Assembly (NCBI GenBank): GCA_017438975.1
Contig: JAFRUH010000027.1
Location: 1 to 40,698 of the forward strand
Source of the DNA: Bacteroidales bacterium
GTDB taxonomy: Bacteria; Bacteroidota; Bacteroidia; Bacteroidales; UBA932
Direction of reading: 5' to 3'
DNA: 40,698 nt
In this document: piece after piece, positions 1 through 40,698 of the stretch
How the letters are laid out: every line of letters begins with the position of its first letter
Numbering within the stretch: the stretch's first letter is position 1
Program-made: the position numbers and the translations under genes
Notes under the pieces: model-generated
Told to the model about the DNA's origin: nothing
Databases searched by the model: none
Seen by the model: only the letters and a program-made list of their open reading frames with translations

Positions 1-147
<147 letters not shown>

Positions 148-251
148 CTGGAGAGAGAAACGCCGAAAGGAATTGCAAAGAAGCGAAAGCGAGTCTGTCG
201 AGCATAATACGTCCGGAAGGACGGCCTCAGATCTTTTCTCTCAAGTAATAT

Positions 252-366
<115 letters not shown>

Positions 367-371
367 TTCGA

Positions 372-406
372 AGCCCTGATCAGAAATCTTCTGGTCAGGG
401 CTTTTT
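372..406 (+). terminator. rRNA operon terminator
   Basis: A 12-bp stem (372-383 with 391-402, one G-T wobble) and a 7-nt loop are followed by TTTTT at 402-406: a classical intrinsic terminator for the rightward rRNA operon. Its 3' arm contains the stop codon of the leftward FecCD permease (395-397). Seen from the left-going transcript there is no U-run after the hairpin, so it should stop only rRNA transcription. Confidence 0.92.
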
Positions 407-1351
407 GTCATTACTGCTTCTACCCAGAAAGAGTAAGATGACGGGAATTCCGATGAGGGCCATGGTGCTCCCGACCGGGAGCGGGGAAGAGGACAGGTTT
501 GAAAGGATGTCCGCGACCAGAGAGATGATCCCTCCGAGAAGGATGCAGCCGGGAAGGACGGTGAGATTCCGGGCACTCCCGAGAATGCGCCTCGTCAGGA
601 TCGGAGAGATGATCCCGACAAAACCGATGGGACCGCAGAATGCCGTTACTGCGGAGGTCATCAGACAGCAGCTCAGCACTGCGCGGAATCGGATTCCCCT
701 CGAACGGGCCCCGGACAACTCGGCATAATTCTCTCCGAAAAGCATCAGATCGAGGCCCTTGTGTCCTGTAAAGGCCAGAATCAATCCTACTAGCAATGCT
801 CCTCCCATCAGCGCGATTTCCCCGTATCTGAGACCTGTAAAACTGCCGGCGGCCCACCCGAAATAGAGTTTCAGCGCCTCCTCGTTTGCGGTATACTCCA
901 GGATGGACACGAGGGCGCTGAAGATGAACCCGAGCATGACCCCGACCAGAAGAAGCGTTCCGCCGGAGCGGATTCTCCGGGCGATGAAAAGGATCAGCGA
1001 AGAGGTCAGGACAGCCCCTGCAAGGGCGAAAATGGCGATTCCCCAGACGGCGCCGCCCCGGCTGCCGAGCAGAAGGGTCGCAATCGCGGCTCCGAGACCG
1101 GCTCCGCCGCTGATACCCATGATATGCGGATCAGCCAGTGGATTCCGGAAAATGCTCTGCATCTGCGCCCCGCCCGCCGCAAGGGAGGCTCCCGCAAGGA
1201 GAGCCGTCAGGATCCGGGGAATCCTCAGGCGCAAGAGAACGGTCCGGTCCGCCCAGGAAAACTGGCCGGCACCGGAAAAAAGATCGGCACACAGCAGGAC
1301 GATAAGGGCAAGACCCCCTATCAGCCATACCGTGTGCCGTTTCCTGATCAT
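395..1351 (-). CDS. FecCD/BtuC-family ABC transporter permease
   Basis: A 318-residue polytopic membrane protein, the permease half of an iron-siderophore, haem or cobalamin importer. It starts with a basic cap and a hydrophobic helix (residues 8-27), then shows the family hallmarks: RIPRILTALLAGASLAAGG near 43-61, the FRNPLADP motif near 68-75, and GP(I/F)GFVG with the EAA-like coupling region near 236-250. About nine to ten hydrophobic segments are visible, normal for the family. The ATG is 10 bp after the pepC stop, so it looks like the last gene of the tyrS operon. No ATPase or binding protein is adjacent, which is unusual for this family; the partners may be elsewhere or left of the rRNA operon. 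The substrate cannot be read from the sequence. The final codons (KKP-stop) lie within the 5S terminator hairpin. Confidence 0.93.
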   Translation of the reverse strand: MIRKRHTVWLIGGLALIVLLCADLFSGAGQFSWADRTVLLRLRIPRILTALLAGASLAAGGAQMQSIFRNPLADPHIMGISGGAGLGAAIATLLLGSRGGAVWGIAIFALAGAVLTSSLILFIARRIRSGGTLLLVGVMLGFIFSALVSILEYTANEEALKLYFGWAAGSFTGLRYGEIALMGGALLVGLILAFTGHKGLDLMLFGENYAELSGARSRGIRFRAVLSCCLMTSAVTAFCGPIGFVGIISPILTRRILGSARNLTVLPGCILLGGIISLVADILSNLSSSPLPVGSTMALIGIPVILLFLGRSSNDKKP

Positions 1352-1361
1352 CGGGAATTAA

Positions 1362-2801
1362 TTATTCCTCTGGGAGGAACATCGGATCCCAGGCGGGAAG
1401 GAGGATCGGTTTCTGGTCCATCTTGGCCAGGATCTCGGCGGGAACGTATTTCTTCTCGACGACGAGGCGGAACATATACTCGTTGAACCACTCGTCCGTC
1501 ATGATCATGTTCCCGTTGTAGCCGGAAGTCGCGCCCCAGCTGTTCTCAACCATCCACTTGACCGGTTTCCCGTCACGGATGTCGACGGCGATGAGGGTCA
1601 TCGCATGGGAAGAGCCGCTGGCATGGGTCTGGACGCGCTCTTTCTTGTCCATTCCGAACTTGACGCCCATCAGGTCGTTGTAATTGTAGTTGTTGATGTC
1701 CAGGATGCCCGTGGTACGGTCGGAGAACTTCCCTACGTCGCAGGAGAAATAGAGGGCGGTATTGTCCTTGATCGAAGCGATGGCCATCTTCTTGATGTCC
1801 TCGATCGGGAGGTTGAGATAGACCCAGTTGTCACCGTCGTAGACATGGCGGTCGTATTTGATCTCATAGACCTTCCCATACTCGCGGCAAGGGTCGTTCA
1901 TGACCATGATATAATTGTGTTCCAGGTCTTTGCCGACAAATTCGTCGTAGAAGGACTTCGGAGTATAGGTCTTCCTGCTTACGAAATTGCCCTTTGAATC
2001 GTATCGGGTCCATTCGAAGGAAGTCGGAGGAACTCCGAGGCAGAGCGCGAGAATGTGGTAGATCTCCTTGAGCTGGTCGATCTTCATCGACTGGAGAAGG
2101 ACTTCGAGTCCGGCTTCGGAGGCGGCCGCCTTCTTGCCTTTCAGTCCTGCAGCCGCAGCCTTTCCCTTTGCATAGGCCTGGCGGAGGCGGAGACCGTCTT
2201 CCCGGAGTTTATTGGAAATCTGGGTGCGCATCTGGGCCGTATTCTCGGCGCAGAAGGTCTCAGGCATGACTTCGCTCGGGACGACACCGTATTTGGTGAT
2301 CAGGTTCGAAACACCGGTGAACTGGCCGCCGTCACCGATCGGATGGCTGAAGAACCAGTCCACTTCGCGGTCGTCATCCGGAAGGTCCCGCGTATCGATG
2401 ATGCCCTGCAGGAAGAGGTTGGCCTTTTCGAGCTGGTCATAGAAGAACACGTAGTTCTGGGAGAAGGTGAAGGCCCCGAGATCGTGTTCGGCGATCGCCT
2501 TGGCACGAAGGACATTCAGGCCGGTGAAAAGCCAGCAGCGACCGGAAGATTTCTGGTTCGTGCGTCCTTTCGTGGCGACCACGTCGGAAAAGTGCTTGTC
2601 CATGGGAGGATTCTCGCTGTTCATGGCGAGAGTGTTGATCGGGGTCGTGTTCAGAGCGTTGCGGATAGCCTTCTCGGCCGGAGTTCCGGCGTAACCCTTG
2701 CTGATTTCCGCCAGCGTTTCGGCGTTGATGCCGCCGTTCTGAGCGAAAAGGACAGCCGTGCCCAGGAGAGCGACGGAGATGATCGAGAGTAACTTTTTCA
2801 T
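1362..2801 (-). CDS. pepC: Aminopeptidase C / bleomycin hydrolase (C1B), exported
   Basis: A 479-residue papain-like aminopeptidase of the PepC/bleomycin hydrolase family. The start at 2801 was chosen because it gives a clean signal peptide (MKKLLS... to about A20) and its ATG overlaps the upstream TGA as ATGA; an open frame extends further upstream but lies within the permease gene. The catalytic triad is visible: Cys89 in SGRCWLF, His399 in GSSHAMT, Asn420 in ENSWGA. The family is usually cytosolic, but a signal peptide is common in Bacteroidota members, so this one probably works in the periplasm or outside on peptides. A family-specific C-terminal extension follows the Asn region. It is co-transcribed between the LolC/E-like permease and the FecCD permease; no functional link to them is obvious. 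Confidence 0.95.
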   Translation of the reverse strand: MKKLLSIISVALLGTAVLFAQNGGINAETLAEISKGYAGTPAEKAIRNALNTTPINTLAMNSENPPMDKHFSDVVATKGRTNQKSSGRCWLFTGLNVLRAKAIAEHDLGAFTFSQNYVFFYDQLEKANLFLQGIIDTRDLPDDDREVDWFFSHPIGDGGQFTGVSNLITKYGVVPSEVMPETFCAENTAQMRTQISNKLREDGLRLRQAYAKGKAAAAGLKGKKAAASEAGLEVLLQSMKIDQLKEIYHILALCLGVPPTSFEWTRYDSKGNFVSRKTYTPKSFYDEFVGKDLEHNYIMVMNDPCREYGKVYEIKYDRHVYDGDNWVYLNLPIEDIKKMAIASIKDNTALYFSCDVGKFSDRTTGILDINNYNYNDLMGVKFGMDKKERVQTHASGSSHAMTLIAVDIRDGKPVKWMVENSWGATSGYNGNMIMTDEWFNEYMFRLVVEKKYVPAEILAKMDQKPILLPAWDPMFLPEE

Positions 2802-4018
2802 ATTTGATCTGTTTTGTGAATAATATGCGGTAAGGTTGCGATCAGGTATCCGACCGCGGCGACTCCGGCGGCCGTCAGGATGACGTCGGACCCCTTCAGG
2901 ATGACCGGATAGGCCGGAACGACGTACGAACCGGGCATCTTGATGATTCCGAATTTCTGCTGAAGGAGAACGAAGGCGATTCCGATGACGAGACCGATCG
3001 CCAGCCCGAGCAGGGAAATAAGCCAACCCTCGAGGATGAAAATCCTGCGGATCAGCCGTTCGTCGGCCCCGAGGCTCCGGAGCGTTCCGATGTCATGCTG
3101 CTTCTCGATGATCAGCATGGACAGGGAACTGAAGATATTGAAGGCGATGATGACGATGACGAAAATCAGGATCAGGAAAATCGCCAGTTTTTCGTATTTC
3201 ATCATTTTGAAGAGGGCGTCGTTCTGGCGGATCCGGTCGGAAACCTTGAACGAGGGCCCCAGCATCCGGGTGAGTTCGCCAATGATCCTTTTCTCTTCAT
3301 CCCGTCCCGTCCCCGGTACGGTCCGGATTTCGATGGCGCTGACCTCGTTCCGGTACCCCGTCAGTTCACGCATCGTCTCGATCGGAACGATGACAAGTTC
3401 CGTATCCGTGTTGGCGCTGATGGCGAAAAGTCCTGACGGATAGACCTTTGCGTGATTGAGGGAAGAGAGGGGGGATGACAGGGAGACGTTTCCTTCCCGT
3501 TTGGGATAATACAGTTCGGCGGCTGCGACGAAGCGGGGGCTGATCCCGAGTCCATAAGCCAGCGAAGCCCCGAAAACGCCCTGGCGGATGTCTCCCTTCC
3601 TGAGAGAGAATGCCCCCTCGACGATATGGTCCCGGACGGGAGAGGTCCTTTCATAGAGCGTATCGGCGCCGATCGCCTTGGCAAGGCTCTGGTGCCCGTC
3701 GTAATTGATCACGACATTTTCTTCGAGAACGGGGCATACGGAAAAAACGGCGGGTTCCTTCCGGGCCCATCCGATCGCTTTGAGTCCGTCGGGGGAGAAG
3801 ACCTTTCCGGTAGCGGGAGTAATCCGGATTTCCGGCTGGATTTCTCCGAGGGTGTTCTCGACCAGGTCGCTGAATCCGTTGTAGACGGAGAGGATGATGA
3901 TGAGCGCGGCTGTTCCTATCGCCATGCCGGCGACGCTGATGCCCGATATGATGTTGATGACGTTATGCGATTTGCGGGCCAGCAGGTAACGCCTTGCGAA
4001 CAGCAGCGGTAGATGCAT
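2798..4018 (-). CDS. LolC/LolE-type (FtsX family) ABC permease
   Basis: A 406-residue permease of the MacB/FtsX type that in Gram-negatives extracts lipoproteins from the inner membrane for transfer to LolA. The architecture fits: a first transmembrane helix near residues 22-45 (NIISGISVAGMAIGTAALII), a large periplasmic MacB-core domain (~50-265), then three membrane helices (~275-300, ~325-345, ~375-395) carrying the FtsX signature with IEKQHDIGTLRSLGA. As is common in Bacteroidota, one gene stands where proteobacteria have both lolC and lolE, so the complex may be a homodimer. The LolD-type ATPase is not in the window. It starts directly after the rbfA stop, with no spacer, and overlaps pepC by 4 bp (ATGA), so translation is probably coupled. 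Confidence 0.9.
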   Translation of the reverse strand: MHLPLLFARRYLLARKSHNVINIISGISVAGMAIGTAALIIILSVYNGFSDLVENTLGEIQPEIRITPATGKVFSPDGLKAIGWARKEPAVFSVCPVLEENVVINYDGHQSLAKAIGADTLYERTSPVRDHIVEGAFSLRKGDIRQGVFGASLAYGLGISPRFVAAAELYYPKREGNVSLSSPLSSLNHAKVYPSGLFAISANTDTELVIVPIETMRELTGYRNEVSAIEIRTVPGTGRDEEKRIIGELTRMLGPSFKVSDRIRQNDALFKMMKYEKLAIFLILIFVIVIIAFNIFSSLSMLIIEKQHDIGTLRSLGADERLIRRIFILEGWLISLLGLAIGLVIGIAFVLLQQKFGIIKMPGSYVVPAYPVILKGSDVILTAAGVAAVGYLIATLPHIIHKTDQI

Positions 4019-4366
4019 CTATTTTTTCAGGAGTTCGTCGATGTGTTCTGCGTAGTCGAGGGTCGTGTCGAGATGCAGCACCAGTTCCGGCACGATCCGG
4101 AACTGCTTGGCGACTTTCCGTCCCAGTTCGCCCCGGTAGGAGCGGAGATTCTCGTTCAGGATGGCCATCACGCTTTCCTGCTTCTCGGAAGGGAAAATGC
4201 TGACGAAAACCTTGGCGACGGAGAGATCCGGGGAGATCCGGACCTCGCTGACGGTGACCATGGCCCCGCCGAATGCGGCCATCCCCTTGGAACGGATGAT
4301 CTCGGCCAGGTCCTTCTGCAACTCACGCGCGACCTTGAGCTGTCTGGTGGATGCCGGTTTTTCCAT
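4019..4366 (-). CDS. rbfA: Ribosome-binding factor A
   Basis: A 115-residue RbfA, the KH-domain factor that assists late 30S maturation and 16S 5'-end processing. The start (MEKPASTRQLKVAREL) was placed at 4366, 1 bp after the tyrS stop, because the earlier in-frame Met lies within tyrS and gives a non-homologous extension. Family features: RQ.KVAREL.KDLAEII at the N-terminus, VTVSEVRISPDLSVAKVFVS in the middle and ELVLHLDTTLDYAEHID near the end. The length matches the family. It sits between tyrS and the LolC/E permease in a nearly gapless leftward operon. Confidence 0.95.
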   Translation of the reverse strand: MEKPASTRQLKVARELQKDLAEIIRSKGMAAFGGAMVTVSEVRISPDLSVAKVFVSIFPSEKQESVMAILNENLRSYRGELGRKVAKQFRIVPELVLHLDTTLDYAEHIDELLKK

Positions 4367-4367
4367 A

Positions 4368-5669
4368 TCAGATAATGTTGATGATGAAGTAGTTCTTCTT
4401 GCCTTTCTGGGCCAGGATATAATGTCCGTTGATGATATCGTCGGAGGTAATCTCGGCATTGATGTCGCCGACCTTGGCCTTGTTCAGGGAAACGCCGCCC
4501 CCCTGGACCATCTTCCTGGCCTCTCCCTTGGAGGGGAAGACCTGGGTCTTGACGGCGAGGAGATCGAGGATGTTGCACGGGAATTCCGCGGCCGGGACAT
4601 CGAAGGAGGGAACGTTGGCGAAGACTTCACGGACCGTCCGCTCGTCCATCTTCCGGAAAACGTCAGAAGAGACATTGCCGAACAGGAGCTGGGTGGCGGC
4701 GAGAGCGTTTTCATAGGCCTCTTCCCCGTGGCACATAATCGTGATTTCACGGGCGAGAACCTTCTGCAGCCGGCGCTGGCCGGGATCCTCCCGGTGCTCC
4801 GCGATGAGACTTTCGATCGTTTCGCGGTCAAGCATCGTAAAGATCTTGATGTAGCGTTCCGCATCGTCGTCCGCTACATTCAGCCAGAACTGGTAGAATT
4901 CGTAGGGAGACGTCCTTTCCGCATCGAGCCAGATGTTTCCCTTCTCCGTTTTTCCGAACTTGGTACCGTCGGCCTTCCGGATCAGCGGGCAGGTCAGGGC
5001 GAACGCTTCGCCTCCGTCCATCCGGCGGATCAGCTCGGTCCCGGTCGTGATGTTGCCCCACTGGTCGGAGCCTCCGAGCTGGAGAACGCATCCCTTGTTC
5101 TTCCAGAGCCAGTAGAAATCGTAGCCCTGCATCAGCTGGTAGCTGAATTCGGTGAAGGACATGCCCTCGCTGGAATCGCGGGAGAGGCGCTTCTTGACGG
5201 AATCCTTGGCCATCATATAGTTGACGGTGATGTGCTTTCCGATATCGCGGATGAAATTGATGAAACTGTAGTCCTTCATCCAGTCATAGTTGTTGACCAG
5301 TTCGGCTTTGTTCGGGGCGTCGCTGCCGAAATCGAGGAAACGACCGAGCTGGGCCTTGATGCAGGCGACGTTGTGGTTGAGCGTCTCTTCGTCCAGCAGG
5401 TTCCGCTCCGCGGATTTCATGGACGGGTCCCCGATCATGCCGGTCGCTCCTCCCACCAGGGCGATGGGCTTGTGCCCGCAGCGCTGGAAATGCTTGAGGA
5501 TCATGACACTGACAAGGTGACCGATATGCAGGGAATCCGCCGTCGGGTCGATCCCGACGTAGGCGGCCTTGGGGCCTTCCATCAATTTTTCTTCCGTTCC
5601 CGGCATGATATCCTGGATCATGCCTCTCCATCTAAGTTCTTCTACAAAATTTTCCATCGGATGAATCAT
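4368..5669 (-). CDS. tyrS: Tyrosyl-tRNA synthetase
   Basis: A class I aminoacyl-tRNA synthetase that charges tRNA-Tyr. At 433 residues it has the normal bacterial TyrRS layout: Rossmann catalytic domain with HIGH at 48-51, the tyrosine-binding YQLMQGYDF near 177-185, and GGSDQWGN at 199-206. The KMSKS-equivalent loop is KFGKT (237-241), as in bacterial TyrRS. A helical anticodon-binding region follows, then a C-terminal S4-like RNA-binding domain (~365-430) with [15 protein letters not shown] second possible start lies four codons in (MENF, 5657); both are downstream of the promoter. It is first gene of the leftward operon, driven by a good promoter at 5682-5712. Confidence 0.97.
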
Positions 5670-5681
5670 TTCTATAACTCA

Positions 5682-5712
5682 CAAAGATAAGATAAATTCC
5701 GGCCTTCTCCAA
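5682..5712 (-). promoter_or_regulatory. tyrS promoter (Bacteroidota type)
   Basis: On the minus strand, TTG (5712-5710), 20 bp, then TATCTTTG (5689-5682), a full match to the Bacteroidota -33/-7 pattern. The tyrS ATG begins 12 bp after the -7 box, so the leader is only a few nucleotides if MIHP is used and about 18 nt if MENF (5657) is used. This mildly favours the second start. Confidence 0.85.
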
Positions 5713-5729
5713 TTTTCACCGGAGCCCGG

Positions 5730-5761
5730 TTTGTGAATTTCTCAAGGAATATGTAAATTTG
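5730..5761 (+). promoter_or_regulatory. tpiA promoter (Bacteroidota type)
   Basis: TTTG (5730-5733), 20 bp, TAAATTTG (5754-5761): an excellent -33/-7 pair with the start codon 35 bp further on. It is back to back with the tyrS promoter; the two -33 boxes are about 18 bp apart, so both can probably be occupied or influence each other. Confidence 0.88.
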
Positions 5762-5796
5762 CATGATTTGAATCAAATTATAACCATAATACGAAA

Positions 5797-6552
5797 ATGA
5801 GAAAGTACATTGTTGCAGGCAACTGGAAGATGAACACTACAGTTCCTGAAGGCGTCGAACTCGCCAAGGCAGTCGTTGAAAAGGCAAAAGAACTTCCCGC
5901 GAACGTCGATCTGGTCGTCGCTCCGCCGTTCACGCATCTTGCCTGCGTGGCAGAAGCGCTCAAGGGTTCCAAGGTCGCTCTCAGCGCGCAGAACTGCGCC
6001 GATCACGAGAAGGGCGCCTATACCGGTGAAGTCGCCGTGAATATGCTGACCTCCCTCGGTTGCCAGTATACCATCCTCGGCCATTCCGAGCGCCGCCAGT
6101 ACTATGGCGAGACGGACGAGAAACTCGTCGTCAAGACGAAACTCGCCCTGGAAGCGGGTCTGAAGGTAATCCTCTGCGTCGGCGAGAATCTGGACGAGCG
6201 CGAGGCCGGAAAGCACTTCGAGGTTGTCAAAACCCAGACCGAGGCCGTTCTCTTCAATTTCACCGCCGAGGATATGAAGAATATCGTCATCGCTTACGAG
6301 CCTGTATGGGCCATCGGCACCGGCAAGACCGCGACGGCCGCCCAGGCTGAGGAGATCCACGCCTGCATCCGCAGCGTCATCGCCGGCAAGTTCGGAAAAG
6401 AGGTTGCTGAGGATATGACGATCCTTTACGGCGGTTCCTGCAAACCGTCCAACGCAAAAGAACTTTTCGCGGAGAAGGATATCGACGGAGGTCTGATCGG
6501 CGGCGCCGCCCTGAAGGCGGACGACTTCATCCAGATCGCTCTCTCATTCTAA
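5797..6552 (+). CDS. tpiA: Triosephosphate isomerase
   Basis: A 251-residue TIM-barrel enzyme interconverting dihydroxyacetone phosphate and glyceraldehyde 3-phosphate in glycolysis. Every catalytic motif is present: NWKMN near residues 9-13 (Lys11), GHSERR near 95-100 (electrophilic His), and [13 protein letters not shown] near 168-180 (Glu base plus flexible loop 6). The phosphate-binding LYGGS and GGLIGGAAL occur near the end. The length is standard. It is a single-gene unit with its own promoter, divergent from tyrS. Its last 9 bp overlap the end of the convergent lipoprotein gene. Confidence 0.98.
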
Positions 6553-6957
6553 GAACCTGACTACGGCGCCGATTCCTTCTTTCCGGTACCATAGCCACAC
6601 ATATCCGTTGTCAGAGAGTTTCTCGACTTTCATGTCCCGTTTCTTTCTGACAACGGTATTGTTTTCCGTCCACTGGAGCGTCACTTCGACGCTCTGGCCC
6701 TTCCGGACCGGCCGCTCTGCGAAAGTGGCGACGAAATAATCTCCCATGTTGTCGCTGCCGGCGCGGAACTGACAGGTGGTCTTGTTGAATCCGAGCTGGT
6801 CCGTGGCGGGGTTATACTCATAAATGAGTCTCCCTTCCACCTTGAGGCAGACCTTTTCCGTCTTGAGCATCTCGCTCTCCATGTTGAGACTGCCCTGGCA
6901 GCCGGTCAAAATCAGGAGGATCAAGACAGTCAGCAGGATATGAAGGCTCTTTCTCAT
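6544..6957 (-). CDS. Small lipoprotein of unknown function
   Basis: A 137-residue protein with a basic start, a leucine-rich signal segment and the lipobox LTGC, so Cys19 is the predicted lipidation site. The mature part looks like one small beta-rich domain with alternating polar and hydrophobic residues (e.g. [24 protein letters not shown]). I do not recognise the family. The ATG overlaps the TGA of the upstream M6 peptidase (ATGA at 6957-6954), so the two are almost certainly co-translated and may act together at the cell surface. The 3' end overlaps tpiA by 9 bp on the other strand. Confidence 0.85.
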
Positions 6958-9101
6958 TTGACGGTAATTTCTTTACAAACAATATCTTCCGATCCGTCCT
7001 CGTGGATGATCATGGCCTTCAGCATCCCGGAGCGGGAAACTTTCCAGTAACCGGAGGCGTCCGTTTCGACGGGATCGCCGTCGAAATACCAGGATACTTT
7101 CCTGGCATAAGGAGCGTTGTAGATCCTCAGGGGGAGTCCGGTGCCCGGGGCGAATCGTCCGCTTTCGTCCCTTCCCGTTCCGGGGAGGAAGATGTAGGGG
7201 AAGGAATCCGAGTAGTATGAACGGGTCGTAAAAGCGCAGTTCTCGTTGACCGCCCCCGGGACGTTCCGGGCCTTGAAGTAGATCTGGGCCCGGTAGGCGG
7301 TACGAGGGGTCAGACCCTCTATCGTAAAGGCGTATTTCCCCTTGTCATAGGGCAGGACGGCGATTTCAGCTCCGTTCCTTCCGCTGAGGTCGTAGCGTAT
7401 GTATGCTTCCTTTTCATAATCGGGGTCCGAGGAACGCCAGCGGACGATGGCGGCGTCCTGGAAGATTTCCTGTCCTTCGAGGATTGCTTCCGGAGCCCGG
7501 TCCGTAGCGTCACCGACAAACCGGAAAGTGATGTTTTCCCCGGACCGGCGGATGTCCAGGATGGCGACGGCGGGTTCCGTCCCGCTCCAGAACCGGATCG
7601 CGGGATCCGTATCCGAAGTGAAGGAATCGTGGCCGGACTGGGGCCAGAATACATGGACGACGCTGGTTGCGCCCGGGATGGCCTCGACGAGGTCCGCGCA
7701 GAGATGTTCCGGGGCTGCGTTCACCTCGTTGTACGTCCATCGCTGGGCGGCGGTGAGGTTTCCGTGGTCCGTGGACGTGCCGGCAGGACGGTCGGAAAGG
7801 TCAAGATGGTAGATTACCATGCCGCTCCCTCCGATATAGGCGTCCCATTTCTCGTTGGACCGGCATTCGACCAGATAGAACTCCAGGTCATTGTCCGTCG
7901 GGATAATCCCGTAGGTCCCTTTCCGGTGGATGGGCTCGAGGGTCCATTCTCCTTCGGTCAGGAGGACGGGATCCGAGATGCCGAGCAGGTACCGTTCGAT
8001 GGCGTTGAACCAGGGCGGGGTATAGCCGTCGTTGTTGTAATTGCCGGCGTCCATCAGGGAAATGCTTTCCCAGAGACCTTTGGTCTCGCCTCCGCTTCCT
8101 TCGTCGTCCGTGTCATAGAAATCGGGCAGGCCGAAGGTGTGGGTGAATTCATGGCAAAAGGTCCCGATCGAGGCTGTCGTATACAGTCCGGTCGAGAGCC
8201 GCATATGCTCTGAGGCGCAGGCGTACCTGTCGATCCTTTTCCCGTCCAGGGTCAGGTTGATTCCGGCGCTCCGGAGGGAGTATGCGTGAGGCCATATGCA
8301 GTCGGCGTTCTTGTCGGGATCGTCGGCTTCGCACCTTCCAGCAAAGAAGATGAAGACATTGTCGACGGTTCCGTCGGCGTCGTCGTCATACCGTGAGAAA
8401 TCGATGCCGGCGTCCGCGAGGAGGCAGGCTTCCCGGACCATCCCTTCAGGGTTCACATCCTCGCCGTTTTTCCCGTTCTTTCCATAGTCCGCCATCTTAC
8501 CCGAAACGGTGACGATCTCGCTCACGTCGAACAGGAAATCGTACATTCCGTGGAACTGGTCATTGAAATAATCCTTGGCCGAGGAGCCGGTAGAGTTGTT
8601 GAGAAGCTGGTCGAAATAGCTTTGAGGGGTGTCGAAACGGACATCCTGGAACTGGACAAGGATGACGATTCCGTGGCGGGGCTGGTTGCCGGAACGGGTG
8701 GCGAAAGGATGGCGGTTCCGGATCCGGCTGCCGATATCTTCTCCGGGGAAGAATTCCTGGAAATTCCTTTTGCGGGCGGCCTCCCGCCTCATCGTTTCAT
8801 AGGGGATATTCCGGCTTTCCGCAAGGACGGACGCGGGAACGGAGGCGTCTCCGACCCGGTACGGCGAACTGAAAGCCGTTCCGGACCGGTCGAAGGAAGC
8901 GTAACAGTAGAATCCGTCATCGTTCCTGACTACGGCGCAGCCGTCATCGGTGGTCATCAGCTTGAAGAATGCGTCACCCTGGAAACGGGCATGGAAAACA
9001 AAACCGTCCGGCTGGGTGATATCCAAGGAATGCCACCTCGTCGGGACTGCCCGGGCCGGAAGGATGATGAGCAGCAGCAGGACTGCCAGTTTGTATTTCA
9101 T
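6954..9101 (-). CDS. M6-family secreted metallopeptidase
   Basis: A 715-residue secreted zinc peptidase of the immune-inhibitor-A (M6) type. The start at 9101 (MKYKLAVLLLL) gives a proper signal peptide ending near ARA-VPT; an ATG 18 bp upstream would leave almost no leader after the promoter at 9132-9139. The zinc motif HEFTHTFGLPDF (HExxHxxGxxD) begins at residue 317. A preceding N-terminal region (~20-120) probably acts as a prodomain, and an Asp-rich DDDADGTVDN stretch near 238 could bind calcium. After the catalytic domain there is an FN3-like segment (~540-625, ending in LTPRTAYRAQIYFKA) and a C-terminal beta-rich part. It forms a two-gene unit with the lipoprotein downstream. Family members degrade host or dietary proteins; the substrate here is unknown. 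Confidence 0.92.
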   Translation of the reverse strand: MKYKLAVLLLLIILPARAVPTRWHSLDITQPDGFVFHARFQGDAFFKLMTTDDGCAVVRNDDGFYCYASFDRSGTAFSSPYRVGDASVPASVLAESRNIPYETMRREAARKRNFQEFFPGEDIGSRIRNRHPFATRSGNQPRHGIVILVQFQDVRFDTPQSYFDQLLNNSTGSSAKDYFNDQFHGMYDFLFDVSEIVTVSGKMADYGKNGKNGEDVNPEGMVREACLLADAGIDFSRYDDDADGTVDNVFIFFAGRCEADDPDKNADCIWPHAYSLRSAGINLTLDGKRIDRYACASEHMRLSTGLYTTASIGTFCHEFTHTFGLPDFYDTDDEGSGGETKGLWESISLMDAGNYNNDGYTPPWFNAIERYLLGISDPVLLTEGEWTLEPIHRKGTYGIIPTDNDLEFYLVECRSNEKWDAYIGGSGMVIYHLDLSDRPAGTSTDHGNLTAAQRWTYNEVNAAPEHLCADLVEAIPGATSVVHVFWPQSGHDSFTSDTDPAIRFWSGTEPAVAILDIRRSGENITFRFVGDATDRAPEAILEGQEIFQDAAIVRWRSSDPDYEKEAYIRYDLSGRNGAEIAVLPYDKGKYAFTIEGLTPRTAYRAQIYFKARNVPGAVNENCAFTTRSYYSDSFPYIFLPGTGRDESGRFAPGTGLPLRIYNAPYARKVSWYFDGDPVETDASGYWKVSRSGMLKAMIIHEDGSEDIVCKEITVK

Positions 9102-9131
9102 GTCGTTCGGGTATCGCACACGTTTTCAATA

Positions 9132-9139
9132 CAAATATA
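9132..9139 (-). promoter_or_regulatory. -7 box of the M6 peptidase
   Basis: TATATTTG on the minus strand, 30 bp before the chosen ATG (9101). No clear -33 TTG at the right distance. The segment between this box and the hairpin at 9208 shows nothing else recognisable. Confidence 0.65.
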
Positions 9140-9207
9140 ACGATAATACTTCAGATAACCTAAAGTAAAATCCGCATTCCGTCAAAATCTTGCACCGGCC
9201 CAAAACC

Positions 9208-9240
9208 AAAGCCGGCCCGCTATCACAGCGGACCGACTTT
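9208..9240 (-). terminator. Second hairpin downstream of the mini-histone gene
   Basis: Read on the minus strand, 13-nt arms (9240-9228 and 9220-9208) pair completely around a 7-nt loop using two U-G wobbles. On the plus strand the same positions are C-A mismatches, so the structure is selected for leftward RNA. It is flanked by A residues on one side and a broken T run (CTTTGGTTTTG) on the other. It is probably a backup or processing hairpin after the main terminator at 9331-9354. Between the two (9241-9318) I see no gene. Confidence 0.55.
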
Positions 9241-9318
9241 TAGACGTGTACTAAAACCTAAACCTGACTAATAGATGCAGAAAAGAGTGAAAACGTTGCA
9301 CTCCCGGATAAAAAAAAT

Positions 9319-9354
9319 GAAAAAAAATAAGCGGCTGCCTGTTTTGGCAACCGC
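9319..9354 (-). terminator. Terminator of the mini-histone gene
   Basis: Minus-strand stem of 9 bp (9354-9346 with 9339-9331, one G-U pair), a 6-nt loop, then TTATTTTTTTT. It begins 24 bp after the stop codon of the histone-like gene: a strong intrinsic terminator. Confidence 0.9.
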
Positions 9355-9377
9355 TCGATTCCTTTGTCAGGTTAGAA

Positions 9378-9551
9378 TTACTTTGCAGCTTCGACGGAAA
9401 CTTTACGGAAATCCTTGAGTTCCTTCATAAGTGCGAGAGCGGCCTTGCGGGCACGGGCGCCGGCAGCTTTATTGCCCTTAACAACCTGCGCTTCAGCGTT
9501 CTTTGCGAACTCAGCGTACTCAACTGCGATTTTCTCAACAAGCTCTTTCAT
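9378..9551 (-). CDS. Histone H1-like (Hc1-type) DNA-binding protein
   Basis: A 57-residue lysine- and alanine-rich protein: MKELVEKIAVEYAEF at the start, GNKAAGARARKAALAL in the middle and DFRKVSVEAAK at the end. This matches the short Hc1-like histone H1 homologues common in Bacteroidota, thought to compact or organise the nucleoid. It is predicted almost wholly helical, with a basic patch at residues 25-36. It is transcribed alone: pth upstream has its own hairpin, and a strong terminator follows. Codon use differs mildly from the neighbours (GCT, GTT and AAA frequent), as expected for a highly expressed gene in Bacteroidota. No clean TAnnTTTG box was found; the best candidate is TAATTGTA near 9570, with TTTTG 19 bp upstream. 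Confidence 0.92.
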   Translation of the reverse strand: MKELVEKIAVEYAEFAKNAEAQVVKGNKAAGARARKAALALMKELKDFRKVSVEAAK

Positions 9552-9640
9552 GATCTGTGATTTTACAATTATATGTTAAACATTATGTATCAAAACTTTG
9601 TGCAATATATGGATAAATCCGAAAAAAAACAAAAAAATTC

Positions 9641-9686
9641 AAAAAAAATCGATTTCAAGGCCTATTTTTCCTCGTTTGAGGCCTTG
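9641..9686 (-). terminator. Hairpin at the end of pth
   Basis: Minus-strand 8-bp perfect stem (9686-9679 with 9663-9656) across a 15-nt loop. A T8 run starts about 7 nt after the stem, followed by two more T runs. The stem includes the pth stop codon. A plausible but not ideal terminator, because the U-run is offset. Confidence 0.5.
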
Positions 9687-10243
9687 ATATTGAGTTCGTT
9701 CATGGCTCTTTCGGCACCCATGACGGAGAACGTGCGGATCCCCTTGATGATCCGCTCGCAGATGGACGGAATCCCGGCGGTTTCTTCTTCCGAGAAGCTG
9801 CTGAGGACGTAATCGACCTGTCCTCCCCGGTTGAAGTCGTTTCCGATTCCGATCCGGATCCGGCAGTATTCGTCCGTCCCGAGGAGAGCCTCGATGTTTT
9901 CCAGTCCGTTGTGACCGCCTGAACTTCCTCTTTTTTTCATCCGGACCGTCCCGAAAGGCAGGTTCAGGTCATCGCAGATGACGACCAGGTTCTCGAGGGG
10001 TAGGTCCAGTTTGTTGACCCAGTAGCGGACGGCGTTTCCGCTGAGGTTCATATACGTGGAAGGCTTGAGCAGGATAAAATGCCTGCCCTTGAAGGAAGCC
10101 TCCGCGATATCTCCGTACCGCTGCGTGGAAAAAGAAGCATTGGATGCCTTCGCAAAGGCATCCAATACCATAAATCCCATATTGTGGCGGGTAGAAGCGT
10201 ATTCGGAGCCGATATTTCCCAATCCGACTATCAAATAGTTCAT
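9662..10243 (-). CDS. pth: Peptidyl-tRNA hydrolase
   Basis: A 193-residue Pth that cleaves the ester bond of peptidyl-tRNA released during abortive translation and so recycles tRNA. Active-site features: GLGNIG with Asn10, TRHNMGF with the catalytic His20, KPSTYMNLSG, and CDDLNLPFG with the supporting Asp. The substrate loop GSSGGHNGL follows. The length is standard. It starts 22 bp after the L25 stop, the classical rplY-pth pairing that ties it to ribosome synthesis. Confidence 0.97.
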   Translation of the reverse strand: MNYLIVGLGNIGSEYASTRHNMGFMVLDAFAKASNASFSTQRYGDIAEASFKGRHFILLKPSTYMNLSGNAVRYWVNKLDLPLENLVVICDDLNLPFGTVRMKKRGSSGGHNGLENIEALLGTDEYCRIRIGIGNDFNRGGQVDYVLSSFSEEETAGIPSICERIIKGIRTFSVMGAERAMNELNIKASNEEK

Positions 10244-10265
10244 AACCGCACCTCCGGTTTATCGG

Positions 10266-10850
10266 TTAGGCGTTCTTGGCGGCGTCGGCAGCAGCCTGCT
10301 GCATGGCGCGGGTCGTCTTGACGCGGCAGATGATGGTGTTCTTGTCGGAAAGGATATTGATCCCGTCGAACTTGAGCTCACCGACCGTCAGACGCTTGTC
10401 AAGGCCGAGCGGAGTGATGTCGACATCGAGCTGGTCGGGAAGATTCTCGAGAAGGGCGCTGATGCGGACTTTGCGGGCAAGCTGGGTGAACTTACCACCG
10501 GCCTGGACACCGACCGGGTGACCGAAGAGGTTGAGGGGAACATCGATGGCAACCGGCTTCTTCTCGTCGACGGCGAGGAAGTCGATGTGGAGGCAAGCAT
10601 CCGTTACCGGGTGGAACTGGAGCTCATGGAGAACGGCCATGTAGACCTTACCGTCGAGGTTGAGGTCGACGATATGGGAAGCCGGTGTATAGAGAAGGCC
10701 TTTGAGGTCTCTCTCGCTGACGGTGAAGAGGACGTTTTCCATACCTGCGCCATAGAGGTTGCAAGGAACGAGACCCTGTTTGCGGAAAGCCTTGATAACG
10801 GCTTTGTTACCGACCTGGCGGATCTGGCCATTGAGTTCGAAATGCTTCAT
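10266..10850 (-). CDS. rplY: 50S ribosomal protein L25 (CTC type)
   Basis: A 194-residue long-form L25: an N-terminal 5S-rRNA-binding beta-barrel (MKHFELNGQ, ...FRKQGLVPCNLYG...) followed by the C-terminal TL5/CTC beta domain (~95-180, FTQLARKVRISALLENLPDQLDVDIT), and a short Ala-rich tail. It binds 5S rRNA in the central protuberance; CTC-type versions are stress-associated in some bacteria. It has a strong promoter (10937-10968) and an unusual ~80-nt leader with two hairpins, and it is co-transcribed with pth. The promoter begins immediately after the stop codon of the recombinase gene. Confidence 0.96.
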   Translation of the reverse strand: MKHFELNGQIRQVGNKAVIKAFRKQGLVPCNLYGAGMENVLFTVSERDLKGLLYTPASHIVDLNLDGKVYMAVLHELQFHPVTDACLHIDFLAVDEKKPVAIDVPLNLFGHPVGVQAGGKFTQLARKVRISALLENLPDQLDVDITPLGLDKRLTVGELKFDGINILSDKNTIICRVKTTRAMQQAAADAAKNA

Positions 10851-10878
10851 TGTACTGTAATTTAAAATGTGTTACTCA

Positions 10879-10926
10879 GTCCGGAGTCAACCGGACCCCA
10901 TTGCACCAAAAGCAGCGACTGCTTTT
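10879..10926 (-). promoter_or_regulatory. Structured leader of L25: two perfect hairpins
   Basis: Between the L25 -7 box and its ATG, two hairpins can form. Hairpin 1 (10926-10919 with 10915-10908) is an 8-bp stem with a 3-nt loop near the predicted RNA 5' end. Hairpin 2 (10896-10891 with 10884-10879) is a 6-bp GC-rich stem with a 6-nt loop. Neither is followed by a U-run, so they are not simple terminators. By analogy with ribosomal-protein leaders, this could be a site where L25 represses its own mRNA; that is inference. Confidence 0.55.
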
Positions 10927-10936
10927 AAAAGGCCCG

Positions 10937-10968
10937 CAAAGATAGGGAATAAAATCGTGATTTCAAAA
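10937..10968 (-). promoter_or_regulatory. rplY-pth promoter
   Basis: Minus strand: TTTTG (10968-10964), 19 bp, TATCTTTG (10944-10937). Complete -33/-7 pair. It abuts the stop codon of the xer gene (10972). Confidence 0.9.
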
Positions 10969-10971
10969 CAT

Positions 10972-11859
10972 TTATCCCTTTTTTCTGGGATGGTGGGAGA
11001 GGATATCGCTCTGCCAGACGGATGTCTCGATATGCGTATAGATCTCGGTCGTGAGGATGCTCTCGTGTCCCAGCATTTCCTGGACGATCCTGAGGTCCGC
11101 GCCGTTTTCGATCAGGTGCGTGGCGAAGGAGTGCCGGAACGTGTGCGGGGAGATTTCTTTCCGGATTCCGGCGGCCATCGCCTGCCGCTTGACAAGGTTG
11201 AAGACCGATACCCTGCTGAGCGGTTTCCCGAACCGGTTGAGAAAGAGGAAGTCCTCGAATTCCGGAGCGGCGGCGGGGGAGCGGCTCTCCAGGTAGGAGC
11301 GGATGGCTTCGGCCGCGACCTCCCCGAGGGGGACGATGCGCTGCTTGTCGCCCTTCCCGATGATCCGGACGAATCCCTCTTCGAAAAAGAGATCTGAAAT
11401 CCTGAGTCCGGCCGCCTCGCTGACCCGCAGTCCGCAGCCGTACAAGGTCTCCAGGAGGGCCCTGTCGCGGAGTCCGGTCGCCGAAAGCGGGTCGACGGAA
11501 TCCAGGATCGCAGTAACCTCTTCCACCGACAGGACGGCCGGCAGGTACCGCCCGAGTTTCGGAGCCTCTATCCCGTCGCAGGGGTTGTTTTTCCGGTCCC
11601 CCTCGAGGACGGTCCATTTGAAAAAGGACCGCAATGCGCTCATCAGGCGGGCCTGGGAACGCTTGGAAAGGCCCTTTTCCGTCGTTGAGGAGAGATACGA
11701 GAGGATATCATCGCGGGAGATGTCTTTCAGGGAACGGTCCCCGAAGCGCACCAGGAAAGCCTCGATATCGGATACATAGGAAGCCACGGTGTTGGGTGAC
11801 ATCCTGCGTTCGAGACTGAGATAATAGCGGTAGTCCCGGATGATCCGTCCCGTGTCCAT
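10972..11859 (-). CDS. xerD: Tyrosine recombinase, XerC/XerD type
   Basis: A 295-residue site-specific recombinase that resolves chromosome dimers at dif. The N-terminal SAM-like core-binding domain (~1-85: DYRYYLSLERRMSPNT..., SALRSFFKW) precedes the catalytic domain. The catalytic residues are visible: Arg in GCGLRVSEA, Lys in IGKGDKQR, HTFRHSFATHL, and LGHESILTTEIYTH with the nucleophilic Tyr. The start at 11859 lies 1 bp after the upstream peptidase stop; the open frame extends upstream into that gene but is not homologous. Length and single-copy core setting favour a housekeeping Xer protein over an integrase. XerC versus XerD cannot be settled by eye. Confidence 0.93.
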   Translation of the reverse strand: MDTGRIIRDYRYYLSLERRMSPNTVASYVSDIEAFLVRFGDRSLKDISRDDILSYLSSTTEKGLSKRSQARLMSALRSFFKWTVLEGDRKNNPCDGIEAPKLGRYLPAVLSVEEVTAILDSVDPLSATGLRDRALLETLYGCGLRVSEAAGLRISDLFFEEGFVRIIGKGDKQRIVPLGEVAAEAIRSYLESRSPAAAPEFEDFLFLNRFGKPLSRVSVFNLVKRQAMAAGIRKEISPHTFRHSFATHLIENGADLRIVQEMLGHESILTTEIYTHIETSVWQSDILSHHPRKKG

Positions 11860-11860
11860 G

Positions 11861-13861
11861 TCAGAGCGTTCCGTATTCGCTTCCGTAGGAGAGCATCTGT
11901 CCGAGATAGTCGTCCGTGTATTCAACCCTGTAATCGACGACCTTCCCCCGCTTGACGACGGGAACGATGTCGGGATTGATGAATCCTCCGTACGGCTTCA
12001 GGTTGAGGGCCTTGTACCGTTCGAGCACTTCGCGGTGCAGTTCGGGATCGATATGGACCGCATAGGTCTCGATCAGCCGCTTGCCGGCCTCGTAGTCGCC
12101 CTCCGACTTGATCCGTTGGATCTCGGCGAGAAGCTTGGCGAAAAGTCCCCGAAGCGCCACGTAATCGTTGACGACGAAATAGTTCTTTCCGTCCCGGACC
12201 TTCTTCTCGATGACCTTGTCGGCCGCTCCTTGTTCATAGCACCACTCGGCGATCAGTTTCCGGTTCTGCATATGGGCCTCGGTGTTCGGCCGTCCCGGTT
12301 CGATGCGGGTGAACTGGACCATCAGTCCGTTCCGGATATAATTGGAGTATTCGGCCTTGTATGCCTCCGGATCCGGCATGATGCCGAGTTCCACCATCTT
12401 CGGGTCGGCGCTGTAATAGAGTCCGTACAGGTCGGCGCGGGCTTCTTCGAGGGCGGAGGCATATTCTCCCATCGCCGTCGTAGAAACACCCGGCAGCAAC
12501 TGGCCGGATCCATGTCCCAGACACTCGTGGAGGTCCGTATGGATCTCATCGGCGACGGCTCCCCATTTCTTGGCAAGGGCAATCTCCTCTTCCGACCATG
12601 CGAATTCCTGCAGGGTGCTGTTGGGGGATTCCTGAGCGGAAAGGTCATAGGCGTGGGTGATGTTGGAAATGGTCACCGACTTGGAACCGTGTTCTTTCCG
12701 GATCCAGTCCGCGTTGGGGAGGTTGATGCCGATCGGCGTGGAGGGGTAAGAGTCTCCGGAGAGGCAGACCGCGTTGATGACCTTGGCCGAAATGCCCTTT
12801 ACGACGGGCTTCCGGAACCGGGGATCGATCGGGGCGTTGTCCTCGAACCACTGCGCGTTCTCGCTGAGGATTTCGGTGCGGCGCGAAGCTTCTGCATCCT
12901 TGATGTTGACATAGCCTTCCCAGGAGGCCTTCCTTCCGAGAGGATCGTTGTAGTCTTCGATGAACCCGTTGATGAAATCGACGGTACCGAGGGTATCTTT
13001 CACCCATTCGATGTTGAATTCGTCCCATTTCCGGAGATCGCCGGTCCTGTAGTAGTCCTGCAGGATGCCGAGCGCTCGCTTCTGGATGTCGTTCTCGGCG
13101 ACTTCTGCAGCTTTGGCAAGGTGCACGCAGATCTTTTCCAGGGCGGGGGAGTAGATTCCTCCGATCTTCCAGGGGAGTTCGCGGATGACCCCGTCTTCGC
13201 CCTTGACCACTTTCGTGTTCAGTCCATAGGATATCGGTTCCGGGTCATCCGGATCCACGATTCCGGCGTAGTAGCGCTCGACTTCCTCCCGGCTGACTCC
13301 TTCGTAGAAATTCACGGCAGAAGCCTTGACAATGTCTCCGCCGGTTGCCGTGGCGCGGCGCTGAGGATAGATTGCGGGGTCGTAGATTACATCCAGGAGC
13401 TGCGGGTCTTCGATGCCGACTGCAGTGAGAAGGCTTTGGAAATAGTTTCTGCCGCATTCGGGAAAGAACTTGTCTTCCGCATAATGGTGGTGGATTCCGT
13501 TCGAGAAAAAGAGCCGTTTGGCATAGACGGTAAATCGGGCGAAATCCTCGCATCCGCGGTCCCCCTTGTACTCGCCGAGGATCTTTTCCACGGCGTGCCG
13601 GATGCGGAGATTGTCGGGACAGTTCTGGTCCCAGAGGATGTCCCGCCCGTATTTGGCGGCTTCCGACAGGTGGTAGGCGTACTCTTTCTGTTTCAGGCTC
13701 AGGTCTTCCCATCCGGGAATCCGGTAGCGCATGACCTTGAGGTCGGCGAATTCGTCGACGGTATATTTGAAGGGCTCTTCTTTCTGGCCGGCATCCCCGG
13801 CGCAGGACAGGAGCGTGGCTGCTGTGGAAATGAGGATCATGATGGTGAAACGGGTTTTCAT
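11861..13861 (-). CDS. Dipeptidyl peptidase III (M49), lipoprotein
   Basis: A 666-residue zinc dipeptidyl peptidase that removes dipeptides from oligopeptide N-termini. Both M49 hallmarks are clear: the HExxxH-type motif HECLGH at 445-450 (with the extra residue unique to this family) and EEARAD at 472-477. The start gives a lipoprotein signal with lipobox LLSC, lipidated at Cys20, so it is anchored to a membrane, unlike the cytosolic eukaryotic forms. Bacteroides DPP III homologues share this form and also carry a Cys in the zinc motif. It is divergent from the C11 peptidase gene, and xerD follows 1 bp later, an operon that mixes digestion and chromosome maintenance. Confidence 0.95.
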   Translation of the reverse strand: MKTRFTIMILISTAATLLSCAGDAGQKEEPFKYTVDEFADLKVMRYRIPGWEDLSLKQKEYAYHLSEAAKYGRDILWDQNCPDNLRIRHAVEKILGEYKGDRGCEDFARFTVYAKRLFFSNGIHHHYAEDKFFPECGRNYFQSLLTAVGIEDPQLLDVIYDPAIYPQRRATATGGDIVKASAVNFYEGVSREEVERYYAGIVDPDDPEPISYGLNTKVVKGEDGVIRELPWKIGGIYSPALEKICVHLAKAAEVAENDIQKRALGILQDYYRTGDLRKWDEFNIEWVKDTLGTVDFINGFIEDYNDPLGRKASWEGYVNIKDAEASRRTEILSENAQWFEDNAPIDPRFRKPVVKGISAKVINAVCLSGDSYPSTPIGINLPNADWIRKEHGSKSVTISNITHAYDLSAQESPNSTLQEFAWSEEEIALAKKWGAVADEIHTDLHECLGHGSGQLLPGVSTTAMGEYASALEEARADLYGLYYSADPKMVELGIMPDPEAYKAEYSNYIRNGLMVQFTRIEPGRPNTEAHMQNRKLIAEWCYEQGAADKVIEKKVRDGKNYFVVNDYVALRGLFAKLLAEIQRIKSEGDYEAGKRLIETYAVHIDPELHREVLERYKALNLKPYGGFINPDIVPVVKRGKVVDYRVEYTDDYLGQMLSYGSEYGTL

Positions 13862-13892
13862 GGCTGTTCTGTTTGGTATAGCACGATTTATG

Positions 13893-13900
13893 CAAATTTA
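13893..13900 (-). promoter_or_regulatory. -7 box of the M49 peptidase gene
   Basis: TAAATTTG on the minus strand, 31 bp before the ATG at 13861. It lies 12 bp from the opposing -7 box for the C11 gene, so the two polymerase footprints must overlap. Confidence 0.75.
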
Positions 13901-13912
13901 TAAAAATATCGC

Positions 13913-13920
13913 TAACTTTG
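13913..13920 (+). promoter_or_regulatory. -7 box of the C11 peptidase gene
   Basis: TAACTTTG, 19 bp before the ATG at 13940. No clear TTG at -33, where the DNA also forms part of the opposite promoter. Confidence 0.75.
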
Positions 13921-13939
13921 CCCAAGCAACCGTCAAAAC

Positions 13940-15307
13940 ATGCGAAGCAGACACCTCATATCCGTCCTGGCCCTCGCCGCTGTCCTGTCTGTCGGATCCT
14001 GCGACAAGCCGGAACCGTTTTCCATGGACCGCTCCGCCCCTTCCCGGGTCCCGGATGAGTACCATCATTTCACGACATCGATGTCCTATGAACACGTTGT
14101 CCTTCTCTACCAGGCCGGATTCAATTCCCTGAGCAGCTACCTCGAGCAGAATATCAAGGACCTTTATAAAGGGGATCTTCCGAACAATTCCCAGGATGTG
14201 CTCCTGCTTCTGAGCCACCTGCCCGAACGGGCGGGCCGTTATTCCGTCCAGACGTCCCCGGCCCTCCTTCGGATCGGCCGCGACTATAAAGGGAGTATCC
14301 AGGTGGACACCCTCGTCGTCTATCCCAAGACGACGGTGAGTTCCTCCGCCAAGACGGTCCACGATGTCCTCACCTTCGTGCAAGAGCGTTTCCCCTCCGA
14401 AAGCTACGGGCTCGTCCTCTGCTCCCATGCATCCGGATGGCTGCCGGTGCATTACTATTCCGAGCCTTCTTATTACGAAGAGGGCAACATATGGACTTCC
14501 AGTGCATCTCCCCGTTCGTTCGGTGATCTCCCCGCTCCTCCATACCGTGACCTTCCTGCGGAAGGGACCTTCCCGGCGGTCCGCAGTTTCGGGCAGGACC
14601 GCGTCCTCGCAGGGGCTAGGGACGTCTCCTGGGAGATCGATATCGCCGACCTTGCGGAAGCGATTCCGATGCATATGGACTATATCCTCTTCGATGCCTG
14701 CCTGATGGGATGCGTCGAGGTCGCCTACCAGCTCAGGGACGTCTGCGACAAGGTCGGTTTTTCCCCGGCTGAAGTGCTGGCGGAAGGCTTCGTTTATGAC
14801 AAGTTGCCCGGGCGTCTGCTTTCGGGCGACGATCCCGACCCGGAAGGGGTGCTGAAGGACTTTTTCGACAAGTACGATGCGATGGACGGCAATAACCGTT
14901 CCGCGACGATTTCGATGGTCGATTGCTCCAAGCTCGAGCGTCTCGCGTCCGTCTGTTCGACCCTTGTCTCGAAATACCGTCCGGAGATCCTCTCCCTCGA
15001 TCCCAGCAAGGTCCAGGGCTATTTCCGCTACGGAAGGAACTATTTCTATGATCTCCAGGATATCTTCGTCCAGGCTGGAATCGACGCCTCCGATGCGGCC
15101 GCGCTGGCTTCCGCCCTCGACGATGCGGTTGTCTACAAGGAAGCCACGCCGAGTTTCATCGACAGTTTCCAGATCCGGGCCTATTCGGGACTCAGCATGT
15201 ACCTCCCTTCGATCGAGTACAAGTACCCCGACCGGAACTATACATATCTCAACCGGTACTACCGCGAGTCCGTCGCCTGGAATACGGCGATCGGTCTCGT
15301 CCGTTAA
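13940..15307 (+). CDS. Clostripain-like (C11) cysteine peptidase, lipoprotein
   Basis: A 455-residue caspase-fold peptidase of the clostripain family. Lipobox SVGSC predicts lipidation at Cys21. The catalytic His163 sits in CSHASGW and the catalytic Cys254 in DACLMGC, with the expected hydrophobic strand before each. The family cleaves after basic residues and often self-activates; a specific processing site is not obvious here. The C-terminal third ends with GLSMYLP...YLNRYY, typical of Bacteroidota members. It is divergent from the M49 dipeptidyl peptidase, so the two surface peptidases share one regulatory region and could act in sequence, endopeptidase then dipeptide release. The 3' end overlaps the HhH gene by 4 bp. 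Confidence 0.93.
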   Translation: MRSRHLISVLALAAVLSVGSCDKPEPFSMDRSAPSRVPDEYHHFTTSMSYEHVVLLYQAGFNSLSSYLEQNIKDLYKGDLPNNSQDVLLLLSHLPERAGRYSVQTSPALLRIGRDYKGSIQVDTLVVYPKTTVSSSAKTVHDVLTFVQERFPSESYGLVLCSHASGWLPVHYYSEPSYYEEGNIWTSSASPRSFGDLPAPPYRDLPAEGTFPAVRSFGQDRVLAGARDVSWEIDIADLAEAIPMHMDYILFDACLMGCVEVAYQLRDVCDKVGFSPAEVLAEGFVYDKLPGRLLSGDDPDPEGVLKDFFDKYDAMDGNNRSATISMVDCSKLERLASVCSTLVSKYRPEILSLDPSKVQGYFRYGRNYFYDLQDIFVQAGIDASDAAALASALDDAVVYKEATPSFIDSFQIRAYSGLSMYLPSIEYKYPDRNYTYLNRYYRESVAWNTAIGLVR

Positions 15308-16155
15308 GGAACCGCGATGACGCAGCGGGCGAGCCGCCCGGCCTGGTCCCCGTCCAGGATTCCCGCTTTTTCCAACGCTTCCACGCTCCAGTCCGCTTTC
15401 GGGGTGTTGTCCCGGAAGAGGACGATAGCCCTTGCCGGATGCTTTCCGATGTAGGGGTGGTCCGCCAGTTCTTTTTCCCCGAGGGTCCAAAGCGGGTAGG
15501 GGGCGGGGGGAGATACCGTGACGAGGTCCCGCAGTCCCTCGTATTTCTCCCGGTCGAACCGATACAGGTCCATCAGCTGCTCCGGATAGGAGTAGCCGTG
15601 GAGTTTTTCCCTGTATTCCAGGATTTTCGATGCGTAATACCCGCCGATCCCCGGGAGGGCGACGAGGGTTGCGCTGTCAGCACGGTTGAGGTCGACCTTG
15701 GGAATCCGGATGAAGGGCTCCAGCCTCCGGTAGACGGAGTCCGCGACGACATAGGACCGGGCAAAATCTTCTTTTCGGCTGAAATGGCCTCCCTTCCGGC
15801 GGTAGTTGTCGATCGATTCGGCCTGGCGGGGACTGAACCCGAGCCGCTGCAGATCCTCCACGCTGACGGTGTTGGGATCGAAGGCGAAGGATTCCGCGCG
15901 TCTTTTTGCAGTGTTCTTTCCGGTTTCCCGGACCAGTTCCCTGTGCGGGCTGTTCTTCCGGACCGTTTCGGGAGGTCTCGGAGCGGATCCGTCCGGGGCG
16001 GGTTCATAGACATGGACATAGACCGTGTCGGGACAGTCCCGGTTCGCGGCGAGCGCGAGAAAGGCGGCTTTATGGATAAAGAGAGCCGTCTGGTAGCCGA
16101 TCGCCAGGAAGATCAGGGCGATCGCTCCGGTCATGAATGAAGTTTTTCCTTCCAT
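15304..16155 (-). CDS. ComEA-like membrane-anchored helix-hairpin-helix protein
   Basis: A 283-residue protein with one N-terminal membrane helix (~8-29) followed by a charged linker and helix-hairpin-helix repeats: ~94-150 (DPNTVSVEDLQRLGFS), ~154-214 (VDLNRADSATLVALPGIG) and a third, weaker copy at ~222-270 (HPYIGKHPARAIVLFR). HhH domains bind DNA without sequence specificity; ComEA uses them for DNA uptake, and this layout is common in Bacteroidota. Whether it binds incoming DNA is unproven. The start at 16155 (MEGK) is preceded by an A/G-rich stretch, but it puts 86 bp of overlap with rsmI in another frame. A later start (MTGA, 16134) would cut the overlap to 65 bp. Confidence 0.85.
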   Translation of the reverse strand: MEGKTSFMTGAIALIFLAIGYQTALFIHKAAFLALAANRDCPDTVYVHVYEPAPDGSAPRPPETVRKNSPHRELVRETGKNTAKRRAESFAFDPNTVSVEDLQRLGFSPRQAESIDNYRRKGGHFSRKEDFARSYVVADSVYRRLEPFIRIPKVDLNRADSATLVALPGIGGYYASKILEYREKLHGYSYPEQLMDLYRFDREKYEGLRDLVTVSPPAPYPLWTLGEKELADHPYIGKHPARAIVLFRDNTPKADWSVEALEKAGILDGDQAGRLARCVIAVP

Positions 16156-16852
16156 AGTCTTTCTTTTCTTTTTTAGGTTCGGCGCCGGCGACGATGATGA
16201 CGATCTCGCCTTTGGGTTCATGTTCCCGGTACCAGGAGGCTACCTCGCCGAGGGTGCCCCTGCGGTGCTCTTCGTGGATTTTGGAGATTTCCCTTGCGAC
16301 GGAGCATTCCCGGTCCTCCCCGAAGTATTCGGCGAACTGCTCGAGCGTCTTCACGAGCCGGTATGGAGATTCGTAGAAGATCATCGTCCGTGTCTCTTCC
16401 GAGAGGGTTTTCAGCAGGGTCTGGCGCCCTTTTTTCTGGGGCAGGAACCCTTCGAAACAGAAACGGTCGCAGGGGAGGCCGGAACTGACGATCGCCGGGA
16501 TGCAGGCGGTTGCTCCGGGAAGGGTCTGGACTTCGATCCCTTCTTCGGCGCAGGTCCGGGCGAGGAGGAATCCGGGGTCGGAGATGCCCGGTGTCCCGGC
16601 GTCGCTAACCAGCGCGACGTTCAGCCCGCCCAGGATGCGTTCCTTGATCAGTTCGCAGGTCTGGTGTTCATTGTATTTATGGTGCGACTGAAGGGGAACA
16701 TGGATATCGTAATGCTTCAGCAGCACGGAGGTGGTGCGGGTGTCTTCCGCGAGGATGAGATCGGCTTCCCGGAGGATCCGGATGGCCCTCAGGGTCATGT
16801 CCTCCAGGTTCCCGACTGGGGTTGGAACGATATAGAGCCGCCCGGCCATCAT
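16070..16852 (-). CDS. rsmI: 16S rRNA 2'-O-methyltransferase RsmI
   Basis: A 260-residue SAM-dependent methyltransferase of the tetrapyrrole-methylase fold that 2'-O-methylates C1402 of 16S rRNA. Motifs: LYIVPTPVGNLEDMTLRA at the start, AEDTR, SDAGTPGISDPG, the substrate region FEGFLPQKKGR, and FYESPYR. The conserved core ends at GEIVIIVAG near residue 225; the last ~30 residues are a non-conserved tail read through the start of the HhH gene. The ATG overlaps the upstream stop as ATGA. A start one codon later is equally possible. Confidence 0.95.
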   Translation of the reverse strand: MMAGRLYIVPTPVGNLEDMTLRAIRILREADLILAEDTRTTSVLLKHYDIHVPLQSHHKYNEHQTCELIKERILGGLNVALVSDAGTPGISDPGFLLARTCAEEGIEVQTLPGATACIPAIVSSGLPCDRFCFEGFLPQKKGRQTLLKTLSEETRTMIFYESPYRLVKTLEQFAEYFGEDRECSVAREISKIHEEHRRGTLGEVASWYREHEPKGEIVIIVAGAEPKKEKKDYGRKNFIHDRSDRPDLPGDRLPDGSLYP

Positions 16853-17496
16853 CCGAGTTTCTTGCGGATGGCCATGATGAAACTGTAGACGACGTCGGAG
16901 CCGAGGTTCCAGTCCGGGAAATGGCCGAGCAGGTAGTCTACGGCTTCGTCCAGGGACGAAAGGGCGTTGAGGTCGCTGATCGTCCTGTCATACAGGGCGT
17001 AGTCCTCCTTGAAGAGGGTGTTGATGAACAGGGCACGGTCGAAGAGGGAGATGGCGCTGCGGATGTTCTTGACCGGCATGCCCGGAATCGCCGTCTGCCA
17101 GGGATAGTTGCCTTCGACGGTACGGAGAACCTTTTCCGGTTTTGCGGGAGCTTCCGGGACCGGTACCGGCTCCGGAACCGAGGGGGCAGGAATCTCCACG
17201 GGAATATCTTCCACCGGGATTTCCTCGACGGGAAGGTCTTCCGCGGGAAGGTCTCCGGCCGGGAGGTCGTCGGCAGGCAAGTCTGCGGCCGGAGCCGATT
17301 CCTCCGGGGCCGGCGCGGGCAGGTCGATGACGTCGATGTCGAAATCCACATCCACCTCTTTTCCTACGGCCTCCGCCTTTTCCTCTTCCTTCTTCCGGAA
17401 GGTTTCCATCTCTTCTTCGAGGGCAGAAATCCGCGCCTTCAGTTCCGATATCCGGGACTCGAAATCTTTCAGGATTTCTATGCTGTTATTCTCCAT
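16849..17496 (-). CDS. Conserved protein: coiled coil, acidic Pro repeat, C-terminal domain
   Basis: A 215-residue protein of unknown function in three parts. Residues 1-45 are a strongly charged coiled coil (ESRISELKARISALEEEM). Residues 55-122 are low complexity, with about six tandem copies of a pentapeptide of the form (L/I)P(A/V)(E/D/G)(D/E) at 72-102, then Pro-Glu-Val. Residues 128-215 are a compact domain (NIRSAISLFDRALFINTLF, ALSSLDEAVDYL) that resembles an unnamed C-terminal domain found in Bacteroidota proteins encoded near rsmI and tdk. There is no signal peptide or membrane helix, so it is probably cytoplasmic. It is translationally coupled to rsmI and faces the tdk promoter. Confidence 0.88.
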   Translation of the reverse strand: MENNSIEILKDFESRISELKARISALEEEMETFRKKEEEKAEAVGKEVDVDFDIDVIDLPAPAPEESAPAADLPADDLPAGDLPAEDLPVEEIPVEDIPVEIPAPSVPEPVPVPEAPAKPEKVLRTVEGNYPWQTAIPGMPVKNIRSAISLFDRALFINTLFKEDYALYDRTISDLNALSSLDEAVDYLLGHFPDWNLGSDVVYSFIMAIRKKLG

Positions 17497-17503
17497 AATT
17501 GAC

Positions 17504-17511
17504 TATATTTG
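17504..17511 (+). promoter_or_regulatory. tdk -7 box
   Basis: TATATTTG followed by CATGCAA, 26 bp before the tdk ATG. With the mirror-image box at 17525-17532 it forms an 8-bp inverted repeat around a 13-bp spacer. Confidence 0.8.
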
Positions 17512-17524
17512 CATGCAATAATCA

Positions 17525-17532
17525 CAAATATA
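17525..17532 (-). promoter_or_regulatory. -7 box of the coiled-coil gene
   Basis: TATATTTG on the minus strand, 28 bp before the ATG at 17496. It lies downstream of the tdk -7 box, so the two promoters point at each other across the same start region. Confidence 0.75.
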
Positions 17533-17537
17533 AGGAA

Positions 17538-18107
17538 ATGTTTTCAGAAAATAGCAAAAAATCAGGCTGCATCGAAGTGATATGCGGCTCCATGTTCTCG
17601 GGCAAGACGGAAGAGTTGATCAGAAGGCTCCGCAGGGCCCAGTTCGCCAAGCAGAAGATCGCGACTTTCAAGCCGACCCTCGACAAGCGGTACTCTGAAC
17701 TGGATGTCGTTTCACATGATTCCCACAGCATTTCCTGTACACCGATCAAGTCCCCTTCCCGCATGCTGCAGGTCGATCCTTCGGTCGAGGTCGTCGGCAT
17801 CGATGAGGCCCAGTTCTTCGACGACAGCATCATCGAAGTGGTCCAGGAGCTGGCGAACCGGGGCGTAAGGGTCATCATCGCAGGCTTGGATACGGATTAT
17901 CTCGGCAAGCCGTTCGGACCGATGCCAGGACTTCTGGCCATCGCGGAGGATGTCCAGAAAGTCCATGCCATCTGTGTCCGTTGCGGAGCCCTCGCGAACC
18001 ATTCCCACCGGCTCTCCGAGAGCAAGAAACTGGTTGTCCTCGGCGAGAAGGATATCTATGAACCCCTCTGCCGGGACTGTTACAATAAAGCGTTGCGGGA
18101 AGACTAG
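17538..18107 (+). CDS. tdk: Thymidine kinase
   Basis: A 189-residue type II thymidine kinase phosphorylating thymidine to dTMP in nucleotide salvage. Walker A GSMFSGKTEE lies at 17-26, the Walker B-like DEAQFFDD follows, then the lasso region, and the structural zinc site is made by CVRC and CRDC. The start at 17538 (MFSENS) was preferred to an in-frame ATG at 17499, because that one precedes the promoter box. The stop codon is directly adjacent to the recA stop on the opposite strand (18107/18108), leaving no room for a separate terminator. Confidence 0.96.
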   Translation: MFSENSKKSGCIEVICGSMFSGKTEELIRRLRRAQFAKQKIATFKPTLDKRYSELDVVSHDSHSISCTPIKSPSRMLQVDPSVEVVGIDEAQFFDDSIIEVVQELANRGVRVIIAGLDTDYLGKPFGPMPGLLAIAEDVQKVHAICVRCGALANHSHRLSESKKLVVLGEKDIYEPLCRDCYNKALRED

Positions 18108-19142
18108 CTAGTCGTTGACCCCTTTCATGGCTTCACGGATCTTACCCTCGATCTCTTCGGCGAGTTCGGGGTTGTCCACCATGAGCTGCTTGGTCGCTTC
18201 ACGGCCCTGGGCCAGCTTGGAATCATTGTAGCTGAACCAGGAACCGCTCTTCTTGATGATGTCGAGCTCGACGCCCAGGTCCACGATTTCACCGCTGCGG
18301 GAGATCCCTTCGCCATAAACGATGTCGAATTCCGCCTTCTTGAAAGGAGGGGCCATCTTGTTCTTGACGATCTTGACCTTCACGCGGTTTCCGAGTGCCT
18401 CGTCCCCGTCCTTGATCTGGGCGGCGCGGCGGATGTCGATCCTCACGGACGCATAGAATTTCAGGGCGTTGCCGCCGGTGGTGGTCTCCGGATTCCCGAA
18501 CATGATGCCGATCTTCTCGCGAAGCTGGTTGATGAAGATGCAGCAGGTGTTGGTCTTGGAGATGTTCGCGGTCAGTTTCCGGAGGGCCTGGCTCATCAGG
18601 CGGGCCTGGAGTCCGACCTTGTTCTCTCCCATTTCGCCTTCGATCTCCGCCTTCGGGGTCAGGGCGGCTACGGAGTCGATGACGATGATGTCCACGGCTC
18701 CCGAGCGGATCAGGTTGTCCGCGATTTCGAGTGCCTGTTCGCCGTTGTCCGGCTGGGAAATGAGGAGCGTCTCGAGGTCGACGCCCAAAGCTTTTGCATA
18801 GCTCCTGTCGAATGCGTGTTCGGCATCGATGATGGCCGCGATTCCGCCGGATTTCTGGGCCTCCGCGATCGCGTGGATCGCAAGGGTCGTCTTACCGCTG
18901 GATTCAGGGCCGTAGATCTCGATGATCCTACCCTTCGGATAACCTCCGATGCCCAGGGCATGGTCGAGCGCGATGGAACCGCTCGGAATAACCTGGCTCG
19001 CATCCCATTCTGGCTGATCTCCCAACTTCATGATCGTCCCTTTCCCGTAATCCTTCTCGATCTTGTCGATTGTCGCCTGCAATGCCTTCAGACGGGCGGC
19101 ATTGATTTCGGCGGCGCTCTTTTCTTCAACTGCTTTAGCCAT
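18108..19142 (-). CDS. recA: Recombinase RecA
   Basis: A 344-residue RecA, the strand-exchange ATPase of homologous recombination and the co-protease that triggers UmuD/LexA self-cleavage. Walker [10 protein letters not shown] at 78-86, Walker [11 protein letters not shown], loop L1 around [22 protein letters not shown], loop L2 around [18 protein letters not shown], and an acidic C-terminal tail. Length and motif order are standard. It is transcribed alone from a promoter ~60 bp upstream. A perfect palindrome AATAC-N3-GTATT lies in the promoter spacer and is a possible operator. recX is 3.5 kb away, and umuD/umuC lie within 8 kb. Confidence 0.98.
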
Positions 19143-19174
19143 AATGTAGGTTGTTTAAGTGTTTATTTCCATTC

Positions 19175-19195
19175 GGGAGGTCAAACTTGCCTCCC
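19175..19195 (-). promoter_or_regulatory. Hairpin in the recA leader
   Basis: A 6-bp perfect GC-rich stem (19175-19180 with 19190-19195) around a 9-nt loop lies within the ~55-nt recA leader, just after the transcription start. No U-run follows on the recA strand, so it may stabilise the RNA rather than terminate it. Confidence 0.4.
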
Positions 19196-19202
19196 TTTCT
19201 CG

Positions 19203-19227
19203 CAAAGTTATGAAAATACTCGGTATT
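19203..19227 (-). promoter_or_regulatory. recA promoter with embedded palindrome
   Basis: The minus-strand -7 box TAACTTTG is at 19210-19203. Upstream of it, at 19215-19227, lies AATAC-TCG-GTATT, a perfect inverted repeat with 5-bp arms. It falls between the recA -33 and -7 positions and at about the -25 position of the rlmN promoter (-7 box at 19246-19253), a typical place for a repressor site. Confidence 0.7.
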
Positions 19228-19245
19228 ATAAAGATTTTTTTGTAC

Positions 19246-19253
19246 TATTTTTG
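19246..19253 (+). promoter_or_regulatory. rlmN -7 box
   Basis: TATTTTTG, 17 bp before the rlmN ATG (19271). No obvious TTG at -33. Confidence 0.65.
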
Positions 19254-19270
19254 CAGAGGGTTTTTAAGGT

Positions 19271-20293
19271 ATGAAAACACGGTTGCTGGGAATGAATCCC
19301 GACGAGCTCAGGCAGATCGCCCTGTCTGAAGGACTCCCCGGTTTCACGGGAAAACAGCTGGCGAGATGGATGTACGTAAAGAAGGTCCGCACCCTTGCGG
19401 AAATGACTGACATCCCGCTTTCGGGACGCGAACGTCTCGGAGAGAAATACGAGGTCGGCGTGACCCCGTACGTGGACTGCCAGGTCTCTTCGGACGGAAC
19501 GAAGAAGTATCTGTTCCCCGTTTCCGGTGCCGGGAACGCCGTGGAATCGGTCATGATTCCCGACGCGGACCGGAAGACCCTCTGCGTCTCCTCGCAGGCC
19601 GGCTGCAAGATGGGGTGCCGGTTCTGCATGACCGGACGCCAGGGATTCCACGGGAACCTCTCCGCCGCTGAGATCCTTTCCCAGTTCCTCGCCGTCGACG
19701 AGTCGGACGACCTGACCAACGCGGTTTTCATGGGAATGGGGGAGCCACTGGACAACTGGGACGAGGTACGGCGGGCCATCGAAGTCCTGACGGCCGACTG
19801 GGGTTTCGCCTGGAGCCCGAAACGTATCACCCTGAGCACCATCGGCGTCCTGCCGAACCTGAAGCGCTTTCTGGACGAGTGCCGCTGCCATCTGGCCGTC
19901 AGTCTCCACAATCCCTTCCCGCAGGAGCGCCTCTCGCTCATGCCGGTCGAAAAGGGATACCGGATTTACGATGTCCTGGACCTGATCCGCCAGTATGACT
20001 TTACGGGCCAGCGCCGGGTCAGTTTCGAATATACGATGTTCGGCGGGTTCAACGATTCTTTCCGTCATGCAGACGAACTTGCCCGTCTCCTCCGGGGACT
20101 GGAGTGCCGGGTCAACCTGATCCGTTTCCACCAGATCCCCGATTTCCCGTACCGGACTTCGCCGGATTCCGTCATGGAAGCTTTCCGTGACCGGCTCGGC
20201 CGGCGGGGCGTAACCGCAACGATCCGCGCTTCCCGAGGGGAGGACATCCTCGCCGCCTGCGGGATGCTCGCGGGCAAACACAAGACACTATGA
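19271..20293 (+). CDS. rlmN: 23S rRNA/tRNA adenine-C2 methyltransferase RlmN
   Basis: A 340-residue radical-SAM methyltransferase that makes 2-methyladenosine at A2503 of 23S rRNA and at A37 of some tRNAs. The 4Fe-4S cysteines are C112, C116 and C119 (CKMGCRFC); the second conserved Cys lies near 331 (ILAACGML). Also seen: the N-terminal RNA-binding helical domain (FTGKQLARWMY) and FMGMGEPLDNWD, KRITLSTIG and HQIPDFPY signatures. It starts a rightward operon and overlaps the next gene by 4 bp (ATGA). Confidence 0.96.
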   Translation: MKTRLLGMNPDELRQIALSEGLPGFTGKQLARWMYVKKVRTLAEMTDIPLSGRERLGEKYEVGVTPYVDCQVSSDGTKKYLFPVSGAGNAVESVMIPDADRKTLCVSSQAGCKMGCRFCMTGRQGFHGNLSAAEILSQFLAVDESDDLTNAVFMGMGEPLDNWDEVRRAIEVLTADWGFAWSPKRITLSTIGVLPNLKRFLDECRCHLAVSLHNPFPQERLSLMPVEKGYRIYDVLDLIRQYDFTGQRRVSFEYTMFGGFNDSFRHADELARLLRGLECRVNLIRFHQIPDFPYRTSPDSVMEAFRDRLGRRGVTATIRASRGEDILAACGMLAGKHKTL

Positions 20294-22671
20294 AAAGAAG
20301 TATCCTGATAATCACGGCACTTCTGTGCCTCGTTCCGGCGCTGTCCGCACAGGACCGGGAAGTCTCGGGGTTCGGCCTCGATCCCTCGGACCAGGCAGCC
20401 ATCAAGCAGATCAACGCCAGGATGGACTCGATCCGCAAGTACCGGCCGACGGTCGGTCTGGTCCTTTCCGGAGGCGGGGCGAAGGGAGCCGCCCACGTCG
20501 GTGCGATCCGCTACATCGAGTCGCTGGACATCCCGGTCGACCTGGTGGTCGGGACCAGCATGGGAGGCCTTGTCGGCGGAATGTACGCCCTCGGCTATTC
20601 CCCGCAGTATATGGACTCCCTCATCCGGAGCATCGACTGGGACCTGGCGCTGAGCGACCATGTGGACCGCGCCTATGTGCCGAAGGACCGGAACCGCTAC
20701 AGGGAAACCTATGCCGTTTCGATTCCTTTCCTGTACAGCAACGCCGATTTCCTGTCCATGAGCCACGCTCCGGACGGCTCCGGTCTCCGGCTTTCCGCCG
20801 ACGCGGAGGCGACGCCTCTGGTCCGTCAGAATCTCGTCGGGAGCCTTCCTTCCGGTTTTGTCCAGGGGTTGAACGTAGGGAACCTGATTTCCAGCATTAC
20901 GGTCGGCTATTCCGATACGACCGACTTTTTCCGCCTTCCCATCCCTTACGCCTGCGTTGCGACTGATCTCGTTTCCGGCAAGGCCAAGGTCTGGCATTAT
21001 GGAAGCATCAATACGGCGATGCGGTCGACGATGTCCATCCCGGGTCTGTTCACTCCGGTGCGGACCGGCGGCATGGTCCTCGTGGACGGCGGCATGCGGA
21101 ACAATTTCCCGTCCGACCTGGCCCGCAGGATGGGCGCGGACATCATCATCGGCATCGAACTGTCCGATACGCAGAAGGGATATGACCAGATCCACAATCT
21201 CCTTGACGTCGTCATGCAGAGCGTGGATATGATGAGCAACGATTCGTTCCGCCGGAATCTCCGTATCACGGATCTCAAGATCAAGCCGAACCTCAAGGAG
21301 TATGACATGCTCAGCTTCAACGACGAGGCGATCGACTCCATCCTCAACAGGGGATACGAGGCTGCGGAAAAGAAAAAGGACGGCTTGCTCAAGATCCGTT
21401 CCAAGACCGGAGCCGCCCCTCCCCGCACCCCGGTCCGTTCCGCCGTGGACGTGAATGTCAAACCGGTGCAGGTCGGGGATGTCGAGTTCATCGGCGTCAG
21501 CCCTGTGGAAGCGGAGTACCTGGTCCGGTCGGTCCGCCTCCCCGAGGACCGGATCGTGGACCGGAAGATGCTGGAGGACATTACGGCCAGGCTGTACGGA
21601 ACCGGGTCCTTCGATTATGTGGGGTATGAACTCCGGGGTACCGGCGAACCGTACACCCTCTGCATCATCTGCCGGAAGGGAAGGCTGAACCAGCTGGGTA
21701 TCGGCGTCCGTCTTGACACGGAGGAGATCGTTTCCGCCCTGCTGAACGTCGGTCTCAATGTCCACAGCCTGAGCGGTCATTCCTTTGAATTCACCGGCAA
21801 GGTGGGCTCCAATCCGTATGCGGACCTGCATTACCGTCTCAAGCCGGCGTCCGGCCCGGCCTTCAACTCGAATACGAAATTCAAGTACGTGGACAGGAAC
21901 CAGTTCCGGTTCGAAGACAGCAAGATCAAGGTCAATTACGCGAACTTCCGCCAGGAATTCTCGATTTCGAACATCGGCTGGGACAAGTTCGACATGCAGA
22001 CCGGCATCCGCTATGACTACTACAGCATCGGCGATGTCTTTTCCGACCGGAACATGGATTCGTACAGCCTGGACGAGCTGCTGAATTCGTATTTCACCGG
22101 CTTCTTCCGGGCAGGGTACGATACCTACGACAAGGGGTATTTCCCGAGGACGGGCCACTTTTTCGATTTCGGTTATTCCCTGGTCATGGGTTCCATGTTC
22201 CAGAACAGGTCCATGATCCATATCGTCGACGGCTATTATTCCTCCGCGATGACCGCCGGGAACTGGACTTTCCAACCTTCGCTGGATTTCCGTTTCCTGT
22301 TCCACCGGGACGACATCCCCCTTCCATTCATGAACATGGTCGGAGGACGTATGAGAGGGCGTTACCTCGACCAGCAGATTCCGTTCATCGGGGTCACCAA
22401 CGCGGCGGTCATGCCGCCGGTCCTGGCCATCGCGGCGCTGAATGTCCGCTGGGAGTTCCTGAAGAACAATTATCTGTCAGGTATCGTCAACGTAGGGAAC
22501 GCCAGCTCGGATATCCCGTCGTTCGTGGACCCGAAATACAGCACCCCGCTGTTCGGCGCCGGAGTGGAGTATGCCTACAATTCCATCGTCGGACCGATCA
22601 GGGCGGACCTGCACTGGTCGAACATTACACGCTCCGTGGGCTTTTATCTTTCGCTGGGATATGACTTCTGA
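20290..22671 (+). CDS. Patatin-like phospholipase with BamA-type barrel
   Basis: A 793-residue outer-membrane protein of the PlpD / type Vd secretion kind. After a signal peptide (~1-20, ending LSA-QD) comes a patatin domain: oxyanion loop SGGGAKG at 60-66, nucleophile Ser90 in GTSMGG, and catalytic Asp266 in VDGG, so the Ser-Asp dyad is intact. One POTRA-like segment follows (~395-470, VEFIGVSPVEAEYLVRS), and then a ~16-strand barrel to the C-terminus, which ends in the aromatic beta-signal ...LSLGYDF. The lipase probably hydrolyses phospholipids and is held at or passed through the outer membrane by its own barrel. It is coupled to rlmN upstream and overlaps recX by 11 bp. Confidence 0.93.
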   Translation: MKRSILIITALLCLVPALSAQDREVSGFGLDPSDQAAIKQINARMDSIRKYRPTVGLVLSGGGAKGAAHVGAIRYIESLDIPVDLVVGTSMGGLVGGMYALGYSPQYMDSLIRSIDWDLALSDHVDRAYVPKDRNRYRETYAVSIPFLYSNADFLSMSHAPDGSGLRLSADAEATPLVRQNLVGSLPSGFVQGLNVGNLISSITVGYSDTTDFFRLPIPYACVATDLVSGKAKVWHYGSINTAMRSTMSIPGLFTPVRTGGMVLVDGGMRNNFPSDLARRMGADIIIGIELSDTQKGYDQIHNLLDVVMQSVDMMSNDSFRRNLRITDLKIKPNLKEYDMLSFNDEAIDSILNRGYEAAEKKKDGLLKIRSKTGAAPPRTPVRSAVDVNVKPVQVGDVEFIGVSPVEAEYLVRSVRLPEDRIVDRKMLEDITARLYGTGSFDYVGYELRGTGEPYTLCIICRKGRLNQLGIGVRLDTEEIVSALLNVGLNVHSLSGHSFEFTGKVGSNPYADLHYRLKPASGPAFNSNTKFKYVDRNQFRFEDSKIKVNYANFRQEFSISNIGWDKFDMQTGIRYDYYSIGDVFSDRNMDSYSLDELLNSYFTGFFRAGYDTYDKGYFPRTGHFFDFGYSLVMGSMFQNRSMIHIVDGYYSSAMTAGNWTFQPSLDFRFLFHRDDIPLPFMNMVGGRMRGRYLDQQIPFIGVTNAAVMPPVLAIAALNVRWEFLKNNYLSGIVNVGNASSDIPSFVDPKYSTPLFGAGVEYAYNSIVGPIRADLHWSNITRSVGFYLSLGYDF

Positions 22672-23137
22672 GAATAAGGATGAGAAGGCGGTCCTCCTCC
22701 GCCTGCAGAGGCAGTGCTCCCGGATGGAGTACTGCCGGAGCGATATCCATCGCAAGGCGCTGAAAGCGCTGGACGGTGACGCCGAAGCGGCCGGACGGGT
22801 GGTTTCATCCCTCGTCGAAGACCGTTTCGTGGACGATCTGCGCTATGCCTCGGCCTTCGCCCGGGAAAAAGCTTCCCTTCAGGGCTGGGGCAAGGTCAAG
22901 ATTACCTACCAGCTCCGCGGGAAGGGCATTCCGGACGAAATCATCCGGGAGGCGCTCGGTGAGATCGACGACGATAAGGCCGCAGTCCGTCTGGAAAAGG
23001 TCGTCTCCGAAAAATTCAGGACCCTGAAGGGCGACCCGCAGTGCAAACTGAAACTGCTCAAATTCGTCCTCGGCAGGGGATACGGGTATGACGAGGCGGC
23101 TCCGGTCGTGGATCGGATCCTCAGGGAAGAAGGGTAA
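22661..23137 (+). CDS. recX: Regulatory protein RecX
   Basis: A 158-residue RecX, an inhibitor that caps and destabilises RecA filaments. The typical helical repeat pattern is seen: LQRQCSRMEYCRSDIHRKA, FVDDLRYASAFAREKA, WGKVKITYQLRGKGI and the third repeat ending GRGYGYD. The start at 22661 overlaps the barrel gene by 11 bp; the longer in-frame extension lies inside it. In many bacteria recX follows recA directly; here it is the last gene of the rlmN operon 3.5 kb away and is read toward the opposite side. Its end overlaps the convergent gene by 17 bp. Confidence 0.92.
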   Translation: MTSENKDEKAVLLRLQRQCSRMEYCRSDIHRKALKALDGDAEAAGRVVSSLVEDRFVDDLRYASAFAREKASLQGWGKVKITYQLRGKGIPDEIIREALGEIDDDKAAVRLEKVVSEKFRTLKGDPQCKLKLLKFVLGRGYGYDEAAPVVDRILREEG

Positions 23138-23939
23138 GGCGGTATTTGACGCTTCCCCAGTTCATGAAACATAATGCATTCTCCGGAACGGCATCCCCGT
23201 TCCGGAGCGCTTTTCTCTCCCAAGTGACGGGATCGACGGAGAAAAGCACCGGAGCCCGCAACCCTTCCGGCCGGAACCCGAGACGGCGGTAGACTTCACC
23301 CTCGGACCACTCCCGGTCGGCATAGCTCATCACATCCTCCGGTCCGGCGTCTCGGATGAAGGTTTGCAGGACCTTGCCCATCCCTCCGGTCACCCGTACG
23401 TCCGGCAGCGATGCATAGCGGATCCATTCATGGGAGGCTACGCTCCGGTTTCCGACTGTGAACCTTCTGGCATTGGAGAAACTGGCAGCTGCGACGAGGC
23501 TTCCCTCCGGAATGCCGGAAACCTCCTTTTTCGTGAACAGACCGTACCGGAACCGGGCGCTGGCCGCCCCGTAGCTGTGGAAGGCGTCGAAGAAGGCGTC
23601 TGCTTCCGGGCGGACGGCCCGGCGGACTTCACAGTCCCGGGCAAAGACGGACCGGAAGGTCCCGAGATGGGCCGAGAGGCGGGCCCGGAGGATGGCACCG
23701 GACCGTCTCCAGCGGTCTTCCGGAAGGATAATGGCCCAGGGGCGATCCCCGCGTAGCACCGAGACCCGCCGGGCCCGTTCCTCCGCTTCAGCGGCCGTAT
23801 GTTCCCGGATCGGAACGGCGATGACCGAGAAGGGCCTCTCTTCCTCGTCGAACACGGTGATGTCCCCCGCGCAGCATTCGGTGAAGCGCCTTCCGCTCGC
23901 GTGGAGAAACGATCTGATTTCTTCCGTGAATCCTTCCAT
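23121..23939 (-). CDS. Unknown protein with GNAT-like C-terminal half
   Basis: A 272-residue cytoplasmic protein. The start at 23939 (MEGFTEEIRSFL) follows a -7 box closely; the longer open frame upstream crosses the promoter region. The N-terminal ~100 residues (CCAGDITVFDEEERPF) are unfamiliar. From about residue 115 the pattern resembles an acetyltransferase-type fold: GLFTKKEVSGIPEGSLVAAASF, WIRYASLPDVRVTGGMGKVL, and SYADREWSEGEVYRRLGF near 223-240. The last motif also occurs in phage and plasmid proteins of uncertain activity. No substrate can be named. It is divergent from umuD and shares its promoter region, so it could belong to the same damage response; that is inference. Confidence 0.75.
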   Translation of the reverse strand: MEGFTEEIRSFLHASGRRFTECCAGDITVFDEEERPFSVIAVPIREHTAAEAEERARRVSVLRGDRPWAIILPEDRWRRSGAILRARLSAHLGTFRSVFARDCEVRRAVRPEADAFFDAFHSYGAASARFRYGLFTKKEVSGIPEGSLVAAASFSNARRFTVGNRSVASHEWIRYASLPDVRVTGGMGKVLQTFIRDAGPEDVMSYADREWSEGEVYRRLGFRPEGLRAPVLFSVDPVTWERKALRNGDAVPENALCFMNWGSVKYRLTLLP

Positions 23940-23947
23940 GACGGATG

Positions 23948-23977
23948 CAAAGATACGAAACAAAATGATTATCTTTG
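23948..23977. promoter_or_regulatory. Divergent promoter pair between GNAT-like gene and umuD
   Basis: CAAAGATA (23948-23955; reads TATCTTTG leftward) and TATCTTTG (23970-23977; rightward) form a perfect 8-bp inverted repeat with a 14-bp spacer. Each is a -7 box for the gene on its side. The spacing means only one polymerase can bind at a time. A TTCGAA palindrome at 23979-23984 covers the predicted umuD start site. No LexA box I know is visible. Confidence 0.75.
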
Positions 23978-24006
23978 TTCGAATCATTCTCCTCAGTACG
24001 AAGATC

Positions 24007-24483
24007 ATGGAAGACCCTGCACTTTTGCTGACTCCGGTCCCGCAGGACGGGCCCGTCACCCCCGAAGGCCTGCCGGGGATGGCCCTGGAGGCCGTCCACG
24101 CCGGATTCCCCTCGCCGGCCCAGGATTATATGAATCCCTGCATCGATCTCAATGCGGAGCTGGTCCGCCATCCCGTTGCCACCTATTACGGCCGGGTCGT
24201 GGGCGATTCGATGGTCGATGCCGGGGTCGATGAGGGGGATATTCTCGTCATCGACAAATCCCTCGATCCCTCGGAGGGGGACATGGCCGTTTGTTTCGTG
24301 GACGGCGAGTTCACGCTCAAGACCATCTCTTTCAAGGATCCGTCGACCGGGAAGGCCCCCCTCGCGCGGAACGGACTCTGGCTCCTGCCGGCCAACCGTT
24401 CCTATCCTCCGATCCATATCACCGATTCCAACGACTTCACCGTCTGGGGAATCGTCACCTACATCATCAAGAAAGTCAAATGA
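24007..24483 (+). CDS. umuD: UmuD-like self-cleaving S24 peptidase
   Basis: A 158-residue UmuD-type protein, the partner of the error-prone polymerase UmuC. It has the cleavage site Ala32-Gly33 in HAGFPSPA, the catalytic Ser68 in GDSM and Lys105 in FTLKT, so RecA-stimulated self-cleavage should work. There is no N-terminal winged-helix domain, ruling out a LexA repressor. The start (MEDPALL) is 30 bp after a -7 box. Its stop overlaps the ATG of the M64 peptidase gene (ATGA at 24480-24483) instead of that of umuC, as would be usual. recA and recX are nearby. Confidence 0.95.
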   Translation: MEDPALLLTPVPQDGPVTPEGLPGMALEAVHAGFPSPAQDYMNPCIDLNAELVRHPVATYYGRVVGDSMVDAGVDEGDILVIDKSLDPSEGDMAVCFVDGEFTLKTISFKDPSTGKAPLARNGLWLLPANRSYPPIHITDSNDFTVWGIVTYIIKKVK

Positions 24484-25721
24484 AACGTCTGCTAATTTCC
24501 GGAATCCTCCTGCTCTCCTGCGCCTCGCTCCTGCAGGCAGGGGATTTCGATCGGTGGTTCGAAGATGCGACCCTCCGTCTGGATTATGTTTTCTGCGGGA
24601 ATGCCTCGAAGCAGGAGATCTTTTTCTCCGAAGCCTTCCGGACATCGGAGTGGGCCGGTCGCCGGACCCGGCTTGACGAAGTGCTCCTGGAGGGGAACGG
24701 ACAGATCCGCCTGACCGATCCTGAAACGGATAAGGTCCTCTATGTCAACAGTTTCTCGACTCTGTTCCAGGAGTGGACCTCCTATGAGGAGGCGACCCTC
24801 GTCGATCGGGCTTTCGAGAATTGTTTCCAGGTGCCCTTCCCGAAGGCCCCCGTCAGGGTTACCGTGACCCTCACGGACAACCACCGCAAAGTCTCCGCCC
24901 GGATGAGCCATATCGTGGATCCGGCCGACATCCTGATCCGTCCGCTCTCCGACAACGGTCATTCACGTACGGTTCTCCACCGGGGAGGCGATCCGCAGCG
25001 GGCCTGCGATGTCGTCATCCTGGCGGAAGGCTATACCGCCGCGGAGAAGCCGAAATTCTACCGGGATGCCGCCCGGACCGTGGAAGCCCTGCTCTCCCAC
25101 GAGCCCTTCGCCTCCCGGAAAGACTGTTTCAATTTCACGGCCGTAGCCCCCGTTTCGGATGATTCCGGGGTCAGCATCCCGCACAAGGGAGTCTGGAAGC
25201 GGACGCCGGCCTCCTCCCATTTCGATACCTTCTATGTCGACCGGTATCTGACCACGGCGAACATGAAAGATGTCTACGACGCAATCGGCACCGTTCCTTT
25301 CGAACATGTCATCGTACTCGCCAACACGCCCGTATACGGGGGCGGGGGAATCTTCAATTCCGTGACCATCATGGGCTCCGACCACCCGACCTTCCGGGTG
25401 GTGATCGTCCATGAGTTCGGTCACGCCTTCGCGGGCCTTGCCGACGAGTATTACTACGACGACATGTACGAACCGATGTATCCCGCCGACACCGAGCCCT
25501 GGGAACCGAATATCACGACGAAGGTCGACTTCGCATCCAAGTGGCAGGACCTTCTCGAGGCCGGAAAGGCAGGCATTTTCGAAGGAGCCGGCTATTCTTC
25601 CAAGGGCGTTTTCCGTCCGGCGGACGACTGCCGGATGAAGACCAATACCTGTCCCGATTTCTGCCCGGTCTGCACCCGGGCCATCAACCGGATCATCGAT
25701 TATTATACGGCGGGGGAGTGA
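24480..25721 (+). CDS. M64-family (IgA-peptidase-like) exported metallopeptidase
   Basis: A 413-residue zinc peptidase of the M64 family. The signal peptide (MKRLLISGILLLSC...LLQA) may be cleaved after residue 20, or lipidated at Cys14. Residues ~20-165 form the N-terminal beta domain seen in Bacteroidota M64 proteins; the catalytic domain starts near DVVILAEGYT (178-186) and has HEFGHAFAGLADEY at 311-324 (HExxH zinc ligands plus the downstream Asp/Glu). CPDFCPVC near the end may bind metal or form disulphides. Family members include a peptidase that cleaves IgA, but many do not; the substrate is unknown. It is coupled to umuD upstream (ATGA) and umuC downstream (TGATG), an unexpected site for an exported enzyme. 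Confidence 0.92.
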   Translation: MKRLLISGILLLSCASLLQAGDFDRWFEDATLRLDYVFCGNASKQEIFFSEAFRTSEWAGRRTRLDEVLLEGNGQIRLTDPETDKVLYVNSFSTLFQEWTSYEEATLVDRAFENCFQVPFPKAPVRVTVTLTDNHRKVSARMSHIVDPADILIRPLSDNGHSRTVLHRGGDPQRACDVVILAEGYTAAEKPKFYRDAARTVEALLSHEPFASRKDCFNFTAVAPVSDDSGVSIPHKGVWKRTPASSHFDTFYVDRYLTTANMKDVYDAIGTVPFEHVIVLANTPVYGGGGIFNSVTIMGSDHPTFRVVIVHEFGHAFAGLADEYYYDDMYEPMYPADTEPWEPNITTKVDFASKWQDLLEAGKAGIFEGAGYSSKGVFRPADDCRMKTNTCPDFCPVCTRAINRIIDYYTAGE

Positions 25722-26983
25722 TGTTCCTCCTGGTGGACTGCAACAACTTTTTCGTGTCTTGCGAAAGGGCCTTCCAGCCGCAGCTGGAAGGGAGGCCGGT
25801 TGTCGTCCTGTCCAATAACGACGGCTGCGTCGTCGCCAGAAGCAACGAGAGCAAGGCGATGGGAATCAAGATGGGCACCCCGTTCTTCAAGGTCCGAGCC
25901 CTCGTGGACAGCGGCGCCCTCGAGGTCCGTTCCTCCAACTATACCCTGTACGGGGACCTTTCCTCCCGCGTGATGTCGATCCTCCGTGACTTTGCCCCGA
26001 AACTGGAAGTCTATTCCATCGACGAGGCTTTCCTCGTGATGGACGGAATCCCCCTGGAACGGCTGAAAGCGATTGCCGGGGAGATCATCCGCCGGGTCCG
26101 CCGCTGGGTGGGCATACCGGTCAGTGTCGGCATCGCCCCGACCCGTACCCTTGCGAAGGTCGCGAACCATTTCGCCAAGCGCTATTCCGGGTACAGGGGC
26201 GTCTGTGTCATCGATACCGATGAAAAACGGGAAAAGGCGCTGGCCCTGACCCCGATCGACGATGTCTGGGGAATCGGCTGGCGGAACGCCCCGAAACTGG
26301 AGAGGGTCGGAGTCCATACCGCCGCGGACTTCACGGCGAGGCCCCAGGAGTGGGTCCGGACCCTGATGGGAGTCATCGGGGTCCGGACCTGGATGGAGCT
26401 TCGCGGAACGCCCGTTATCGGGGAGGAGGAACGCGAGCGGAGACAGACCATCTGCACCTCCCGGTCTTTCGCCGATATGATCACCGAACCGGAAGAATTA
26501 TCGCTGCGGGTTTCCGATTTCGCGGCGATCTGCGCCCGGAAACTGCGGGACGAAGGTTCCGTCGCCGGAACGATCGGCGTCTTCCTGATGAGCAACCGTT
26601 TCCGGGATGACCTGGAACAGTATTTCCCGCAGGACCTGGAGCATTTCGACATCCCCACCAGCAATACGCCCGAGATCGTCGCCGCATCCCTGAAAATCAT
26701 GAAGCGGATCTATCGGGAGGGAATCCGCTACAAGAAGGCGGGCGTGATCGTGATGGATATCCAGGACGCCCGTTTCGTCCAGCCGGACCTGTTCGACGCG
26801 AAAAAGGAAGAGCGTCTCAGGAATGACCGGATTTCCAGGATCATGGACCAGGTCAACGTTACGGGACGGCAATATCTCCGTCTGGCGGTCCAGCGTCCCG
26901 GCCATTATGCCGACGGCATCCGGATGGAACACCGTTCGGGGCGATTTTCCACGGATTGGTCCGAGTTGATGGAAATACACTGA
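25721..26983 (+). CDS. umuC: Error-prone DNA polymerase V subunit UmuC
   Basis: A 420-residue Y-family polymerase that copies past DNA lesions with UmuD'. The start at 25721 shares one base with the preceding stop (TGATG) and follows a purine-rich GGGGGAG, a rare good ribosome-binding site in this window. Motifs: metal-binding FLLVDCNNFFVSCE at the N-terminus, SNNDGCVVARSNE, catalytic YSIDEAF near 99-105, GIAPTRTLAKVAN, and thumb helix-hairpin-helix around DDVWGIGWRNAPKL. Near the C-terminus QPDLF looks like the sliding-clamp motif. It is full length with all acidic residues, so it is predicted active. Confidence 0.96.
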   Translation: MFLLVDCNNFFVSCERAFQPQLEGRPVVVLSNNDGCVVARSNESKAMGIKMGTPFFKVRALVDSGALEVRSSNYTLYGDLSSRVMSILRDFAPKLEVYSIDEAFLVMDGIPLERLKAIAGEIIRRVRRWVGIPVSVGIAPTRTLAKVANHFAKRYSGYRGVCVIDTDEKREKALALTPIDDVWGIGWRNAPKLERVGVHTAADFTARPQEWVRTLMGVIGVRTWMELRGTPVIGEEERERRQTICTSRSFADMITEPEELSLRVSDFAAICARKLRDEGSVAGTIGVFLMSNRFRDDLEQYFPQDLEHFDIPTSNTPEIVAASLKIMKRIYREGIRYKKAGVIVMDIQDARFVQPDLFDAKKEERLRNDRISRIMDQVNVTGRQYLRLAVQRPGHYADGIRMEHRSGRFSTDWSELMEIH

Positions 26984-26989
26984 CCCCGG

Positions 26990-27925
26990 TCAGTCTTCGA
27001 TGACGAGCCCGTCGTACGCGGGAAGGACGACGGAGCGGATTCCCTTTTCCTTGCACATACCTTCCAAGTCGCGGCAGAACGCCTCGTGGGTGGGGAATGA
27101 GTGGCTCAGATGCGTCAGCCATGTGTGGGCTGCTCCGATCCGGTCCGCCAGGGCAAGGGCTTCGTCCAGGGAGAAATGGGAATGGTGCGGCTTGTATCCC
27201 ACCGTATTGAGGGTCAGGTGCGAGAGTCCCTTCAGTTTTCCGAATTCCGATTCCGGAATCGAACTCATGTCGGTGATATAGGCGATGTTCCCGAAGCGGA
27301 ATCCGAGGACGGGCAGTTTGTCGTGGTAGCCCCTGATCGGGATGATCCGGGCGCAGCCTTCCCCGCTGAAAGTCCCTTCCGGAGCCGCTTCGGCCGGCTT
27401 TATGGAGGAATCGGACTCCCGGAGCGACCCGTCCGGCATCTGCTGGTAGTAGCCTTTGTCATGGACCCAGATCAGGTCCCCTTCCATTCGGGAGGACCGG
27501 ACCAGGAAGGGATCCGCCCCGATGGTATGGACATGCCATTCCGGCGCTCCCGGGTACTTGTGTTCCTCGAACGCATAACCGTATTCCCTGCGGAGGGACA
27601 CGAGTACGGGCTCCTCGCAATAGATGTCGACAGCGTGTCTGTCGGTATAGTTGAGGGAGCGGACATCGTCGAGGCCGCCGGTGTGGTCCTTGTGGTTATG
27701 GGTCAGGAGGATCGCATCCAGGTGGCAGATATCCCGGGAGAGCATCTGCATCCGGAAGTCCGGTCCGGCGTCGACGAGGATGGTCAGTCCGGCATATTCC
27801 ACGACGGCCGAGGCGCGGAAACGCTTGTCCCTCGCATCTTCTGAGCGGCAGACCGCGCAATGGCATCCGATGATCGGAATGCCCTGGGACGTCCCGGTCC
27901 CCAGGAATGTCAGTTTCGCTTTCAT
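26990..27925 (-). CDS. PhnP-like metallo-beta-lactamase-fold hydrolase
   Basis: A 311-residue MBL-fold phosphodiesterase-like protein. It has the N-terminal FLGTGTSQGIP and a CHCAVC-type zinc site, then the metal motif THNHKDHTGGLDD at ~75-87 and HSHFSLDEA near the C-terminus. Relative to typical ~255-residue members it has an insertion of about 50 residues in the middle (EYGYAFEEHKY through EAAPEGTF), before the catalytic Asp strand YITDMS. PhnP acts on cyclic ribose phosphates; many Bacteroidota homologues have no assigned role. The ATG overlaps the mtaB stop (ATGA), so it is the last gene of the tamB-mtaB transcript. It converges on umuC with 6 bp between. Confidence 0.9.
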   Translation of the reverse strand: MKAKLTFLGTGTSQGIPIIGCHCAVCRSEDARDKRFRASAVVEYAGLTILVDAGPDFRMQMLSRDICHLDAILLTHNHKDHTGGLDDVRSLNYTDRHAVDIYCEEPVLVSLRREYGYAFEEHKYPGAPEWHVHTIGADPFLVRSSRMEGDLIWVHDKGYYQQMPDGSLRESDSSIKPAEAAPEGTFSGEGCARIIPIRGYHDKLPVLGFRFGNIAYITDMSSIPESEFGKLKGLSHLTLNTVGYKPHHSHFSLDEALALADRIGAAHTWLTHLSHSFPTHEAFCRDLEGMCKEKGIRSVVLPAYDGLVIED

Positions 27926-29169
27926 ATCGTTACGCTCTCTACGGTTCCGGCCTTTCCCGGATCATACGGACGCTCAAGGCGGATGTAATTCCCCGTATAG
28001 CCGCCCATCATTCCGTCGTGGACGGAGGACTCCCAGAGTACCTTTTCGGGGAGCCCCCGGTTCTCCTCGACGAACCTTTCGTGCAGTTCCCGGCACAAGG
28101 CCTCCAGCTTCGCGACCCGTTCGGTCTTGATGCCGTCCCGGACCTGGTCCTTCATCGCGGCGGCCCGGGTCCCGGGACGGCGCGAGTAAGGGAAGATATG
28201 GATGAAAGCCGGTTTGATCCGGTCGCGGAGGAAGGTGAGGGTTTCCTGGAAGAGTTCTTCCGTTTCTCCCGGGAGACCGACGATGACATCGATCCCGAAG
28301 AACACTTTCGGAGCCCCCGGCGTCTCCAGGACTTTTCGGATATAATCGATCCTTGAAGCGAAGAGGGCCGTGTCATATCTCCTTCCGACCTTGCGGAGGA
28401 GGGTGTCGCTGCCGCTTTGCAGCGGAATGTGGAAATGGCGCTGGAACTTCGTCCCCGAAGCGATCCAGTCGATGATTTCTTCCGAGATGAGGTTCGGCTC
28501 GATCGAAGAGATCCGGTACCGCTCGATCCCTTCCACCCTGTCGAGGGCCTTGAGAAGACCGAGGAAGCTTTCTCCCGTCGTCCGTCCGAAATCCCCGGTA
28601 TTGACCCCGGTGAGGACGATTTCTTTAATCCCTTGGGCTGCAATTTCTTCCGCCTGTCGGACAGCCTCGCATACCGGGATGTTGCGGCTTTCTCCCCGGG
28701 CGAATGGAACGGTGCAGTAGGCGCAGTAGTTGTTGCAGCCGTCCTGGACCTTCAGGAAGGAGCGGGTCCTCTCTCCGCTGGAATAGGCTTCCAGCGTTTC
28801 TCCCTCCGGGACGGGCAGGCCGTCAGAAAGGCCGAGCATCATCAGCAGTTCGGGGACGATCCTTTTCTTCTCTTTCGCACCGAATACCCGGACTACGCCT
28901 TCGATTCCGAGAATCTCCTCCCTTCGGAGGGCGGCGTAACAGCCGGTAACGGCGATCGGGGCATCCGGGGCGAGTTTGTGGGCCTTCCGGATCAGGTTCC
29001 TGGATTTCTTCTCGGCGGTCTGGGTGACGGCGCAGGTGTTGATCAGGTAGGCGTCCGCCGGTTCGTCCCAGGAGACCGGCTCGCATCCGTGCTCGCGGAG
29101 GCCTCTTTCATAGGTGGAGGTCTCTGCGTAATTCAGCTTGCAGCCAAGGGTCGTGAAGGCAACTTTCAT
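27922..29169 (-). CDS. mtaB: tRNA t6A37 methylthiotransferase MtaB
   Basis: A 415-residue radical-SAM enzyme that adds a methylthio group to t6A at tRNA position 37. The N-terminal domain carries three cysteines for the second cluster (LGCKLNYAE, NTCAVT, GCYA), and the radical SAM motif is CNNYCAYC near 145-152. A C-terminal TRAM-like region covers the last ~60 residues. It is separated by 6 bp from the SAM methyltransferase upstream. TsaD, which makes the t6A it modifies, is encoded 8 kb upstream on the same strand, giving two successive steps of one pathway in the window. Confidence 0.95.
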   Translation of the reverse strand: MKVAFTTLGCKLNYAETSTYERGLREHGCEPVSWDEPADAYLINTCAVTQTAEKKSRNLIRKAHKLAPDAPIAVTGCYAALRREEILGIEGVVRVFGAKEKKRIVPELLMMLGLSDGLPVPEGETLEAYSSGERTRSFLKVQDGCNNYCAYCTVPFARGESRNIPVCEAVRQAEEIAAQGIKEIVLTGVNTGDFGRTTGESFLGLLKALDRVEGIERYRISSIEPNLISEEIIDWIASGTKFQRHFHIPLQSGSDTLLRKVGRRYDTALFASRIDYIRKVLETPGAPKVFFGIDVIVGLPGETEELFQETLTFLRDRIKPAFIHIFPYSRRPGTRAAAMKDQVRDGIKTERVAKLEALCRELHERFVEENRGLPEKVLWESSVHDGMMGGYTGNYIRLERPYDPGKAGTVESVTI

Positions 29170-29175
29170 GGGATT

Positions 29176-29889
29176 CTATGCGAGCAGTAGGAATACACAG
29201 GGGCGTTTGTCGATGACGAGTCCGGCTTTTTTCCACGCGGCGACTGTGCGGGTGCGGATGAAGGCGTCCGGCAGGGTCAAGTTCGCCGCGACCGTGAGCC
29301 GGGTCCGGTCCGAGCAGGTCGAGAGCAGGTCCTTGAACAGCGAATCGTTCCGGTAGGGAGTTTCGATGAAGATCTGGGTCTGATTCTCGGCGGCGGACCG
29401 CTTTTCGATCTTCCGGATCGCCGCCTTGCGCTCATCCGTCTTGGCCGGAAGGTAGCCGCAGAAAGCGAAGGACTGTCCGTTCAGTCCCGAACCCATCAAG
29501 GCCAGCATCAGGGAGGAGGGACCGGTGAACGGAACGACCCGGATCCCTTCCCGGTGGCAGATCGCGACGAGTTGGGCGCCGGGATCGGCGACGGCCGGGA
29601 GTCCGGCCTCCGAAATCAGTCCGACATCCTGTCCGCCGTCGAACAGATGGACATAGTTTTCGACCTCGGCGGGAGCGGTGTGTTCGTTGAGTTCGTGGAA
29701 TTCCAGTTCTCCGATATGTCCCTTCAGACCTGCCCTGGAGAGGTATCGGCGGGCGGTCCTGATCTCTTCGACGACGAAGACTTTCAGCCGGCGGGCCGTT
29801 TCGAGAGCGGGCGCCGGGATGACTTCCGAGGGGTCATTCTCCCCGAGAGGGGAGGGGATCAGATACAGGGTTCCTCTATTCATTGTCAT
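29176..29889 (-). CDS. SAM-dependent methyltransferase, RsmI-related
   Basis: A 237-residue tetrapyrrole-methylase-fold protein, a paralogue of RsmI but with a divergent sequence (LYLIPSPLGENDPSEVIPAP; SEAGLPAVADPG; GPSSLMLALMGSGLNGQ). This subgroup is widespread in Bacteroidota and its substrate is unproven; rRNA or tRNA is a reasonable guess. The IETPYRND motif matches the YESPYR of RsmI. It overlaps the tamB end by 14 bp, or by 8 bp with the alternative start at 29883 (MNRGTLY). A true RsmI also exists in the window (16070-16852). Confidence 0.88.
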   Translation of the reverse strand: MTMNRGTLYLIPSPLGENDPSEVIPAPALETARRLKVFVVEEIRTARRYLSRAGLKGHIGELEFHELNEHTAPAEVENYVHLFDGGQDVGLISEAGLPAVADPGAQLVAICHREGIRVVPFTGPSSLMLALMGSGLNGQSFAFCGYLPAKTDERKAAIRKIEKRSAAENQTQIFIETPYRNDSLFKDLLSTCSDRTRLTVAANLTLPDAFIRTRTVAAWKKAGLVIDKRPCVFLLLA

Positions 29890-32800
29890 TGATTGGATTA
29901 GCTTTTCCCGTCGAGTCGATCTGGAGGGTTACCATCCTGCTTCCCATATACTGGCCGGAACGTTCTTCGCGCTTGGACTTGGGGGCGAAGAGTTCCCTGA
30001 CGAACTGGCGGAAGGAATCGAATTCCCGCTGGTAGGCGATACCGGCGCCGCTCCGCTGACTGTTGTCCAGGTAATTGGTGTATTTGTCTGCGGAATGGGA
30101 GAACAGGTTCAGCCGGAGGGTTCCGGGACGGTTCATCTTGACGTCGATGTCGAGGTCTCCGACGACTTCGTCCGTGGTCCCCGCCGTCCCGTACTGACGG
30201 CTTCCGATCGTGCCGTTGACGATGACCCGGTTGTTGAACAGCTGGGTCGAGAGGGCGACGTCGAAGATGTCGGCTCCCTGCTCCGTGGACTCGTAATTGA
30301 GCCCGAGGTCGAGCGGGATGTCGAGCTTTTGGAAGATATTGTTGAGCTGCCCTGCCATGATGCTCGAGACATTGCTGTAGAGCATGCTGCTGGAATTGTT
30401 GACGATTCCGGACTGCTCGCTGGGAAGGAAGCTGTTCGCCACCAGCAGGTAGACGAACTGTTTCTGGATATTGTCCTCGGTGTTGAGGGCGCTGGAAACC
30501 AGGGCCTGGGTCGTCGGGTCTATGTCCGGGATGTCGATGGAGAACTTGACCTGCGGGTTCCGGAGCTTGTCCGTGATCTTGATTCCGCAGTTGACGGTAC
30601 GCCGGGTCGTCGCGGCGGTTTCATCCGCGAGGAGGTTCGCCAGGGACGCCTTGGTCACGTAGAGCCCGTCGATATTCAGGTCGGAGTCCATGATGTCTCC
30701 GTTGAAACGCACCGAACTTCCGTTCTGGAGGGTGAAGTCCCGGTTCACGATTCCGAGGGCGGAGAATTTGAAGTTGCCGGAGGTCAGGGTGTAATCTCCG
30801 TTGATGGTGAAGAGTTCGTTGCTCGTCCGGGTCTCGATTTCGATGGTCCCGGATCCCTGTCCGGTCAGTCCGCTGCCTGAAGCCTTGTCGATTTCGACGT
30901 GGGCGGTCACGTCCGGCGTGGCCCGGATCCTCAGTTTGACACCTAGGTCGGAGGACTTTTTCCGCGTCGAGGTAAAGCGCTGCATCATCAAGTCATACGG
31001 ATCGATATAGACTTCCTTCTCCTCTTCCGTAAACGTCAGCAGGTCCATCGATTTGTTCGATACGCTGTTCCCGAGGGGAATATGGAGGTCGCCCTGCCGG
31101 TCGGTCGTCGCGTCGACGTTGATGAGGACATTCTCGAATGGCCCGGTAACGGCCACCCTGCCGCTTCCGTAAACGGTTCCGTAGAAGGTGCTGTTCATCG
31201 CGCCGGTCAGGTCGAGGGCGAGCATTTCCTGCATCCGGACAAGGACATCCAGCCTCGGGTCCTGGAAAAGGTCATGGAACCGGATGCCTCCGGAGAGGGT
31301 GCCCTTTCCTTTCTGTCCGTCCGTCAGGTCCATATTGAGGAACTTGAGTCCGTCCCGGTCGACCGATACCGGACCGGAGACCCGGTATGCTACATTCGTG
31401 AACCCGATCTTGAGGAGTCCGTCCCGGATCGCCGCATCTTCGCTGGAAATGTCAAGTTTGTTGAGCGGGCCCTTCAGGCGGAACTTGCCGTCGAGAAGGC
31501 CTTCCGTACGGCTGAATACGCTCTCGAGAACAGGAGCGGCGTAGCCGAGGTTGAACCCGTCCATCTGGGCCAGGATATCGAGATTCCGGTCGGATGGCCG
31601 GAAGAATCCGTTGATATCGAAGTTGTTATGTCCGTCAAGGTCGTTCTTCGCCAGGATATCGAACCGCTTGGCTTCCTCGTTCCAGGAACTCTCCAGGCGG
31701 ATCTGTCCGGCTGGATGTCCGGCGATGGCCGTAGAGTCGCAGATAAGGTTCACGAGCATTCCCGGCTGAGGCTTGGACGGGGAGATGAGGAACGCTTTTC
31801 CGGTCGCTTTCCCCCGGATGTCCATTTTCATCGGAATCAGGGAATTGGCGATCGAAAGGTCGAATTTTTCCATTTTGACGGTCAGCGTGTCCGCTTTTCC
31901 GGGAGACAGGCCGCCGTCGACCAGAAGGGTCTGGTCTTCGCAGAAGGCACGCAGCTGATGGATGTCCAGGTTCTTGTCTTTCAAGCAGATATCGTCGGAA
32001 TGCAGTTCCCAGGTCTTTCCGTCGTAGGTGATCTGCGAAGGAAGGGCGCGGGCGGTCAGGGAGAGAATCCCGGCCTCGTCACGCAGGAAATCCCCGTTCA
32101 GGTAGACGGAACCGTTATCTTCATCCCCGTTCCTGTAGTTGTAGCTGATTCCTACCCGGTTGTCCTCTGCGAAGAGGGAACCGCTGTTTTCATGGAACTG
32201 GATGCCGGCGACATTGATTTCCGGACTCGTGAACGTGCCGACGAGGCCGTTCCCGCTGTTGTCCAGGTCGAGGCTGAGCCGCTTGACATAGTTATTCCCG
32301 AAAGCGAGCCGTCCGGAGCGGACGTTCCCCTTCAGGACTCCGTCGGAAGCGATTTTCAGCCGTACCGCGGTACTGTCGGCGATGTAAAGCCCGGGCAGGG
32401 CGAAGGACAGGAGGTCCCTCGAATCGTGGAAATTCAGGGCCAGGTCATAGGTCGTTCCGTCCCAGATGGAGGCGTCCTTTCCGGAGAGGGCGGGGAGTTC
32501 CTTGTCCAGGGTCAGGTTGCGGATATCCTTCGCCATCTTGAAAATGGACTTTGAACTGAGATAGGTTCCGTCCGCGAAAGAGGAGTTGAGCCTGATCCGG
32601 TGGACTTCGTCGTTGGAATGGGAGAGGATCGAGATATTGCCGATATCGTGGCGTCCGTCCTCGTTCTCGAGGATCAGGTCGGCCACGCTGATGTCACCGA
32701 TGATGTCTTCTTTGTTGACATACATGAAGTCGGCGTTGGTTCGGAACGACACCTTGGATTTTCCCCGCTTGTCGATGTTGAGGGCGTTCAGGTCTGCATA

Positions 32801-34453
32801 TCCCACGTTCGCATAGAACTGATAGGCGGCGTTCTTGGTCGAACTGGAGAGGTTGAAGAGGCCCTGGAGGATGAAATTCAGATTCTTGTCGTGGCAGACG
32901 ATCCGGCCGTCGAAAGCTTCGTTCGAGTAGGTCCCCGTGGCCCATATGTCCGAATAATCGTACCCGAGAGCGTTGAGGCGGGAGATCCGGAGGGAATCGA
33001 TGACGACCTCGGGACCTTTTTTCGCGAGGGTCGCCCCCAGGCGGGTCTCGAGGGTGAGCTGGCGTACGGCGTCGGTCCCGATGATCGGGCCGAGGTCGAG
33101 ATCCATCGTCCGGATCCGTCCTTTTATGGCCATATCCTTTCCGGGATCGAGGAGGTGGCGGATGTCCAGATTGGCGACCGCCTCTCCGAGGGAGGGGGAT
33201 GCGAGGGTGCCGTCAATATGGACGTTGTTGACCGGACCTTTCCCTTTCCCATTGAAAGTCAGTGTCTTCCCCGGGGCTATCTTCCCGAGGTCCACCGTCA
33301 CGCCCGGGGCCCATTCATGGATCAGTTTTCCGAGGCCGTCGGAGGTGAAAGCAAGGTTCTTGACCTCGAAATCGGTCTTCATCCCGGTGACGTCCGGGAG
33401 CCCCGAGACGCGTCCGGAAATCATTCCGCTGACCTGACTGCCGGAATCCTTGAAGGCGATCCGGCTGACCTGCAGGTCGCTGACCGGTCCGTCGACGCTG
33501 CCCTGGATATCCGCCCGGAACGTATTACCCTTGAGGCCGGGAGCGAAATAGCGGATGGAACGCATGTCCAGGAGGGACGGCTTGATATCGCCCCGGATCC
33601 GGACATCCTCCAGGAAATTGGAGAAGGCGCTGACATCCTTATAGCTCATTTGGAGCCGGTCGATGTCGAGGTTGGAGAAACTGTCCTTGAGCCGGAGGCC
33701 CTTGATCAGGGTCTCACCTACGCCGACCCTGGCGAATCCGGAAAGCTCTGCCGTATACCCGCTCTTTTCCCGGATCCGAACCTTGTCGGCCGTTCCGGAC
33801 ATGATGCTGTGGGAGAAACGGAGATTCCTTCCTTTCGCGTCCGCTTTGATTTCCAGGTTGTTCCAATCAATTGCGTCTTTCGGGATCACGCGTCCTTCCT
33901 CCCGGTAGGAACGTGCGAGTCCGAAATTGGAGAGGCGGAAGGTGAAGTTCTCGATATCGTACCGGTCTATGTCGAAAAGGTTTCCGGTATCCTCAGGAGC
34001 ATCGTCATTCTTTGCCAGATGGAAGATCCGGGCCAGGTTGGAGGTCGATTCCCCCAGCGAATCCCGTTCCGTCGTCAGGTTGAATTCGGCATCTTTGATG
34101 ACCGCACGCTTGATATGGACCCCGCCGCCCGAGAGCAGGTTCTTTACGGAAAGGGTCGCCGCGATATAACCCGCGCGGACGAAAGTGTCGACGACCGGAA
34201 GGGAAGTTCCGGCGGTATCGGTGCAAGGATGCTTGTCCACGATGAGGACATCCTTGAGGATGACGGCGTTGACCGGCCTGATGCTGACGCTGCCGACTGA
34301 TATTTCTCCGTCGATGTTCTTTTCCAGGGCGGAAACGGCCTTCTTGGCGAGAAAAGTCTGGACGGGAGGGAACTGGACGGCGAACAGCAGCAACAGCAGT
34401 ATCAGAAGAACTGCCGCCAGGATCCGGAGCGTTATTTTCAGAGCCTTTCTCAT
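29876..34453 (-). CDS. tamB: TamB/AsmA-like giant envelope protein
   Basis: A 1525-residue protein: one N-terminal membrane helix (~9-28, ILAAVLLILLLLLFAV), an AsmA-like start, a very long repetitive beta-rich middle (~100-1150, a beta-taco groove in known members), and the conserved TamB domain at ~1160-1480 (ESTEQGADIFDVALSTQLFNNR). Such proteins span the periplasm and are thought to carry phospholipids to the outer membrane; with TamA/TamL they also help insert some outer-membrane proteins. No barrel partner is adjacent here, though the patatin-barrel gene is in the window. The ATG at 34453 is preferred; an adjacent TTG adds one residue. A -7 box ends only 7 bp before it. Confidence 0.92.
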   Translation of the reverse strand: MRKALKITLRILAAVLLILLLLLFAVQFPPVQTFLAKKAVSALEKNIDGEISVGSVSIRPVNAVILKDVLIVDKHPCTDTAGTSLPVVDTFVRAGYIAATLSVKNLLSGGGVHIKRAVIKDAEFNLTTERDSLGESTSNLARIFHLAKNDDAPEDTGNLFDIDRYDIENFTFRLSNFGLARSYREEGRVIPKDAIDWNNLEIKADAKGRNLRFSHSIMSGTADKVRIREKSGYTAELSGFARVGVGETLIKGLRLKDSFSNLDIDRLQMSYKDVSAFSNFLEDVRIRGDIKPSLLDMRSIRYFAPGLKGNTFRADIQGSVDGPVSDLQVSRIAFKDSGSQVSGMISGRVSGLPDVTGMKTDFEVKNLAFTSDGLGKLIHEWAPGVTVDLGKIAPGKTLTFNGKGKGPVNNVHIDGTLASPSLGEAVANLDIRHLLDPGKDMAIKGRIRTMDLDLGPIIGTDAVRQLTLETRLGATLAKKGPEVVIDSLRISRLNALGYDYSDIWATGTYSNEAFDGRIVCHDKNLNFILQGLFNLSSSTKNAAYQFYANVGYADLNALNIDKRGKSKVSFRTNADFMYVNKEDIIGDISVADLILENEDGRHDIGNISILSHSNDEVHRIRLNSSFADGTYLSSKSIFKMAKDIRNLTLDKELPALSGKDASIWDGTTYDLALNFHDSRDLLSFALPGLYIADSTAVRLKIASDGVLKGNVRSGRLAFGNNYVKRLSLDLDNSGNGLVGTFTSPEINVAGIQFHENSGSLFAEDNRVGISYNYRNGDEDNGSVYLNGDFLRDEAGILSLTARALPSQITYDGKTWELHSDDICLKDKNLDIHQLRAFCEDQTLLVDGGLSPGKADTLTVKMEKFDLSIANSLIPMKMDIRGKATGKAFLISPSKPQPGMLVNLICDSTAIAGHPAGQIRLESSWNEEAKRFDILAKNDLDGHNNFDINGFFRPSDRNLDILAQMDGFNLGYAAPVLESVFSRTEGLLDGKFRLKGPLNKLDISSEDAAIRDGLLKIGFTNVAYRVSGPVSVDRDGLKFLNMDLTDGQKGKGTLSGGIRFHDLFQDPRLDVLVRMQEMLALDLTGAMNSTFYGTVYGSGRVAVTGPFENVLINVDATTDRQGDLHIPLGNSVSNKSMDLLTFTEEEKEVYIDPYDLMMQRFTSTRKKSSDLGVKLRIRATPDVTAHVEIDKASGSGLTGQGSGTIEIETRTSNELFTINGDYTLTSGNFKFSALGIVNRDFTLQNGSSVRFNGDIMDSDLNIDGLYVTKASLANLLADETAATTRRTVNCGIKITDKLRNPQVKFSIDIPDIDPTTQALVSSALNTEDNIQKQFVYLLVANSFLPSEQSGIVNNSSSMLYSNVSSIMAGQLNNIFQKLDIPLDLGLNYESTEQGADIFDVALSTQLFNNRVIVNGTIGSRQYGTAGTTDEVVGDLDIDVKMNRPGTLRLNLFSHSADKYTNYLDNSQRSGAGIAYQREFDSFRQFVRELFAPKSKREERSGQYMGSRMVTLQIDSTGKANPINDNE

Positions 34454-34460
34454 CAATTTA

Positions 34461-34468
34461 CAAATATA
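34461..34468 (-). promoter_or_regulatory. tamB -7 box
   Basis: TATATTTG on the minus strand; only TAAATTG separates it from the tamB ATG. Transcription would begin at or within a few bases of the start codon. No clear -33 box. Confidence 0.65.
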
Positions 34469-34501
34469 GTAAAAATCTGACGGACTCCGTATCCTTTGCG
34501 G

Positions 34502-36076
34502 TCACTTTGTGACCGAGGCGATCTTATCGGCGCAATTGATCCCGTCCAGGGCGGAGGAAACGATGCCTCCCGCATAGCCGGCGCCTTCCCCGCAGGGATA
34601 CAGTCCGGGAACATCGATGTGTTCCAGTGTCTCCGGGTCGCGGGGCATGCGGACGGGAGACGAGGTGCGGGATTCGACCCCGAGAAGGAGGGCGTCGTTG
34701 GTATAGTAACCGTGCATCTGGCGGTCCACCTGCGGGAAGGCCTTGCGTAAACGGGAGGCTACCGCGGCGGGCAGCAGTTCGTGGAGCGGTGCGGAAAGGG
34801 CTCCAGGATGATAGGATGTCTTCGGAAGGGACTCCGAGACGATTCCCCGGCAGAAATCCTTCATCCGCTGGGCGGGCGTCCGGAGCGGATGTCCTTCTCC
34901 CTTTTGCGCGCACCACCTGTACATGGACCGTTCGACGTCCCTTTGGAAGTTCAGGAGCGAGAAATGACCCGCTTCCCGGTATTCCTCGGGTTCATCCCCG
35001 GGTTCGATCTGGACGACGACCCCCGCATTGGCCCATTTGGAATTCCGCTGGGAATTGGACATCCCGTTGAGGACGACCGTCTCCGCTTCCGTGGAGGAGG
35101 GGACGAGGATGCCTCCGGGGCACATGCAGAAGGAAAAGACGCCCCTTCCGTCGACCTGCTGGACGAAGGAGTATTCCGCCGTCGGCATGAAAGGCTGGTA
35201 TTTCCCGTGATATCGGATCTGGTTGATCATCCACTGAGGGTGCTCCACGCGTACCCCGAGGGCGAATCCCTTCGCTTCGAGCGACCATCCGTTCCGGTCG
35301 AAGAGCTCATAGATGTCCCGCGCGGAGTGACCGGCCGCGAGGATGACCTTTGCGGCTTTGTAGACGGTCTTTTCCCCGGTTTCGGGGTGGACGGCGGTTA
35401 CCTCGAACCCACCTTCCGAGGGCAGGATGTCAATGACCCTGGAGTCGAAATGATAGGTTCCGCCGTGCTCCGTGATGCAGTTGCGGATATTCTCGACGAC
35501 GCCGGGAAGCCGGTCCGTCCCGATATGGGGATGGGCGTCGATGAGGATGGAGGGATCGGCCCCGAAAAGGACCAGCTGGTGCAGGACCTCCCGGATATCG
35601 CCCCGCTTGGAAGAGCGGGTGAACAGTTTTCCGTCCGAAAAGGCGCCGGCCCCGCCCTCGCCGTAGCAGTAATTCGAGTCCGGGTCGATCACGCCGGTCG
35701 TGGACAGTTTCGCCATGTCTGCCTTTCTGCGGTGGACGTCTTTTCCCCGCTCCAGCAGGATGGGCCTGAAACCCAGGGTCAGCAGCTTGAGCGCGGCGAA
35801 AAGGCCGGCCGGACCGGCTCCGACAATGACCACCGGCACGGCTCCCCTGACGTCCCGATAGGGGGGAAGGGAGTACTTTTCGAGCGCTTCTCCTTCCCGG
35901 GCTGCCTGGATGCGGTATCGATAGAGGATATCCTGCCGGGCGTCGATTGAACGTCGGACGATCCGGGTTTCACCGACCTTCTCCGGCCGGACTCCGAGCG
36001 CTTTGGCGGCGGCTTCCCGGATCTCTCCTTCCGTCAGCTCCTTCCCGAGCTTTTTCGTTATCTCGAATTCTTTCAT
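34502..36076 (-). CDS. FAD-dependent oxidoreductase (NAD(FAD)-utilising dehydrogenase)
   Basis: A 524-residue flavoprotein of the COG2509 type. Residues 1-75 form an N-terminal domain with basic patches (ITKKLGKEL, VRRSIDAR). The FAD Rossmann motif is VVIVGAGPAGLFAALKL near 82-98, with LERGKDVHRRK soon after. GDGKLFTRSSKRG-like and YGEGGAGAFSDGKL segments and the terminal PCGEGAGYAGGI(V) loop are family marks. The physiological substrate is unknown. The 3' end falls in a perfect 7-bp hairpin (34500-34516) that includes the stop codon. It is 15 bp after tsaD. Confidence 0.9.
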   Translation of the reverse strand: MKEFEITKKLGKELTEGEIREAAAKALGVRPEKVGETRIVRRSIDARQDILYRYRIQAAREGEALEKYSLPPYRDVRGAVPVVIVGAGPAGLFAALKLLTLGFRPILLERGKDVHRRKADMAKLSTTGVIDPDSNYCYGEGGAGAFSDGKLFTRSSKRGDIREVLHQLVLFGADPSILIDAHPHIGTDRLPGVVENIRNCITEHGGTYHFDSRVIDILPSEGGFEVTAVHPETGEKTVYKAAKVILAAGHSARDIYELFDRNGWSLEAKGFALGVRVEHPQWMINQIRYHGKYQPFMPTAEYSFVQQVDGRGVFSFCMCPGGILVPSSTEAETVVLNGMSNSQRNSKWANAGVVVQIEPGDEPEEYREAGHFSLLNFQRDVERSMYRWCAQKGEGHPLRTPAQRMKDFCRGIVSESLPKTSYHPGALSAPLHELLPAAVASRLRKAFPQVDRQMHGYYTNDALLLGVESRTSSPVRMPRDPETLEHIDVPGLYPCGEGAGYAGGIVSSALDGINCADKIASVTK

Positions 36077-36091
36077 TCCCAGTTGTTTCCT

Positions 36092-37114
36092 TTAGAAGTC
36101 AGCCATCCTGGAGACCGGAGCGACATCCAGCGGGGTCCGCTCGCCGGCCAGGTAATGGAACCACCCCGCGATTGCGATCATTGCCGCATTGTCTGTTGTA
36201 AACTTGAATTCCGGCAGGTAGGTTTTCCAGCCCCGTTTTTTCCCTTCCGCTTCAATCCGGTCGCGGAGTCCGCTGTTGGCGGAGACGCCGCCTCCGATCG
36301 TAATCTCGCGGATTCCGGTCTGCTTGGACGCCTTGATGAGTTTGTCCATCAGGATGTCGATCAAGGTCTTCTGGAAGCTGGCACAGATGTCTTCCTTGTT
36401 CTTTTCCATGAACTCCGGATCTTCTTTCAGCCGGTCCCGTACGAAATAGAGAAGGGAAGTCTTGATGCCGCTGAAGCTGTAATCCAAGCCCGGAATATGG
36501 GGCTTGGCGAACTGGAACCGTTTCGGGTCCCCGTTTTTCGCCAGCCTGTCGATGACCGGCCCCCCGGGATAGCCGAGGCCCATCATCTTGGAGCATTTGT
36601 CGAAGGCCTCTCCGACGGCGTCGTCGATCGTCTGTCCGAGGATTTCATACTCCAGCGGTCCGGATACCTTGACGATCTGGGAGTTGCCCCCGGAAACCAG
36701 CAGGCAGAGGTAGGGGAAGGACGGTTCCCGGACCGGTTTGCCGGGCTCCCGGATGAAATTCGCCAGGATATGGCCCTGCAGGTGATTGACCATGACCATC
36801 GGGATGTCCAGCGAGAGCGAGAGGGCTTTCGCGAAAGAGGTGCCGACGAGCAGGGATCCGAGCAGGCCGGGGCCCCGCGTAAAGGCGATGGCCGTCAGGT
36901 CCGAGGCCTTGACGCCGGCCTTTTCGAGGGCCTGGCTCACGACGGGAACGATGTTCTGTTCGTGGGCCCGGGAGGCCAGTTCCGGAACGACGCCGCCATA
37001 GTCCTTGTGGACCTGCTGGCTGGCGATGACATTGGAGAGCAGCCAGCCGTCGCGGATGACGGCGGCCGAGGTGTCGTCGCAGGACGATTCTATGCCGAGG
37101 ATGATATCAGCCAT
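36092..37114 (-). CDS. tsaD: tRNA t6A synthesis protein TsaD
   Basis: A 340-residue Kae1/TsaD ATPase-fold protein that transfers threonylcarbamoyl to A37 of ANN-decoding tRNAs, with TsaB, TsaC/Sua5 and TsaE (none present here). Motifs: ILGIESSCDDTSAA at 5-18, PELASRAHEQNI with a metal His, VNHLQGH with another, and GGGVSANSGLRD and FTTDNAAMIA near the end. Length is typical. It is 7 bp downstream of the sugar-isomerase-like gene and is in one leftward run with mtaB further on, which acts on the same tRNA position. Confidence 0.97.
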   Translation of the reverse strand: MADIILGIESSCDDTSAAVIRDGWLLSNVIASQQVHKDYGGVVPELASRAHEQNIVPVVSQALEKAGVKASDLTAIAFTRGPGLLGSLLVGTSFAKALSLSLDIPMVMVNHLQGHILANFIREPGKPVREPSFPYLCLLVSGGNSQIVKVSGPLEYEILGQTIDDAVGEAFDKCSKMMGLGYPGGPVIDRLAKNGDPKRFQFAKPHIPGLDYSFSGIKTSLLYFVRDRLKEDPEFMEKNKEDICASFQKTLIDILMDKLIKASKQTGIREITIGGGVSANSGLRDRIEAEGKKRGWKTYLPEFKFTTDNAAMIAIAGWFHYLAGERTPLDVAPVSRMADF

Positions 37115-37121
37115 GGGACAT

Positions 37122-38327
37122 TCAGATTCGTTTCAGGATTGCTGACAGAAGGGCTTTGCGGCGGCCGGGAAGGACGATATGATGGTTCCCGATCGGGTCG
37201 TGGAGGAAGTATGCGGTGTCCGACGGGTCCAGCCGGACGACGACCTGGGTCCGGCAGAGGTCCGGTTCGGAAAGGTTCCGGACCAGTTCCCCTTCCGCGA
37301 TGAAACTGCGCTCCAGGTCGCCCGAGACCTTGAAAACGGTCACCGGGCCTTCCGGGAACCGTCCCCGGATTCCGACGCCGATTCCGGATTCGAAATGGGT
37401 GTCGAGTCCGTAATCCGTGACGAGGTTCAGGGGAACCGTGCAATGGGCCAGGACGATTTCGCCCGTTTCGGGATCGATCCGGGACGGATTCGCCTGGAAT
37501 CCGGTATATCCGGTCGCCGCGAGGGCGATCGTCATAGTCAGGAGGGCCGGGATATCCCCTTCGCAGCCTGCGGGAATCCCTTCTGCGTTGAGGCGGGCGA
37601 GGGCGAGGCATCCGGTATTGCCTACGGCCCCGAGAAGGTCGAAACAGCGGAGCGTCAGGCCCTGGAGATTGTGGTTTACGATCAGGGTTTTCAGGGCTTC
37701 GTGGATCCGGACGGCGCCAGGCCAGGCGGCCCTGACCTCCGATGCGCATTCCTTTTCGGGAAGGGAGTCGCCCGGGGGAACGCCCTTGATGGCATCGAGA
37801 AGTTCTTCCATTGGAATGTCTTCCAGCCAGATCCCCAGCCTGTCATAGACCTTTTGGTAGTCCGTGCCGCTTGCGATCAGCCAGTCGGAAGGTTTTCCGA
37901 TGACGCCGAGACAGGTCGAACGAAGACGCTCGAGGGCCTCTTCAACCCGCACGAGCCCTTCGATGCGCTCCCGGACAAGGCCGGGCTTTCCATGGAGGAT
38001 TTCGCCCTGGAGCCCCTGCAGGCGGAGGAAGGACAGGATTTCCATCGAAGCGGCGAGGGAATTGCTTTTCCCGGAGGTCAGCAGGTTGAAACGGCGGATT
38101 CCCGCGTCGAGAAGGCCCGGAAGGATCTCCCTGAAGATGCCTTCCGTCCCGCCGGTCCGGACGAAGATCAGGTCGGCGGGATGGTCCCCGAAGAGCGTAA
38201 AGTCGGAACCGCGGTAATCGTATCCTCCTTCCGGGAAGATGTCCCCCAGAAACCGGTCGGTAATGGCGGAGACGGACGATTCGTCGTGGAGGGAGGAGGT
38301 CAGGGTATAAATGGCTACTGGATGCAT
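37122..38327 (-). CDS. Fucose/arabinose isomerase-fold protein
   Basis: A 401-residue protein with the fold of L-fucose and L-arabinose isomerases: ADLIFVRTGGTEG (~51-63), a middle domain with CLGVIGKPSDWLIAS, and the C-terminal signature GCEGDIPALLTM near 255-266 followed by EIVLAHCTVP. It is shorter than FucI (~590) and lacks parts of its N-terminal domain, so the substrate may not be fucose. There are no sugar-utilisation genes around it; it lies just downstream of the SRP RNA gene and upstream of tsaD. It could be a sugar isomerase or a non-catalytic relative. Confidence 0.82.
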   Translation of the reverse strand: MHPVAIYTLTSSLHDESSVSAITDRFLGDIFPEGGYDYRGSDFTLFGDHPADLIFVRTGGTEGIFREILPGLLDAGIRRFNLLTSGKSNSLAASMEILSFLRLQGLQGEILHGKPGLVRERIEGLVRVEEALERLRSTCLGVIGKPSDWLIASGTDYQKVYDRLGIWLEDIPMEELLDAIKGVPPGDSLPEKECASEVRAAWPGAVRIHEALKTLIVNHNLQGLTLRCFDLLGAVGNTGCLALARLNAEGIPAGCEGDIPALLTMTIALAATGYTGFQANPSRIDPETGEIVLAHCTVPLNLVTDYGLDTHFESGIGVGIRGRFPEGPVTVFKVSGDLERSFIAEGELVRNLSEPDLCRTQVVVRLDPSDTAYFLHDPIGNHHIVLPGRRKALLSAILKRI

Positions 38328-38342
38328 AGAGGAGGTATTTCC

Positions 38343-38449
38343 ATAAAAAAAGGGAAAGCTGATTACATCGCACCGCTACGACCTCCTACCCTTGCTGCCT
38401 TCCGGCCCTGGGGGAATTCAGAGGGAGCTGGTCGTGTAAGACTTTCCCG
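38343..38449 (-). ncRNA. ffs: Signal recognition particle RNA (4.5S)
   Basis: A small bacterial SRP RNA on the minus strand. The invariant apical domain is present: CAGGGCCGGAAGGCAGCAAG around 38409-38390, with the GGAA tetraloop and the asymmetric bulge that bind Ffh. The flanks pair along the molecule (ACGACC with GGTCGT, GGGAAAG with CTTTCCC). The closing stem is followed at once by TTTTTTT, so the molecule ends in its own terminator. The mature RNA is about 99 nt (38351-38449). A full -33/-7 promoter lies directly in front. It guides membrane proteins to the translocase together with Ffh and FtsY. Confidence 0.95.
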
Positions 38450-38452
38450 TCG

Positions 38453-38484
38453 CAAAGGTAGTCATTTTTTCCGGACCACCAAAA
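38453..38484 (-). promoter_or_regulatory. ffs promoter
   Basis: Minus strand: TTTTG (38484-38480), 19 bp, TACCTTTG (38460-38453), giving a start near 38449. The -33 box lies 3 bp beyond the cdd stop codon (38488). Confidence 0.9.
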
Positions 38485-38487
38485 TAT

Positions 38488-38967
38488 CTATACTTTCAAA
38501 CTGTCAAAAATAAAGGGCAGCAGGTCTTCCGTCTTGGAGAACTTGTAGATGCGTTTCGATCCGGCGAGGATGATCTTCAGGGGCCTCTTGAATTTTTTCT
38601 GGTATTCGGCCATGACTTGCCGGCAGGCGCCGCAGGGGGTCGCGGGGCTTTCGCACATGATCCCGTGGTCGCTCGCGACGACGGCGAGTGTGTCGAAGGC
38701 CTTGTCCGGGTAGTTCGCCCCGGCATAGAACATGGCCGTCCGCTCCGCACAGAGGCCGGAAGGGTAGGCGATGTTTTCCTGGTTGGCTCCCTTGATGATC
38801 ATCCCGTCCTCGAGCCTGAGGGCAGCTCCGACCTGGAATTTGGAGTATGGGGAATACGATCCCTCTTTTGCTTCGATGGCGGCGAGGACCAGTTCGCGGT
38901 CGGCCGGTTCCATCTCTTCCAGGGAGGAGTATTCGATATAGTCTATGGATAAATGTCTATTGGTCAT
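38488..38967 (-). CDS. cdd: Cytidine deaminase
   Basis: A 159-residue enzyme converting cytidine and deoxycytidine to the uridines in pyrimidine salvage. Zinc and catalytic motifs: CAERTA (with catalytic Glu) near 72-77 and PCGACRQ near 112-118; substrate-binding FQVGAALR and ENIAYPSG are also present. It is slightly longer than the ~130-residue tetrameric form because of N- and C-terminal extensions. It is divergent from mnmA; no good -7 box was found, the closest being TATATTGC at 38981-38974, immediately before the ATG. Confidence 0.95.
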   Translation of the reverse strand: MTNRHLSIDYIEYSSLEEMEPADRELVLAAIEAKEGSYSPYSKFQVGAALRLEDGMIIKGANQENIAYPSGLCAERTAMFYAGANYPDKAFDTLAVVASDHGIMCESPATPCGACRQVMAEYQKKFKRPLKIILAGSKRIYKFSKTEDLLPFIFDSLKV

Positions 38968-39002
38968 GATGCTGCAATATAGGAATTATTTTGCAAAAAC
39001 AT

Positions 39003-39010
39003 TAAATTTG
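39003..39010 (+). promoter_or_regulatory. mnmA -7 box
   Basis: TAAATTTG followed by CATGCAA, 18 bp before the GTG start at 39029. The region ATTTGCATGCAA is shared with the tdk promoter (17507-17518). Confidence 0.7.
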
Positions 39011-39028
39011 CATGCAAAAATCGGGCAA

Positions 39029-40456
39029 GTGGAATCCAAGTCCCATATCAAAGTTTGCGTCGGCCTCTCCGGTGGAGTGGATTCGAGCGTCGCCGCCCTG
39101 CTGCTGAAACGGCAGGGATACGACGTCTTCGCCATGTTCATGCAGAACTGGCACGACGCGGACGCGACCCTGCACGGGGACTGCGAGTGGGAGGAAGACC
39201 GTTTCATTGCCGAGATGGTCGCCCGGAAGATCGGGATTCCGTTCTATTTCGTGGACCTTTCCCGGGAGTACCGGCAGCGGGTCGTGGACTATATGTTCGA
39301 CGAGTACGCCCGGGGGCGGACGCCGAATCCGGACGTCCTCTGCAACCGGGAGATCAAGTTCGACGCCTTCCTGAAAATCGCTGAAAAATACGGGGCGGAC
39401 TATGTCGCAACAGGCCATTATTGCCGGAAGGAGCCGCTGCTGGATGCCTCCGGAAACCCCGCCCTTTCTCCGGAAGGCGGGCCCGTCTTCCGGCTGCTGG
39501 AAGGAGCGGACCCGAACAAGGACCAGTCCTATTTCCTCTGCCAGCTGACCCCGGACCAGCTCTCAAAGGCGCTCTTCCCGATCGGTGGTATGACGAAACC
39601 CCAGGTCCGCGCCCTTGCGAAAGAGGCCGACCTGCCCTCCGCGGACAAAAAAGACTCCCAGGGGATCTGTTTCGTAGGAAAGGTGGACCTTCCTACTTTC
39701 CTGAAGCAGAAACTCCGCAGCGCGGAAGGCGATGTCGTGGAAGTTTATGATGCCTATTATGCTGAGAATGCGCAGTATCGCTTCCTCGCGGAGACCCTTC
39801 GGTCCCTCGCCCTTCCTGGAACGGAACCCTGCCTGATCGCTCCCTATGCTCCGGAAGTGAAGTACCTGACCTCGGACGGGGAACCGCTGGGGGAGAGTCC
39901 CTATGATCCCGTCCGGCTCGCCGCGTTGACCGATGAGCAGTGGCTGCGTCTCTCCGAACCGGTCCCCTATGACATCCGCTTCGAAACCGAGACCTACCGG
40001 AGCGGAAAAAAGCATGTCCGGAAGACGCGGTTCAAGGAGAATCCTTCGGGCAAGATCATCGGGACCCACGAGGGGGCGCAGTTCTATACGATAGGGCAGC
40101 GGAAAGGCCTGAATATCGGCGGCCACAAGGAATCCCTCTTCGTCATCGCGACCGATATCGACCGGAACATCATCTACGTAGGGGAGGGCCACGGGCACAA
40201 GGGGCTTTCCCGCAGTTGCCTGAGGGTAGCCCCGGACGAGATCCGCTGGCTTCGTAAAGACCTTGAGATGGTCCCCGGGGAGATCCGCCGCTACCGGGTC
40301 CGGATCCGTTACCGCCAGCCGCTTCAGGGAGCGACGCTGGCCCGGCGCGACAACGGGCTTTTCATCCTCTTCGACCGTGCCCAGCGCGGCATCACTCCCG
40401 GCCAGTTCGCCGTTTGGTACGACGGTGACGAACTCATCGGAAGCGGAACCATTTAG
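39029..40456 (+). CDS. mnmA: tRNA 2-thiouridylase MnmA
   Basis: A 475-residue ATP-dependent enzyme that makes 2-thiouridine at U34 of tRNA-Lys, -Glu and -Gln. It has the PP-loop GLSGGVDSS (12-20), catalytic Cys in VLCNREIKF and in GICFVG, and GQRKGLNIGG of the barrel domain. Start: GTG (MESKSH) at 39029, because the only in-frame ATGs upstream precede the promoter box and the translation there is unlike MnmA. An extra ~107 residues lie between LPTFLKQKL and GKIIGTHEGAQFYTIG, where E. coli has about ten; this makes it ~100 longer than usual. cdd is divergent upstream; a strong terminator follows. Confidence 0.94.
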   Translation: MESKSHIKVCVGLSGGVDSSVAALLLKRQGYDVFAMFMQNWHDADATLHGDCEWEEDRFIAEMVARKIGIPFYFVDLSREYRQRVVDYMFDEYARGRTPNPDVLCNREIKFDAFLKIAEKYGADYVATGHYCRKEPLLDASGNPALSPEGGPVFRLLEGADPNKDQSYFLCQLTPDQLSKALFPIGGMTKPQVRALAKEADLPSADKKDSQGICFVGKVDLPTFLKQKLRSAEGDVVEVYDAYYAENAQYRFLAETLRSLALPGTEPCLIAPYAPEVKYLTSDGEPLGESPYDPVRLAALTDEQWLRLSEPVPYDIRFETETYRSGKKHVRKTRFKENPSGKIIGTHEGAQFYTIGQRKGLNIGGHKESLFVIATDIDRNIIYVGEGHGHKGLSRSCLRVAPDEIRWLRKDLEMVPGEIRRYRVRIRYRQPLQGATLARRDNGLFILFDRAQRGITPGQFAVWYDGDELIGSGTI

Positions 40457-40522
40457 GCCATTGCTCACAAAAAAAGTCCCCATCACTGGATCTTTTATCG
40501 GAGCGGAGCGACGCAGGGGTGT

Positions 40523-40544
40523 TTGAGGGGGGCCGCCCCCTCAA
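40523..40544. repeat. G/C-rich perfect palindromic hairpin
   Basis: A 9-bp perfect stem (40523-40531 with 40536-40544; TTGAGGGGG/CCCCCTCAA) closes a GCCG loop, between mnmA and its terminator. No U-run follows, so it is not itself a terminator. It resembles the short intergenic palindromes that are dispersed through some gut genomes; only one copy is seen here. Confidence 0.45.
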
Positions 40545-40566
40545 TCGAGACTGTGGCTCGCAAAAG

Positions 40567-40606
40567 AAGGTGACTAATAAGTGATTATTGGTCACCTTCC
40601 TTTTTT
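40567..40606 (+). terminator. Terminator after mnmA
   Basis: A 14-bp stem (40567-40580 with 40585-40598, one T-G pair) and GTGA loop are followed by CCTTTTTT: a strong intrinsic terminator, 110 bp past the mnmA stop. The stretch 40607-40698 shows no recognisable gene: a short open frame from 40618 runs off the window edge, but has no similarity I know. Confidence 0.9.
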
Positions 40607-40698
40607 CCTCTCCGCCCATGTCGTTTTTTCGAGCGAGTTTTAGTCAAAGCAATATCCACCTCCGTCTCATCGACTGCTGGCATCCGTCATCGAGATCA

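Follow-up and report, generated by a model that had tools for sequence, protein, structure and literature searches.

An M64 metallopeptidase gene separates umuD from umuC in a pair of uncultured Bacteroidales sister species

Genes at the locus

The DNA analysed here (hereafter the window) is a stretch of 40,698 nucleotides from the Bacteroidales bacterium assembly GCA_017438975.1 (genome G000, contig JAFRUH010000027.1). In this window umuD is not directly followed by umuC; instead, a gene for an M64 metallopeptidase intervenes (Table 1). The umuD and M64 genes overlap by ATGA, and the M64 and umuC genes by TGATG, in which the M64 stop codon TGA and the umuC start codon ATG have one base in common. 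The coordinates, strand and both overlaps given in a preliminary description of the locus were verified. The three genes have the appearance of a single operon, as that description had proposed, and are probably transcribed as a single mRNA. All three are on the same strand, and their order recurs in a second species. This umuC is the sole umuC match in the source genome.

Table 1 Features in and around the umuD-M64-umuC locus, in window coordinates
Feature	Position	Strand	Product	Remarks
recA (presumed)	18108..19142	-		Open reading frame; name from sequence
recX	22661..23137	+		PF02631; ends the rlmN-patatin-recX run; start read from sequence
d23 (no name)	23121..23942	-		Divergent from umuD; no Pfam match
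Second TAnnTTTG match	23948..23955	-		Faces left; probable promoter of d23
TATCTTTG	23970..23977	+		Likely operon promoter; match to TAnnTTTG
umuD	24007..24483	+	158 aa	S24 self-cleaving subunit of Pol V; PF00717 Peptidase_S24 (1.9e-20)
M64 metallopeptidase gene	24480..25721	+	413 aa	PF09471 Peptidase_M64 (1e-64), PF16217 M64_N (7.4e-44)
umuC	25721..26983	+	420 aa	Y-family polymerase subunit of Pol V; PF00817 IMS (8.4e-37), PF11799 IMS_C, PF13438 DUF4113
FAD (oxidoreductase-like, presumed)	34502..36076	-		Beside tsaD and tamB (presumed)

The active-site motifs of all three proteins, previously described as intact, are readable in each. The translation of umuD contains the A32-G33 cleavage site together with the S68 and K105 pair, and UmuD scores above the cut-off of NCBIfam model NF007621 for the autoproteolytic subunit of Pol V (142 vs 110 bits). 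UmuC retains the SIDEA motif in its translation, and its top NCBIfam model is Pol V UmuC, with a score under the cut-off (339 vs 431 bits). In the M64 protein, the zinc motif HEXXHXXXGXXD is present as HEFGHAFAGLAD, with HEFGH intact, and alignment to BF3526 of Bacteroides fragilis reveals the second zinc site (Glu and three Cys). Residues H311, E312, H315, D322, the second-zinc E323 and the three Cys are equivalent to those named for BF3526 in an excerpt of PMC12402451. An M64_N domain, beginning at residue 22, precedes the catalytic domain, and the N-terminus looks, on our own reading, like a signal peptide. Solved relatives of the protein include 4DF9/9QDI (E 8.1e-138) and 3P1V (E 3.7e-134).

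Upstream, d23 is also found near umuDC in relatives (L040, L041, L046, L239, L248 and L266-L269). The gene in the first row of Table 1 is one that we take, from its sequence, to be recA. The names of the oxidoreductase-like gene (here called FAD) and its neighbours, tsaD and tamB, are likewise presumptive.

Conservation and distribution in relatives

Sister species RUG13467 (genome G239, locus L153) has the same gene order, keeps both overlaps and carries an M64 gene of 413 codons; its sequence is collinear with the window over 17 kb at 79% DNA identity. UmuD is 91% identical to its counterpart there, and recA 99%. Comparison of the two M64 genes by NG86 gave a dN of 0.089, a dS of 1.25 and a dN/dS of 0.071, indicating purifying selection. 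Eight other genes ranged from 0.045 to 0.096, with umuC at 0.045 and d23 apart at 0.128; dS values for these comparisons were 1.05-1.85, near saturation, and recX was left out. With the gene order and the 413-codon length matched in RUG13467, and with rates of this kind, misassembly and gene decay can both be dismissed. The window is drawn from a 33-contig assembly, which might invite the view that the triad is an artefact of assembly or binning; the chance of this is negligible, as it is already refuted by the same triad in RUG13467, a separate and clearly diverged record. The arrangement is genuine and has persisted in both sister species.

Among 57 umuC loci from the family and genus, M64 stood between umuD and umuC in one, that of RUG13467. 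The umuD gene was within the flank (about 1.5 kb) in 52 of them and was not found in that flank at L043, L109, L110, L119 and L124. In a few of these 52 loci umuD and umuC do not form a single operon: G415 has them divergent, G493 has them convergent, and in L042 and L063 about 0.4-0.5 kb lies between them. The earlier statement that umuD and umuC are normally adjacent thus holds for most relatives and fails for these few. Conversely, a clear umuC was found in the flank of one of 80 GTDB M64 loci, again L153; 60 of the 80 had flanks of 3 kb or more on each side, and 20 had a short flank. A further M64 locus, L218, gave a partial umuC match (34% over 150 residues) divergent from M64, which was taken for another Y-family polymerase. 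Of the 20 genus genomes for which positions of M64 and umuC were both listed, two (G000 and G239) had them within 12.5 kb of each other. M64 genes of other relatives occur in unrelated gene runs: close to dhfr/thyA-like genes, close to maf-like genes, after tsaD-FAD and after recX. With one sister species excepted, then, relatives have umuD and umuC adjacent and M64 elsewhere, which is the outcome that the preliminary description had itself named as refuting its proposal, and the adjacency looks like a local oddity of a two-species lineage. Of six umuC relatives on viral contigs (36-40% identity), five have umuD next to umuC, and M64 accompanies none of the six. A search by a few terms among open-licence PMC papers found none naming umuC along with peptidase M64, or umuD operons of Bacteroidales along with their genomic context.

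Each species was represented by a single genome, in most cases a metagenome bin. umuC and M64 occurred together in 139 of 400 genus genomes vs 125 expected (Fisher p 0.004, uncorrected for relatedness or completeness), a slight excess that runs against the peptidase being a passenger.

Two operon ends, those behind recX and tsaD-FAD, are each occupied by M64 in some other members of the group and by umuDC in others. With 6.5 kb as the limit, M64 is close to recX in 14 of 54 genomes and to FAD in 2 of 55, and umuC is close to recX in 5 of 58 and to FAD in 11 of 58, with about 0.3 expected each if random; these counts use listed best matches only and come from related genomes, not independent events. 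M64 follows recX without umuDC in 11 distinct genomes (17 loci, collapsed by sequence). The home blocks of both slots are at most 13 kb apart in the present lineage. Such sharing of two slots is not what pure accident predicts for a passenger gene. No repeat that would mark transposition was found at the M64 junctions, although weak repeats occur elsewhere in the stretch.

Promoter and SOS elements

The LexA DNA-binding domain (PF01726) had no match in the source genome, and umuD is the genome's one S24-domain gene, with no second one; therefore, neither LexA nor an S24 SOS repressor of the type described in PMC8565304 was seen. The genome is 98.48% complete, so that an absent gene could be missing. 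In an excerpt of PMC8565304, two groups of Bacteroidetes SOS regulators are reported absent from Bacteroidales. The published motif CTAA-N5-TTAG has no match in the whole window, even allowing one mismatch, and GGA-N5-TCC has none in 23943-24006, upstream of umuD. GGA-N5-TCC matches elsewhere in the window number 61 vs 28 expected, are spread throughout and were not taken as sites.

Shared palindromes were sought in 63 umuD upstream regions, from relatives of varying closeness and with start codons picked by script. The most common palindrome with 4-base arms occurred in 4 of the 63 (mean 2.8 and largest 4 in 20 shuffles). Exact palindromes with 5-base arms were shared by 3 regions and those with 6-base arms by 2, vs largest values of 2 and 1, respectively, in 20 shuffles. 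This slight excess may stem from related sequences or leave room for an operator, which would speak against a passenger in a constitutive operon; the palindromes are too few to name one.

We take the consensus of the Bacteroidetes -7 element to be TAnnTTTG. Of the eight + strand matches in the window, TATCTTTG is the only one that falls within 23000-27100, and it is conserved as TATATTTG in L153. The element lies near the start in just 9 of the 63 upstream regions of relatives, which counts against the promoter reading. Because no known SOS repressor was found in the genome, transcription of umuD-M64-umuC is probably constitutive.

Origin of the arrangement and relation to known systems

We consider it likely that M64 inserted into umuDC in this lineage specifically, and that the operon is constitutive and carries the peptidase as a passenger that does not contribute to mutagenesis. 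A BF3526-type M64 gene would have become lodged between umuD and umuC in the common ancestor of the source species and RUG13467, the recipient being a umuDC cassette adjoining recA-rlmN-patatin-recX; in the other relatives examined the M64 gene is located elsewhere. One mRNA, started at the TATCTTTG promoter, would be translated via the overlapping stop and start codons. DNA damage would act post-translationally, through the RecA-stimulated self-cleavage that an excerpt of PMC8565304 states for E. coli UmuD. The peptidase would be exported and, by analogy with BF3526, would trim the N-termini of partly digested proteins, outside mutagenesis.

Which gene came first bears on this account. In a protein tree of rlmN, patatin and recX (midpoint root, no supports given), the lineage clusters with G415 and G511, and the recX-M64 clade stands apart. 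At the end of recX, G415 carries umuDC together with d23, whereas G511 has neither of these near recX, and no M64 match was found in either genome; this clustering favours umuDC as the first resident. Alternatively, M64 could have resided at the recX end, with d23-umuD and umuC pieces arriving around it. The 11 genomes in which M64 alone follows recX argue for this order, as does the M64 tree, in which the window gene falls within a 34-member clade (support 0.94) containing recX-linked M64 genes. It is nonetheless unlikely, given the midpoint-rooted tree and the existence of d23-umuD-umuC without M64 as a unit in L040 and L041. The recX and tsaD-FAD ends could also be shared sites at which umuDC and M64 settle repeatedly, through hotspot recombination or a common expression benefit. 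The slot counts fit this proposal, but their genomes are related, M64 is found in other gene runs too, and no repeat was found at its junctions; we regard it as quite improbable. That both were repeatedly drawn to these ends (recX beside recA, tsaD-FAD beside tamB) since their joint output was selected, for instance peptide scavenging with mutagenic repair, and were fused into one operon in this lineage, seems very doubtful.

The preliminary description had suggested an operon induced by DNA damage, with a secreted peptidase made within the stress response and tying stress from host defence to proteolysis. Overlapping genes with intact motifs kept in two species, the presence of recA and recX in the same window, and the slight co-occurrence of umuC and M64 are in keeping with such a scheme. 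Set against it are the missing LexA domain, umuD as sole S24 gene, the lack of a known Bacteroidetes SOS motif before umuD or of any palindrome in more than 4 of the 63 upstream regions, the reported absence of both regulator groups from the order, and adjacency confined to one two-species lineage. The host-defence link fares no better, as the peptidase resembles BF3526, which is reported in an excerpt of PMC12402451 to act on N-termini of predigested proteins and not to attack intact IgA. Nothing was found that ties the peptidase to DNA damage, and we hold such induction to be highly unlikely.

With M64 as a passenger, the locus is a case of a polymerase operon that took in an unrelated gene and whose two ends have stayed under purifying selection; UmuDC in this group seems to operate with no known SOS repressor. 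Should repeated independent events lie behind the shared slots, operon ends may act as landing sites, or an unsuspected tie may exist between exported peptidases and mutagenic repair.

The locus resembles the umuDC operon of DNA polymerase V in the UmuD cleavage site and Ser/Lys pair, in the IMS and IMS_C domains of UmuC, and in having umuD upstream on one strand. It differs in that a gene for an unrelated peptidase, predicted to be exported, splits the pair, and in that neither a LexA domain in the genome nor a published SOS box was found. The non-canonical LexA proteins of Bacteroidetes described in an excerpt of PMC8565304 are what one would expect to control umuDC in Bacteroidetes, and none was found in G000, whose sole S24 protein is UmuD. 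IgA proteases of the ThomasA-type M64 are large multidomain proteins, whereas the window protein, at 413 aa, has no domains beyond M64_N and M64; the PDB entries for IgA proteases align with it over just residues 177-228 (E 4.7e-7 to 1.5e-5). BF3526, assigned to M64 cluster CL-I in an excerpt of PMC12402451, shares both domains and the zinc-site residues over 391 aligned query residues. The window peptidase differs from it by a T in place of N304, on our reading of the alignment, and by its location in a umuDC operon; its predicted activity follows from its likeness to BF3526.

The umuD, M64 and umuC arrangement and its distribution

The gene order, strand and two overlaps (ATGA between umuD and the M64 peptidase gene, TGATG between the latter and umuC) given in the preliminary description were confirmed in the window, and the motifs that it listed are present in the three translations. 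The Pfam and NCBIfam results fit these names; UmuC scored lower than its NCBIfam model requires, and its best match is still the Pol V UmuC model. In the assembly, G000, which comprises 2.8 Mb on 33 contigs and is 98.48% complete, umuC was matched once. M64-family genes were matched at three sites, and of these the triad copy alone is a match to the window protein at the E 1e-30 level. The names recA, tamB, tsaD, rsmI, FAD (an oxidoreductase-like gene), thyA, dhfr and maf are those that we presume from the sequences; the gene called rsmI had no Pfam match. In the window, recA, recX, umuD and umuC all lie within 9 kb of one another (18108-23137, 24007-26983), and a recA-rlmN-recX run with umuDC nearby occurs in several genus members (L266, L268-L272; also L267, with no recA in the stretch).

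The triad and its divergent neighbor in the window
Feature	Position	Strand	Remarks
d23 (unnamed gene)	23121-23942	-	no Pfam match
umuD	24007-24483	+	Pfam, NCBIfam
M64 gene	24480-25721	+	overlaps umuD and umuC; Pfam
umuC	25721-26983	+	Pfam, NCBIfam; below NCBIfam cut-off

A GTDB scan also recovered the triad in the sister species RUG13467 (L153 and G239, judged by coordinates to be one stretch), of which 17 kb can be aligned to the window and share 79% DNA identity with it. The proteins are 91% (UmuD), 86% (M64) and 87% (UmuC) identical, both overlaps are retained, and the M64 gene has 413 codons in each species. Between the two, dN/dS was 0.071 for M64, 0.045-0.096 for rlmN, patatin, umuD, umuC, mbl, mtaB and rsmI, and 0.128 for d23, although these ratios are rough owing to dS values of 1.05-1.85.

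In 149 genomes of the family, umuC and M64 were each matched in 83 and were adjacent in G000 only, with the two genes ~12 kb apart in G086. Across 400 genomes of the genus, umuC was matched in 217 and M64 in 230, and both occurred together in 139 versus 125 expected. M64 lay within 12.5 kb of umuC in two (G000 and G239) of the 20 genus genomes that were drawn for this comparison and had both places among the matches listed; the distance is ~8 kb in G423 (82% complete). umuD was present in the fetched flank of 52 of 57 distinct umuC loci from the family and genus scans, and only in G239 was M64 found between the two. The GTDB scan gave 80 M64 loci, 60 of them with 3 kb or more on either side; L153 alone had a clear umuC in its flank, and L218 had a partial match (34%). 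The placement of M64 between umuD and umuC is kept in RUG13467, and M64 lies elsewhere in the other loci examined. The observation of this unusual gene order, seen in a two-species lineage only, is sound.

Shared slots and possible order of arrival

What merits follow-up in this case is that the recX end and the tsaD-FAD end are common to M64 and umuDC, since each is found after both. The 88 M64 loci whose neighbors were examined fall in several unrelated gene runs: near dhfr/thyA-like or maf-like genes, behind recX, or behind tsaD-FAD next to tamB. M64 without umuDC is the gene directly after recX in 11 distinct genomes (17 loci, including duplicates), and it comes after tsaD-FAD in eight distinct loci (seven from GTDB, plus G481). 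For its part, umuDC follows recX in G235 and G392 and meets it tail to tail in G397 and G415. It comes after FAD in nine distinct genomes (L099-L103, L106-L108, L112) and, with ~1.3 kb between, also in G228. Beside tamB, the tsaD-FAD end carries M64 in L189, L200, L208, L212, L220, L222, L224 and L279, and umuDC instead in L242-L244 and L250.

M64 was within 6.5 kb of recX in 14/54 genomes and of FAD in 2/55, and umuC in 5/58 and 11/58, respectively, with ~0.3 expected at random in each case; because the genomes are related and were drawn from the best matches listed, these counts are no statistical test. recX lay within 12.5 kb of FAD in one of 92 genomes (G000; ~1 expected at random), and the distance in G239, 12.9 kb, is just over that limit. 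In this lineage, the recA-recX block is near the tamB-FAD-tsaD block with the triad between them (window 22661-37114).

The order of umuDC is labile in the genus, as the two genes diverge in G415 (L098/L239) and converge in G493 (L120/L245) and G398 (L249), where they do not form one operon. d23 occurs near umuDC in L040, L041, L046, L239, L248 and L266-L269, in varying relative orientation.

A midpoint-rooted, 26-row protein tree built from rlmN, patatin and recX, and read without support values, grouped G000 and G239 with G415 and G511, separate from the clade with recX-linked M64. In G415 the recX end carries both umuDC and d23; neither lies near recX in G511. Both genomes are absent from the genus M64 matches, and G511 also from the umuC matches. 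d23-umuD-umuC occurs without M64 in L040 and L041. This grouping and the M64-free runs favor entry of M64 into a pre-existing umuDC cassette. The reverse, with M64 resident before umuDC, may instead have occurred, since in a 108-row tree of M64 the window gene belongs, together with the recX-linked genes, to a clade of 34 members with weak internal support.

Sequences upstream of umuD

No LexA DNA-binding domain was found in G000 (98.48% complete) by a search that was positive in 10 of the 14 genomes used as controls but not in Bacteroides ihuae, and the sole S24 gene in G000 is umuD itself. PMC8565304 describes S24-family SOS repressors with two DNA motifs in Bacteroidetes, and reports both repressor groups to be absent from Bacteroidales. 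Neither motif was found upstream of umuD in the window. Two back-to-back TAnnTTTG elements lie between umuD and d23 and are kept in L153; the stretch from promoter to start codon of umuD is poorly conserved between the two species. TAnnTTTG is the Bacteroidetes promoter consensus, and it was present in only 9 of 63 umuD upstream regions of relatives, in which short palindromes were shared slightly more than in shuffles. We read these elements as a probable plain constitutive promoter, and there is no sign of the DNA-damage link proposed for the triad in the preliminary description. GGA-N5-TCC occurs 61 times in the whole window versus 28 expected from shuffles, perhaps reflecting coding bias.

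Comparison of the peptidase with BF3526

The solved structures nearest to the window M64 are BF3526 (4DF9, 9QDI) and BACOVA_00663 (3P1V), with PDB entries assigned from PMC12402451. According to that paper, BF3526 acts at the N-termini of proteins already digested, rather than on intact IgA, and peptide turnover or nutrient acquisition is suggested as its role. A link to host defense, as earlier proposed, is therefore unlikely for the window peptidase, if its activity resembles that of BF3526. In BF3526 numbering (chain positions shifted by 17, an inferred offset that fits the named Cys), the predicted window protein keeps three zinc ligands (H311, H315, D322), E312 as the base, E323 and three Cys of the second zinc site, and the substrate residues E97, R255, Y256, Y286 and Y324, but differs from BF3526 in having a threonine at N304.
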